From Symbiodinium sp. CCMP2592 (Eukaryota > Sar > Dinophyceae > Suessiales > Symbiodiniaceae), in NCBI GenBank assembly GCA_905221615.1, contig CAJNDT010003257.1, positions 186,001 to 250,000 of the forward strand: a DNA stretch of 64,000 bases. Reading direction: 5' to 3'. A model generated the notes under the pieces. The model had not been told where the DNA came from. It did no database searches and saw nothing but the letters and a program-made list of their open reading frames with translations. The translations under genes and the position numbers were made by a program. The stretch's first letter is position 1, and the number at the start of each line of letters is the position of its first letter. Positions 1-64,000 of this stretch are shown one piece after another.

Positions 1-360
<360 letters not shown>

Positions 361-487
361 CACTACCCCCGGTTGTGCACATTCCATTCTTCCAAGCCGG
401 CTGGAACACCGCAGAAGTGCTCAATTTTTTTGCCGGCCGGGCGGTGTTCGTGTAGCTGCTCGGGTCGAGCGCTCGGCTGCAGCCAGG

Positions 488-545
488 CGGCGCCCCGAGT
501 CGAACTGGCGACTGCCCGCTGCACCGCTGAGGTCATGCTCCACCA
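488..545 (-). other. Possible tRNA-derived SINE-like fragment
   Basis: On the minus strand there is an A-box-like TGACCTCAGCGG (524-535) followed by a B-box-like AGTTCGACTC (497-506). The boxes are closer than in a normal tRNA and no anticodon arm fits between them. It may be a truncated tRNA or the head of a tRNA-derived SINE, or it may be chance. Confidence 0.25.
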
Positions 546-1134
546 ATGCTCCAACCCGCAGTCGCTGTGCGCACTGCGGGTAGGGTGCGTTACACCTTGG
601 GATGCACCTGGTCTCACACGAAGCTGTTGGCCTGGGCGTGCAAACGGCCGCCCACAGTCCCGTGACGCGGGCGGGTGAGGCACAGAAAAGCACAGCTTGG
701 AGCACATGTGCTCCCGCTGGCGAGTTTAACGTCGCCGGAGAGGCGTCGGGGCAGCTTCCGGTCTAGGGGGACCCTTGTGAATGTATTTTGTGGGGGGGGT
801 TCGGCTGTTCCCAGAGGGCCGCCCCGACACGTGGAGGGGTCCCCCCTCCTTGTATGCATTTGCTTGGCCGGGGAGTGTCGAACGTCTAAATCTGGGGAGT
901 TTTACCGGGTCACTTCAAAACCCCCCCACAATATACATTTCCCTGGTCGGCCCAGCAAAAGTTAAGCAAGTTTTCATACCGGTTGGCCGTCGTCCATCTC
1001 GCTCGTGCATGTCTGTCACTACTCAGAGTGCAGATTTTTTCAGCACGCATTTTTCACATCCTTTGCCTGTTCTCATCCCTCGAGATTCTGCTGCTGCTCG
1101 CCCCTGGCTCGCCCCGTGACCTCAATTAGTTATC
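546..1134. other. No gene recognised; two copies of a poly-G motif
   Basis: No convincing coding signal. It contains the motif ATGTATTTTGTGGGGGGG at about 781-798 and an inverted relative (CCCCCCACAATATACATTT) at about 924-942. Relatives recur at 2.1-2.3 kb. Confidence 0.5.
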
Positions 1135-1825
1135 AGTGATTATGCGGCGACCACGTCCGCGATGGCATTGCCTGCGACAGCTCACGCAAGGACTGCAGGA
1201 TCTTGCCTTGCGTCTGCGACAACAGCACCAGATCTAAAACCGTTGGACATAAGCAAAAAACGCCACTTCCGCAGTTCGTCTGCATATGCTGCTGTGTTCC
1301 GGCGCCCCGGCAGATGCGTTCCGCATGGGTTTGAACAGATTGAAGACCCAACAGACCCAAACTGGGGCCAAAACGCATTTTCATGTAGGGTTGGGTCTGC
1401 AGGTAGCTTGAATAGGCAGGAAATAATGTGGGGACGACGGGAACCGGGGCCGGGGCTCACGCCGTCCCAGTCAAGACTGCGAGGACGTACCACCCTTGGC
1501 TTTGACTGTCCCCACATTATTTCCTGCCTATTCAAGCTACCTCCAGACCCAACCCTACATGAAAATGCGTTTTGGCCCCAGTTTGGGTCTGTTGGGTCTT
1601 CAATCTGTTCAAACCCATGCGGAACGCATCTGCCGGGGCGCCGGAACACAGCAGCATATGCAGACGAACTGCGGAAGTGGCGTTTTTTGCTTATGTCCAA
1701 CGGTTTTAGATCTGGTGCTGTTGTCGCAGACGCAAGGCAAGATCCTGCAGTCCTTGCGTGAGCTGTCGCAGGCAATGCCATCGCCGCTGCAAGAGTTGCC
1801 CGGTCGCGACGCCGCATGATCATAA
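1135..1825. repeat. Long near-perfect inverted repeat (foldback element)
   Basis: The left arm (about 1135-1435) is the reverse complement of the right arm (about 1508-1825). Over roughly 270 bp I saw only one mismatch (GTCTGCAGG versus GTCTGGAGG on the same strand sense); the outer ends diverge by a small indel. The loop is about 70 bp. Open frames on both strands encode the same peptide because of the symmetry and are not taken as genes. A transcript would form a very long hairpin. The arm identity implies recent origin or ongoing arm-to-arm correction. Confidence 0.93.
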
Positions 1826-2103
1826 TGAATTGAGCTCGCGGGACGAGCGGCAGCAGCAGCTCGAGTGGTGAGCAAAGAGAAGGCAAGGGATGTTTTTTGC
1901 TTTTGTGCTGCATCCACGCCGTAGCCCACCTGCACATGTCTTCCACAACCCTGGCACCGTAGCCCAGACCCTAAATCCCCGAGCAGTGTCTCCAGACACG
2001 GTAGCAATCATGAGTCTGTGCATGCCTGCTTGCGCTGTTCGTGCGAGCAGCATACAAGCCCTGAACCGGGCATTGCAACTTCTTGAAACTACACAGGGGC
2101 TGG

Positions 2104-2283
2104 AAATGTATTATGTGGGGGGGTCCGTAATGTATTCTGTGGGGGGGTTGGCGATACACGGGCAGATCCTGGACATACCAGCAAGAGAGCCAGAAATATA
2201 TAATGTGGGGGGGTCGGGCTACGCAGTAAGGGCCCGGAAATGTATACTCGGGGGTCCCCCCCCCCCAACATGTACACCCCCCT
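2104..2283. repeat. Cluster of ATGTATT-N-TGTGGGGGGG motifs
   Basis: Direct copies occur at about 2104-2124, 2130-2148 and 2192-2211, with a diverged copy at about 2238-2257 and an inverted one at about 2257-2280. Each couples an AT-rich ATGTATT-like half to a run of seven or more G. The cluster abuts a retroelement relic. Confidence 0.7.
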
Positions 2284-2319
2284 AGCTTCCGGTGATCGGC
2301 AACCGTCAGAAGCCACGCT

Positions 2320-2540
2320 GATCGTCCACAGCGCCACCTTGCGGGGAGGCGCCTTGTGCTGCGATGCCAGCCTCGTTTTTCTACTTGCGCGGACGTGGTT
2401 CGCAGCCAGGGGCCACTGGTACGGACGGGGGCCTTGCTCAGGGTCGTGCCGCAGGCAAACCACATACCGGGAGCTATGCAGCGGAGGATTTGAAGAGCTC
2501 GTTGTCTTGGCCTCGGAGGCCATCGATTTCAGGTGCAATT
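2320..2540 (+). pseudogene. Decayed fragment of a dinoflagellate reverse-transcriptase-type retroelement ORF
   Basis: Translation in the frame starting at 2240 gives GGALCCDASLV, then later YRELCSGGFEELVVLASEA. Between these the match continues in another frame (GSQPGATGTDGGLAQGRAAG), so at least two frameshifts are present. From memory this resembles the segment after the reverse transcriptase in many predicted Symbiodiniaceae proteins, which read like GGALCCDATLVSPLTRTG. The family match is recall, not a search. Only a fragment survives. Confidence 0.55.
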
Positions 2541-3034
2541 AGGGCAATGCTGTTGGCGTGACCAGAACGGCCTGTGTGGGCGGCTGGAAGCCTGAAGTTG
2601 GCAGGAATGCCAGAAGACCTCCAAGTTCAATTCAGCAGTGTGCGGTTGAGGCGTTGCTAGGCACGGTGCAAGGCCTGCATTTTGAACCGGTGCTGATAAT
2701 GGCTCATTCGGTCAAAACATATACATCTTCCGGGAAGGCCAGTGTTTGCTTGTCAGGGCGCAGATCCGTAATGTGTAATTATTTCTTTTGGCCGCAAACT
2801 TCTAACGCCCAACCAGGGAGTAAGATTCAATTTTACATGATCTCGGCGCCAGGCCTGCTAGACACATAAAGTACTAATTGTCGCGAGCCTTGTTTCGGCG
2901 CTGTTTTTCACATCCACTGTGTACAAATCTGCCTTTTTTCCAGAAACCCACATTGAAATTGCTACTTTAAGAGTTTCTGAGTTTTTCTCTTGGTGCGAGC
3001 ATTTGCACTTTTTTGAAGACGTTTTTCTGCATAG
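2541..3034. other. No feature recognised
   Basis: Short open frames only, with no motif, repeat or plausible splice structure that I could support. Confidence 0.4.
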
Positions 3035-4290
3035 CCGGAGGGGGGTGGGTGGGCTTGGACTGGGGTTGGGCCTGGGAGTGGGGAATGAGGTTCGGGCAAT
3101 TTGTCCGGATTTTGGGGTTTTGCGTGGAGGCTGCGGATTTGGGACTTTGGGGCTTTTGGTTTGGGGTTGGCGCAGTGCTGGGGCTCGGCCATGGGAGTGG
3201 GGAGCCGGAAAGCTCAAGGTTGCATGTGGACTTCGAGGGAGCTTGGCGTTGTTGCTTGGAGCTTGGGGCCAGGGGTTGGGGCGCTTGGTGGGGTTGGGGG
3301 GTTGGGGCCGGGGGGTTTCGGGGTGGGGTGGGCTGATGGATGGAGTACTTGAAGGTTTGGGGTTTGGGGCAAGGGTGCTGGGATTTTGTTGGGGGTTGTT
3401 GGGGTAGTGACGGGTAGTGTTGGTCTGGGTGGGGCTGGGCCAAGGAGTGGAGACTGATGGGTGGAGGTGCTGGGGTTTTGGGGTGGGACTTGGGCCTGGG
3501 CCAGGGAGTGAGGTTCGGGGTTGGTTTCGCGAAGAGGAACGGAGACTCAGGGAGTACTTGAAGGTTGGGTTTGGGATTGGGGGTTGGGGAGGTGTTGGTC
3601 TGGGTGGGGCGTGGGTGCTCGGGCTTGGGTCCGGGTTTCGCGAAGAGGAACGGACCCTCAGACATTACTAGAAGGTTGGAGGTTTGGGGTGGGTTTCGTG
3701 ACGAGGAATGGAGACTGATAGGGGCTTTTGGGGTTGGGATGGTGTTGGTCGCTTGCGGCTGGGCCAAGGAGTGAGGTTCGGGGTTGGGTTTTGCGAAGAG
3801 GAACGGAGGCTCAGGGAGTAATTGAAGGTTGGAGGTTTGAGGTTTGGGGTTGGTGCTGGTCTGGGTAGGGCTTGGTGCTGGGCCAAGGAGTGGGTTTGGA
3901 TTTCACGGAGAGGAACGGAGACTGAGGGTGTACTCGAGGGTTGGAGGTTTGGGGTTGGGGTTGGGTGGTGGTGGTCTGGGTGGGGCTTGGTGGGGTTCGG
4001 GGTTTGGTTTCGCGGAAAGGAACGGAGACTCAGGGTTTTGATTGATCGGACTTTGGGGGCCTTTGGGCTTGATGGTTGGGGCTGGAGCCTGGGAGTGGGG
4101 GAAGGAGGTTCGGGATTGGTTTCGTGGAGGGAAACGGAAACGGAGGGTTTTGGGCTTGGGGGGTAGTTGGTCGATTGGGGTGGAGTTGGCCTCATGGCTG
4201 GGGATTGGACTCAGGCTGGGGCCTAGGGCGGGAAGTAAGGTTCGGGGCTGGGATTCACGGAGGGGAACGGATGGACGGGGTTATGTTGGG
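3035..4290 (+). repeat. G-rich minisatellite with strongly asymmetric strands
   Basis: Tandem degenerate units of roughly 100-130 bp share a core close to GAGGAACGGAGACTCAGGG (for example near 3534, 3643, 3799, 3911 and 4018), separated by GGTTTGGGGTTGGGG-type spacers. The plus strand is almost devoid of C in the spacers. The long open frames on both strands are compositional. Many G-runs could form G-quadruplexes. Confidence 0.85.
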
Positions 4291-4712
4291 TTTGTGCGGA
4301 CCACCTCTGCAGCCACGCAACTTCCGCATAACTTCTGCATAAGCCCCTGGCCTATGCAGAAGTACTTCTGCATAGGCGCGATATCTATGCAGAAGTTATG
4401 CAGAAGTTAAGAGCTAAGCTAGACTCAAACTTCTGCATATATGCAGAAGTTGGTTTTGGGCCCGCGCGATAAACTGCATAGGCCCAGGGGTCTATGCACA
4501 ACTTCTGCATAACTTCTGCGTAGACCCCTGGGCCTATGCAGTTTATCGCGCGGGCCCAAAACCAACTTCTGCATATATGCAGAAGTTTGAGTCTAGCTTA
4601 GCTCTTAACTTTTGCATAATTTCTGCATAGATATCGCGCTTATGCAGAAGTACTTTGCATAGGCCAGGGGCTTATGCAGAAGTTATGCGGAAGTTGCGTG
4701 GCTCCGCACAAA
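4291..4712. repeat. About 420 bp palindromic foldback element built of CTTCTGCATA words
   Basis: The left end TTTGTGCGGA (4291-4300) pairs with TCCGCACAAA (4703-4712). The arms remain complementary to a very small centre near 4499-4515, with an 11-bp insertion in the left arm. The word AACTTCTGCATA or its complement occurs repeatedly within both arms. The element sits inside the G-rich zone and could form a cruciform or long hairpin. No ORF. Confidence 0.92.
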
Positions 4713-4960
4713 TCCGGGAGTGTGTGAGGTGGGTCAGGGTGGAGTGGGGTTGGGTGGGCGGGCGGTGGGTGGGGTGTGGGTGGTGTGGGTAGGGGCGTTG
4801 TGGGGGTGTGGGTTGGGGTGGGGCGGGTTGTCGGCGGGGCATTGGGGTGCGGGAGCCGCGGAATGGCGTTGTCGGAATTGGGGCGGGGGGGGGGGGTGGC
4901 AGGTCTGGGAGGTTGTGGAGGGAGCGTGGGGGTGAGGGGTGGGACGGGGCACAGAGTGAC
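4713..4960. repeat. G-rich GGGTGTGGGTGG-type tract
   Basis: A continuation of G/T-rich, C-poor plus-strand sequence after the palindrome, with a run of ten or more G near 4887-4896. This suggests that the palindrome interrupted a G-rich array. Confidence 0.7.
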
Positions 4961-5384
4961 TTGTTCTTGAATGAAGCTTCTGACAGGTTGAAGGCACCAC
5001 ACGTGTTTGAGCTAGTAGGTATCTGATTGGAATCACGCTTGTGTTCTTGGATCTTTGGCCTTTGGCACAAAGAAAGCCAAGAACATGCATATAAACTCTG
5101 CACATCATGTTTTCCGAACTCAGGCCCAAAGATAAGCTTCGTTGAAGCCTTTTCTTATTGTGGGAGGAAGAATGCAAAGTAAAAATACAAGAAAAACGAG
5201 CAAAACAAATGACACTTGATGAACCTGTCTGTGTTCGCTTGGGAGGAGCGGCAAAATTGCGGACTTGACTGAAGCGTCTTTTTGACAAACGAAACTAAGA
5301 ATCGCCTTTTCCCTTTTGGAATGATGAAAAAGGGAATACCAAGTGAAACTTGTTTTACACAAAAAAGGATTTGTGGCCGGCTGT
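4961..5384. other. No feature recognised
   Basis: Lower-GC spacer without a convincing gene or repeat. Confidence 0.4.
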
Positions 5385-5610
5385 GTGTGGGTTGGGTGGG
5401 TCGGTGGGGTGGGGGTGGGGGCGGGACGTTGGGCAAGGGGCGGGTTGGGGTGGGTGGGGGGGTTGGTGCAGTGGTCGGGCCGCCTTCACCCTAAACTCCA
5501 AACCCGAAACCCAAACCCTTGCAGTGGTCAGGGCCCCTGCACCCTAAACTCTAAATCCAACACCCAAACCCTTCAAACCTAGGCCCTAAACCTGAAACCC
5601 TCAAACCAAC
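5385..5610. repeat. G-rich tract followed by telomere-like CCCTAAA/CCAAACCC block
   Basis: GGGTGGG-type sequence to about 5475 is followed by degenerate repeats such as CACCCTAAACTC, CCCAAACCC and CCCTAAACC to about 5607. These resemble decayed TTTAGGG telomeric repeats on the opposite strand. Confidence 0.65.
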
Positions 5611-6529
5611 TGCTGCCATGTGTTGCGCACTGGCGGCTGTCGCTGTTGTGCATTGTCCGGCTTTTGCGTTGATGGGGGGTCCGGGCAGTGGTGGGGCGGG
5701 GCGTGCGAAGGAGCTATAGCACTCGTTTGGGGCGGACACGAATTATGGCATCTTGTGTTCTGGAAAATGACTTATACGGTCTTGCACCTGCGCTTTTTGA
5801 TTTTAGCATCTCATCACCTCCAAAATCCTATCGGACGGGATACTAGTCCTCACCCGCTCCCGAAACAAGGCTCGCGAGAATTAGTAACATAAAGCCAACC
5901 TTGCGTTGACATTCCGTTTTGTTGCCCACGCATCATCAGATAGTCGCTATGGCCATGCTTACGAGGAACTTCGCCATACTTCGCCACTTCACCACAATGA
6001 AGCAAGCAGCGCGAACATCTGGGCCGTCCAACGCACGCTGCTCGGGGATGGTAAAGGCTGCAAAGAACGCGAGCACTGGGAACCATCCGGCGCAGCTCCA
6101 TCGACCCACCCGCCCTGACCGTATCAATCATTTGGGCGCACACGTGCCGCGGAACTACACACGGAGCACAACGCGCAGACCTGGCGAGGTATCTGAGATC
6201 GCGCTTTTCTGGGGGTGTCACGGTTTTTTTCTGCTTGCTAAGTGCGTGGCTGCTACTGCTCTACTGTGCCACGCCCCGTTGCGTTTACAAGCTCCGCACA
6301 CATCCGCGCACTTTCCCCAGCGGAGATCACAGGGGAACATGACGCCGCGGTCCGCAGCTGTTTCGCGACGTTGCTGGTTAGGGGCGACAACGCAGGGACG
6401 GAGCTGTTCGGCGAGCCCAGTTCCCCCTTCGACATTCTTCGACTAGGCAACGCTGCTTCCGAAGCACCCAGAGGGAGATGCGAGCTCGGCATCGGACGAC
6501 CGAGCTGGCAGCGACGGCCACTGACAAGC
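5611..6529. other. Uninterpreted sequence leading into a retroelement relic
   Basis: GC-rich from about 5900 onward and possibly the upstream part of the relic that follows, but I recognise no motif in it. Confidence 0.3.
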
Positions 6530-7290
6530 ACATGCTCGAGACGCTATTCGCAGACCTGGACCCCGCGTCGCGAGCACTGCTGTTGTCCCAGAGGAGACGC
6601 TGCGAGCTGTGCAATGACAGCGTTCCCAACGAGCTTGGAAACCAATGTGCCCGATGCACAGAACCGTGTCATTCAGTTGCGCCGGCTGAGGCGCTGTGTT
6701 AACCCGTCGTGTTTGCCCCCTTCAAACGTGAGCTCGTAATTGTGGCGAGGCAGGAGCTCGGGTTGCCACAAATGTTTTTTTGCACGATCTCAACATCGAC
6801 CAGCCGGTTGCGGACGGGTGCAAAATCGAGGTCGTCGCCAACAACCTCCAGGTGTGGCAAAGTGCTCAGATCCGGTTGATACCAGGATCGTTAGCCTCCT
6901 GAGGCGTGACGGCGAGCCCCGTCCACAGGCGGATCGCAAACCCGGACTCGCCCTCCGTCAGGCCGCCGGCAGCATAACCAGAACTACGCTACGCCGCCGT
7001 TGCAAGCTGGTCGTTTGCGGGATTGAGCTCGGCGGGCTCTTTCGCCGAAACACGTTGACCTTCCGACACTTGCTTTCGCGCGCCCGCCGCGCGTGCCAAC
7101 GCGAACCCTGGTGCCTTACAGCGGCCCGCCAAGCGATGGTACACCGCTGGACCAACTTGGCAGATTGGCATGGCTCGCGCCCACAGTGCACGCTGCTGGA
7201 GCTTCCGCCCAGTGAACGGGTGGATCCACTAGACGGGCGGGCAGGAAATCGGTGTAGGCGGGTGGGCCCCCGCTTCAGCTCAGCAGGCTG
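6530..7290 (+). pseudogene. Decayed reverse-transcriptase-type retroelement relic with several frameshifts
   Basis: Successive pieces in different plus-strand frames line up as one protein: DLDPASRALLLSQ near 6554, then FPTSLETNVPDAQ in the next frame, HDLNIDQPVADGCKIEVVAN near 6784, then a long piece including DGEPRPQADRKPGLALRQAA and RRCKLVVCGIELGG, ending at LLELPPSE near 7215. From memory these resemble a recurrent Symbiodiniaceae family found C-terminal to reverse transcriptases (GEPRP.AD..PGLAL...RRCRLVVVG.E.GGRFG). At least three frame changes make it a pseudogene. A CxxC-rich peptide seen in one frame is an out-of-frame artefact. Confidence 0.6.
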
Positions 7291-8289
7291 AGGCATGGAC
7301 CACCGTCGACCCTTATACCCTTATAGAATAAGTAGGCCCGCCCGCATTTGCCGGGCGGCTGGAGCTTCAGTTGCCCTCAACGTCTGGTCTCGGGATCGTG
7401 GGTTTGATGATGGCTTTGCATCCAAGCCATCCGTTAGCGGGCTAGCTTTCTGCCGCAGCGGGTCCGCACCACACAGGTGTCCCGCCATAGCTTTTGTTGG
7501 AGCCTCCCGCAGGATGTGCACCGGCACGCGAAGCAAAGGAGCGCACCCACCCAGAGTTCCAGCAGTCTGCAACATGCGAGCCTGTCCGCATCTCGAGCTC
7601 GGTGGCTGCTGGAACACCGAAACTGCCACCATTGTCAAACTCGTTGCACGGGCAGAAAGCCCAGTATTCCGGCCTTTACTGTACCTCGAGTTGGTCACTT
7701 TGCTCCTTCGCAGCTGCTTGAACCTTCACTGCCAATCTGCTTTCCTGCCGTTCTGAACGGGGACTGCCTTGAATTGGACACCGGTTGTGTAGGGGAGAAG
7801 CACTGCGACCATTCATAGCCTTATTCATTACCCATTACTCAGCTACACTTTTGCAACTCTTGCCATTGCTTGTTTATTAATAGCATGACTACCGCGCTTG
7901 TTTATTAACGACAAACCAGAGCGATTAATGACTAACGACGAGCGACGAAAAATAACGAATAACCGCTAACGACTAGCGACCAGCGACTAAGATGATGGAG
8001 GACCATTATAATTACAACAACAGCAACAGCTGCTACTACCACCCCCACCGCCACCACCACAGGTACCATCACCACCATCCACCATTGCGGCGCCACAGCC
8101 GCCAGAAGCACAAAATATTACAAAGTTGCTTGGGATTGGGCGATCCTTCGTGACAACCTCAGCTGGTGCTGCCACGAAAATCGGCATCATACCAATTATG
8201 GAATAGGAAAGACTATGGAATCGAGAAGCCTTGACATGATCTCCGGAACGCTTGGACTTAGATCCGGAACGCCCGAAACCGTCCGGACC
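7291..8289. other. No gene recognised
   Basis: GC-rich to about 7800, then AT-richer, with a degenerate ACGA/GCGAC run near 7920-7990 and a short ACC/CCACC tract near 8035-8080. No supported coding sequence. Confidence 0.35.
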
Positions 8290-9050
8290 CGGAACGCAAG
8301 AAGAACAACAAGAACAACAAGGACAACAAGGACAACAAGGACAACAAGAACAACAATAAGAATAACAAGAAAAACAAGAAAAAAACAAGACAAACCAAGA
8401 ATAACAAGAATAACAAGAATAACAAGAATAACAAGAATAACAAGAATAACAAGAATAACAAGAATAGCAAGAATAGCAAGAATAGCAAGAATAGCAAGAA
8501 TAGCAAGAATAGCAAGAATAGCAAGAATAGCAAGAATAGCAAGAATAGCAAGAATAGCAAGACTAGCAAGACTAGCAAGACTAGCAAGACTAGCAAGACT
8601 AGCAAGACTAGCAAGACTAGCAAGACTAGCAAGACTAGCAAAGACTAGCAAGAATAGCAAGAATAGCAAGAATAGCAAGAATAGCAAGAATAGCAAGAAT
8701 AGCAAGAATAGCAAGAATAGCAAGAATAACAAGAATAACAAGAATAACAAGAATAACAAGAATAACAAGAATAACAAGAATAGCAAGAATAGCAAGAATA
8801 ACAAGAATAGCAAGAATAGCAAGAATAGCAAGAATAGCAAGAATAACAAGAATAACAAGAATAACAAGAATAACAAGAATAACAAGAATAAGAAGAATAG
8901 CAAGAATAACAAGAATAACAAGAATAACAAGAATAACAAGAATAACAAGAATAACAAGAATAACAAGAATAACAAGAATAACAAGAGCAACGAGAATAAC
9001 AATGATATCAATAATAACAAGAATAACAAACATGTCAATAACAAATAAGA
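8290..9050 (+). repeat. 9-bp minisatellite (AAC/AGC-AAGAAT)n
   Basis: More than 70 tandem units of 9 bp with consensus AACAAGAAT, alternating in blocks with AGCAAGAAT and AGCAAGACT variants. Variants are grouped in runs, which shows local spread by slippage or unequal exchange. One single-base disruption near 8640 shifts the frame. Open frames across it (Asn/Lys-rich on plus, Leu/Phe-rich on minus) are repeat translations with no independent evidence of being genes. Confidence 0.95.
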
Positions 9051-10607
9051 ATCAGAACAGCAACAACATTGATGGAACCGGGACATTCATCGCAAGAAAA
9101 GGATACCCCCCGAGAGGGCGAATGGGACCCGGATGTTGGCCTTCATTGCAAGACGCATACTTGGAGTTTGTTTCTCGATCCTTCGGCAATGACTTCGTGT
9201 TTGCCGGAAATCTTCGAAATGAAGGAAGCATAGACATGCCATAACCAACGTATGCGTTTGTTTCGTTTGTTTTCAATTTGCGTGCTTTGGTTGCTCCAGC
9301 AGGGCGGAGTTGCAGGTACTCCAAGTAGAGCATGTAGGTTGCGCGATGCAAGCGCCATTACTTGCCAACGCCTTACAGGCTTCAATGCTGCACATCGCAA
9401 TGCATCCTCATCGCGAGGCCCAGTAGCAGATCCCAAGGTCCGGATGTGATGACACCGAAATGTACTAGGAGTCATGACAACTACAAATCAACGCTAACCA
9501 AGCAAGTGCCCAACTTGAACCGGAAGCCGCCCAGGATGACGGTCGACCAAGGCGTGGCCGCTTCCTCAGACAGATCGTGGGTTCTTGGTTGTATTGAAAG
9601 ATCAGATCCGTCACGAGAGTGGAGTGTAGAACTAGTGATATTGCGCCGGTGGTGTTGTTGACACAGCTTTCGCACCAGATCTCCGTTGTCTGAGACGAGA
9701 CCGGGATCACGGTGAGGTAGCGGGTGATGGGGGATTACGAATGATCAAGGAGTATAAGACAAACAAGATTTAAACAAAACATGGGAATGATATCCCTGCA
9801 GGTAGGCAACGTTTGGCAGGACTTCCTGTTTCTGGCACCTCAGGCGACAATGGGGACATGGCATCCTTCTGCAGCGGCTGTGGGCTCCTTATGAATGGCT
9901 GTTGGAGCCAAGATGTTGAATCCCGGCCCCATCCAGCATTCAGTGTATGGGCTTCGAAGCCCTACGCTGCACACCACGACGTTATGCAAAGGAAGTGTTT
10001 CGATCGTAAAACAACTGAGAGAGCAAGATGTCGGCTCCTGATGCCGTCGGTTCCAGCCCTCGCGTGCCAGTTTTATGGCCGACCATTGATAGCCCTTGCC
10101 ACACAGGTTGATGCAAGAACCTTCGCATGGTTTGAGGCCGAGTCTAAGAATGCTGGAGACCAGCAGCAGGACGAATGCCGCAGATGTTGAGGGGAAATTG
10201 CAACTTGAGCTTGAGGTCTGTGTTGGGTTCTTAGTCTAGAGGGCAGAACATTTAGTAGCCAGATTGGCAATTTCCACTTGAAGACGTTTAGCCCTTATAC
10301 AAAAGTATATGTACATGCACCCAACACCTGCTTGCAATAAAGCCTTCGCCATGGCATCGGCGCCGGCCTCCGATGATTTGGCTGTGCTGAACGACCAGCT
10401 TAGGCTTGGATTTCTGCAATTCCCTTTCATCCTTCCGCACGGCAAAGAGCTCTTCGCTTGTAGTCTAGAATATCTAAATAGTTGCCGAGTGGTCCGCAAA
10501 ATTCGGACCTGATATTCGCGTTGTGTTTTTGTAGTAGTTGTTGTTGTTGCGATCTGCCAGGAAGCAGGGCAACAGCGGCGCAGGCGCCACGTGCAGTGAA
10601 TATGCAG
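9051..10607. other. No gene recognised
   Basis: Mixed sequence with short frames only. No repeat or motif that I could support. Confidence 0.35.
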
Positions 10608-10648
10608 GTCGTACATACATACATACATGCATACGTGCGTACATACAT
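10608..10648. repeat. (ACAT)n tetranucleotide microsatellite
   Basis: Tandem ACAT/GCAT/ACGT units, giving Cys-Met-Tyr-rich frames on the minus strand. Confidence 0.8.
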
Positions 10649-10793
10649 AGCATAACTTAGCCCAGTGACAGGTCCTTGGCTGGCTCTGGAATCCAACCCT
10701 GCAGTGTTCACGGAGTTCTCGCAGAGGTGCGCTCATGGTAGAGGAATGAGTGGGTCCAAGTTTCGGCTGTGACTGTGCTGCAAGGTGCAGCAC

Positions 10794-10888
10794 ATGGGAG
10801 TTTCCGAAAATTTGGGGTACCCTATTTCTAGATTTTTCGGGTCCTTATACCAAGGATATTAGGGTCCCCTATCTACGGAAACTCCCAT
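10794..10888. mobile_element. 95 bp MITE-like hairpin element
   Basis: A perfect 13-bp terminal inverted repeat, ATGGGAGTTTCCG at 10794-10806 and CGGAAACTCCCAT at 10876-10888, encloses an AT-rich core containing GGGTACCCTA and AGGGTCCCCTA. No ORF. It resembles a non-autonomous foldback or MITE-type unit; no transposase source is visible. Confidence 0.65.
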
Positions 10889-12782
10889 ATAAGACGGAAG
10901 CGATCCTGTCAGGATCGGCTTGCCAGCACGCTGGCAGTTCTGCGATGTGCTAGGCTGGCAGGGGTTGCGTGCGATGCCGGCTACCCGATTTGCTTGGTGC
11001 TCAGCCCAGGCATGTCATAGCAATGCCAAAGCACTGGCTTGCCTTTAAAAGTTTGTAAATTGCGCTCACAATTGCATTGCACGTTACCTATGTAATCTGT
11101 GGTCGTGCCACTGCAGATCTGCACCCCCTCACACGTGCTAGCTCTCGGCAATCCGAAGCTGCTCTGTATTTCCGAGAAAAATGACACCTGCAGGCCTGGA
11201 CCAGGAGCTGCTTGGCCTGGTGCCACGGCCCGTGGCTGCCTGCGTGCTGCTGTTCCCGTGCTCGGTGCGCCAAGCACTGGGTTGATGTCGTGTCTCACCG
11301 ATGGGGGGGGATGGAGCCTCAGGGTTGCAATGTAGACTACTCGCCATGGTAGTGTGAACAGTTCGTCATCGTCGTCGTCGGCGTCGTTGTCGTAGAAAGA
11401 GTTGGTTTTGCGAGTTTCCGCTTGGCACGTGTTCCTCTTGTTCCAAATGCCACAGCTTTTTCTCGACAGGAGCGCATCTATGCAGCCAGGCGGGAGCAGG
11501 CCTGCGGAGGGGTGGCAGTGTGCGGTTTCAGGCCCATCAAGCTTTCTCGAACAAGGCTTGATTGAAGTTTCGGGTTCAGGTTCCCTTCGAAGCCTCCAGC
11601 TGGGTGTGTGAGCCGTTCCCGAAGACTTGTGACTTGTGACTGTCGGCATTCGGGTTTTAATCGGGCCCCTTCGAGGAGCCTTATCTCCCCCTTAAACGGT
11701 TTCCTTAAGGGTTCCTTCAATCGCTCGTTTCAAGGGTTCCCATCTTCTGCAACCCCAAAGCCTCCAGTATCTTGGACCCCGCTGCCAGGATGCAGCTCTC
11801 AGGGCGGGCGGGTCTTTGCGAGGCCACTGGGGTTCGGTTGCTTTAGAGGGCCCGCTGTGGATCCTAGAATACTGTAAGGGTTCTTCTAAGGGTCTTGTAT
11901 TAACTATAATGAGTTTCTGCACAGGTCAGGGCTGCCATATTGGGTTGCCATCAGGGTCCCTATAAGAGTTGCAAGCAACGCACCCAGACCACAATGAAGT
12001 TCTGTCATGAATGCGACTGTGCCTCACAGTTGTCGTTTCGTTGCGCGATATCAAAACTTTCAACACGATTGTTGGAGAAGCCAAACCCGCGTGCACGTGA
12101 AACTGATGTGTTTGACAAATTGCACCCTGGTTCGGACAGGGGCTTCGCCTTGCCACGAGGACGGTGTGTTCTTTTTGAGACAGGCGCGGCTCCCTGTTGG
12201 AAGGTGGTACTTGCCCTCAGAAAGATAGCCTAGGGTGGTACATGCACCCAGACATGCCCATGTTGAGACATGATGGCTTTTGGTTTTCGAAAGACGTGTC
12301 CTGTCTCCACTGTGCGAGATAACTTGTGCCGGAGTTCTGAGTGCTTGCTCTCATAAAACCTTCTGAGGGGGGGCCCAGAAACAATTCAAGAATACCGGTG
12401 CTTTTGTTAGCCTGGGCACTGTGTTCCACAGCTGCAGGCATTGCGACGGCATCAATTGAGGGCTTTGCATTGCTTCGCAGTAAGCTCCGCTACCACAACG
12501 AAGGCGCCTTAATACTCGGAATATATGTATATATATATACACACTTATATTTATGTGTATATACATATGTTCTAGCATTATGACATTCGAATCTAAGGGG
12601 ATTTTGTGATGAATTATTGCATCCCTGCCCGGGTCCTCCAGGTCATTGGCTTCGGCAATGCATGTGGCACAGTGGCCTGCCTGTGCTGTGGCGGCACTGT
12701 ACCCATCAATTAGAATTAGAAAGAAGCCTCGGCTCGTCGGTGGCACTCCCTCTGTGGTGTTGCTAGGTCCGCTACTTGAAGG
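10889..12782. other. No gene recognised
   Basis: Several short frames on both strands without motifs. There is a small alternating TA/GT tract (about 12520-12570). Confidence 0.35.
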
Positions 12783-12886
12783 CTCAGGGGACTTAGTAAG
12801 TATGGTTATAAGTAGGTTATGGTTAGGATAACCCCACTTAGGGGACTCATAACCCCAGTTATAACCTACTTACCAAGTCCCCTGAT
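12783..12886. mobile_element. ~104 bp MITE-like hairpin element
   Basis: The termini CTCAGGGGACTTAGTAAGTA (12783-12802) and TACTTACCAAGTCCCCTGAT (12867-12886) form a 20-bp inverted repeat with two mismatches. The interior holds further TTATAA and GGGGAC words. No ORF. Confidence 0.65.
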
Positions 12887-13049
12887 CCTCTAAGTAGGTT
12901 TGGGACAACGGGTGGTAGAGATGGGCCTCAGTCTCAGGCATGCGACGTCGAATTCCCGCGACTGGATGTCCCTGGCACAGGATGCACCGCTGGACCCGCT
13001 TCACGGTGTTGGCAGAAGCTCATTTGTGGCCCAAAAGCAACTGATCCAC

Positions 13050-13130
13050 AAATCCAAACCCCAAACATCCTTCAACCCTAAACACCTAACCAAGCAAAGA
13101 GGGCGAGGAAAAACCTAAACCCTAAACCCT
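13050..13130 (-). repeat. Interstitial telomere-like CCCTAAA block
   Basis: Contains CCAAACCCCAAAC, CAACCCTAAACACC and ACCTAAACCCTAAACCC. The last holds two exact CCCTAAA units, matching the TTTAGGG-type telomere repeat of dinoflagellates and plants. Confidence 0.7.
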
Positions 13131-13240
13131 AGATGGAGCGTGGCCGCAGTCATGCAGGAGCGCTTCGTTCAGCTGCAGGCAGCGTCGACGCCCGAACAAC
13201 GAGGCGGCCCTGATGCGGCGTTCATTGACCGATGCAAGAC

Positions 13241-13350
13241 ATACTATAGGGGCCTCATTAATTACCTATACTATTTTGGGGGTTCCTTGTTATGAATATA
13301 ATGGGCCCCAGGGCCCTATTCTAATTATTATTAAGGCCCCTACAGTAGGT
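13241..13350. mobile_element. ~110 bp MITE-like hairpin element
   Basis: The left end TACTATAGGGGCCTCATTAA (from 13242) pairs imperfectly with TTATTAAGGCCCCTACAGTA (to 13348). The core holds GGGCCCCAGGGCCC. It has the same size and architecture as the hairpins at 10.8 and 12.8 kb but unrelated termini. Confidence 0.6.
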
Positions 13351-15599
13351 CCGCCTAGCTGCTTAGTATTCCGGCTGGGGAAGGATATAAATAGATCCTC
13401 AGCATCCTATCTGGCGCAGGCGAGGCGCTGTTGAACGACGCGTCGCTGAGGCTCTTCGACTTGCAGCCAACGCTGTGTGAAGAGAGTTTCCTTGTTGGCT
13501 AACAACTCGACGAAACAGCTGCAGGCAGTGAATGTAGGGATTGATTGCCGAGACTTTTAGTAGTCGAGACAAGCTAAATAGCTTGGGTGTCGGATGTGCA
13601 GCTGCCTGAACCTGGTGAATGTGCTTCTGCTTAAAGTCTTCCGAACCAGCCGTCATTGTGCTAATTATTCATGCTGTGTTGGCGCCCCACACATAGAGAC
13701 TATACATAACTCGACCAGTCCGAGAAAGATGCCAGAGGCAGTCGTCCGAAACGGCCGCAACCTCCGAAGCGGCGAGCCTCGACAGCTATAATGTTCCTGG
13801 ACGGTGCAAGCACTTGTGAACACCCATGAGCCTACATGTTTCAGATGTTACGAACCTATGTCTAGACGTTTTCGTCTCAGGCAGACACGATGTCCAGACC
13901 GTCATGGTCCCCCGTTGGACCACCATTTCGCTGCGTTTACCCGCTCCAGGTGCATGTGCCCACATTGAGGGTTTAGAAGCTTTGCCCGGCATGAACGGGG
14001 TGTTCGGGATATGGATATGGTGCAAGCACAATGAGCCTAGCAAGAGAACGACGTGTCTCGCAGGCAAAACCGCATCATTGAGCTGGTGCTTTGGTCGCAA
14101 TTTCGCAATGTTCCCGATGGGGAGGTTTCTTTCCGTGGATTCGCTATGATGAAGGCGCCGCGTCATCATGGGTTTCGCTTTCAGGCTTTTGCTCCGGACG
14201 GCCTCCATGAGTGACGGCCGCTGAGTACAGCTGGTATCGTGTCATTGGAGGTTACTTGTATGTGCGCTTAACGGTGGTTTGGACATGAAGCCTGCCGCGA
14301 CTGAAAACAGAAGCGTTGCAAAGCATCTTCAACCGTAGATGGGTATCACTTCGCAGAGAATGCCACGAACAAGGACGGCACCAAGCGTGGCCCAGTGGAT
14401 CACGGGCCCACCAGCGAGGCTGGCGATTCGATAGATGACGCTACTTTGGGTTCTCTTCTTACACAGCAGCGCAGAATGTCCACGAAGTCGCGGTCTAAGC
14501 GACAGGCTCGCAGAGTCCAGCCAGATGTGCCCAGATCATTACCAGAACACCAAAAGTCAGCGCGTGCATCAGTCGATTTTGGTGAGAATGAACGTATGGC
14601 GAGTATATACTCGTGCGTATGCGCTTTGTTTTTATTCATGTGCCTATCCTATCTTTAGGGCTCCTGTAACCATCCGCCCGTCCTCGCCATAGATCATCTC
14701 CTGCTCTTGTGCACTCAACATACAGACCCCGACAGACATACTGACGTTCTTGCAAAAGCATACAGTCCGGAGAGGTCACATGAACCTCCCCCCCAGGGCA
14801 CCAGGGGCACAGTCAGAACTTCATAGTGCTGACCTCCATTCTAGGGCTGACTATTGGTGGGTCGTGGTGTCAATACTGACATATTTTGACTGGAGAGACC
14901 ACATGAGCCTCTCCCTCGAAGCACCATGGGACAGTCAGAACATACCTGCTCCCTTAGTACCTGGCTGGCCGGCTACTGTTGGGTCTCCATGCCTACCTTG
15001 TGCGAGTGTGTGAGTCGAAACTCCAAGCTTGAAAGTCTGAACCTTCAAACCCTTGAACAGCTCTGCACCTCAAAGAAACAGACCCTGAAAACCCTAAATT
15101 CGAAGAGTTTCCATGACCCAGTCCCTACTAAAGGCCCGAAAGCCCCACTCTCGAACCTCAAATCGCCGTGGAGGCCAGCTTCCTGGAAGATGTAGCAGCC
15201 GCAGTCAAGCGAAACTTCATGGACGTCGAGCCGGACCCTGCTTGCTACAAGGGGTCTACAAGAAAGGGTTCTAAGTACAATGGGGTTGAGGGTTTTTTTT
15301 GGGACCTCGGGTTCTACAAGCGCTCTGTATACAGGCCACCATTGGGGATATTGGGGTGACTATGGGGGTTCTATATAGGAGGCTTACGGCTCACTAACGG
15401 TTACTGCAGATCTTTCCCTGCATCCTACATCCCCAACCCTACATCCTAAGCAGCGCTGCAGAAAAGCAGGATTTGTTGGACTTCTCGCTGCTTGCGCTCG
15501 CTGCAACCACTGAGGGCTAAGAGGAAGTTGCCAGGGCGGAGAAGTACAGAAACATCAGTCAACTCGATAGTTATGCAGTTATGCATGCTTCTTTGTCCG
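13351..15599. other. No gene recognised
   Basis: Short frames only. A decayed TTGGGG/CTATAGGG-like stretch (15240-15380) has no clear boundaries. Confidence 0.35.
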
Positions 15600-16206
15600 T
15601 ATGTGCATGTATGTATGTGTGTATGTATGCATGTAAGCAGGGAGGTATATGTATGTAAATGAAATATAATGTAGTATATTTCGATTCAGGTCATGTAATG
15701 ACATGTAATGTCATGCAATGAAATATCATGAAGTTTTACGAAATGTTATGAGATGTACTGAAGTGACATGTCATGAAACGTAATAATATGTAGTGCAATG
15801 CAATGCAACGTAATGTGCTGTAATGCCGGTAATGCAATGTATGTGTGTATGTATGTATGTATGGCATGGTACACGGTACGTGGTACATGGTTCATGGTAC
15901 ATGGTACACGGTACACACGGTACACGGTACACGCGGTACACGGTGCATGGTGCATGGTGCATGCTGCATGGTGCATGGTACATGGTGCATGGTGCATGGT
16001 GCGCGGTGCATGGTACATGGTGCATGGTGCATGGTGCGCGGTGCACGGTGCATGTATGTATGTATGTATGCATCCTTGTGGTTTTTGTACCTGTATGGCA
16101 TGGTTGCTTGTAGCTGTACTAAGCACACAAGCAAAAAGCATGCACATATAATAGTAGGTAACAGCTGTGGTTAGAAGATAATGGCACACACACACACACA
16201 CACACC
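15600..16206. repeat. Compound microsatellite: ATGT, ATGnnATG, GCATGGT/ACGGTAC and CA repeats
   Basis: Successive zones are GTATGTATG (15600-15650), degenerate ATGTAATG words (15660-15845), then a GGTACACGGTAC / GGTGCATGGTGCATGGTAC array (about 15870-16050), GTATGTATG again, and a pure (CA)n at about 16182-16204. Cys/His/Met-rich frames across it are repeat translations. Confidence 0.9.
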
Positions 16207-17789
16207 CGATGTGTAAAGACATATGGGGACTTAATGAGAAAATACATACCCAGTAAGACAGGCATTTATATACATACATGCGAAGATGCCTCGCACTTTT
16301 CCGCTAGATGCCGTGTAGATGAGACTGGCGTTCTCATCTCGGACAGATTCGCCGTGCGACCTCCTGACAAAAGCCAGCTCTGAAAGTGCTGTCGCCCAAG
16401 CGTCGGATGTCCCGGAAGCCTAAAATCTCTAGCCCCTGACGCTTAAAACTGAATGCCCCAGCCCTACATTTCCGAACCTGACCGCACCTCCCAGCAATCT
16501 TGAAGGCCGAACCTCGTCACAGAAGGGGTCTGAACAAATTGGTCTCAGCAATTACAAGTATTTTCTTAGTCTTATAGTCTCCAATGTTTAGTTATCGTGT
16601 CATGTACACCAAAGCCCCAGTCCTTTAGTAAGCCCCTTTGTCAGAAACTTGTCTTGCTTATTATTGTACAACTGGCGCCACCACAAAACCTTGCGCCTCA
16701 ACCCCGAACCTCGCAAGACAGGAAAGTGTACTAAGCCCGACCGGCAAGCGCTAGGCCCTGCTTGATGGCTGAAGAGCAAGCCCTTCGAAACTCAAGCTCC
16801 CACTGTCAAAGCTTGGAAACGACACTACACACTATGTCGACGTAATTTGCGTCGAAGCCTTTGCGGTTGTATGGCTTCAACGAAATAGGCCTAGATGCCA
16901 GAGGGCTTGGAGCCCATGCTACAGCCCCTACAGTAAACGGCATATTACGAACCGAAGACCCGCGCATTGTGCTCTGATCGGTTTGTGATCGCTGAATGGG
17001 GAAACGTCTCAGGGACTGTATGGGGCAGGGTTTGACAAGAATTTGAGAGTTTACGCGGACGCAGCTCACACCAAAGCAGGAAAATACTGCTTCAGTCGTA
17101 CATTTGTTGATAGCTCGTGACTGTTGATGATTCCTGGCCAACGCTTTCGTTCTTTCCAGCTGTGTCATCGGGTGTGGGCTTCGCCCCCAAACAATAAAGG
17201 GCAGAAGAGAGCCATAACTTTCGTGCCCCTCTGGATTTAGGCATCCCCAAACCCGTATCCCTGAAGCGGCAAGGTCTGCTCTTCTTCTTCATCGCTTTCG
17301 TTGGCAGCACCACCGGCCTGTTTCCAACCCCACATCCCGGATCCCTCCTGCAGGACTTGAAGACATCAGGGCGAAAGCACAGGGAAGCAAGACAGACTTG
17401 TCTATGCTGATGTTTCTGGCATGGGATGCAAGTGTGTAGGTACCACTTCTCTTTGACCGGTGCCGTGATTGCCTGGATGTTGCGCTCTGTGCTTTCCGAT
17501 GCAGCTGAAAGCCCCGGTACCAAGGATCAGAAACCTTAAACTGGACCTAACAATGGCTTGGCTCAATCTTGGCCTCGATCTTTGAGAGCAAGGCAGAATC
17601 GACCCGAAGCCTTGGTTGCTCAAAAGCCCCCTTTGAAAAACAGCAGATGCGCTGAGGTTCCTCCCTCGCACGGTGCAAATTTGCCCTATACAGCTCGAAC
17701 ACTAAACATCATCACCAAAACACTCCATCCTTTGCAGACCCCCTGCCAAAATCAGAAAGTACTAAGCCAAATAACCCCGAATCACCACG
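16207..17789. other. No gene recognised upstream of the aspartic protease
   Basis: A 143-codon minus-strand frame (17092-17523) with scattered cysteines has no motif I recognise. No relict spliced-leader sequence was found directly upstream of the protease start. Confidence 0.35.
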
Positions 17790-19445
17790 ATGCGCCGTCG
17801 ACGTGGCCTTGCCGTGATTGCGGCGATTCTGGCGCTGGGTGCTGGTTCTGCCTGGTTGACGTGGCAGGAGAGCACTCCCGGACCATCCGAGGGAGGGAAA
17901 CAGCTCTCAGGGCGGCGGCAGGCACTCTCCACCGCCACAGTTGGGGCAGCGAGCTTGACCGAGGCAGCCGAGGCAGCAGAGGTCGAGACCGAGCAGCCTT
18001 TGACCTACTGTGGGGGTGGCTTCTGCACTTCCTTTAGCCTCGGTGGCCGACAATTCCGTGGAGTGGTGGACACCGGCAGTCCGTTTCTGCTGGTCAGCAC
18101 GTGCGACGATGGACGAGGAGCTCCTGGCAGGAGTTGCAGTTCCTATTGCAGTGCTTGGGGCTGCACGACAGCTGCCAAAGGGCGTCCATCTGGTCTGGAA
18201 GATACCGATGAGGTTTTTGCCGCGGGCATGGCGAGAGTAAGCTGGCGGAAGGATTCCCTGGAGCTGGGAGGTCGGCCTTTTGGGTCCATTACTTACGGCG
18301 TGATGCTCGAGGTGGAGTCCTACGGTGGCAATGGCGGTGGCGCTTTTTTGGGCCTCGTCCGAGATCGCCAAGCCAGGATTCGGCCGACTCTCATGGGGCA
18401 AACGGATGTTAGGACGCTGTCCATCGACCTCCGTCCTGGTGAGGAGCGCCTTTCGTTCTCACGGGCAGCCCCCCCTTTGCAGGGAGAAGGGGCCGTGGTG
18501 CCACTTGTGGACCTTCGGGGTTCCGGTGCGGCCGTGCGGTACTATGCAGCTGAGATTGCTGCTTTCAATGTGGGTGGCAAGCCTTTGGAAGTTGACGGTC
18601 CCCTGGTAGCGGTGCTGGACACGGGAACCACAGGGCTTGGGCTGCCCTCCGCACTTTTCGCGCGCTACGACGCGCAGCGGCGTGAACGGGCCGAGGAGCT
18701 TGGCCTCAAAGCAGGGCAGGCTGTTGAGATTCTGCTCAAAGCAGCAGATGGAGGTGTGCTGCCTCTGAACTTGCGCCAAGGCAGACAAGCATCCTATGAA
18801 TCGGACCGCTTCGACATCGTCACGGCGATACCCGAGCCCCCAGGCATCGCTCCGGATGCTTTGGCGCTTTGGACGGGAGATCCTGTGGGTGCCAAGCGCC
18901 TGACGCTGCGCGAAGGCGAGGTGGTTGCCGAGGCGGAAGTGCGGACGTCTCAGCGCGGCTGGGTGCAGGCAGACCGGCCGGTGAGCCAAGGAGACCGCTT
19001 CTTGGTTCGATTGGTTGGGCGGATGGCGGGGCGCCGGGCCATGGATGCGGCCGTTGGCCTTGCACCGCGTGGCTCTCGCCTCACAGCCGAGGAGGCGGTA
19101 GCGTTTCCAGGCGAACTGCAGTCCGGTGATCTCGTTGAGTGCTTGCTTTCAGACGACGGATCAGGGCGGGTGCTGTGGCGAATCAACGGTGGCAAGGCCG
19201 TCTATTCGGAACCCTTCGAAACAGCACGTAACGTGTACCCAACCGTCGAGCTGGGCCCTGGCGCCGGCTCTGTGGAGCTCCTCTCGGCGCCCGCAGGCAA
19301 CGCCTTCGATGAGGGTTTGGGGCGCTGGGCGCGGCCTCCCTCTGAGGCGAGGTCTCGACCTACGGTTCTCTTCCTCGGCCTCGGCTTCCTGTTGGGGCGG
19401 AAGCTGAGTATCGACACTGTGGCCAACCGCGCTGTCTTCATGTGA
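17790..19445 (+). CDS. Pepsin-family (A1) aspartic protease with an NHR/SPRY-like insert
   Basis: An intronless ORF of 551 codons from an ATG in CACGATGC. Residues 1-24 are RRRR followed by a hydrophobic stretch, which fits a type II signal anchor or secretory signal. The first catalytic motif is VDTGS (Asp94) after GGGFCTSFSLGGRQF. The second is LDTGTTG (Asp277). The C-terminus (FLGLGFLLGRKLSIDTVANR) matches the pepsin closing strand pair. Family knowledge: two-lobed endopeptidase, usually in the secretory or vacuolar route. The oddity is about 155 extra residues (about 350-505) inside the C-terminal lobe: RGWVQADRPVSQGDRFLVRL, VGLAPRGSRL, GDLVECLLSDDGSGRV, RINGG and YPTVELG follow the order of Neuralized/SPRY domains. 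Without the insert, the distance from the second DTG to the end is about 110 residues, normal for the family. Substrate and location are unknown. The lack of introns could reflect retroposition. Confidence 0.9.
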   Translation: MRRRRGLAVIAAILALGAGSAWLTWQESTPGPSEGGKQLSGRRQALSTATVGAASLTEAAEAAEVETEQPLTYCGGGFCTSFSLGGRQFRGVVDTGSPFLLVSTCDDGRGAPGRSCSSYCSAWGCTTAAKGRPSGLEDTDEVFAAGMARVSWRKDSLELGGRPFGSITYGVMLEVESYGGNGGGAFLGLVRDRQARIRPTLMGQTDVRTLSIDLRPGEERLSFSRAAPPLQGEGAVVPLVDLRGSGAAVRYYAAEIAAFNVGGKPLEVDGPLVAVLDTGTTGLGLPSALFARYDAQRRERAEELGLKAGQAVEILLKAADGGVLPLNLRQGRQASYESDRFDIVTAIPEPPGIAPDALALWTGDPVGAKRLTLREGEVVAEAEVRTSQRGWVQADRPVSQGDRFLVRLVGRMAGRRAMDAAVGLAPRGSRLTAEEAVAFPGELQSGDLVECLLSDDGSGRVLWRINGGKAVYSEPFETARNVYPTVELGPGAGSVELLSAPAGNAFDEGLGRWARPPSEARSRPTVLFLGLGFLLGRKLSIDTVANRAVFM

Positions 19446-20479
19446 GGTCAGTCGGAGCCTGCTGTGCAGAATATTCTCTTCGCATCGCTTGCTGAAAGTT
19501 TCTTGCAGTTCTGATCGGGCTTTGTACGCATCTGAAGCTTTTCACATGACCCACAGTTGCCACACCTACAGTGAGTGTAGTGTCCTCTGCTGGAGTGCTT
19601 TTGATGTCCTGGTTGGGGATAGTGTTGTTGGGAGAAAGCAGCACGACAAAGTCTGTCATCAAGGAAGTGTAAGTCATGTGGCACTTTTCGCTGCTGCGCG
19701 TTTTTCTTTCACTGGTAGTCTTGTTGCTGCAGTGTCGCGTGCCTCACTCTGTCCCCGAATCGTGAGACCTCATCGGGCAGCGTAATCCCATCTTGTCGAA
19801 GAACCCGAGCAAGGCATGCACAATGACCAACACGAAGCGGCGTTTTCGGACCCTTCAAGTGGCCAGGTTCTGTCGCCGCCCTGGAGCCCAATGAATTCGG
19901 CCTGACAAAGCATCCTGGCCATGTCTTTGGCCCTGTCTCCACCCAGACAGGTGACGTTTTTGGTGACTTGCGGGGTATTCGTTTGAAGTGATGTCGGGGA
20001 GTTGAGGCGGTTTCGGGTCCAGAGTTGCTTAAGGCGTTTCTGGTAGATAGTTTCATGCAAGATCCCTTGATGTTGCCTGCCGTCCCAGGAACGTGGTATC
20101 AGGCTCCATTGCTCCGCATGCCAAGCGCTCGGCAGCCGATTGCGGAATTGTAGGGTCCAGGCTTTAGGTTTCGGGGCGACGCCTTGTGGTGTCTTCAGTT
20201 TCATGTTTCGGCTTTCGGATTTCTGTGTTTCGGTTTTGGGGTTCGATCCCAGCCCGGCACCCTGCGCTCCTGAGGTCTTGAGAGGCGGCCTTCACATACT
20301 GGGCCCCCTGAGGACGCAGCTCTCCATGGCTGGAAGTTAGATTTTCTGAAGCTCCAGTCGGTCGCAGAGTCTTTTGTGGGATAGTTTCGGGCTTGCGCCC
20401 TGGAAGCTTTGAGGTTGAAAGCTTTGCTCCAGCTTTGGTGGGAGGTTTGTTGGAGGTCTTGTTGGGTCGGCTCGGGTCG
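19446..20479. other. No gene recognised
   Basis: 3' flank of the protease and approach to the satellite array. No supported feature. Confidence 0.4.
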
Positions 20480-23400
20480 CAGCTGATTCGTGGTAGTGAT
20501 GCTCGGCTTGTGTGCTGCTTTGGGCTGCTGTGTCGCACCTGGCACTTGTGATGCTCGGCCTTAGCACTGTTGGGCAACATTGTCGCACTGGCGCACCGGA
20601 TTCTCGGCTTTTGCATTGATTGATGCTCATGATGCGCGGCTTCTGTCCCGGGTGACTCTTGTGCTGCGCGGCTTTTGCTAGGCTTTGGGGTGCAGCTGAT
20701 GCCCATGATGTGCGCTGACTTTTGTGCTGCTCGGCTTTTGCTGAGCTTTGGTGCAACTGATGCTCATGATGCGCGGCTTCTGTCCCGGGTCAGTCTTGTG
20801 CTGCGCGGCTTTTGCTGGGCTTTGGGGTGCAGCTGATGCCCAGCTGATGCCCATGATGTGCGCTGACTTTTGTGCTGCTCGGATTTTGCTGAGCTTTGGT
20901 GCAACTGATGCTCATGATGCGCGGCTTCTGTCCCGGGTGAGTCTTGTGCTGCGCGGCTTTTGCTGGGCTTTGGGGTGCAGCTGATGCCCAGCTGATGCCC
21001 ATGATGTGCGCTGACTTTTGTGCTGCTCGGCTTTTGCTGAGCTTTGGTGCAACTGATGCTCATGATGCTTGGCTTCTGTCCCGGGTGACTCTTGTTTTGG
21101 GCGGCTTTTGCTAGGCTTTGGGGTGCGGCTGATGCTGATGATGCGCGCTGACTTTTTGTGCTGCTCAGCTTTTGCTAAGCTTTGGTGCGGCTGATGCTCA
21201 TGATGCGCGGCTTCTGTCCCGGGTGACTCTTGTGCTGCGCGGCTTTTGCTAGGCTTTGGGGTGCGGCTGATGCCCAGCTGATGCCCATGATGTGCGCTGA
21301 CTTTTGTGCTGCTCGGCTTTTGGTAAGCTTTGGTGCAGCTGATGCTCATGATGCTTGGCTTCTGTCCCGGGTGACTCTTGTGCTGCGCGGCTTTTGCTAG
21401 GCTTTGGGGTGCGGCTGATGCTGATGATGCGCGCTGACTTTTTGTGCTGCTCAGCTTTTGCTAAGCTTTGGTGCGGCTGATGCTCATGATGCGCGGCTTC
21501 TGTCCCGGGTGACTCTTGTGCTGCGCGGCTTTTGCTAGGCTTTGGGGTGCGGCTGATGCTGATGATGCATGCTGACTTTTTGTGCTGCTCGGCTTTTGCT
21601 AAGCCTTGGTGCGGCTGATACTCATGATGCGCGGCTTCTGTCCCGGGTGACTTTTGTGCTGCGTGGCTTGTGCTAGGCTTTGTGGTGCGGCTGATGCTGA
21701 TGATGTGCGCTGACTTTTTGTGCTGCTAGGCTTTTGCTAAGCTTTGGTGCGGCTGATGCTCATGATGCGCGGCTTCTGTACCGGGTGACTCTTGTGCTGT
21801 GCGGCTTTTGCTAGGCTTTGGGGTGTGGCTGATGCTGATGATGCGCCCTTTTTGTGCTGCTCGGCTTTTGCGCTAAGCTTTGGTGCGGCTGATGCTCATG
21901 ATGCGCGGCTTCTGTCCTGGGTGACTCTTGTGCTGCGCGGCTTTTGCTAGGCTTTGCGGTGCGGCTGATGCTGATGATGCGCGCTAACGTTTTGTGCTGC
22001 TCGGCTTTCGCGCTAAGCTTTGGTGCGGCTGATGCTCATGATGCGCGGCTTCTGTCCCGGGTGACTCTTGTGCTGCACGGCTTTTGCTAGGCTTTGGGGT
22101 GCGGCTGATGCTGATGATGCGCGCTGACGTTTTGTGCTGCTCGGCTCTTGCTATAAGCTTTGGTGCGGCTGATGCTCATGATGCACGGCTTCTGTCCCGG
22201 GTGACTTTTGTGCTCTGCGGCTTGTGCTAGGGTTTGTGGTGCGGCTGATGCTGATGATGTGCGCTGACCTTTTGTGCTGCTCGGCTTTTTGCTAAGCTTT
22301 GGTGCGGCTGATGCTCGTGATGCGCGGCTTGTGTCGCGGCTGATGCCCATGATGTGCGCTCACCTTTTGTGCTGCTCGGCTTTTGCGAATGTTTGGTGCG
22401 GCTGATGCTCATGATGCGCGGCTTCTGTCCCGGGTGACTCTTTTGCTGCGCGGCTTTTGCTAAGCTTTGGTGCGGCTGATGCTCATGATGCGCGCTGACG
22501 TTTTGTGCTTCTCAGCTTTTGCTTAGCTTTGGTGCGGCTGATGCTCATGATGCGCGGCTTGTGTCCCGGGTGCCTCTTTTGCTGCGCAGCTTTTGCTAGG
22601 CTTTGGGGTGCGGCTGATGCTGATGATGAGCGCTGACGTTTTGTGCTTCTCGGCTGTTGCTAAGCTTTGGTGCAGCTGATGCTCATGATGCGCGGCTTCT
22701 GTCCCGGGTGACTCTGGTGCTGCACGGCTTTTGCTAGGCTTTGGGGTGCGGCTGATGCTGATGATGCGCGCTGACTTTTTGTGCTGCTCGGCTTTGACTA
22801 TAAGTTTTGGTGCGGCTGATGCTCATGATGCGCGGCTTGTGTCCCGGGTGACTTTTGTGCTGCTCGACTTTCGCTAGGCTTTGGTGCGACTGACGCTCAT
22901 GATGCGCGCTGACTTTGTGCTGCTCGGCTTTTGCCAAGCCTTGGTGCGGCTGATGCCCATGATGCATGGCTACTGTCCTGGCTGACTCTTGTGCTGCACG
23001 GCCTTTGCTTGTATTTGGTGCGGCTGATGCTCATGATGCGCGGCTTCTGTCCCGGGTGACTCTTGTGCTGCGCGGCTTTTGCTAGGCTTTGGGGTGCGGC
23101 TGATGCCCATGATGTGTGCTGACTTTTGTGGCTTTGGTGCGGCTGATGCTCATAATGCGCGGCTCCTGGCGCAGCTAACTGTCGTGCGGCTGATGCTCAT
23201 GATGTGCGCTCACTTTTCTGTCTTGCTCGGCTTTTGCCAAGCTTTGGTGCAGCTGATGCTCATGATGCGTGGCTCCTGTCCCTGCTCATGATGCGCGCTG
23301 ACTTTTGTGCTGCTCGGCTCTTGCTAAGCTTTGGTGCGGCTGATGCCCATGATGCATGGCTACTGTTCCCCGCTGACTCTTTTGCTGCACGGCTTTTGCT

Positions 23401-24530
23401 TGCATTTGGTGCGGCTGATGCTCATGATGCACGCTGACTCTTATGCTGCACGGCGCTTGCTAACTTTTGGTGGTGCGGCTGATGCTCATGGTTTTTTGTT
23501 GCTCGGCTTTTGCTAGCAGTTGGTGCGGCTGATGCTCATGATGCGCGTCTCCTCCTCCGGCTGACTGTGCTGCACGGCTTTTGCTTGGCTTGGTGCGGCT
23601 GATGCTCAGACTGAGCGCTGAACTTTGTGCTGCTCGGCTTCTGCTAAGCTTTGATGCAGCTGATGCTCATACTGTCCCGGCTGACCCTTTTGTTTTTTGC
23701 TAGCATTTGGTGCGGCTGATGCTCATGTTGTTCGCTGACTTTTGTGCTGTTCCGCTTTTGTTAAGCTTTGGTGAGGCTGGTGTTCATAATGTTTTGCAGA
23801 GCTTTGGTGCGTCTGATGCTCATGATGTGCTGTCAAGTGCACGGCTACTGTCGCTGACTCTTGTGCTGGTTGGGTTTTGCAAGCATTTGGTGCGGCTGAT
23901 GCTTATGGCACGTGCTTTTTGTGCTGCTCGGCTTCTGCTAAGCTTTGGTACGGTTGATGCTCGGCTACTGTCCCGGCTGACTCTTATGCTGCTCGTCTTC
24001 GCTAGCTCATTTTATGAAGTTCATGCTCATGGAGCGCAGCTATTGTTCCGGCTGACCGTTGTGCTCCTTGGCGTTTGCTTAGCCTTTGTCTGCTGTGTCG
24101 GATGACTCTTGTGCTGCCCGACTCTTGCTGGCATCATTTTCGCAGCTGATGCTCATGATGTGCCGCTACTGTCCCGGCTGACTGTTGCGTTTCTCGGCTT
24201 TTGCCTGGCTTTGGTCCGGCTTATGCTCATGATGCGGTGGCTGACTCTCGCGCTGCTCGGCTTGTACTGAGCTTTGGTGCGGCTGATGCTCATGATGCAC
24301 ATCTACTGTTTCGGATGACTCTTCTGCTGGTCGACTTTTGTTGGCATCATTTTCGCAGCTGATGATCATGATGATGTGCGGCTATTGTCCCGGCTGACTC
24401 TTGTGCTGCTCGGCTTGAGCTGGCATTTGGCACGGGTGATACTCATGATGCGCGGCTACTGTCCCGGCTGACTATTGTGCTGCTCTGGCCCATTCCAGCT
24501 AGCTCTTGTGTTGCCCGGCTTTTGCTAATG
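20480..24530. repeat. Satellite array with ~135-150 bp period
   Basis: Spacing of GGCTTCTGTCCCGGGTGA is about 134-149 bp through 20.6-22.2 kb. Each unit is a dimer of two related ~65-75 bp halves, one with GCTGATGCTCATGATGCGCG plus the CCCGGG segment, the other with GCTGATGCTGATGATG plus TGCTGCTCGGCTTTTG. Units are well conserved on the left and degenerate toward 24.5 kb. Most units lack stop codons in the minus-strand frames, producing frames up to 145 codons. The period is not a multiple of three, so these are not considered genes. Confidence 0.95.
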
Positions 24531-27500
24531 TTCCATACTGTCGGCCATCAGAAGAACTATATGTGCCTTTCTTGCATCATAACCTCTGTTGGTTGGAGTC
24601 TGTTGAGAGGTTCTGCATGTTCTGCTAGTAGGCGAGATGTCCCGGTATTGCGAGCAGTTTATGTTCACGCGTTTTCTAGTAGTACGAGTCGTGGAATTGA
24701 TTCTTGATCTTGCGGAGGGGCTTGTCGTGATTCGACTGCTGGATCTCAGCCTGGCCGGTGGTATCGGTTTTATGCGGCGACGGGGGCCTCCTTCGTCGTT
24801 GTAGTCGCGGCTTAAAGTTTGATGGAGTTTGAGGGCGGAATTCGAGGCCTGCGACCCTTAAGAAACCTTCGAAACCCGGCCCGAACCTCGGACCCAAGAC
24901 GTGCAGCTTAAGCCGGCTTTATTTTTGGCACGTTTGGCGACCCACAACAGGAGCTTCATCGTGTTTCCAGCGGCCCAGGCTGAACAGAAAGCGTGCTTGA
25001 AACGTTCAGGGAACTTCGGAAGCACGGTTAAAGGTAACGTAGCTGAACTCGCAGGTATACCAGGAGCCCTTTACACATCGCTCATCAAACCGAGATCTTA
25101 CGACTATCTCATGTTGCTACAGATCTAGTTTGTTTATGCCAGAGGCATGCATTTTCACGCATGGATGCATGTGCAAATGCACATGACCGATGCGTGTGCC
25201 TTATTCGTGGCTAGTAATACATAATCATTCCTCTTTGGAATTCTCGTAGTATGTTTCACAGAGAGGGAGTAAGACGCGTTCACACTCGCACTTGTCTTTG
25301 TGCTCGCTTTGTTGGCTTTTGCACGCGATGGGCATGAACAAAGCGGTGCCGTGGTGACGTTCTCACGTCTCCGCGTGTCCTGATGTACGGACTGCATCCA
25401 CGCCCCTGGGAAGGTCTTGGTCTTGGTCAAGGTATGCCTTTGAGTTACTTGTGTGCAAGAAATCTCAGTCTCTGTCCTGTTCTGGCCTTGAGCCTTGGAG
25501 TTTAGTTACACGTCACTGCCAATCGGGGTCCATGTCTTAGTTGCCATGCGAAGCCCAAAGAAACCTTCAGCCTTATCCCCTACTTACTGACCTTCCTTCA
25601 TTTGAATTTTGATGTCCCTGAATTGCAAGAGATGTGGCTACGGCCAGGGCACTCTGGAGTTCTCCATGGTTTCGCCAGACCGACAACCAGTGAAGACACG
25701 AACAGGTCGGGAGGGTATCGCCAGTCTTTCTTGATATTCGTGGGCCTGACTCGGGAGTCGCGCATTCATGTGTGTTTGGCCGGAGCAGTTGACAAAGCTT
25801 TGCGTGCCGGATCCGACTCGCGAACGTCGCACTCGGGTCCCTAGTTGATTGCTGAAACCCACACCCTAACTACAAAGTGTGAATCCGAGGCTCTTTTCAA
25901 CCCAGCCGACAGTCCGAAGCTTGCTGGAGGTGCTGACCCGCAGGACCCGGATAGTGGCGGCCAGTGGGGGCCCTAAGGAGCAAACCGTGGGGAGTGCCGG
26001 CATTGCCGGGCCTCTGGTTTTGGAAGCTAAGCTACTTGAGGGAAAGGCTCAGGTGTGTGCTCGTGGGGTTGGGACTGGTGTGGACGTGGTTTGAGTATGG
26101 GATCGGCTTGGCGGACTTTGTGCACCGGTGGCCCCCGTTTGCCCATTACAACTCCGCAGAACCCTATGTCCATGGTTCAGGAAGAAGGTCAGTAGAAACG
26201 AGTGCTGGGAATTCTCAAGCTTGGCGTGGCAAAGTTGCACTTCGTAAGGCCTTTTAATCAGGGAGGCAGGTTCGGTCCAGGTCCATCCGTCTGCTGATGC
26301 ACGTGTGAAACCTCTCCCCTTGATACTCTTTGCATTGCCTCGGTCAGTCGCAGTTAACACTTCGCAACACAAGATTCTCAAAGAGTATATGGCATACAGG
26401 GCAAGCCGAAACCCGACGGGAGCCCTTTCTCCTTGTCGGCGGCTTGCTGGTGCGACGTGTTTTTGTCTCTGCTGCTCTTACGAGCTCTGAGGCCGATCTC
26501 CATCTCTTGCGCGGTGCAGGCGCGAGCCAGGGAAGCGGAGTTGGAGTCAGCTTTGCCGGGACCGCTTGAGCTGAGTTGCTCCCACGAGCTGCATTGAATT
26601 TTAAGATGTGTTAAGGTAGTGGCGCAGATGATAGTTGCGGTGATGACGAAGTCGGTGAGTGAGTGGCGATCGCGATAATGTTGATTGTGCCGGCGAGCAT
26701 GGTGATGATGATGATGATGATGATGGTGATTGTCATGGTGATGGTGAGGATGATGGTGGGTTGAGACTGTGTGTTGGTGCGGCACACGTAACAGTGACGA
26801 CAGCAAACCCGCGATGACAGTGCTCAGGGGTAATTGGCACTACTCCTCTGAGGTCTTGTGCTCAAGGTTTGTGGCATAGGCCGCAGGCCTTTTTGCTTTA
26901 GTAGGCTGGTTGCCGGCTTTATCGCGGCTCTTGAATCCGGCTTTAAAGGTCCCACTCAGGTCCTCTCTTCACACAACTCCGCGGGTTGAAGCCCAGCTTC
27001 AAAAGTTTTCAACATCTAAGTGTCTTCTGCTGTGGGGACCTCGTCCAGGTGCAGTTCGTAGAGGAGACGCTCCAACAGCCCCGGTCCCAAAAGGACAGGT
27101 GGTGAACGCCTCGTGAAAGGTTTGAGGCTGTGACAGTGGCTTGGATAGTTTGGGGCGGGCCCGTGATGGACATGAGCTCGCACCGGATAATTGATATGCG
27201 TAAATGTTTCCAACAAGGCAAGTGTAATTCGGCAGCTAGATGCATTGCTCGCGCTTTCCGCATGCCTACCGACCTTCACTGAAGACAGTTGCCAGCATGC
27301 TTCTCAGGGTGTACCTGTCCTTCGGCAGCTTCGAAGCTGCGAGGCATCGGGGGCGTGGTATATGAAGGGGACTGTTCCGGCTGAAGGCCGGGCAGCCGAG
27401 ATTTCTTTCTCGAGCCATGGTTCATTGTCGTAGTTTCAACAGGAGACGCGCTGCAACAAGGAACAGGGTAGTCGAGAACGTGGAAGCCACCGAAATCAAG

Positions 27501-28221
27501 GGCCCTCGTCTGGGTTTCGGATTGGAGGATTGACTATGGTTCGCTCATAAAGAGCCTTCGGATCTGATGCGATCAACGGCGGAGAGGGTTGCTGAAGCAA
27601 GATGCACCATGCCCGAGTCTTGAACGGCCCCCAATGCGCTGCGCAATCTGGGAGGCAGAGACAGTTGCTTCTGGCTGGAAACGTAGCACGGCCCTCTGAG
27701 GGAACCCATGCGTCGCTCATGTTTGCTGCGATTGTTTTGCAAGGCTATCCATAAGTGCCTGTTGTCCAACGAGCAAGTGTGGTTGGATGAACCAGGTCTC
27801 GAAGTACTTGCCCACAGTGTCAACGCCAAACCAAGAGAATTGTGAAGACAGCTCAGGTGAGCAACACAGCGCAGGAGTACACGCCTACCGACTTCTGGAC
27901 GAAGCGTGATGACATTGCAGCCAGGCCCGTCGATTTACCTTGGAGGCTTTGCGTCTGGGTGGTTTGGTATCTTCAGATTCGGGCCCCAAAGGCTGCCAGA
28001 TCTGGATTAGCCGGGCTTCGGTGTCAGTAGCCGTAAGACCGGAAGAAGCCAAAATCATAACTTGCTTTGCACAAGTTCGTCATCTGGCCGGCACATCGCC
28101 ATATTCCGCTGCAGGATGCTTGAAAAGATCAATGGCACCCTGTGGCGCCCGGGCCCACTCCATCGATGAATCTGGCACTGTCCAAAGGGTGCTAGGAGTC
28201 TGAGTCCTTTGCCGAGGCCAG
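24531..28221. other. Mostly uninterpreted; (GAT)n microsatellite near 26.70-26.76 kb
   Basis: A GATGATGATG/GGTGAT tract lies at about 26698-26760. Elsewhere short frames such as DVPELQEMWLRPG near 25.61 kb may be exon fragments of a multi-intron gene, but I could not support a model. Confidence 0.35.
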
Positions 28222-28281
28222 GCCTATGTCAAGGCCATGCAGTTCGAGATCATGAAGGCCACTCTTGAAATCTTGGGCCTG
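28222..28281 (+). CDS. Putative exon C1 of unidentified gene C
   Basis: Bounded by AG|G and a GT donor, in phase 0 at both ends. It encodes AYVKAMQFEIMKATLEILGL. It is helical and joins in phase to the next candidate exon. There is no paralogue for comparison, so support is splice context and composition only. Confidence 0.35.
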
Positions 28282-28466
28282 GTTGGGAGCACGTGCTGCG
28301 GTTAGGGTTTGGTGTTGATGCTGCATGTGAATTGACGAATTTTTGGTAGCGAGCATCGGTTGCTCTGAATTATACATTGACATTTCATGGGCCACCATGG
28401 AGATTCAGGAATGTGGCAACACAGCATTTTGACGCATCTCTGGCTGTTGCGCTTTGCTTTCTCCAG

Positions 28467-28511
28467 GTTGACTTCGCGAAGCAGTTTGAAGACTCCATCA
28501 CGGCCGTGCAG
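28467..28511 (+). CDS. Putative exon C2 of unidentified gene C, just upstream of HNH-1
   Basis: TTTCTCCAG|G acceptor, encodes VDFAKQFEDSITAVQ, then a GC donor (CAG|GCAGGT) in phase 0. A GT donor four bases downstream is an alternative. HNH-1 begins 128 bases later, so that ORF would lie in the following intron. Confidence 0.4.
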
Positions 28512-28639
28512 GCAGGTCGACCTCCGAAGACCATACTGTACCGGCATGGCCAGCTCTCAGCGATCAGGATATAAGCGCAGCTGTGAATCGACGACAATGC
28601 CAGTATCAATCTTCCAGATAGGTCTGAGAAACAAAAAGG

Positions 28640-29821
28640 ATGACCTTCACGCAGCGATGGATGGCTTCCGGCCAAGCCTTTCGGGTTTGGGAGGTTCGAA
28701 GGATTGCAAGCTGTTGGGAGGTGAGCTCCTGCGGCCGAGTGCGGTCAAAAAGCGGCATCGTGAGCCAAGGAAGTTTGAATGCTTCGGGTTATCGGCACGT
28801 GAATATTGACAGCAAGGCGTTCCTTGTTCATCGGCTGGTTGCCGCCACGTTTTTAGGTCCACCTCCAACTGCGGCAATGTGGCAGGTGAATCACATAGAC
28901 AACAATAGGTCTAACAATCACGTGAGGAACCTTCAGTATGTGACAGCAAGTCAGAATACCCGTCACTCCTGGGCTACCAATGAGTCGCGGCGGTCAAATG
29001 CAGAAAAGCGAGGCAAGGCAGTCTATTGGCGAGTTTCTGGCCATGAGCTTTGGTCATTGGCCCATTCTCAAGCCGAACTTGTCAGGATGCTAGGTGTGTC
29101 TACAGCAGCCGTGTCAAGCTGTTATCATGGCTTGGAGACACAATGCATTGCAAGAGGCACCCGTTATGAATTCAAGGCTGCGAGATCACCTTGCTCGCCC
29201 TTCGAAGGCGAGCTTTGGCAACCCGCTATACATGCCGGGGAAGACATGCAGATCCCTGGACTTATGGTCAGCAGCCATGGACGAATCAGATCATCATTTG
29301 GTGACCATCAGTACATCTGTCGTGGGTACCTTGGTGCGAATGGTTATTACAGGGTTAGAAAGGCGAACCGCGCATTTTTGGTGCACCGTCTGGTTGCAGG
29401 AACCTTCCTGGGGCCACCTTTTGGAACAGCATGCCTGGTCAACCACCGTGACTCGAACAAAGGAAACAATCACGTGCAAAATCTGGAATATGTCACACCG
29501 TCCGAGAACCGACGCCATGCACTTCAACAGCGAGTTGGAAGGGGCCCACACAGGACAAACAGCAAAGCGGTGCAGGCTCGTTTCAAAGGAACGTGCGATG
29601 AGTGGCTCCGGTTTGATTCCATCAAAGCAGCCGCCCTGCATACAAGCACCTCGCAAAAGCTGGTTTCGGATCTATGCAAGGCACGGCAGGTCGGCGACCA
29701 GAGCGAACTGCCTTGCATGTGGGACTTTCGTTTTGCTCCTTACGAGCCGCTCCCGGAAGAGGAGTGGCGTCCGGTGGTATTGGACGGTGCACGCGCACCA
29801 ATCGCTACAATCAAAGATTAA
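28640..29821 (+). CDS. HNH-1: double NUMOD4-HNH homing-endonuclease-like protein
   Basis: An uninterrupted 393-codon ORF starting at ATG, made of two homologous halves. Half one has a NUMOD4-like segment (about residues 26-56, WEVSSCGRVRS), an HNH core (62-110, His64, N84-H-I-D87, N92-N93, N97-L98) and a NUMOD1-like helix-turn-helix segment (126-165). Half two repeats NUMOD4 (191-240, GLMVSSHGRI), HNH (247-293, N268-H-R-D271) and a NUMOD1-like segment (308-350), and ends with WDFRF and EEEWRPVV. Family knowledge: HNH_3 nucleases with NUMOD modules are DNA-cutting mobile genes of phages, organellar introns and large viruses. Here the ORF is intronless, sense-oriented and between putative exons C2 and C3. 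Catalytic residues look intact in both halves. Activity and expression are unknown. Confidence 0.85.
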   Translation: MTFTQRWMASGQAFRVWEVRRIASCWEVSSCGRVRSKSGIVSQGSLNASGYRHVNIDSKAFLVHRLVAATFLGPPPTAAMWQVNHIDNNRSNNHVRNLQYVTASQNTRHSWATNESRRSNAEKRGKAVYWRVSGHELWSLAHSQAELVRMLGVSTAAVSSCYHGLETQCIARGTRYEFKAARSPCSPFEGELWQPAIHAGEDMQIPGLMVSSHGRIRSSFGDHQYICRGYLGANGYYRVRKANRAFLVHRLVAGTFLGPPFGTACLVNHRDSNKGNNHVQNLEYVTPSENRRHALQQRVGRGPHRTNSKAVQARFKGTCDEWLRFDSIKAAALHTSTSQKLVSDLCKARQVGDQSELPCMWDFRFAPYEPLPEEEWRPVVLDGARAPIATIKD

Positions 29822-30582
29822 AAAGCCTGCGCCAACAAGAGTACTTGTAATTCGGCCAGGCTTTGAAGTCAAAGGTATGCTTGGGGCTCTGTTGTTCAAG
29901 ACTGCCGCCGAAAGTGAACGGCTACGTCCTCTATATACATTAAGCTGAGCTCAGTGCGGCATGTCCATTCAAGCCAACGCTTGCCAGGTCGCCGAGCAGG
30001 CAAAGGTCGTCAACGAGTATGAGCAGCAGGCCAAGCGGGGTCACACGCCTGTGTAATGGGGAGTTCATGCCACTGAGTGCGCCCATCACGCAGTGCCACA
30101 AAGGTGAATCTTTGCCAACATTTAGTCGTGTGTGGGGTGCGAATGTTAGCTCAGCAGGCATCCAAGGCGTGTTGTGTGCGAAATTGTGCCTGCTTCCACA
30201 GCTGGATTCCTCCAGGTGCAGCGCGTGGTGCAGCACATCTCTGTCATGAAGTCAGAGAACGAGGCTCCAAGTTCTAGCCTGCATACGGTTCATGTTTGGG
30301 TCACAAGCGACAAGACGACAAAATCAACCAGCCGCTTGGGGCATGTACAGTGTGCCAGCTACTGAACATCAAGCTGCAGGGGAACCTGAAGCTTCTGCAG
30401 GGATGAGTCGATGAACGCATGTCACGCTCCGTTGCAAGGCTGCCATAGCCAATATTTCGGCGGGTGCAGAAGCCAAATCCAAGGCCCGGCGAGGGCAGAC
30501 GAAGGGGGTATAAGATGAAGTCAGCCGTGTTCCTCCCACATTGCATGAAGCATACGTCGAGCTTTGCCGACGGACATGCGAG

Positions 30583-30627
30583 GAGATTCGGGCAGCAGCT
30601 CGCCGTGATGCCTTCAACCTGAAGCAG
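30583..30627 (+). CDS. Putative exon C3 of unidentified gene C
   Basis: ATGCGAG|G acceptor, encodes EIRAAARRDAFNLKQ in phase 0; the 3' limit is uncertain (CAG|GG or CAGG|GT). It follows HNH-1 and continues the helical character of C1 and C2. Confidence 0.35.
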
Positions 30628-30868
30628 GGTATGAAGGCATCCTTTACGGCACACGCAGGTCTTCAATGTGCATTCTGGCCTCTACAAGTAGCTCTTTGGC
30701 TCGGGCAAGCCCCATGCAACCTGAGGGAGTCTCAGCATAGCTTTCAGGGTGCAAAGGCTTTGCTGGTGTTTTTGGGTTTCTGTCACGGCTGCTGTCACCT
30801 CAACCCGTCGTCAAGATCTACAGACAATGGGAATCAGCACTGCTTCGCCGAACCTTTCGATATTGGAG

Positions 30869-30916
30869 GCGCAGAAGTACTCCGAGCTCCAGAAAAAGTT
30901 GGAGCGTGGAGCTCAG
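30869..30916 (+). CDS. Putative exon C4 of unidentified gene C
   Basis: GGAG|G acceptor, encodes AQKYSELQKKLERGAQ (16 codons, phase 0), with a GA donor (CAG|GAAATC). The charged, heptad-like sequence suggests a coiled coil. Confidence 0.4.
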
Positions 30917-31156
30917 GAAATCGACACCAAGTGATTCCGGCCCTGCAAGCCTCTGAGTAGCTCAGGTTGAATGGAGTGCAGATGAGCGAGTACTTCAAGA
31001 TCAAGTCAGTGCAAGGCCAGAGCAGCAGCGGCAAGGCGCCGACCCCAGCACACGCCATTCAGGACGCGCTTGTGGGATGGGGCTACAGGCTTGGGCTTGA
31101 AAGAGGCTTCCACTGGAGTACGAAACACTTGATTGGAGACTATATGCCATGTTCAG

Positions 31157-31246
31157 GATCCGTATAAGGCCCAGCGACCCGATGATGAAGCTTTCAAGAC
31201 CACACATGCCCAAGGAGCCGAGCATAGACGTCATGAAGCCCGAAAG
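31157..31246 (+). CDS. Putative exon C6 of unidentified gene C
   Basis: TTCAG|G acceptor, 30 codons beginning DPYKAQRPDDEAFKTTHAQ, with a GT donor (AAG|GTCATG) in phase 0. One or more exons are expected between C4 and this one. The protein family was not recognised. Confidence 0.3.
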
Positions 31247-34200
31247 GTCATGCTTGAAGTCAGCCGTTGGGTTCATCACTGAATTCTTTGCCACTTCGAG
31301 CTTGTCGGACCCATCCGAACCTTATCCGACAAGTTCAATGTGATAGTCCCTCGTCCCTACCAAGCCTTAGCCTTAGTCTAAGAGATCACTGAGCAACCCC
31401 CCAGTTCTCGATTTGAAACCGAACTTCTTAGGCATGTCCGAGTTGCGAGAGCGTAAATCTGAAGCAATCACAGTGTTCGCCTGGGATTGTCCGAGCATGC
31501 CGAAACTCTCAGATTTCAAGATCTTTGCTTGGTAGTCCAAGAAGGAAGCCCCAAGGTCGTGGTCGGCCTGCCCACGGTAGGTCAGAGGTCGCTCGAGGCC
31601 GGAGTGGGGGAGCCTCGGGGGAGTTCGCTTTGGGTTTTGGAAAAGGGTTGGGGGTTGGGTGTGACGGTGGAAGGCTTATGAAAGGGTTTAGTACTTTAGG
31701 GTTCAGGGTTTGCGTGTTCTGCGCGTCGTTGAAGGCAAAAGTTGAAGCTCACTCCTGGCACATACAAGAACCCGACGTTAGAGCAGGTTTTTTCATTCAG
31801 TTCGGAGTTTAGGTATGGAGTTTCGTTCCAACTTCTCGTCGAAAGTGCATGGCCGGGTGGTGTTCACCCGTTCGCTGTTTCACTTTGTCACGCCTGGGCA
31901 GCCCTCGTCCGGAAGTGATGCAGGCAGGATGCACAGTGATGCTACTCGTAGCATCCCGAGCCCCCTTTCTGGACTTCCTCAGCAGAGAAGTCCGGGTGCG
32001 GAGTTCGCTTCGCAGGCTGGCCCAAAGCATCCCGACCTCTAGCAGCCGGGAGGCGGCTGGGCATGGAGTCTCGGAGGCTCCAGGACTCCAGAAAGGCTTC
32101 GTTCAGGCATGGTTCTTGAACTAGCAACACCCATAAATCCCATAAGCATCGTAGCAGCAGCAAGATTGAGTACAGGATTTGTCGGTCCAACATGTCGGAG
32201 GGGGCTTTCTTCGAAGACGGAAGGGTCAGCATCAGTGTGGATGGCTTTGATGCAATTTTTGTTTCTCGATGGGTCTGAAGGGCTAAAGGTTCAGTTGGGG
32301 TGTTGTGTGTGAGGGTCTGAATTTAAGACGAGGCTTCAACCGTTGTGTGTTGGTTTGAACCTTTAAGCAGCTCATAATCCAATCGAGTTGCACGACGAGC
32401 TAGGCAGGCAGAGAGTTGTCAGAGCCAAGAAGTTTGGTCTAGTTCCGATTCCCTGTGTTGTCTTCAAAGGAGTCATCCCCCCATGACCCTTTTGAAGACT
32501 TAGCGCTGCAGGTCCGGAGCTCCGGTGAGGTGTCTCCGCGTGACCCAGTGAAGGTCGCAGCTGCATCGCTGTAGGGTTCAGGCTTTTCGGGCGTAGTATA
32601 GGGTTTATGGGGTTTATGGGGCTAACACGCCTTATAGGGCTTATAGAGCTTATGGGGCTTACGGGCTTATGGGGTGTATAGGGCTCATGGGGTTGTTTAT
32701 AAGGCCCAGGGTTGAGAGTCGTGGAGGGGTTAAGAGGCGGCATCGGGTTGAGGATCCGATCTGGGGATAGTTTCCCTGAAAGTAGCCCGCTCCCCACCGG
32801 ACGGTCCAGTAGATCGAGAGCACAAAGACCCCACCACGGGGTGTTCCACAGCGCGGCGCGCGGAGAGTCCGCTGCCCGCGATCCCTTCATTTAACGGGCG
32901 ACACGGGTGAGAGACAGTTGGAAAAACCGTTCCGCAATGGCTACAGTTCGCCTCTACGGGTTGGCACGGAATCCGAAAAGCCCAGAACGTGTTCAGCCCC
33001 CAAGTCCACTTTACATAATATGGCACAGACACTATCAAGTTACTAAAGAAGCTTGCATATTTCCGATGCTAGTCGTTAGGGCTCCTGAACAAAGTTCTAG
33101 TATATCATACCCAAAGACCTGTGATGCATGAAAACTTTCCTGGGAATGCTCAGTGCAGCAATTCAACGAAGCGGTGGGGTAGGAGAGATAGAGACAGCCT
33201 TCTCCAGAAATTGAAGTCTCACAGGCCTTTCGGACTGTTTGGGCAAGGGGTTGACCTGCTGTCAATGGGACACTTCTGTATCTCGTGACGCTTGTGTTGC
33301 GTGGTTGAGAATACTGCAGTTGTCTCCGCGTGAGCATCAGAAGCCCAATTTGAGTACGTCCCCATCCAAAACCTTATTTCAAGTATTAAAACCCCTTATA
33401 TCAGAAGTGTGGCCTGAGGCTTAAAAGGCTGAATGAGGTCGACAGGATTGTGCTTAATGTTGACAAGGCGCATGAAAGGTTGCTACCCTGACGTCGGTTC
33501 GAACTGTTGGCACTTGTTGCAGCAACCTTGAAGCTCGAAATGTTCGATAATGCAGCCGTATAGTGCCATTATACACCCCCAAATCCTGCAGACCCGAATC
33601 CACAACTACTTCATTCCAGCCCCAGACACCTCATCGAACTCCTTTGCCCCAAAGATTCCTGTGGCCACTTGCCATACAACGAACCATTACAGATTCAAGA
33701 AAGCTGCCATGGCACCCTAAACCCTGAAATCATGACCGCGACGGAATGTTGATTTGCCGTGCCCCGCAGCATTCTCACAGGCTCCATGGCTTCGGCGCAG
33801 TATGGTGTCGAAGGGATGTTGAGGGTTCCGGAGCGTGTTCGAGTCAATACCGTGGTTGTCCCAGGGTCTCCGTAGACACTTGAGGCTGCAAGCCATCCCT
33901 TCTACACATTTCAATTTTGAGCCCACGGTTTCTTGCAGCACCTACCATACCAAAAGCACAAGCAGCGGAGTAGCTTCACCATGGCTACCGAGTCCTGCAC
34001 CTGCAAGCTCCATACTTCAAAGTTTGAGCCACGAGGGCTCCCGAAGCGAGATCCGAGCGCCTGGCGCGGAGGACATGCCTGTGCCATGGCGGTAGCTCGC
34101 TTTCGACGATGCAGTCGGGCAGCCCGGAAGTAACATGTCCGTTGTTCTCGCAATGGACCCCATGCTGAACTCACATTGCTGCGAAGTCTCTCTAGGTTTG

Positions 34201-37200
34201 GTTGTTTCTCTCCACGTGTTGGGAAGGGCACGCGTCATTGTGTACAGCCAGTTTCTTCTTGTTGGCTTCCTTCGGGTCGTGTGCAGGCCTCAAACATCCA
34301 TGTCCAAGGCCGAGCAACAAAAGCCCCCAAAGTGTCAAGAGACACTGCGCCATAAATCGTCAAACCTCCATCCCGAAAGCAGCGACCGATCCGCGGTAGA
34401 CGCCAGAATGGACGAATGTGCAAAAAACAAAACTTGAGGCAGAAGCAGGCCTGATTGTTTAGCGTTTTCAGCTCAAGAAGATCCTTCCAACCCTGGGTTC
34501 CTTTTCCAGGCCTTCTGCTGCTTGGCCTGTGGGGCCATGGTGCCCTGGTGTGGGGCACAGGATGCATCGTGGTTTGGGGTCGCCGGGCAGGCTTTGGGGC
34601 TCTCTTTGTTTCCAAAACCTGGCAAGACTACGAATGTTCGACTAAACCTTACTTTATGTAGATGTTAGAGCCTGTGCATGGATGTTCTGGACACGGTCCC
34701 AAATAGTGCAGCCATTGCCTGTGACATGACCTTCATTCTCAACCGGGCCGAATTCCACGATGGCTTAGCCAGTTGTCACTCATCCACTCCTTGTGCACGA
34801 GATTTTGCCAATACTCTCAACGGAAGCCTTGGACACAGCCCGACACCTTGAGTCGCTTCCTGTCACCTCTCCGAAGACGCACTTCAGGCGAAGATGGTCA
34901 TGGGCATCGCCGATGGTGAAGATTATCAGTTGGTCGGAGAGCCCAGTCCTTTAGTGCAGAGTGTCGTCGACCCTACAGTTACAACTCCAGAACCGTAAAC
35001 TGAAACTTGAGGAGCAGAGCCTTGAGCCCCGGACGACTCTGGATGAGTGTTCCGGGGCCCGACGGGGAGAAGCTTCGAAGTCCATGTGCTGGTTCTAGCG
35101 CTGACAACCACCTCTCAACTACTCAACAAGAGGTTTCAACTCAAGCTGAGCGCACTGTTGCGGGTCCGAGCCGAGGTGTCCACGTTTTGCTTCAGGTTCC
35201 CACCGGCCACTCCAGGACGTTGTTATTACGACCGTGCATGTCGCAATGCGGCTAGCGTCGTCCCATAAAGCCCTTAAAGCCTTAAAGACAACTTGAGCAC
35301 ATCAAGATGACAGCGAAGTAACTTAGTATTACAGTGTTGGACAGCGTGTGTGAACAGATTCTGGTGCGGTTGGAATCATAGCTAATAAGCACTCCGTCAA
35401 TGCGGACACGCCTCTTTCTACCGGCTGCTGTTGCTACTTCTGCTGATAGTCATGATGATGCGGTCCATTGGCCCGGCCAAGGTCCAACCTTATCCCATCA
35501 TCAAACCCACGGTAGGCACAGTATCTGTAATGTGAATGGGTCGGTAATGTGTTGTGATGGCACCTGTGATGGTGGTGCCCCCCCCGCCCCCCATCACCAG
35601 CATCAGCATCGCAACAACGAAAGCAGGGAAAGCGATGAAGCAAAGCAGTTCCAGTGGTCGTCATTTGCTTGGACTCGTGTTGGCAACTATAGCCTAGCCT
35701 GTGACATCAGCTTCTGGAAGTAAGAAGAAGCAAATCTCAAGAACACGTGTGCCTGATGTGGCAAGCGATACAACCACAGTTCCAGCCGCCTTTAGACTAC
35801 CAGGTGGTCGCAATTTTCTGATGTCCAGGGTCAACAAAGGTAGGTGTATAGGTGTGGTCGTTACCGGTGGTCTTCGCCGCTTGACTGGACAAGCCGCGCT
35901 GCGAGGACAGATAGTCCCAAATGGCCACATCCATTCGCAGACGATCGCCTGGAGCTTGGCGCTTTCTGCCCCCGTAATTCCAGCTGCTTGCTTGCTTTGT
36001 TTAGGGGACTCATGGTGTCACGCGTGGTGTTCGGTTTGAGCCGAGTGGCTTGAAACAGCAGCTGCACAGTGCGCATACACATATGGTGAGAGAGATGCCA
36101 CGGAGGTTTCAGCAGATGGCCACAAGTTTCTGGTGGTGAATCACTCGGATGTCCTGCAAGGCTCGTTCGGATGGATGGCGGTGTACGTGAGAGCATAAAG
36201 CTTCTCGAGAGTCTTGCTCGCGTGCAGGCTTGTCCTGCGACCAGCTCGTCAAGCGAGCGAAGGTGATCGAGCACGCAAGCTCAGTTGACATTAACTGCGG
36301 TAGAGTTGGTTGCGCATGTCAGCTGCACCTTGTGTCCATACTGCTTTGGCTTTGTGCAAAGGTTGCCTTTCCAATAGATTCTGCGGCCTTGTGAAGAGTT
36401 CCTTCATGTGCTCAGCTAGGCCGTTGGTGGAAAAGACAAAGGAGGTCGTCGCATACGACTTGACTCTAAATGTCATTGGCTCAGCACTGCACCGGTGAAT
36501 TCTCCGGCTTGTTGTTCGTGGGACATCCGGTCTAGAACCTGGGCAGAGGACATGACGGAAGAGCTAAAACAAAATTATTGCCAGAATCAGTCAGTTCGCC
36601 TTGGCGAACGCATTTGTTTGCGGGCCGGCCAAGCTTTGAGGTAGAGCCATCGATGGCCAGCGGCTCATACTTGGCAAGCTTGCATGGCTGTGTTTCGTGG
36701 TGTCTGTTTGCGGACATTGAATTGGGGTTGTGCTTAGTTTGCGGCTGTAGGTGTAGAACAGAGAATCTACAGAGCTTTGTGTTGTCTACAAAGAGAGGGT
36801 AGGTATGCAAGCGGCTCAGGATAGCCAGCACATTGCGGCGGTCATCGCCCGCTGTGGGCAGAAGATCAATGCCGAGTGCTCCCTTGAACTTCAAGCCGCA
36901 TGTCGCTGGCCTGCTGCTGTAGTCACCTCGTACAACAACACTCCAAGGGCTTGTCCATGCAGTATGCCGCCCCTTTCAGCCGCCCCTTTCAGTGTTGGTG
37001 GTCCCACCATGGTTCAGTGTGATTGCAGAAGCCCTGATTACAGTATCTTGAATCTTGATATGTTCCAGAATTTGCTCAGTGTCAGGAAGCTTGAGGTAGT
37101 GGCAAGTTCAGTTGATGCACACTCCGGGCGCCCCCATCGGCTACAGGTTGGCAGGTTCAGAGGGAGAACTCCTCTGCAGGCAACTGGTAACTATAGTACC

Positions 37201-37802
37201 AATGCAGGATACGAAACTCAAGTTTTGGCACGTGGTGAGACCATGCTTCAGCTTTATTATAGCCGACGCGCCTACACCTCAAGTTCGGTTGCGTGCCGGG
37301 TGAGATGCCATTCCCTGACATGACCCCGCAATTAAAGTTAGCTTATACCGTCCAAGAGCTTTCTTCGACAGCGACCTGCCGAACAAAACATCAGTTTACT
37401 GGTACCAAGCTGTCATCCTAAGCCCTAAGCAATGCATAGACGCTTGAGCCCGAGTCCAGTAAGACTGCGGAGAGCATGGCTTGTGCGGCCTGTGGAAATC
37501 CGGAGGCTCATGGGAAAGCCTTGGTGAAGCAAGTCCAGGATGGATGTCGTAATTGTAACTGTGAGGAGGTGTCTTTGAAAGCAAGAACTAGCCCAAGGCC
37601 TTGTGTGCTGCAAGCAACTCTCCGTTGTCATGACTTCTCGTGAGTATGTCGTACTGTCACGAGTTCAAACGCACCGTAGTAGCGGCCTTGCGCAGGTCAT
37701 AGCCCTTTCATTGATCGCAGCTGATGCCGAGCTTAATGGGGTTTCATAGCTATCTGCAGTGCCTTGTTAAGGCTTCTTATGTCTTAACAACTTCGGGTCG
37801 AG
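31247..37802. other. Uninterpreted 6.5 kb, probably introns/intergenic
   Basis: Short frames on both strands, none with recognised motifs. A degenerate repeat of TTATGGGGCT/CTTATAGGG words spans about 32590-32705. A 172-codon plus-strand frame (36805-37323) and an overlapping minus-strand frame (36532-36894) gave no recognisable domain. Confidence 0.3.
32590..32705. repeat. Degenerate GGGCTTAT / GGGGTTTAT repeat block
   Basis: About a dozen 8-12 bp words such as ATAGGGTTTATGGGG, CTTATAGGGCTTATAG and CTTATGGGGC follow one another. This looks like a drifted telomere-type TTTAGGG array or a related short minisatellite. Confidence 0.6.
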
Positions 37803-37881
37803 GTCAGGTTAACCTATTCTCTGAAGCTCTTACATGTGTGGTTGCTGATCGCCTTGACCCGCCACGTCTGCGAAGCGTCAG
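37803..37881 (+). CDS. Copy A candidate exon 1
   Basis: CGAG|G acceptor, ends CTGCGAAGCGTCAG|GTAGG. The end resembles copy B (CTGCGTAGCTTCAG|GTAGG), reading PPRLRSVR versus TPDLRSFR. The lengths differ by a non-triplet amount, so limits are doubtful. Confidence 0.25.
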
Positions 37882-38042
37882 GTAGGCGGCCCTCAAAACA
37901 CGCAGGGCACGTGAAGAACCCGAAGCTCGGGGCCAGCAGTTGAGCAAGCCAGAGAATCGGACGATGCCGGTACACAGCACCCACAAAGTCACCGCCTCGG
38001 CTGAACAAACAAATGCCCAATTTATTATATCCTCTTGCCTTT

Positions 38043-38111
38043 CGTCGTCCGCCTGCGCCGCGATGTGTTTCGGCGAGATTGAGGACCGTGCAGCTTGCGC
38101 CTCAGCACAGG
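38043..38111 (+). other. Block conserved between copies A and B, frame unresolved
   Basis: Aligns with 49983-50053 (CTGCGCCG...GAGATTGAGGACCGTGC). Two frames stay open in A, and the substitutions do not decide between them. It may be an exon of the N-terminal part. Confidence 0.3.
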
Positions 38112-38483
38112 GCTTCCGCGCATGGCCGGCCGGAGGGTAATCCGGCTTACAGTTTGATTCTACAGGGTTTTGGGGGCTTGGAAGTTTCAGGGCTTAAGTC
38201 CGGCAGTTCGAACAAGCCTGGATGAGCTTGCCAGAACAGAAGTTCTTCCATGTGTTTCTTAGCTGTCAGGAGCTTTCGAGAGAATGGCTCAGGTAGGGTT
38301 CAGTCGGTTTTTCTTTTTCGCTCGCTCTCGCTCTCGCCTTGAACGGTTCTTCCTCGGACTCTGTGCAAAGGCAAGCCCGAAAGTCCTCAGGTCCTGGGAG
38401 CCTAAACACCGCACCCAGTGGAAAGCCACTTTTGTCTTGGATTCTGCCGCGGGGAAAAGGGTCATGCAAAAAAAAAGCCCGAG

Positions 38484-38541
38484 GATGCATTGGCATCGCT
38501 GATCGCTGAAACTCCCGCCATGTCTGTGGCGCAAGCGCGGG
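38484..38541 (+). CDS. Copy A exon 2
   Basis: GAG|G acceptor, encodes DALASLIAETPAMSVAQAR, conserved GC donor. Copy B reads DAPLIADTPAMSVAQVR, two codons shorter. Phase does not join directly to exon 3, so another small exon or a different end is likely. Confidence 0.5.
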
Positions 38542-39093
38542 GCTTGGTACTCGTAGCCTAGACCTACTAGAAGTTGCTGGAAAGAGCATTGGTCGACGTG
38601 CGCAGGTCTTTTGCATGGCAGCTTGTGATGTATTTGCTGCTATGACGATGGCCCCGTACTTGTGGTGGGGAGTCTCGTTTGTGTAGAGCTTTGACCCCGA
38701 TCCTGAATTGCTCCATGTCCCGGAATCTCAAAGACTCCAAGACCCGTTCTAAATTTCACTGGACCGTACCATCTCCTTGTACCCGATACCTCAAAAATCA
38801 TATACTCAGCCTGCAAGGTATAATAATCTAGACTCGAGCCTCCTCAGACAAAGCCCCAAGCCCGACATCCCAAACACCGACAAATCGCACCAAAAACCCG
38901 TTGAATCCTACAGCTTCGACCTCGAGCCGGGCCTTGAAAAAGAGACTTCCGTACAAGGGCCTCCGAAACTCTGACCTGAAAGCTTGCTCCCGGAACAAGA
39001 AGCCGCGCAAAGTGGGAGTGAATGGAAAGGTTCTTGCCCCTAATCTCAACTTCAGCTAAAGTCTGGGCCCCTTGTGATGAATGCCCGCTTGAG

Positions 39094-39156
39094 GCCATTG
39101 CCGCCACCCGCGGCCGGCTCTCGAATGTGGCCTCGGTGGCCGCCTGGGCCCGCGAG
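39094..39156 (+). CDS. Copy A exon 3
   Basis: 63 nt, the same length as in copy B, phase 0-0, acceptor GAG|G, GC donor in both. Encodes AIAATRGRLSNVASVAAWAR plus E. Four of five codon differences from B are synonymous, which supports the coding frame. Confidence 0.6.
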
Positions 39157-39423
39157 GCAGGGCATAAACCAGATGCTAAGTGTGAAGTCTCAGCTTCCAG
39201 CTCAGGAAAGGAAACGCGAAGGGATGTGTGAATGGGTTGACATGTCGGGGTCTGGGTGTGGCGTATCTGTGCTTGGACACCGCATGTGTGCCAGCTCTGG
39301 GCAGTTGAGGTTTGGGCAAGGGTTACATGACTGGGTGTGGTTGAGATTTCTTGCGCTTGATGGGCTCTTGGAGGATTGCCTCGGCTGAACAACTGAAGCA
39401 GAAGCTCCATCCGGCCCCTGTGG

Positions 39424-39468
39424 CAGATGCCGGCGGCCGCTGCAGCTCTCCGAGATCAACACCTGGCC
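39424..39468 (+). CDS. Copy A candidate exon 4
   Basis: A strongly conserved block reading QMPAAAAALRDQHL; the GAT/GAC difference is synonymous in this frame. The borders are unclear because no AG|G acceptor precedes it. Confidence 0.35.
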
Positions 39469-39576
39469 AGCGCCTTTTCATCTCTTGGCTGCGGAATGCA
39501 GGGCTAGGGAGGGAGTCACGGGTCAGAGTGCAAACGTGACACCAGTGGCATCATCCCGATGTTTTGGAGCCCTCAG

Positions 39577-39749
39577 GTCTTCTTCAATGGAGCCTTCTCT
39601 CCGCCGACGCCTGGTGCCGAGCACTTTGACCCAGGCCCCCTTTGCGCAATAATCGTTGGTTTCGGAGTCCTCCCCGTTGCTCCGACGGGAGCTGAGGTGT
39701 GCCCACGCGCACATTGCAGCGACCATCTGCAAGGACCCCAAGGCTGGAG
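39577..39749 (+). CDS. Copy A exon 5 (ATP-binding motif), frame disrupted
   Basis: Starts after CCTCAG|G and encodes VFFNGAFSPPTPGAEHF, the degenerate HIGH-type nucleotide-binding motif. Between this and the conserved end (RCAHAHIAATICKDPKAG in another frame) it is about 16 bases longer than copy B. It is therefore frameshifted unless an unrecognised splice removes the difference. Confidence 0.55.
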
Positions 39750-40045
39750 CATGCATGTAGATAAGCCTGTGGTACTCCCAATTGGGGTTCCCTTTCCAGT
39801 GACTCTAGTGGGTCAGGTGGAATAGAGTGGAACATGCTCTAGGTGTTTAGGATGCCGGCAGAGTGAACTGTTTGGTCATTTTCCTTTCCTCAAATCGGGG
39901 GTAGTTAGTTGGCAGATCAAGCATTTTATAGATTCTTCAGCATTTGCCGGCATTGAAACCCAGAAGCCAGGCTCTAATAAATCACTGGCCTCGTGCTTAG
40001 CAGAACAGTTTTGTAATACCACCTCTGCCGACTACCAGCTGCCAG

Positions 40046-40085
40046 GTCACAGCACTTTGGTTGGATCCCGAGCCGGCCCGCCCCG
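40046..40085 (+). CDS. Copy A exon 6
   Basis: 40 nt as in copy B, CCAG|G acceptor, phase 0 to 1, GC donor (GA in B). Encodes VTALWLDPEPARP, corresponding to the strand after the NMNAT ATP-binding helix. Its following intron carries HNH-2. Confidence 0.65.
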
Positions 40086-42071
40086 GCAAAGAACGCGTCT
40101 GAGACGGCACGAAGCGCTGCATGATCGCTGTTCTTTTAGGACTTCTGCAGCCGAAGGCCGAAGGCTACCGGCCCGTGTGATCACAGCATGATTTTAAAGA
40201 CGATGTGGCGATGACGACTCCTCTGTTAACCATGGTGATGATGGCTCTCTTGCATGGCTATGCTCCTTATTCTGATGAGACTGCGAAGCCTGCTATAAGG
40301 TTTATCCAAGACTCTTGTAACTTAAGAAAGCCACCTCCAGTAACTAAACGGCGGCAGTTTCAGTCTACTGGCCGTCGTTTTCAGGTGGGCACCCAGGTAC
40401 TGTATGGGAGGCTCTTGTGACTCTTGTGCATCCTGAAGCTACACGCCGTCCCCAGCCAACATCCGCTGGCTTGTCGTAGTAGTCACTCCATGTTGGCGAA
40501 CATCCATGCTGGGACTGGGCGAAGCACAGGTGGCCATCCATGGTTTACTTACGCCCAGCGCTACGTGGCAAAGCTGGCAGACACACGAGCAGCTGAACAA
40601 TCATGGCAGGTGAGTTCTTGTGGCAGGGTAAGGTCTACGACCGGTCGGGTGAGCTATGGTTCCTCTTTACGCTCTGGATACCGGCGAGTGGCCATTGAAG
40701 GACGTTGCTATTATGTGCATCGGCTGGTTGCCGCTGAATTCTTACCTCCTCCGCTGCCAGGGCAGTGGCAGGTAAACCACAGAGATCTTGATCCTTCCAA
40801 TAACCATGTGGGCAACTTGCAGTATGCATCACCTGCTCAAAACATGCAGCATTCCTGGCAAGCCAATCGGACAAGGAGGAGAGGAAAGCCAGTCATGTGG
40901 CGCGTTTTGGGGCAGCAATCCTGGTCTACATGTGCATCGCAGCAGCAGCTGTCGAGACTGATAGGTGTGTCGCCACAATCCATATCTCGCTGGTGCAGAG
41001 GCTCAACTCATCACATCGTTGGAAATGGTCGCAGTGCACTCTATGAAGTCAAGTTGGCAGAACTGAAAACTCATCATCCGCCTGCTTCTGACTTGGAGGA
41101 AGAGTGGCGGGCTGCCAAGCATCCAAGCACGGGGAGTATCCTGCCGGGTTTGATGGTGAGCAACCGTGGACGGCTATGGAGTTCCCGGCGAGGATGTTCT
41201 TGGCTTGGATCTCTCCACGGTGCCGGGTACTACAGAGTTAGAACGGGAGACGAAGTCTTTTTCGTGCACCGCATAGTTTCGCGCACGTTCCTTGGCAAAC
41301 CTGATGCCGGAAGACTTGAGGTAAATCACAAAGACGGCGATGGCGGCAACAACTGCGTGGACAACTTGGAGTACGTGACGCATTCAGAGAATATGAAGCA
41401 TTCGTATATACAGAAGGTAGGGCAACCCCGCAAGATTACAAACGGCAAACCAGTGCAGGCTCGTAGGCTGAGTTGCGACGGTCCATGGCAAGACTTCCCG
41501 TCCATTGGTGCAGTCGCTTTGCACGCGGCCGTTTCCCCACACACCATATCAAAAATCTGCAAGGGCCGGGCTAGGCCGTGCCGAGACTGGGACTTTCGGT
41601 TCATCATGGAGCAATCGCTTCCAGGAGAGGAGTGGCGACAGATTTGCCCAGCTGTGCTGGAGCGCGCTCGGGCGACTTTGAGTACGTAGAAAGCACCACC
41701 AATCTTGCAGATGCTAGTGCTCATGCACTTGCAGTCTCTTTAGGGTCACGCGGTTTCGGCTTTGCCCCACTGCGGTCGACCCTCGAAGTGTGATGGTGTC
41801 GGAGGCAACTTGTGCAGATGCCCACCTGGTTCTCATGCGATGGCCCGGCAAAGTACCACCGGATCCCGATCGCATGATGCCTCAATACCGAAAAGTTGCC
41901 AATCCGTATAATCTTTAGTGTCCGTAAGCAAGTAAGTATGTACGTTTGTATGCATGTATGTACGTGTCTATAGTTAATGATGTAGATGTGGTGGCTTTTG
42001 CTACCGCCCCGTCCGCTGAGACTTGCACTAGTCAATTCCTGAGCGAATGCACTGGCTCCGATGAAGCCAAG
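40086..42071 (+). other. Copy A intron 6, containing HNH-2
   Basis: 1,986 bp from GC donor to AAG|G acceptor. The paralogous intron of copy B is only 344 bp (52260-52603) and has no HNH ORF, so this intron shows gain in A or loss in B. Confidence 0.6.
40490..41689 (+). CDS. HNH-2: double NUMOD4-HNH homing-endonuclease-like protein
   Basis: The ATG at 40490 gives 399 codons; the frame is open upstream to a TTG at 40424, but no upstream ATG exists. Domain order is as in HNH-1: NUMOD4-like WQVSSCGRVRST, an HNH core with VHRLVAAEF and NHRDLDPSNN, a NUMOD1-like segment (SQQQLSRLIGVSPQSISR), then a second NUMOD4 (GLMVSNRGRLWSS), HNH (VHRIVSRTF, NHKDGDGGNN), NUMOD1-like segment and terminal EEWR. 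The second unit has NNCVDNL where relatives have NNHVQNL. The C-terminus is shorter and more diverged than in HNH-1, -3 and -4. It lies in sense orientation inside intron 6 of NMNAT-like copy A. The codons for W-Q-V-S contain CAG|GTGAGT, a strong 5' splice-site match, which may matter for expression. Nuclease function is inferred from the family. Confidence 0.82.
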   Translation: MLANIHAGTGRSTGGHPWFTYAQRYVAKLADTRAAEQSWQVSSCGRVRSTTGRVSYGSSLRSGYRRVAIEGRCYYVHRLVAAEFLPPPLPGQWQVNHRDLDPSNNHVGNLQYASPAQNMQHSWQANRTRRRGKPVMWRVLGQQSWSTCASQQQLSRLIGVSPQSISRWCRGSTHHIVGNGRSALYEVKLAELKTHHPPASDLEEEWRAAKHPSTGSILPGLMVSNRGRLWSSRRGCSWLGSLHGAGYYRVRTGDEVFFVHRIVSRTFLGKPDAGRLEVNHKDGDGGNNCVDNLEYVTHSENMKHSYIQKVGQPRKITNGKPVQARRLSCDGPWQDFPSIGAVALHAAVSPHTISKICKGRARPCRDWDFRFIMEQSLPGEEWRQICPAVLERARATLST

Positions 42072-42094
42072 GCTGGCAGAACGAGACGATGGAG
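42072..42094 (+). CDS. Copy A exon 7
   Basis: 23 nt in both copies, CCAAG|G acceptor, phase 2 to 0, GT donor (GC in B). Encodes WQNETME after completing the glycine codon from exon 6. ACG/ACC is a synonymous difference. Confidence 0.6.
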
Positions 42095-42251
42095 GTGACT
42101 GCCGCAGATGCCGCTTAGGGAGACTTGCTTTCGGATGCCCCCTTTCAGTGTAGTGAGTGCTGTGTGTTGACCTAAATACCCAAAGGTCGCGATCTCTGAG
42201 TGTGCTGGTTGTGATTTCATACAGCTGCGGCAAGTGGGCTTTGCTTGGAAG

Positions 42252-42309
42252 GCGCGCATCGAGATGTGTGAGCTGCTCACGGAGGAATCGCCACTTTGTG
42301 GGCGAGCAG
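42252..42309 (+). CDS. Copy A exon 8
   Basis: 58 nt in both copies, GGAAG|G acceptor, GC donor after GAGCAG. Encodes ARIEMCELLTEESPLCGRA, matching the R..M.el. motif of NMNAT enzymes. It ends in phase 1 so that the next glycine (GGT) is split across the HNH-bearing intron. Confidence 0.7.
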
Positions 42310-42647
42310 GCTCGTGAACCCTTAGGGTCCTCGTCAGGGCCAACAGCTCTAGAATGTCAGGCGGCTGCGAGAACGAGGGCCCTTCGGGTCTGCGCACCAA
42401 TTTTGTGGAACGGCTGTCCCGTGTGAACAAAAGGATGCTTTTTGACGTGCTGGGATCCCGCAACAACAACTCGAAGCTCGGCCCTGACCCACACACCCGA
42501 CAACCCAAGCCAGAAACACGTGCTTGAACCCGAAATGCCCCAAGAGCGAGCAGTCCGAGACCCCTAGACTCCCTTCGAGCCTCAACCCAGCCAAAGTCAA
42601 CCCCGGGACTCTCTAAAAAAGCTTAGGCCTAGCCCTTAAAGGTAACT

Positions 42648-42732
42648 CCAGAAAGTTGGAATATGGTTTCAGGGTAGGATACCCTCTAATTTACCATAAA
42701 GGGTTTCGGATAGTCATATTCCAACTTTCTGG
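42648..42732. mobile_element. 85 bp MITE-like hairpin element inside intron 8 of copy A
   Basis: A perfect 18-bp terminal inverted repeat, CCAGAAAGTTGGAATATG at 42648-42665 and CATATTCCAACTTTCTGG ending at 42732, with a core containing GGGTAGGATACCC. It is not present at the same place in copy B. No ORF. Confidence 0.7.
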
Positions 42733-43447
42733 CTTTTACTGTAAAGGGGTCTATAAGGGTTGCTATAAGGGACCTATAAGGGTACTATAATCTAGGAACC
42801 TATTCCTACTTGTCGGGTTAGGGTGGACGGAGGCGTCGGCTCCTTGCGCCGGGACCTGGGGCCCGAGCTTGGGACCTCGGCCCGGGGGCCCAGGGAGCCA
42901 AGGGAAGGGGAAGCCCGGCCGGGGAGTGAGGCCTTGCAAGGCTGAGGATCAGACAAAACGAGCTTTTGTAAGGAGGACAGTCGCAGCTGCGGCAGGTAGT
43001 TGTGCCAAAGTAGTCTTTGCTATGCGCTTTGGCTGGATGCTACAGCTCCCCAGGTAGAACTTTTCCGAGTGTGCGGGCCTAAGCTTCGTCTGACATTGCA
43101 GTTCTGGTAGGACCTGTGAACTGTGCGAGACTCAGGAGGTGCAGTACAAGGTAGCAAAACCGAGCTGGAAAGTGTCTGAGCCGGAACTCAGGTGTGGTCA
43201 AAGAGATTGCTTGATGTTGTTCAGGCTGAGGGCGCTACTCGGTGGCCCCGGGCGCGGCACGCTGACATGGGCCGTAGGCCTCGGGCAGCTGTAAACAGCA
43301 CATACAGGGCGTGAATCGCAAGGTGCTTTAATGTGCTTCAGCAAGGTTCGTCGGGTTTCTTGGCTGTGGCACCCGCAAGCATCTGTGACAACAGCATGTT
43401 GCAGTGGTTGAATCGATTGGTTCAAGCAGGCAATCGAAAAGAGCCAC

Positions 43448-44761
43448 ATGAACCGCACCGGAGAGACGAAACTCCGCCCGACAACGAATCAGGCGCAAGG
43501 CTACATACAGTCCCAAGTCTCCAAACCTCGTGTTGCGGCGCCGCAGCCTCGGCGGGTGGCCGCCAGGGTATCCGTCATGAGCTTACTTGGAGCGATTCAC
43601 TTCTCTCCAACAGTTTGTGGGCGCAGCTATCTGATTGAACTTGGAAGACTTCGGTCAACGCAAGCACGCTGGAGCGTGAGTGCTTGGCTCGTGAGCTCAC
43701 ACGGCCGTGTGCAAACCTCCACGGGCAATGTCGGCCATGGGTCGCCAGCAGGCGCTTACAGATGTGTTACAATCGAGAAAAGGCGCTATTACGTGCACAG
43801 GCTAGTGGCAGCGACCTTTATTGGTCCTGCCACTGCAGAAAGATGGCTGGTGAACCATATCGACAGAGATTGCAGCAACAATCACGTTGCTAACTTGGAG
43901 TACGTGTCTCATACGGAAAACATCCGTCATTCGTATAGCCACAATTTGGACCGCAAGAGGCCTGAAACAAAACAGGGCAAAGCAGTTGAATGGCGGTGTC
44001 TCGGAGACAGCGAGTGGTCGCTGTGCTTGACACAAGCAGAAGCCGCATGGAAATTGGGTGTATCAAACAACAGCATTTCTTCTTGCTGCTTGGGAAAGCA
44101 GGGGCACGCTTTTGGACGTGGAATTCGCTATGAGATGCGGCATGCAAATCTGGAGCCAGATGTGCAGGTGTACGAAGATTGGAAGCCGGCGGTAATTCCA
44201 GGCAGCACATGCGAGATCCCTGATCTCAAGGTCAGCAACCACGGAAGGGTTTGGTCGAAGTCATGGCGGCACAGCTATGTTACTCGCGGAAGCTGGAATC
44301 ACCATGGGTACTGTGTCGTGGCCAAAGGAGGACGAAAACACTACGTGCACCGATTGGTGGCTGCAGCCTTTCTGGGTCAGCCCTGGTTACCCGAGCTCGA
44401 GGTCAACCACATCGACTCCGACCGCGCAAACAACCACTTGCAGAACTTGGAGTACGTCACCAGGTCGCAGAACGTGAAGCACTCATACAGCCAAGGACGC
44501 GCAAGCAGAGGCTGCCCGAAGCTAGTGCAGGCACGCATGCTGGTGCCTGATGGGCCTTGGCTCGATTTCGAAAGTATCCGAGAAGCCAGTTTGCACACCG
44601 GTCTCAGCCGCGAGAAGATCAGTCGGCTTTGCAACGGGCCTGCTAGAGGCGGTGCGAGCTGGGAGTTTCGGCGCAAGGAGGCAGAGAAACTCGAAGGTGA
44701 AGAATGGCGCCCAGTAGTGCTAGAAGGAGCTCGAATTCCAATGAAGTTAACCGTAAAGTGA
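43448..44761 (+). CDS. HNH-3: double NUMOD4-HNH homing-endonuclease-like protein
   Basis: A 437-codon ORF from an ATG at 43448; the first ~80 residues are outside the shared domains and the true start may be a later ATG. Shared architecture begins at WLVSSHGRVQTS, then VHRLVAATFIGP with NHIDRDCSNN, a NUMOD1-like segment (TQAEAAWKLGVSNNSISS), a second NUMOD4 (DLKVSNHGRVWSKS), a second HNH (VHRLVAAAFLG, NHIDSDRANN), a NUMOD1-like segment and EEWRPVVLEGAR. Both HNH cores keep the expected His, Asn and Asp residues. It lies in sense orientation in intron 8 of copy A, at the same intron position as HNH-4 in copy B. The upstream half differs enough from HNH-4 that simple co-duplication is not obvious. 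Nuclease activity is inferred from the family. Confidence 0.85.
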   Translation: MNRTGETKLRPTTNQAQGYIQSQVSKPRVAAPQPRRVAARVSVMSLLGAIHFSPTVCGRSYLIELGRLRSTQARWSVSAWLVSSHGRVQTSTGNVGHGSPAGAYRCVTIEKRRYYVHRLVAATFIGPATAERWLVNHIDRDCSNNHVANLEYVSHTENIRHSYSHNLDRKRPETKQGKAVEWRCLGDSEWSLCLTQAEAAWKLGVSNNSISSCCLGKQGHAFGRGIRYEMRHANLEPDVQVYEDWKPAVIPGSTCEIPDLKVSNHGRVWSKSWRHSYVTRGSWNHHGYCVVAKGGRKHYVHRLVAAAFLGQPWLPELEVNHIDSDRANNHLQNLEYVTRSQNVKHSYSQGRASRGCPKLVQARMLVPDGPWLDFESIREASLHTGLSREKISRLCNGPARGGASWEFRRKEAEKLEGEEWRPVVLEGARIPMKLTVK

Positions 44762-45087
44762 TGTGATTCGGAGGCAAAGTTCCCGAAAAGTGAATGCGCG
44801 CGATGGACATTCCGGCGGGGCTTGGCTTTTTGCCGACATGTGGATGAATTATGCCGCAATTACATTACATCCATGGACTGAATCTGTCTCACTCTGTCAG
44901 AGACCATCTGACGCGGGTCAATAAAAGCCGGTGAGGCATCCCCATGGTGATGCCTGCATCATCCACGCATCGACGTGCAAAGCAGAAGCATCAAGGTTCA
45001 TAACCGTATGCAACGAGGAATATGAAACAGTTGCAGTCCGCGCAATCGTGGTTTCGCATGCCTCAAGATTGCCGGCTGACCTGACAG

Positions 45088-45131
45088 GTGCTGATGTGTT
45101 CGAGGGCATGAAGCATTGGGCAAGCAAAGCC
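45088..45131 (+). CDS. Copy A exon 9
   Basis: Begins after GACAG|G in phase 2, completes Gly and reads ADVFEGMKHWASKA, the conserved G-x-D...W block of NMNAT. The 3' end is approximate: GT occurs one base further on (GCCG|GTACC), which would disturb the phase. Confidence 0.65.
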
Positions 45132-45319
45132 GGTACCTGAGCAGCCCAGTTTTGCTGGCATTGAGTAAAAAAGATATTACATGTAAAAGTAGGAGTTTGC
45201 TTTCCCAAGCGACTTGCGAGCGGTAGTCCATTCCTGTTAGCCTAAAAGTACCAATCGCTCAAGTTTTGGAGGGAAACTCGACCGCTTCCAGAGAACATTC
45301 CACAGTTCGGAACTCCGAG

Positions 45320-45394
45320 GCGCGCGCCTGCCTCCAGCCCGGTGACACCTGTGACGAGCTGCTGCTTTTCACCCGTGAGGCAGAGCGCAGCAAG
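45320..45394 (+). CDS. Copy A exon 10
   Basis: 75 nt, CCGAG|G acceptor, GT donor (AAG|GTC), phase 0-0. Encodes ARACLQPGDTCDELLLFTRE and a short tail. Matches the strand and Arg (l.v..R) that follow the G-D motif in NMNAT. Confidence 0.65.
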
Positions 45395-45571
45395 GTCAAA
45401 CCACTCAATGGATTGGGGCAGGGCGAAAGGCAAAGGCGAGCATCCACAACAACGAAAGGGATGGCTGCCACTTCTTTGCGGCGAAGCAACCCACTCTCGT
45501 GCCAGACATGCATGTACATGGATTCTGTTTTTCTGGTTGCATCTCCGAGTCAGTGTTGATGCCTGCTGCAG

Positions 45572-45607
45572 GGCTGGACCCACGAGCGCTTAGCAGAGGC
45601 AACGCAG
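45572..45607 (+). CDS. Copy A exon 11
   Basis: 36 nt in both copies, GCAG|G acceptor, CAG|GT donor, phase 0-0. Encodes GWTHERLAEATQ (B: DWSHERLAAGMQ). Confidence 0.6.
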
Positions 45608-46061
45608 GTGGGACAGTCAGGGATTTCGAGGGCAGAGTATTGTATCTGTCAAGGGGCAGCAGCATCAAACGGTGTACTTGCAACTATGAAACAGCACCGG
45701 GAAATGCAATTGCACATGTGGAGAATAGGAGCATATGCTTTGTGTTTGCCTGTTGCTCTGGGACTTGAGCACTACTCCTGTAGCCACTGCTCTTGGCATG
45801 GCAGATGCTCATGAACGAAGTGTGTAGAAAAGCACTTGACCATGTTTCTCATTCCTTCGACGAGGCTGTCGGCCATGCCCCATGCCATGCAGGAAGCTCA
45901 GAGTGTTGATAGTTCTGTCACACCTGGAGCCTGGAGTTCAGATATCGTCAGTCGGCCTACCTACGTTTGCGCAGATCCATGCAAGATCGAAAATTCGGTT
46001 CCCCGAAACTAAAAGCCCTCAACTTTTGCACGTATCCTTTGATGTGGGAGCTGATGCTGAG

Positions 46062-46112
46062 GTCTCAGTCATCCCGATGCCAGAACACCTTCTCTCCGTG
46101 TCCAGCCATCAG
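46062..46112 (+). CDS. Copy A exon 12
   Basis: 51 nt in both copies, GAG|G acceptor, CAG|GC donor. Encodes VSVIPMPEHLLSVSSHQ, which joined to exon 13 gives the SSxQAR motif that corresponds to the second ATP-binding motif (SSTxxR) of NMNAT. Confidence 0.7.
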
Positions 46113-46353
46113 GCTTCCAGGGCGACTCTCCGTGACAGACTTGGAAACGGTTGAAAGCATGGAAACTCTGATCACCTTCCTCGGCATTTTCCCGGGTCAT
46201 CGCTTGAAACGACGGGTCAGCCTCTCTCAGGGTTGCTGTGTACTTGGGTCTTTCTAGTCTGTTGCCGGAGTGTGAGATGATAGAGAGGAGCCCTCGGCCA
46301 TCAACCCCAAGTCGCAGACTTTTTCAACTTTCCGCCACCCCGTCATCTCACAG

Positions 46354-46399
46354 GCGCGTGCGGCCCTCGTCCGCGAGAGCTCTTTTCCCGAGTATCCCG
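46354..46399 (+). CDS. Copy A exon 13
   Basis: 46 nt versus 43 in B (one codon), CACAG|G acceptor, GA donor (G|GACC) in both copies. Encodes ARAALVRESSFPEYP. Confidence 0.6.
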
Positions 46400-46665
46400 G
46401 ACCGCGCGAGACATGTTGGTTGATTGATGGAAGTTTGGCATAGCTCCAAGTCGCTCCAAGCCGGAACTGGCAAACGTGGCAAGGCCCTGGGCAAATGATG
46501 AGGAATCTGCCGAGCAAATACACACCTTCATAGCCGCAGGCACACGTGTCTGTTTCAACCGTTAGGACCGTAAATTATTCGAGAGGTAGCTTTAGTTGCT
46601 ATGTGCCCACAGAGCATAGAAACCTGTAGCCTCCATCGCGAGTAAGAGTTCGCTAGAGAGCGCAG

Positions 46666-46707
46666 GAGAGCTTGGCATGATACCACCCCGTGTCGCTGAG
46701 CCCCTCG
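46666..46707 (+). CDS. Copy A exon 14
   Basis: 42 nt in both copies, GCAG|G acceptor, GC donor. Encodes ELGMIPPRVAEPL, matching the C-terminal helix (IPP.V..yi) of NMNAT/NadD. Phase 2 to 1. Confidence 0.6.
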
Positions 46708-47196
46708 GCTGGACAGCTTTGGAGCCTTGGGCTGACAGATGGCTACAAAATCTGATGAGATGTTGGGTGGTCACTTGTGTTGAGGCCAAGTTGAGGCGGC
46801 ATCCGATATGCCACTCTTGAATGGTTTCCCTCTTTGTAGAAACAGTGAAGAGCACGTGCCATGACGAAGGCTGGACGGGTGGCGCCAGCAAAGAAGTCTC
46901 TTGTGTGGTCCGAAGACCAACTCAGAGTCCGATTTGTTATAATTACTGTTTATTTCTGGAAGTTCGTGTCGCAAACGATGCCTCAAACCCCGACATGAGC
47001 TGGTGCTTCTGTAAGAGGGCTCGATGTCATCAGCCGAACGACCATGAACCTTTAAAATTTCCTCTGGTCATACATGCCCCTGAACCCCCACCACATGTCA
47101 TGCGGTAGAGGTATCGCGAAATCCCACCCTGATATCATGAAGCCCTCACGTGAGAAGTGAATGCGCTGAAACCGCGCCGCAAGCGACGAGCCCAAG

Positions 47197-47226
47197 GTTT
47201 TGCTTGTCCAGAGAGGACGTGTGCAG
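47197..47226 (+). CDS. Copy A exon 15
   Basis: 30 nt in both copies, CAAG|G acceptor, GA donor (CAG|GAC). Encodes FACPERTCA in the phase set by exon 14. Nucleotide identity with B is complete across the exon. Confidence 0.5.
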
Positions 47227-47470
47227 GACGAGCCATGTCGCGCTTTGGGATTTGGTCGGTTGTTTAGTTTGGAAAGTGGAAGCAGGTTTGCAGTCGGTTG
47301 TTTGCAGTGCAGATGGTTCTTCATAGATGCCCCCAGCGACGAGCAGCACTTCGCACGGACAGCTGGTCTACAGAGACCCCAAATCTCAGACCGCAAGCCC
47401 GAACGCGAAAGCCCAATATTCATCAACAAAGCCTCTGCCTCTGGATCTTCGAAGGCGCTGTGTCCTGCAG

Positions 47471-47541
47471 GATCTATGCGCAGCAGGTTGCACGCTTGTG
47501 AGCAGCGCTGGGGTGTAGGAGAGCGGAAGCTGAGACTCTGA
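47471..47541 (+). CDS. Copy A exon 16 (3' end)
   Basis: TGCAG|G acceptor. In the inherited phase it encodes GSMRSRLHACEQRWGVGE and runs to TGA at 47539. B diverges after SRSRTEQR and runs longer. Confidence 0.45.
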
Positions 47542-48558
47542 AGTGGCAGTAAGGACATGTGCTTCGAATGTGCTTGGGCTTTGGGTCTGGGGTTTGGGCT
47601 GTGGTATGCTTTGGTTTTAGGGTTTATGATGTGGGGGTATGTAGGATCTAGGCTTTAGGTTTTGTGTTTAGGCTTTGGGTTTAGTGGGGTGGTTATGCAC
47701 ACCCAGGCCTTAAAATGCCCTAAATGCCCATAGCAGCCGGTGTCAAATCCTGTGCCATCCTCTGGAACCCATAGGGCCTGGTTCTCTGCCATATAAACTT
47801 GACTTGCTTGAGGAAATATGTATAGCAGATAGCAGCTCAGAGGGCGAACGCCGCCGTAGCCAATCTCAGCCAGCCGCTGTTTCTTCCATGTCTTTATGTA
47901 GACGCCGTGCGACACGTTCGATGTCAGCACATGGCAGGCGGGGTGCGTGTTAGCATGCCTCCGGCCCGGGTGCAGGCAGTCAAGACGTCCTGCCACCCCT
48001 CGCAACGAAAGCGTGTGGACATTCAGCATCTGTTAAGTGGCCACTTGATCATATGCTGCCTCTAAGAAATCACAAGCTGTTTGCAATCAGAAAGTAGGAA
48101 GCCTGCGCCGCCGTGTGAGGGGTAAGGATAAGGATTCTGCTGCCCAGCACCTTCAATCATACTTCTGGGTGGCTACAGTGTGTAAGCCGAACCTAGTCTT
48201 CTGAGGTTGATGTTCCAGGGCCTGCACTTATTTCGTGCTGCCACGCATCATTAGAAAAGAGTTTTTTACAGTCTTAAGGAATGGCAATGTTTGTCACGGT
48301 TTTCACCACAGGCAGTTTTTGTATCGAGCTCAAGCAAGATTCGCTCATCATCACACCAGAATACCGAACAGGTCATAACACCGCAAACGGAGAAACATCT
48401 AAAAGCAGTACTGCCAGCACTAACAAGGATCACCAATAGCAGTGTTGAAGACCCTAGTCGCAAGGGTAAAGTACAATACGGATCATGATGATGATGATGA
48501 CGACGATGGCAAGGATACTGCTGCTGCTTCGGCTACGGCGACGACTGCAACAACAACA

Positions 48559-48590
<32 letters not shown>

Positions 48591-48624
48591 CACTACTACA
48601 CAGGTGTGCCAGGTGGGTTACAAA

Positions 48625-48662
<38 letters not shown>

Positions 48663-49713
48663 CACTACTACCACTACTACCACTACTACCACTACTACCA
48701 CTACTACCACTACTACCACTACTACCACTACTACCACTACCACTACCAATATCATTACCAATGCCACTGCCACCACCGCGGCCACTACCACTACTGCTAC
48801 TGCTCATTTAGCCATTAGTTCATTCAAGCAATGCTTTAATCGAGTGCCGCCCGGTCTCACACTTTCGATTCCATGGTCGACTGGTGCGACTGGCCTCAAC
48901 AGGGTCAGCATGTGCCAGGGGTGACGAGAGTGACATCATTCTTTTAAACTCATAAGGGTACTCAGGGTGATTTGCTTTCGCTTTGTATTTCCAGCGCCGG
49001 GTTCAAGTTCAGAGCGGTTGTTCATCCACCTCTGCAGCTCCTGAGCACCAGACGTCTTGGCGAGAGCTAAGCTCCCAGGGCATTGCAGAACTATCGACGT
49101 CATTATGCCTTCCTGCAGCCTACACCCTAAAGTCGACAGCTGTACTCTTTTGCTTTGGTCACTTTCGCCATCCTCAGTCGGACGACGGATCGTCTTTCCA
49201 TTTTGCCGCAGCGGTGCGGCTGCAGTGCATTGAAGCTTAGTGAGTATTTCTTCGATCTTTGTGTGTTCAAGGTCGTGCCGGTGTTTGGACTGCTGGGAGG
49301 TTCCGCCTTGCAGGTGTTCATGATGCCAGGAGTCCTTGGGGAACTCAGGACATTGGGATTCAACATCTCCGATGTTAGGCTTACGGCATTTGATTATTGG
49401 TGTGGCTACAGGTGCATCTCACACAGGCTTGACGTCGAATGAGGGAGTTCTTGACGTTCAGGTTTTGTGAATCTGAGATTCGGAAGTCATGGCTTCGGAT
49501 TTATTTACGTGGTTTAGAGGAGGCTGTGGGACTCTGCTCTAGGGGTTGCCAGGGTACCTCTGCATCGCAACCATATTTCCGGTTGTTAATGTTTCGGGGT
49601 GCCAGGCATCAGGGATGAGCCCCAAGCCCGAAACCCTCCGCGCCCGGAAATGCCAGGCAGTAGTACCAAGCCCAGACCGGGCACATAAAGCACCCAAAGA
49701 CTTGACAATGGAG
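47542..49713. other. Region between copies A and B; TTTAGGG-like and triplet repeats
   Basis: No exon recognised. A degenerate TTTGGGG/TTTAGGG block spans about 47576-47690, and triplet repeats lie at 48.48-48.80 kb. The 5' end of copy B may extend into this region. Confidence 0.4.
48484..48805. repeat. GAT, ACT and ACTACC microsatellites
   Basis: ATGATGATGACGACG (48484-48505), then (ACT)n at 48560-48598 and 48624-48662, then an ACTACC hexamer run to about 48745, fading into ACTGCC. The Thr/Ser/Leu-rich frames are repeat translations. Confidence 0.95.
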
Positions 49714-49787
49714 GATTTTGTTGCGTGGCAGTCACCCACTTGCACTCCTACGGTTTGCCGCCGCACCCCTGATCTGCGTAGCTTCAG
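49714..49787 (+). CDS. Copy B candidate exon 1
   Basis: GGAG|G acceptor, ends CTTCAG|GTAGG. Reads DFVAWQSPTCTPTVCRR then TPDLRSFR. Only the 3' end clearly matches copy A. Confidence 0.25.
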
Positions 49788-49982
49788 GTAGGACAGCCTG
49801 TTGCCCCTACATGTGATTTGGAGCACAGAGACACCCGAGGAAGGTGATTCTCGACTAGCCTACGTTTGGGGCAGTTTTTGAAACAGAGATCATATTGTAG
49901 CGAGCCTTGAGTATATGTTGTCCCAGAAGAGAGCTTAGCCCGAACTGCAGACTGCACAAGCAGTTCTCTCTTGCTGCCTTTG

Positions 49983-50053
49983 GTTGTCCTTCTGCGCCGC
50001 CGCGATGTGCTTCCCAGAGATTGAGGACCGTGCTGCAGGGGGCCTCAGCCAAG
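49983..50053 (+). other. Block conserved with copy A 38043-38111, frame unresolved
   Basis: A possible N-terminal exon. It has a 3-nt insertion relative to A (GCCGCCGCG). Confidence 0.3.
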
Positions 50054-50395
50054 TTTTTTGGAGCCTGTGATTTACAGAAGGTGACACCAAGTCCTGTGTC
50101 TCGCTGCTTCAGGTAGTGAGGGACCACACTGCCAACAACACCTCTTGGTATAGTTGCTTAAGGTGTGATCATGTCTTGGATTTCTCCCCACTATCCTTTG
50201 TATCTTTGGATCTGTCACAGGCCACCAACCAAAATATCGCCCGTGGCAGAAGACAAACCGCAACTAGGACAATCAAACGACAGAACTTGGAACGGTCGAG
50301 TCTACCTCCAGTGATCCGCGAGGAGTGGCTAGGAGCTTTACAGGAACGGAGCACGAGTCTCGAATTACATGTATGCCCTGCCTTGTTCTGCCAAG

Positions 50396-50447
50396 GATGC
50401 GCCACTGATTGCAGATACGCCTGCAATGTCAGTGGCGCAAGTGCGGG
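50396..50447 (+). CDS. Copy B exon 2
   Basis: CAAG|G acceptor, encodes DAPLIADTPAMSVAQVR, GC donor; six bases shorter than in A, preserving frame. Confidence 0.5.
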
Positions 50448-50779
50448 GCTCGACACCAACCATTTGGCACATGTGCTATCGTGGTGCCTATGTTTTGCCG
50501 ATGACAAGATGACAAAAGATTAGGGGGATCTTCAGGAACATTGAAAGCCTTCCAGACCTTCGAGACTCTGAGTTCATGGCCCATTGCAGTTCTCAAGGCT
50601 TACGCCCTCCTCTTGATCTGTTTCTTCGCGCCTTCAACTCATATCGACTAGGGGGAGGAACACGAACCCCAAAATCCCCAGAGCCCTAGCCTCCGGCGCT
50701 TTCTAGGGCCAGGCCTGCGGGTTTTGAAGTTTCCCACTCGAACATTGACAGTACAACTACAATGCCACCATCACGCCCT

Positions 50780-50945
50780 CTTGGAACCCTAAACCCTAAA
50801 CCCCTCAACCCTAAGCCCTAATGGCTGAAGAACATAAGGGCTCTATAAACCCTATAAACCTTATATAACTATAAACCCCCCAAACCCCCGAAACCCCCTA
50901 AACCCCTTAAACCCTATAAACCCTATAAACCCTATAAACCCTGAA
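50780..50945 (-). repeat. Interstitial telomere-like CCCTAAA / CCCTATAAA block in copy B
   Basis: CCCTAAACCCTAAACCCC near 50788-50805, then AACCCTATAAACC and CCCCCTAAACCCC words to 50942. It lies between exons 2 and 3 of copy B and has no counterpart in copy A. Confidence 0.75.
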
Positions 50946-50958
50946 AGCCACCTGCGAG

Positions 50959-51021
50959 GCCATCGCGGCCACCCGCGGCCGGCTCTCGGACGTGGCCTCG
51001 GTGGCGGCCTGGGCCCGGGAG
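50959..51021 (+). CDS. Copy B exon 3
   Basis: 63 nt, GAG|G acceptor, GC donor. Encodes AIAATRGRLSDVASVAAWAR plus E. Differences from A are mostly synonymous. Confidence 0.6.
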
Positions 51022-51089
51022 GCCGTCGCCTTGAATGGCGTTTTTAAGGAGGTGTCCGGGGGTGTAGGGGTGTATTTTTTACGGGTTTG

Positions 51090-51190
51090 GGGGTTGAGGA
51101 GCTAGGGGTTGAGGGGTTTAGGGTTTGGGGTTTGAGGGGCTTTTAAGGGTTTCAGGGGTTCGGGGCTTAAGTAAGGGAGCTTAAGGGGCT
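51090..51190 (+). repeat. Degenerate GGGTTTAGGGTTTGGGG block
   Basis: TTGAGGGGTTTAGGGTTTGG and relatives (GGGTTTCAGGGG) lie after exon 3, on the opposite strand sense to the 50.8 kb block. Confidence 0.6.
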
Positions 51191-51443
51191 CGGGGATGTC
51201 GGGGGTGGAGGGATTTTTTTTTGGGGTGGGCGGGTTGCATGGGGGAGTTCGAAAGGCTTGAGTACGACACGCCAGTTTGGGGTCAGGCTTGAATCCCAAT
51301 GGAAAGCAACAGAGAATCATGCTCGATAGTTTTAGACAGACTTCTGCACAACTTTTGGGGTTGCTCTTCGGTTTCTTTGAGGGAGCCTGGAGCTTGCGAA
51401 CTTTGTAAAATCCAAGCCCGAAATAAGAACAGCTGCCCCGATG

Positions 51444-51488
51444 CAGATGCCGGCGGCCGCTGCAGCTCTCCGAGACCAACACCTAGTT
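51444..51488 (+). CDS. Copy B candidate exon 4
   Basis: Conserved block QMPAAAAALRDQHLV; borders uncertain. Confidence 0.35.
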
Positions 51489-51646
51489 CGGGCCCTTATC
51501 AGGTTTCCGTTGATGTTTGGTGTTAGAAGGCTTCTGGAGCTTGGCTGCACTTTCGGTCTCGGTGTATCCCAAACCACGCCTTCGTTTTTTTAGGGTCGAC
51601 CATACTCTCGCATGGGAATTTTATGGCACGTGCCCACGCTGTCAAG

Positions 51647-51805
51647 GTCTTCTTCAACGGAGCCTTCTCCCCTCCGACGCCTTCGGCTAAGCACCTCCGG
51701 GCCTCGTCAGCCAATCTCGGCCATGTTTTCGGTTGCTCCCGGAAGCTCAGGTGTGCCCATGCGCATATCGCAGAGACCATCTGCAAAGATCCCAAGGCCG
51801 GCCTG
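51647..51805 (+). CDS. Copy B exon 5 (ATP-binding motif)
   Basis: 159 nt, CAAG|G acceptor, GT donor (CTG|GTTTGT), phase 0-0, open throughout. Contains FFNGAFSPPTPSAKH and ends HIAETICKDPKAGL. It is the best evidence for a nucleotidyltransferase fold. Confidence 0.65.
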
Positions 51806-52219
51806 GTTTGTATGTTTGGGGTTTTGGTGTAGGGACGCAGTACGACCCACTTCTTGATGCAACGTCCGTTACAATACGGAACATGGTTTCGCGTTATATC
51901 CACGTCTACATGCATGCCGCATGCCATCATGCTTGCTATTCTTGCTAGGGCTGATCATGTTGATTGCCGTTGCTATTCTGATCGGTGTTATGGTCGCCAT
52001 TTGTGGATATTACCCCTTCTACTATTACGATTACTATTATTCCTGTTCTTACTGATTTTTGTCATTGTTGTTATCATCTTTCATGCCACTGTCTTGGTCG
52101 GTTTGTGTTGTTCCTACTGCAAACACCACTTTTGCTGCCATCATCAGTAGCAATATTAGTTATAATTGTACCCCATTCCTCCATTCCCGACTAACCAAGA
52201 GTACGTCAGAGAGAGCCAG

Positions 52220-52259
52220 GGCCCAGCTCTTTGGTTGGATCCAGAGCCGGCCAAGCCGG
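52220..52259 (+). CDS. Copy B exon 6
   Basis: 40 nt, CCAG|G acceptor, GA donor. Encodes GPALWLDPEPAKP. Phase 0 to 1. Confidence 0.65.
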
Positions 52260-52603
52260 GAAAGGAGAGACGCTTGACCAGCAAGGAGAGTAGGTCTCCC
52301 AAATCTGAGAGCCTAACCCTTATACCAGGCCAAGGAGGCAAAAAAAACCGATAAGGCGTGGGGTCTCGACCCAAGCTCCATAGCCCTAAGGTTCTCTTAT
52401 ACTGTCAGTCAAGTTCTGGTAGGAGTTAGGATCTGTTTGGGGAATGTAGTATTAGGGCTTGGGTCAGATGTGGACGACTGCTGATATTGTCATGAGTTCA
52501 GGAGTTTTGGGTTGTTCACGGGTGCGTACAGCAAATTCTCAGCACTTCTCCACGTTCATTAATGCATCACAGCCGCGCAATTCCCCTCGCATCCATCGCC
52601 AAG

Positions 52604-52626
52604 GATTTCAGAACGAGACCATGGAG
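52604..52626 (+). CDS. Copy B exon 7
   Basis: 23 nt, CAAG|G acceptor, GC donor. Encodes FQNETME; together with exon 6 it brackets the 344-bp intron that lacks an HNH ORF. Confidence 0.6.
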
Positions 52627-52688
52627 GCAGAGCTGAGTTAGAGCGAAAGATTGGACATCATGCTCGTCGTACCATGTCCCTTGCCAAG

Positions 52689-52746
52689 GCACGAATCGAG
52701 ATGTGTGAGCTAGTCACACAGGAGCCGCCACTTCGCGGTCGAGCAG
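52689..52746 (+). CDS. Copy B exon 8
   Basis: 58 nt, CAAG|G acceptor, GC donor. Encodes ARIEMCELVTQEPPLRGRA and ends inside a glycine codon. Confidence 0.7.
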
Positions 52747-54022
52747 GCTGACGTATAGCGGCAACCCATCTAGTTCAGGTCAGCATGTAGAGTAGAGAGC
52801 ATGTCTACCCCCATGCTTGAGTATGCAGAAGTCTACCGTCTCTAGTAGTGTGCCCGCACTGGGAACGGAAGCTTTTTCGCCAACGAGGGAGGCAACCAGA
52901 TCCAAGTAGCAACACCAGATAGGCTGATCGCAGCGTCGCCACATGTGCCCTACAGACCCTGAACTGCCCCAGACGATCTGCAGCAACTCTAATTCCCTTA
53001 AACCTTCAACTAGGGAAGGAGGTAGACAAGGCCCAGGTGTCTGTTTAGTGTGCATGACCTGGGACAGCCGAAATCGCAGCAAGCGAGCAGTGCACCCAAA
53101 TACACACTAATACACACGAACCCAAACATAAAGTTCAATGCAACCCGAACCCCCCTAAGCCTACAGGCGTTGGCTGCCTCAGACGAGACCTGGGCCCCGA
53201 GCTCGGAACTTCGGCCCGGGTCTCAACTGGGGCTGAGACCTACCAAGGTTTAGGTGCTTTTTCGGACTAAGGATGTTTGGGCTTCAGGCTGTTTAGTGCC
53301 TACCAGGGCTCTGAAGACCTTCCTGAGGACCTCAGATTCCTGAGTAGCCGGTGGCGGTCCAGGGAGCTTCAGCTTTGGGTTGTTGGTGCTGCTGCTTGTT
53401 TTGCGATGCTTATTTGAGCTTGCTGAGCTTTTGCGTTCAACTGATCCGGCATCTGCAGCGCTTTCGAACATCCTTGTGACACTTGCTCCGACAGAATGCC
53501 ATGTTATTGCGCTTGTGCTCACCATGTTGCTCAGGTAGAGCTCTTTCGAGTGTGCCGGCCCGAGTGCCTGCCGACTGAGCTGAAAGCCATTGCAATCACG
53601 CGCTTCTGCGCCAGTACTCAGCAATGAGTGGCCTCAGTCATTCTCAAAATCTGGCAGAGATTTCAGGAGGGCCCCTGAGCCCGAAACCATTGAGAAAGCT
53701 GCAGGCTGAGGGCACTGCTGGGCGGCCCTGGCCGGGGCAAACTGACTTGGGCACTAGGCCGGTGACAGAAAACCGGGTTCGGTTTTTGGATATAGTTAGA
53801 GTTGAGGTGTAGTTGCGCCATTTGTAGTTGCCTTTCAGCATATTGTAACGTAGGTTTCAGGGCAGGTCAATGTCCGATGTTAGGGTCCCACCACATTTGT
53901 AATGGATGGGTATGAGGTTCAGGGTGTCCGAATCGCTGGCACATTCGTGCCCAGGCAGCTTATGCAACCAGATCGGTGACCTGAACCTTCTTTCGCCCTA
54001 AGGGTTGCAAGTGGCAGCGCCC

Positions 54023-55261
54023 ATGCCATGGGTAGCCCCTGGCCGGTGGCTTCTGCCGTCCTGCTTGGGCCGGGTGGAGCGTCGGAGCTGGGGCGCGGTC
54101 CGGTGGATGGCGAGTTGTTGGCAGGTGAGCTCCTGCGGCCGCGTAAAATCTGCGAAAGGCGAAGTTACTGCTGGTTCGCTGACGTCTGCTGGCTACCGGC
54201 GCGTCATGATTTTACGGCGTGAGTACTATGTGCACAGACTTGTAGCCGCCACCTTCCTCGGCCCACCGCCATCTCTAAAGCAGTGGCAGGTGAATCACAT
54301 TGACAACAACGGTTCTAACAATAGTGTTGCAAATCTCCAGTATGTGAGCCCAACCGAGAATTTGCAGCACTCTTGGGATACGAATTGCGACCGAAGATCT
54401 AATGCTGCAAAAATGAGCAAAGCTGTGTTGTGGCGAGCCTGTGGTCACAATTCTTGGTCTGCTTGCTCATCACAAATCGAGGCAGCCAGGAAGTTGGGTG
54501 TGGATGTATCATGTGTTTCTCGCTGTCGGCGAGGTCTGACTGCAAGCTGTCGGGGATCTGAAGGGAGGTATGAATTTGCGCCGGCAGATGGTGCCGAGCC
54601 CGACATTCTGCCGGGCGAAGTGTGGATGAATGCGAGATACCCGGGAGACCAGCACAATATTCCGGGACTGATGGTTAGTGATCATGGCCGTATCCTGGCG
54701 ACTTCTAGCTACCATCGATTGCTTTCGCGAGGGTACGTGTCGCCGCAGGGCTACTGCCGTGTGAAAAAAGCAGGTCGGCACTACCTCGTGCATCGGCTAG
54801 TTGCTGGTACTTTCCTTGGTGAGCCCGAGCTTCCTGTGATGGAAGTGAACCACATAGATGCTAATCGATCCAACAACCATGTGCAGAATCTCGAGTACGT
54901 GACACGATCTCAGAGCATGCACCATGCATATGCACTTGCGAAGGCGGCCGGAAGAACGACTGGCAAAGCTGTGCGGGCACGTCGGCATTCATCAGACAGC
55001 ACATGGCTGGAGTTCAGCTCTGTAAGGTCATGTGCGTCACATACTGGAATTTCTAAGGATGCCATCTCCAAGACGTTGATTGGCCAGTTGGGTCACTGTC
55101 GTGTTGGAGCTTGGGAGTTTCGCTTGCCGGCAGAGGAATGGCCTTGCCTTCCAAACGAAGAGTGGCGCCCAGCAGTCTTTCATGGTGCTCGCGTGAGCAG
55201 ACCGAAACAGCTTGAGTCTGCCGACACATCGCAGTTGTTGAAGCCCTGCTTTGCGGATTGA
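54023..55261 (+). CDS. HNH-4: double NUMOD4-HNH homing-endonuclease-like protein
   Basis: The ATG at 54023 gives 412 codons (a TTG lies six codons upstream). First unit: NUMOD4-like WQVSSCGRVKSA, HNH with VHRLVAATFLGPPPS and NHIDNNGSNN, NUMOD1-like segment (SQIEAARKLGVDVSCVSR). Second unit: GLMVSDHGRILATS, VHRLVAGTFLG with NHIDANRSNN, NUMOD1-like SSVRSCASHTGISKDAISK, then WEFRL and EEWRPAVFHGAR. Both HNH cores look intact. Its first half looks at least as close to HNH-1, in an unrelated gene, as to HNH-3, in the paralogous intron; for example FLGPPP, WQVNHIDNN and RRSNA are shared with HNH-1. It is in sense orientation in intron 8 of copy B. The W-Q-V-S codons contain CAG|GTGAGC, a donor-like match. 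Confidence 0.85.
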   Translation: MPWVAPGRWLLPSCLGRVERRSWGAVRWMASCWQVSSCGRVKSAKGEVTAGSLTSAGYRRVMILRREYYVHRLVAATFLGPPPSLKQWQVNHIDNNGSNNSVANLQYVSPTENLQHSWDTNCDRRSNAAKMSKAVLWRACGHNSWSACSSQIEAARKLGVDVSCVSRCRRGLTASCRGSEGRYEFAPADGAEPDILPGEVWMNARYPGDQHNIPGLMVSDHGRILATSSYHRLLSRGYVSPQGYCRVKKAGRHYLVHRLVAGTFLGEPELPVMEVNHIDANRSNNHVQNLEYVTRSQSMHHAYALAKAAGRTTGKAVRARRHSSDSTWLEFSSVRSCASHTGISKDAISKTLIGQLGHCRVGAWEFRLPAEEWPCLPNEEWRPAVFHGARVSRPKQLESADTSQLLKPCFAD

Positions 55262-55544
55262 CCGTTCAACACCGCGCTCATTATGGACTCGAGGATGTGC
55301 TCGGCAAGATGAGCTGCGACACTGCTGGGGATTCAGAATGCAGGCTTAAGGTCTTCCTTTAGGGAGCAAATCTTGCCCGGCTCCGACTTCTTTTATTGTG
55401 GCTCCATGAACTGCTCATTGCCCAAGTTCACAGTGATGCTCCGCTGGGCCTTGTTTGGGCGGCAGTTGACGCTGCGGTCACAGGTTCTGCTTTCCATGGA
55501 AAGGCAGGCCTTTGCGAGCCTGCAAGTGGACCGGGGCAGCAGTT

Positions 55545-56523
55545 CCTGACTCGTGAGCTCGAATGGACGTGTGAGGTCATCCATTGGGGTGGTGAGCCAG
55601 GAAGGCTTTGCACTCCAGCGGATATCGCCGCATGCAAATCACCGGGCGTGTTTTCTGTGTCCTTCGACTTGTTGCGGCTGCTTTTCTCGGACTGCCACCA
55701 ACTGAGCCACCATGTATGGAAGCTGCAGTATGCGACACCACTTGAGAATGTCAAGCATTCCTGGCTTAGCGCTCGTCAGCACCCGTTTTGCGGCAGAGCA
55801 GTTGCATGGCGAGAATGTGGACATTCTTCGTGGTCGCATTGTCGCTGAACGCAGTTGTTTTAACTTTGGGCATAAGCCGAAAATATGCGAAGCGAGTCAC
55901 AGCAGTGGCATTCGGTATCAGATCAGGCATGTGGGCACTCGCCCTCGGAGACTACTGTTGATGAGATCTGGAAGCCTGCAAGACATGCCGGCGAAGACAT
56001 TGACATTCCTGATCTCAGCGGCAGCGTTTCCGGAACAGTTCTGTCAGTGTTTGGATCTCGCAAAGTTGTTTCGAATGGCTATGCAGTCGAAGGGGTTACC
56101 ATGTCGCGAGGAAGGCAGGTCGGGATTACACGTTTCGCCTTTGGGTTGCAGGGACTTTTCTGAGTCCACCAGCCTCGCTTCACATGCAAGTCAACCCGTG
56201 GAAACAATTGGGCGGAGAACTTGGATTATGCCACACCATCGCAGAACGCGAGGCGTTATTTGGCACAGAGGAAAGACGTAGAGAGCAAGGCGACCCAGGC
56301 CAAACACGTGCAGGTTCAACACATCGTGTCTGACAGCGCCTGGCTGGATTGCCGCTCCATGAAGGAGGCCGCAGCTCACACTCGATGCACCTCGATCTCG
56401 TGTCTTTGCAACTGGCTCCAAACCAGCGGCCGTGGTGTAGCTTGGCAATTTCGCTACACAGTTGAAGAAGCCGTTTCAGATGAAGAGTGGCATCCCGTGG
56501 TATTGGATGGCGCTCGCAAGGGC
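55545..56523 (+). pseudogene. HNH-5: decayed double NUMOD4-HNH gene
   Basis: Pieces in several frames rebuild the HNH family order: VSSNGRVRSSIG near 55553, a NUMOD4/HNH join ending LVAAAFLG where the usual VHR reads VLR (His lost), LQYATPLENVKHSWL, then a second NUMOD4 remnant (DEIWKPARHAGEDIDIPDL). Next is a second HNH core from which the N-H-x-D part is deleted, leaving NNWAENLDYATPSQNARR, and finally WQFRY and DEEWHPVVLDGARKG. Several frameshifts and the loss of both catalytic histidine motifs mark it as a pseudogene. It directly follows HNH-4 in the same intron and may be an older resident or a tandem partner. Confidence 0.75.
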
Positions 56524-56889
56524 TGAAGCTGCAATCACCATGTGAAAATGATGCCCGGTGCCTGTCAGAAGATTCAGTCGTATGCTGCTGTTGGTTTGCA
56601 GTTGATCTCGTTTGTTTTCGTAGAACCTGGTCGATCACGCACGGGTAGAGGAAGGAGAGGCAGGCTGCAAACCGATTACAACCTGCTCGGATGAGCCATG
56701 TTTCACAGAAAAGCTCCGCCTATACACAACACGTCCATTATAGAAGCCATGCCCAGTAGCGAGACTAACCGATGTAGACGTGTGTCTGGCAGTTGTGGTT
56801 AAGGCGAAGACGAGGAGATCGAACATATCGAACCAGGGAGAGTGAGACGCGTCGAGAGTGTCGTGCTCGTACGCCGCACGTGTTGCCAG

Positions 56890-56933
56890 GCGCTGACGTA
56901 TTCGAAGGTATGAAGCACTGGGCCAGTAAAGCT
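56890..56933 (+). CDS. Copy B exon 9
   Basis: GCCAG|G acceptor, phase 2, encodes ADVFEGMKHWASKA with the split glycine restored (GCA G|GC). The 3' end is approximate. Confidence 0.65.
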
Positions 56934-57082
56934 CAGGGCTGAGATTTTTCTGCATGCGGCAGTTGCAGCGTTTGAGTGCGCCATACAGGACACGAATCCG
57001 TTAACTTGAAGTGATCCTCCATCCCCGGTTGAGGCAAGAGGGCGTAGCAAGGTATCCGACTGACTTTTGCCAAGATACCTAG

Positions 57083-57157
57083 GCCCGCGCTTGTCTTCAG
57101 CCTGGAGACACCTGTGATGAGCTCCTCCTTTTCACTCGAGAGGCTCCGTCACGCACA
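57083..57157 (+). CDS. Copy B exon 10
   Basis: CCTAG|G acceptor, encodes ARACLQPGDTCDELLLFTRE and a tail. The closest GT donor is one base beyond the in-phase end, so there may be a 1-nt frameshift here. Confidence 0.6.
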
Positions 57158-57418
57158 GGTATCTTTTGCACTCAGCGTTTCCTCTGCGCACAGTTGCCCG
57201 ATCCGGAACATCATCTACAGGGCACGACGTAAGGAGCTAGAAATCGAGACGCAGACACAGTCTTACACTTGTCTTATCTTCGCATTGCTTGGATTGATGT
57301 AGCAGGGAGATTCAAGAACGAGAATCGTCTGAAATCTGGTGCCTACAATCCTGCCATGCAATCGGTTTAGGCTTAGGGTTCAGGGCCCGGACAGGCTCTA
57401 ACCCTCTGCTAAAGCCAG

Positions 57419-57454
57419 GACTGGTCGCACGAGCGCCTAGCAGCTGGAATGCAG
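57419..57454 (+). CDS. Copy B exon 11
   Basis: 36 nt, GCCAG|G acceptor, GCAG|GT donor. Encodes DWSHERLAAGMQ. Confidence 0.6.
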
Positions 57455-57817
57455 GTTCCTTGCACATTGCTTGAAGGGCCGTGCTTCTGCAAGCAACAGA
57501 CTGTGTCGGAGTTGCAAGGCATAAGTTGGTAGGCAAGACAGTGCAAGGAGTACTTGTATCGGCACCCCGCTTGGTCACTCGTGATGGATGTGCAACCCCG
57601 AACTGGACAGATACAAGTCTGGCTTTCCGTGGCACTCCATCACTCGGCAGGTAATCGGCGATGCACCATGCCATGCCCGATGCCCAGCTGCACTGTTGCT
57701 GTTGGGCTTTCATGAGGAGACTTTCAGCAACGCTAGTACCTTCATTGAAGAAGAAGTGCGAGCCGGTGTGAGCCTCGCGTGGTACATTTTGTGACTTGTA
57801 TATGCCTTTGCATGCAG

Positions 57818-57868
57818 GTCTCGGTCATCCCTATGCCGGATCACTTGCTCTCTGTGTCCAGCCAGCAG
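57818..57868 (+). CDS. Copy B exon 12
   Basis: 51 nt, TGCAG|G acceptor, CAG|GC donor. Encodes VSVIPMPDHLLSVSSQQ. Confidence 0.7.
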
Positions 57869-58437
57869 GCCGTGGAAGCAGTCAGAGTTTGGGTCACTCG
57901 GAAACCTGGGAGCACTGAGTTTTGGCGCAGCAGGGTCAGTCAACATGGGTGGAATACGCTACCAAAGGCTCGAAGTATTTATGGCCCAACGAGAGGGATA
58001 AGAGTATACTGTTTCGCCAGTTACGGTGAGGAGTTGAAGTGAAGGCTGCGTGTTGGGCAAGCTCGATATTGTCGCCCGACGTGGAGGGAGATAGGCATTG
58101 TAAGCTCAAGCCAGCAGCTCTCATCGTCACCACATCGAGCCGGAATGTTGTTTCTGATGTCGGTACGGGCACGTTCCGAATTTTCCCAGGCAGCTGATTC
58201 TGCTACAGTCTGCCGGACTTCAATTCTCTGATAAGTCCTGGCAGATCTTTTGGTGGAGGGCATGGGGGTTGCAGCACTTGCTTGCGCCATCTCCTGAACA
58301 GAAGCTATGGAAGTCCGTGCAAGCAGCAGCCTAGGGTTCCCACCTGGCCGACTCAGCCAAGTTGTGAGGTATGATTCCGTGACTGCACTCTACTGTATGA
58401 GAATCCGAAGCTCATCTTTCCTGCCTTGACGCCACAG

Positions 58438-58480
58438 GCCCGTGCTGCTCTGGTCCGTGATAGAGCCGGAGAGAAATCTG
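58438..58480 (+). CDS. Copy B exon 13
   Basis: 43 nt, CACAG|G acceptor, GA donor (TCTG|GACC). Encodes ARAALVRDRAGEKS. Confidence 0.6.
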
Positions 58481-58723
58481 GACCACGTCCAGCTTCATCT
58501 GATGGTTTTGGGTTCAGGGTTGGAGCTGGGGATACAATAGATCGGGGTTCGGCATGCTGTAGCTGGAGAATGGTACACAGGTAGTGCTGCTGGTTCTGTA
58601 GCTGTGCCAATCACCCACGGAGAAGCGGCATCCTTCCACTTGAGCGGTCATCAACCCATCCAGCCTCGATTTCTGATTCCTACACGTCTCCCCAAACAAG
58701 CAGAAGAAACCGGAGCTGTGCAG

Positions 58724-58765
58724 GAGAGCTGAGCGTGATACCACCCCGCGTCGCTGAGCACCTGG
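58724..58765 (+). CDS. Copy B exon 14
   Basis: 42 nt, GTGCAG|G acceptor, GC donor. Encodes ELSVIPPRVAEHL. Confidence 0.65.
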
Positions 58766-58913
58766 GCAGCAGAATCTTTTCTCACATTCATGCTCGCAGA
58801 TTGTCGGCCCATCTTTCGTCCAAGATTAACTCCAGCAAGCCGCATCTCGTCAAAGTATGTGACTGACCGAGTACTAGCTACTGGTTCTGCATCTTGAGTT
58901 CCTGGAGACCGAG

Positions 58914-58943
58914 GTTTTGCTTGTCCAGAGAGGACGTGTGCAG
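58914..58943 (+). CDS. Copy B exon 15
   Basis: 30 nt, GAG|G acceptor, GA donor. Identical to copy A over its length. Encodes FACPERTCA. Confidence 0.5.
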
Positions 58944-59423
58944 GACACCGGGGAACAGGTTGCGACCCCAACAGTCCAATCCGAAAACTCAGTGTGTTTC
59001 TCGTTGCTATTAACCTGCAACCGGAAGAGAAGTGCCATGTAGTCAAGGCCTAGCGCTTCAGCATGCACTGCAGTCACACGATGCAGTTTAGACTACAGTA
59101 TAGCACCCGGCCAAGAGCATACGCTCTCAAAGTACAGAGGTTTACGAAGAAGACGAAGAAGAAGCCCAGAAGACAATCACTAAGACTAAGAAGATTGAAG
59201 AATACAAGACGAAGGAAAAGAAGACTAAACCCAACCCTAAACCCTGGCTTGTCCCAATGTGAGTGCTGAAGCCCTAGCCCGTAAGCCGTCGTGTCTTCGT
59301 GGAGTTGCTTTGCGACTTTGCATACTCCGCTGCCCTGCAGCCAACGTGCTGCCCTTCCGACCCCCGAACCACCCTCGCCTGCAATATCCGAGTTGCGAGA
59401 GCGCAAGCCGTCGTGTCGGGCAG

Positions 59424-59596
59424 GATCTACGCACAGCAGGTCACGCACTGAGCAGCGGGCGGATCCCGGGAGTGCCAGTGAGCTGAGGGTTTACCGCAAA
59501 AGGTCTACAGTAAGGGTTACGATAAGCTACCGCAAGATACTAGAAGGATTATGTGCTAATGAATTTTGCGGGTTGCTATGTTTGGGGATGTCGTAG
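59424..59596 (+). CDS. Copy B exon 16 (3' end)
   Basis: GGGCAG|G acceptor. Encodes GSTHSRSRTEQRADPGSAS and continues to a stop at 59594. Only the first ~10 codons resemble copy A, so the end is tentative. Confidence 0.4.
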
Positions 59597-61297
59597 GCTC
59601 TACGGGGTTGGCTCTTCTGGCTCATCCGGCTACAGTCAGAGACCCGGATGCCAAAATCAAGGGCTCCGTAGTGCTTGGCTTGGCTTGGTTTGTTTCTAGG
59701 GCGGAGGCTTCCACAGCCCCGTTCAAGCTTCAAACCTCAACAGCCTGAAATTGTTTGACCGCGAGGGCTGAAATCGCATTTTGTCCAAAAGGCCGAATCT
59801 TGGCTTGGCCACGGGGTTTGCTTTCTTCCTGACTGCACGAGGGAGCGTACATCAAGGGAATCATGCTTAGGCTGCTTGCACTGGCATTGCTCCCAGTAAG
59901 CTTGCGGATGACGTGCGTCACGTTCGATGTCCGCATATGCCAACGTGCAGGCGGTAAAAACATGTCTTGTGAGCCCCGGCAAGATCCCACAGCGGGTACA
60001 TGCAAGAGTGTCGAAGGTGGTGGCATCACCCATTGCATTTTAGCTTTCTACACAGACATAAAGAAAGATAACATTCTGGGCATGCATTTACCTGCGTACT
60101 TACGTATGTATGTATCTAAGTATGTTTTTAGGCATGCTGCTCATAATTTCCCAGTGAGGGTCGTAGGTCCAAAGGACGTAGAAGCCGAAAGGGATCTCGC
60201 CGGGGACCAAGGAGCCTGCAGTCTCTTCCCTGCAAACCTGACATGGGTCGCTGCGTGGGTTACACTTGAGATTCCCATTATAGGCACCCCAAGAAGAGGC
60301 TTTTGGAAGTCGATGTCTAATGTGCCAGGAGCAGTCAGGCCTTGGAAAAGCTTGACTAAGTTGCTATGCTGTTGACTTCTTGTGCCGGGGAGCCCGGGTC
60401 CAGCTACACTAGTTGTAACAGCTGCCACAGCTACTATGGATAGGGTTTAGGGTTTAGGGTTAACTTAATTCTGATCCAGAAGCCAGCGCAGCTGCAGGCC
60501 GAGGTCCACGCATGGGCCTCGCTCATACTGTCAAACGTGACCAGAACCGAAAATGGAGCCGCATTCTCCTTTCTTGTTGTTGGCCTTTGTGCGTATATGT
60601 ACATACAAGCATATGTATGCATGCATGCAGCTATGCGTCTCTCTCTCTCTCTCTGTGCACGTCTGTATTTACACATCTTTGCCTATACACATCCATATCA
60701 TGCGCGCGTGTGCGCATGTTGATATCTCTCTTGGACATATCGCATGTTCAACTTTGTTACAACACCTGAGTTCTTCCATCTGGGTTCATGAAAGCAGCCA
60801 CCCAGCCTTGAGCTTTGGGTAGTGCGGGCGGCCGGTGGCGTTGGCCCCAAAAGGGCCAGCGTACGCCAGGGATCGCCAGGGGCGGTAAAGGTGATACCGC
60901 TTCTGAAGCCGAGGGCCGCAACCCCGACGGTTTCATCAGAGATTCCATAAAGTTGAGGACCATACCCGCTGAGCCAAACAGCGCCCGGCTCCAGAAGAAT
61001 TTTGGCCTTTGTTGATTGCAAGTGCCCATCACTCTTGCCGTCCCCGGTCGGCCGGCTGTACCGTCCTTCAATTTTGCCGCGCCGGCGCGGCTATAACGGG
61101 TCGGAGGGCGTGTGAGCTGCGTGTGCCTCATATCGCGGGGATTGCCCATTGAGCTCTAGCAACCCATTCCTCGATCGCGAGCTTCGTCGTATTCCGTCGT
61201 TGTTTTAAGGCACTACGGATCAAGTACTGCTTACAGGCCTAGCTAGAGCCCTGCCAGAAGAAAATCGCAACAGGATACCTGTTTGCTGAGTCTTCTG
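59597..61297. other. No gene recognised; telomere-like and CT-rich patches
   Basis: Contains GGGTTTAGGGTTTAGGGTTA at 60444-60463 (two exact TTTAGGG units), a (CT)n patch near 60637-60654, and short frames without motifs. Confidence 0.4.
60444..60463 (+). repeat. Interstitial TTTAGGG telomere-like repeat
   Basis: Two perfect TTTAGGG units plus flanking partial units. Confidence 0.75.
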
Positions 61298-61407
61298 CTT
61301 GGAGGTTCATGGGTAGTTACAAGTGGGGTTATAAGTCCCCTAATATGGCTTATAAGTGCAGTTACCCTACTTATACCACCAGGCATAACTGCCCATGAAC
61401 CTCCAAG
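61298..61407. mobile_element. 110 bp MITE-like hairpin element
   Basis: The termini CTTGGAGGTTCATGGGTAGT (from 61298) and its complement ending CCATGAACCTCCAAG at 61407 form a ~22-bp inverted repeat with one mismatch. The interior carries GGTTATAAGTCCCCTAATATG. It is the same architectural class as the other small hairpins. Confidence 0.7.
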
Positions 61408-61574
61408 TGCTCCATCCGAGCGTAAGCGCCCATGCTCGAAGTTACTCTCCGAGGCATGTTTCTCTGTAGAGTGACCCTTGCCAGGAGGCATCTTTACAGT
61501 CCGGGCCCCAAACAACCATAATAAGAACCATAATAGTAACTAAACTAATAACAAAAATGAGGAACATACAGGAC

Positions 61575-61667
<93 letters not shown>
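61575..61667 (+). repeat. (AGT)n microsatellite immediately 5' of the LINE
   Basis: About 31 perfect AGT units ending where the LINE leader begins. Confidence 0.97.
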
Positions 61668-61668
<1 letters not shown>

Positions 61669-61901
61669 AATGGCTACGGCTCAAGAGGAAAGTTTGGGCT
61701 CGAGCCTCTACTGACTTTGCTACACCGTGTCGTTCTGGAGACTGATCGCAACAAGGAGACCGGGTCGTCCCTCCTACCATTCTCTCCATCGTCCTCCCCT
61801 TCCTCTCTTTTCCTCCTGCACTGTCCTTCCTTGCACTGTCTGCTTCCTTGCCTTGCGCACTGCCTGTTTCCTTTCCTTGCACTGTCTGTCCTTGCCTTGC
61901 C

Positions 61902-63371
61902 ATGCCTCGAACGGAAACCGCTGATGCTAAAGAAAGAGGACGGGGGAGAGAGAGGAGTCGTGGGAATCGAGGAGAGGATAGGGCTGAGCGAGTTAACGAG
62001 CGGACTCAACTACCCAGGGTAGGACCCACAGTCGGAAGCCACCATAACATTTTGGAGCATGGCCCCACGACTGAAGCCGCGAGGCCTCCTAGTTCTGACC
62101 CCGGAGCCCGAAGATCTCCCGACAACAAGAAAATCAAGCTTGAACCGAAAGAGCAAGCCGACACCCAACCCGACTCAGAGATGCCCGATCAAGCGACCGT
62201 GGTCCATCCTTTTCTCAGGCTTGACCACAGCTCGGTCTTCCGACCCCATGAAACGTTTGATCTCACTTCAGGTGACGACGACGAGCTCAACACAAGCAGG
62301 TCCCCTGAGTTACCAGGTCAGGGAGGAGGCGCTGCATCTAACCCGGAACCCACCAGGCCTTTTGCAGCACTTACGGAGCAGGTGCCCCCACCACCGGCAT
62401 GGATCCAGGACATTGTTGAGAGCTTAAAAGGGCTACACATGAAGAGCGATCAAACTCACCGCTATTGCCTTGACCTTGGGGCCACCGTAGGACAACACGA
62501 TGTCAGGCTTGAGGCTCTGGAAAGCACGACGAAGACACACACGGAACAGCACGAAGCCACAGATGCCAGGATCTCCGCCCTCGAGAAAGTTGTAGGGGAC
62601 CTTGAAAGAAAGGCCAGATCGCTTACCCCCCCACGGGGGGGTGCCGACACACCACGAGGCTCCAGAGCAGGCAACATCAGCCCTCGCAGCCCCCGCGGGG
62701 GAGGCCCTCCATTGGACGTTTTTCGTGACCCGGCTCAGGACCTAGGTTTGGTTATTCGGGGATGGACCGACGCGAGGGTGACCGAAGCGGAAAGAGAGGT
62801 TCAGAACTTGTTCACCGAAGCAGGCTTCCAAGGGGCGATTCTTGATTTTTCAGGACCCTCGGGGCGCACTAATTTCTTGAGAATTTCGCTTGACTTTCAA
62901 GGCTTGGGCATCACGGAACTTGGTAAGAAACGAGTGTACCAAACCCAGAATGTGAACAAGCTCAAAGCCCTTAAAGCCAGGAGTGGCATTGTAGGACAAG
63001 AAGATGCCAACTTGTGGGTCCAGCGTGACCGCTCAGTGGAAGAACGACTTCGCATCCGAGCTATCGTACTGGCCAAAAACTTCTACAACGCCCTGCCTCT
63101 GAAGGATGATAAGCAAACCAGGTGGCCTGACCCGGAAATAGTGTGGCGAGGCCAGCTGTTTGTTGGGCAGGTTCGAACCCTTAAGAACATGGACGACGGC
63201 CATGAACCTGCAGCCTATGACCAAATCATAGAAGATGTAAAGGGCAACCATACTGTATGGTTCCTCTGTGCCGAATCGTACGCCAAGATCACGGGACGCG
63301 ACAAGGAGTCCCTTCAGCAGATGTGGCAGGACTTTCGACCGAGTGCTACACCCATGGGGGCCCGCGCTTGA
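61902..63371 (+). CDS. LINE ORF1 protein (coiled coil, RRM-like region)
   Basis: 489 codons from the ATG at 61902 (CCATGCC); the frame is open upstream to a TTG at 61848. The N-terminus is basic (ERGRGRERSRGNRG), then disordered and acidic/proline-rich. A coiled-coil segment spans about residues 165-240 (DVRLEALESTTK, DARISALEKVVGDLERK). A Pro/Arg/Gly linker precedes an RRM-like region at about 282-332 (LGLVIRGWTDARVTEAERE, NFLRISLDF), and a C-terminal basic domain follows at about 364-432 (RDRSVEERLRIRAIVLAKNF). This order resembles L1-type ORF1 RNA chaperones that bind element RNA; the match is architectural. It ends in UGA, followed in the same frame by ORF2. Confidence 0.8.
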   Translation: MPRTETADAKERGRGRERSRGNRGEDRAERVNERTQLPRVGPTVGSHHNILEHGPTTEAARPPSSDPGARRSPDNKKIKLEPKEQADTQPDSEMPDQATVVHPFLRLDHSSVFRPHETFDLTSGDDDELNTSRSPELPGQGGGAASNPEPTRPFAALTEQVPPPPAWIQDIVESLKGLHMKSDQTHRYCLDLGATVGQHDVRLEALESTTKTHTEQHEATDARISALEKVVGDLERKARSLTPPRGGADTPRGSRAGNISPRSPRGGGPPLDVFRDPAQDLGLVIRGWTDARVTEAEREVQNLFTEAGFQGAILDFSGPSGRTNFLRISLDFQGLGITELGKKRVYQTQNVNKLKALKARSGIVGQEDANLWVQRDRSVEERLRIRAIVLAKNFYNALPLKDDKQTRWPDPEIVWRGQLFVGQVRTLKNMDDGHEPAAYDQIIEDVKGNHTVWFLCAESYAKITGRDKESLQQMWQDFRPSATPMGARA

Positions 63372-64000
63372 CAAACCGCAGCGACGCGAAGGACGGGAGG
63401 ACGAGCAGACCTGCATGCTATTTCTTGGAATTTGAGGGGTAAAAGTCTTGAGGATGTTGCCCGCACTTGGGATGTTCTTGGTTTTCAGGGATCCCATGTA
63501 ATTGGCTTGCAAGAGGTGGGATCGCTTCCGCAGCCATGCACCACACACGACACTGTACTACACTACGAACTCAAACTAGCCGGACAATCCTACACCTTCT
63601 TCTTTTGTGATCCCTCGCACTCGTGGAGAGGGGCTGCCTTAGGCATCCCCACTAGCTGGCTTGGCCAAGTCGAGAAGACGAAATCCTTTTGCACTGGTCT
63701 AGGAGTGATGCTCCGTGACCAAGGCACCCGTAAATTTTTTGCGACTGCCCACATGCCCCACTCGTTCCGCAAGGACCACATGCCCGTTTGGCAGCAACAG
63801 ACCGAAGAACTTTTGCAGTTTTGTGAGAATCGGAGATATCACGACACCATTTGTTTGTGCTGTGATCTTAATTATGATATCTTGGATATCGTTAACGTCG
63901 ATGAGCGAGGCGTACCTCTGGGACAGCTCCTGAGGACGCTGAACCTCGAACACACGCGGCCTTTAGAGCCGACATGGCGAAACACCACAGGTTCCGCTTC
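63372..64000 (+). CDS. LINE ORF2, N-terminal APE-like endonuclease domain (partial)
   Basis: Open in the ORF1 frame directly after its UGA and to the window end (209 codons). Homology starts at LHAISWNLRG (63411), followed by IGLQEV (catalytic Glu), GAALGIPTSW, ATAHMPHS, LCCDLNYD (the usual GDFN position) and EPTWRN. Together these define the apurinic/apyrimidinic-endonuclease-like domain that nicks target DNA for target-primed reverse transcription. No ATG precedes this domain in frame; the first is at 63709, inside it. Translation therefore probably needs UGA readthrough, reinitiation or a non-AUG start, unless the stop is a mutation in this copy. Confidence 0.8.

Follow-up and report, generated by a model that had tools for sequence, protein, structure and literature searches.

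What are intact homing-endonuclease-like genes doing inside the introns of a dinoflagellate nuclear gene, and what carried them there: the reading frame, the intron, a ribozyme or a cDNA? The familiar homes of homing endonucleases are self-splicing introns, inteins and free-standing phage genes, and the literature that we searched contained no description of HNH endonuclease genes placed in sense inside ordinary spliceosomal introns of nuclear genes. The window analysed here, a whole stretch of 64 kb from Symbiodinium sp. CCMP2592, contains such an arrangement in two copies of one host gene. The reading that we favour, and hold to be somewhat probable, is that of nested genes: an intronless nuclear family of double HNH genes of the I-HmuI type, with 18 intact copies, six of which would lie within spliceosomal introns of unrelated hosts, in the sense direction.

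The NMNAT-like host gene is present as copy A (39091-47229) and copy B (50956-58946), which match each other colinearly and lie, as do all features of the window given below, on the + strand. The first five coding blocks of copy A (e1-e5: 39091-39159, 39424-39465, 39577-39624, 39695-39748 and 40052-40090) are conserved with copy B, the changes being mostly at third positions. The comparison of the two copies also delimits e6, e7, e8 and px (42252-42311, 42835-42885, 43054-43077 and 43226-43277) and e9-e13 (45088-45131, 45320-45382, 46062-46112, 46354-46377 and 46662-46709) of copy A, and in copy B the coding blocks of e1-e5 (50956-52264) and of e9-e13 (56890-58767). The 15-nt micro-exon e5b of copy A (NETME, 42080-42094) is deduced from the A/B match and from its junctions. 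Over 14 coding blocks (669 bases), the copies differ at 112 sites, distributed as 15, 6 and 91 over codon positions 1, 2 and 3 (dN 0.052, dS 0.80, dN/dS 0.065), and this predominance of third positions shows that real exons flank the HNH ORFs on both sides. The e7/e8 junction of copy A is tentative, as e5b is, and the nesting of the HNH ORFs is affected by neither. The name NMNAT is a weak one: NCBIfam TIGR00482 matches with E-values of 0.015 and 0.018, far under its cut-off, and searches of Pfam and of the PDB with the product gave no match. A search for a third copy, in the rest of the window, in the 10 kb that follow and in the genome, gave no convincing candidate.

Four intact ORFs of the window, HNH-1 (28640-29821, 393 aa), HNH-2 (40424-41689, first Met at 40490), HNH-3 (43448-44761, 437 aa) and HNH-4 (54005-55261, first Met at 54023), each contain two PF13392 (HNH_3) domains, with scores of 71.5-78.9 bits for a cut-off of 24.8 and two matching stretches per ORF. 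HNH-1 lies beyond the span covered by the sequence-only reading of this DNA. The fifth, HNH-5 (about 55517-56517), is a broken relic whose alignment contains in-frame stops and frame changes, and its best score is with HNH-1, not with HNH-4. NUMOD4 or NUMOD-like matches in HNH-2, HNH-3 and HNH-4 are all below the Pfam cut-offs, and none is listed for HNH-1. The sequence-only reading had placed intact HNH-2, HNH-3 and HNH-4 and broken HNH-5 between exons of the NMNAT-like genes, and the exons conserved between A and B on both sides confirm it.

The boundaries of the introns concerned were read by hand in both copies (slashes mark the exon ends). The e5/e5b intron is of phase 0 with GA-AG ends; in copy A (40091-42079, 1989 nt, AAA/GA..AG/AAC) it holds HNH-2, and in copy B (52265-52611, 347 nt, AAG/GA..AG/AAC) it is without HNH. 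The px/e9 intron, of phase 1 with GC-AG ends, is the common position of HNH-3 in copy A (43278-45087, 1810 nt, GTA G/GC..AG/GT GCT) and of HNH-4 and broken HNH-5 in copy B (53758-56889, 3132 nt, CTA G/GC..AG/GC GCT). By their donors (GT, GC or GA), their AG acceptors and a coding frame continuous over the junction, these four introns and that of an ABCG-type host gene described below would be dinoflagellate-type spliceosomal introns; GC-AG and GA-AG introns are normal in Symbiodiniaceae (25-74%; PMC11453091). The earlier proposal that the HNH ORFs of the NMNAT-like copies lie in sense within such introns is thus supported, and in the whole genome it extends to more than one host gene.

Could the ORFs be alternative exons, a domain fused to the host protein or an artefact of assembly? 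Nothing specific speaks for this, and we give it hardly any credence: each ORF has its own Met and stops on both sides, 18 loci share this architecture, and the exons of the NMNAT-like copies join in frame without the HNH sequence. The stops separate the ORFs from the host exons, and the ORFs therefore do not run in frame inside the host protein as an intein does.

The sequence-only reading had further suggested a selfish intron or an intron-spreading system, in which the HNH gene would carry its own intron, and had called for a search for group I or II cores. Wherever a host could be named, at six loci, the ORF lies wholly inside an intron, which fits this suggestion, but we consider the suggestion very improbable. 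Indeed, Rfam gave no family at the gathering score over the whole window, and none of the four weaker matches in 40000-57000 (E up to 5) is a group I or II intron. The donors differ, GA in the e5/e5b and ABCG-type introns and GC in px/e9, and the e5/e5b intron of copy B exists without HNH. Furthermore, the homology between copies ends near the ATG and the stop. Between the closest copies, loci L017 and L012, it starts 8 nt upstream of the shared ATG and, after the last sense codon, continues for 25 nt in L017 and for 13 nt in L012, including no intron ends; five pairs were compared, and in them the strong homology reaches little beyond the ORF, other matches being short. The unit of homology is thus ORF-sized in the closest copies, and neither this nor the HNH-free intron of copy B agrees with an introner, whose mobile unit includes the intron ends. 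The ORF-sized homology, the negative ribozyme search and the HNH-free intron together point to nested genes and not to a selfish intron. Traces of retroposition were sought and not found: in the 17 loci scanned (HNH-3 left out), the best upstream resemblance to a spliced-leader relic was 11-13 of 21 positions, the same as in shuffled sequences, and no poly-A was seen by eye within 90 nt after each stop.

The profile of the 18 family proteins matches I-HmuI (PDB 1u3e) with an E-value of 2.2e-15, covering residues 14-171 of its 174, and in Foldseek a model of HNH-4 (pLDDT 81.3, pTM 0.49) matches the same structure with an E-value of 3.8e-9; sequence profile and modelled fold thus agree in relating the double HNH family to I-HmuI. 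Besides the start Met, 49 columns are invariant in the 18 proteins, including, in both domains, the core His and Asn of the HNH motif. Both nuclease cores are conserved, the nuclease activity being putative. In the closest pair, dN/dS is 0.37, and it is 0.25-0.30 in four other pairs. HNH-3 and HNH-4 are sisters with moderate support (94/91), and they differ at 58 of 82 fourfold sites, against 62 of 134 for the host exons of A and B. This disfavours their joint duplication with the host gene: they seem to have diverged before A and B did, unless they arrived separately.

These data bear on another possibility, that of a selfish homing-endonuclease family which is still mobile, spreads by cutting and repair and uses introns as harmless landing sites. 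The I-HmuI type of the protein, the scattered copies with ORF-sized homology, the cohabitation of HNH-4 and HNH-5, not each other's closest relatives, in one intron, and the presence of HNH in A and its absence in B at the e5/e5b intron would all be expected of it. We nevertheless consider it unlikely, if a serious contender, since no recent copy exists among the 18 (the closest pair has 71% protein identity and a dS of 0.5, the family mean identity being 47%), and more of the loci found are intact than broken, though the search favours intact ones. In addition, the introns of A and B do not align, so that the insertion points are not comparable.

In the genome, the family counts 23 loci, 18 with an intact two-domain ORF and 5 others. 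A host gene could be named at six of the 18 intact loci, the ORF being wholly intronic at all six. In the clear case of the ABCG-type host, the exon ..LDSYAAYTLVVALK/GA precedes the HNH gene, which is followed by AG/GAGCTC ELAEANVPVLCTVHQPSSEIF; once joined, these exons match PDR and ABCG proteins with E-values down to 2.7e-10, and no Pfam family. A HYDIN-like host is good: the exons upstream of HNH match HYDIN of 7sqc (E 1.9e-9), and among the matches listed, one to 9ijj (E 0.001, chain 199-310) also spans the exon downstream. A methyltransferase host is moderate, with E-values, both below the Pfam cut-off, of 1.4e-5 for the joined exons of both sides and 2.5e-3 for the downstream side alone. 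A weak CFAP65-like exon pair accompanies L012 on the downstream side only (E 0.018). For L009, L018 and L022, the host exons were taken in sense frames only and chosen by eye before the searches, so that an antisense host would have escaped notice and the E-values flatter the matches. In Pfam, the flanks of L016, L024, L020, L018, L023, L009 and L022, taken as sense-frame fragments and joined, gave nothing at E up to 0.5; in the PDB, selected fragments gave no match for L016, L019 and L024, and a single chance match (E 0.62) for L020, L018, L022 and L023. Short host candidates from L010 and L023 belonged to no family. The whole-flank searches left out L010, L011, L012, L013, L014, L017 and HNH-1, and the one in Pfam (7 loci) overlooked even the ABCG-type host; when the DNA of L018 was compared with the genome it comes from, dispersed repeats drowned out any other match. 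Sense intronic copies are seen at six loci across several hosts, and against a family residing in introns counts that the named hosts cover only 6 of 18.

All loci are co-oriented within each of the four contigs with several loci (8, 5, 3 and 2), which under random orientation has a probability of 2^-14 and counts in favour of the nested genes; these contigs, 0.33% of the assembly, contain 18 of the 23 loci. This concentration suggests regional duplication, and the copies might be ordinary dispersed duplicates found in introns by chance, their address being devoid of biological meaning. According to PMC11453091, genes of dinoflagellates share their orientation and are not poor in introns, so that a position in sense within an intron can come about passively; since most of the gene length is intron here, any insertion that a gene tolerates would be expected to fall in an intron. 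This explanation is in our opinion doubtful: the five compared pairs are without strong homology far outside the ORF, and one NMNAT-like intron has HNH sequences in both gene copies.

In the nested-gene model that we prefer, the copies would have spread long ago as ORF-only inserts, via cDNA or break repair, and survived at sites where splicing takes them out of the host mRNA. Their sense orientation would be kept so that the host transcript yields the HNH mRNA, for example by spliced-leader trans-splicing. More conjecturally, an acid-poor leader might direct the protein to the mitochondria, where it would nick or cut DNA, and selection at the level of the host, rather than ongoing homing, might maintain the intact genes. 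Indeed, Asp+Glu make up 2.4% of the pooled leaders and 8.6% of the mature part (p 1e-6), and 15 of 18 leaders have Arg at -6, which hints at mitochondrial import. Against it count a Lys+Arg content of the leaders that is not above the mature part (13.3% against 13.1%) and close to that of control ORFs (12.7% against 11.9%), and a maximum hydrophobic moment that is not raised (0.34 vs 0.35). The most extended version, in which 18 or so diverging double-HNH nucleases, descended from phage-type homing endonucleases and housed in introns, would be imported into the mitochondrion and, once domesticated, cut or recombine the fragmented dinoflagellate mitochondrial genome, is a speculation that we consider improbable. 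If the leaders do import the proteins, the family would be a candidate agent in breaking up and recombining that DNA. In any case, an intact multi-copy family with several members in spliceosomal introns would represent another stable home for homing-endonuclease-like genes, and a system for asking how sense-nested genes are expressed amid co-oriented gene clusters and trans-splicing.

How does this family compare with known systems? With the phage I-HmuI type (1u3e; PF13392 with NUMOD4 and NUMOD1) it shares, by sequence profile and predicted fold, an HNH core, with NUMOD-like parts that stay below the Pfam cut-offs; it differs in its two units per protein, nuclear genome, variable leader and want of a self-splicing intron, and, as judged by eye, the first half of NUMOD4 is absent at its N-terminus and repeated at its C-terminus. 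A regular expression found a two-core ORF at only 3 of 160 prokaryote and viral relative loci, a count not strictly like the 18 of 18 of the family, obtained with a slightly looser expression. Nuclear homing endonucleases of the I-PpoI type are encoded in rDNA group I introns, which are ribozymes; like them, the HNH family is nuclear and intron-encoded, but its introns are of spliceosomal type, in protein genes, with no ribozyme found. The ORF of the viral contig L028 resembles the family in having two stretches each of HNH_3, NUMOD4 and NUMOD1, and differs in lying among close-packed ORFs, whose nature was judged by eye only, and in its 25% identity to HNH-4. Dinoflagellate introners (PMC11453091) are mobile DNA linked to spliceosomal introns, as the HNH family would be, but they create new introns, whereas the HNH family has an HNH-free intron in copy B and closest copies without common intron ends. 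Finally, the polinton-like viruses of Symbiodinium, as described in PMC12220804, bring an I-HmuI-like HNH protein (HNH_3, NUMOD4 and AP2) into a dinoflagellate nuclear genome, in their case a single HNH with AP2 in an AT-rich virus-like insert, and one such HNH (L027) is present in the genome of Symbiodinium sp. CCMP2592 beside the double HNH family.

The sequence-only reading had set HNH-2 (40424-41689), HNH-3 (43448-44761), HNH-4 (54005-55261) and the broken HNH-5 (about 55517-56517, disrupted by stops and frame changes) inside introns of the NMNAT-like gene copies A and B, and this placement is upheld by the exons recovered on both sides and by differences at third positions. The three intact ORFs, like a fourth intact one, HNH-1 (28640-29821), each encode two PF13392 (HNH_3) domains. 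The splice junctions, determined by hand reading, define an intron between exons e5 and e5b that has GA-AG boundaries in both copies: it contains HNH-2 in copy A (40091-42079) and is a 347-nt intron devoid of HNH in copy B (52265-52611). The intron between block px and exon e9 has GC-AG boundaries and contains HNH-3 in copy A (43278-45087) and HNH-4 with HNH-5 in copy B (53758-56889). Block px (copy A: LRALLGGPGRGTLTWAV) joins in frame at both sides in the two copies, and 10 of its 12 differences fall at third positions. According to PMC11453091, 25-74% of Symbiodiniaceae introns have GC-AG or GA-AG boundaries.

Copies A and B lie in tandem about 12 kb apart and match colinearly, their matches in a nucleotide self-comparison of the window being mainly exons; the 669 bases of 14 coding blocks hold 112 differences, of which third positions account for 91 (dN 0.052, dS 0.80). 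Weak matches of the two copies to TIGR00482 (E 0.015 and 0.018) suggest a product that may be NMNAT/NadD-like; the product had no Pfam or PDB match, and a search of the genome gave no convincing NMNAT-like copy besides these two. Dispersed repeats occupy one intron of copy A (42637-42743) and one of copy B (52147-52196), 93% and 94% identical to positions 8526-8632 and 8846-8895 of L010, an HNH locus elsewhere in the genome. The window (C3257:186001-250000), of about 53% GC over most of its length, also holds a 9-bp tandem array with open frames on both strands (8197-9090), a complex array (20572-24483) with step sizes near 74, 138 and 148 bp, and ORFs of 551 (17790-19445) and 507 amino acids (61848-63371) with no convincing Pfam match. 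This GC content, the GA and GC splice donors and the polinton-like insert at L027 (see below) suggest a symbiodiniacean dinoflagellate as the source.

A PF13392 search of the 1.098-Gb assembly (5383 contigs) gave 54 candidates and 42 matches, grouped into 23 loci: 18 are intact two-domain ORFs of 385-449 codons from stop to stop, the others being L015, L021, L025, L026 and L027, and HNH-5 is an additional relic absent from this listing. L025 (C1070) and L026 (C5212) lie in duplicated segments that resemble each other, and the HNH copy in each is decayed. L027 (C347:346500-356400) is an AT-rich stretch, about 9 kb long and near 28% GC, with ORFs matching Pox_A32 (packaging-ATPase-like), Peptidase_S74 and one single NUMOD4-HNH_3-AP2; it has the appearance of an endogenous virus of the polinton-like kind known from Symbiodinium (PMC12220804). 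Four contigs, C3257, C1957, C225 and C4915, amounting to 0.33% of the assembly, hold 18 of the 23 loci, 17 of them intact. The four sets number 8, 5, 3 and 2 loci, all on a single strand within each contig, a pattern whose probability is descriptive because the contigs were picked once the hits were known. Perhaps these contigs belong to one chromosome region, although the HNH copies are deeply diverged. At L013, the final 1 kb or so, counted in the HNH orientation (C1957, about 815-816 kb), is AT-rich, with 33-38% GC.

A host gene can be named for six of the 18 intact copies, namely HNH-2, HNH-3, HNH-4, L009, L018 and L022, leaving 12 with no named host. At L009 (C4915), the HNH lies within a 2.0-kb GA-AG intron between an exon ending LVVALK and one starting ELAEANVP, which when joined match transporters of the PDR and ABCG kinds, the best of them at E 2.7e-10. 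At L018 (C1957), exons upstream of the HNH match HYDIN 147-230 (E 1.9e-9), and another match, between 9ijj chain residues 199-310 and query residues 6-115 of 115 (E 0.001), takes in an exon 3.8 kb downstream of the HNH, by the listed coordinates and not a printed alignment. L022 (C3257:599k) has an exon with methyltransferase motif I upstream of the HNH and later motifs downstream, with a match of E 1.4e-5 when both sides are joined and 2.5e-3 for the downstream side alone, both below the Pfam cut-off. Since these exons were chosen by eye and in sense frames only, the three loci support nesting, but not independently orientation; independent support for the sense orientation comes from the NMNAT-like pair and from the fact that the loci of a contig share one strand.

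Protein identity within the family averages 47% and reaches at most 71%. In the closest pair, L017 and L012 (dN 0.185, dS 0.505), homology starts 8 nt upstream of the common ATG and, beyond the final sense codon, continues for 25 nt in L017 and 13 nt in L012, the remaining flank matches being short and repeat-like in appearance; in four further pairs, strong homology is confined to the ORF or a few tens of bases around it. HNH-3 and HNH-4 group as sisters (moderate support, 94/91), but 58 of their 82 fourfold sites differ, against 62 of 134 in the host exons. HNH-5 matches HNH-1 best (248 bits, versus 192 for HNH-4), so HNH genes may have entered the px/e9 intron of copy B on more than one occasion.

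Anatomically, the arrangement is one of nested genes rather than a selfish intron. The stronger idea of the sequence-only reading, a selfish intron or intron-spreading system, is disfavoured by the HNH-less intron of copy B, by the ORF-sized homology and by an Rfam search that found no ribozyme in the window at gathering scores and, at E up to 5, no group I/II intron in 40000-57000. From their sequences, we favour functional retention of these nested genes over ongoing spread, given the intact frames, the dN/dS below 0.4 in all five computed pairs and the lack of young copies. In the open-licence literature, judged by titles and abstract openings, we recognised no report of dinoflagellate HNH or homing-endonuclease genes in spliceosomal introns.

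All 18 proteins have a Met at least 24 residues ahead of the conserved core. The pooled leaders contain 2.4% acidic residues, the mature part 8.6% (p 1e-6); Arg occurs at -6 in 15 of 18, and the basic residues are mostly Arg (11.7%, with 1.6% Lys). Compared with 356 M-initiated flank ORFs, leaders have fewer acidic residues (p 8e-5) and a higher net charge (p 5e-4). Mitochondrial import is a suggestion only, since two features count against such a signal: the Lys+Arg content (13.3% versus 13.1% in the mature part; 12.7% versus 11.9% in flank ORFs), and a hydrophobic moment no higher than that of flank ORFs.

The 18 proteins share 49 invariant columns, start Met not counted, among them the His and Asn of the HNH motif in both domains. 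Their profile matches the phage homing endonuclease I-HmuI (1u3e) over residues 14-171 (E 2.2e-15), and Foldseek with the predicted HNH-4 structure (pLDDT 81.3, pTM 0.49) placed I-HmuI on top (E 3.8e-9), with no other match below 0.001. HNH-4 matched 900 phage records, every one below 60% identity, and an ORF with two cores was present in 3 of the 160 prokaryote and viral loci fetched. Nearest in layout is L028, a viral-contig locus in which HNH_3, NUMOD4 and NUMOD1 each occur in two stretches.
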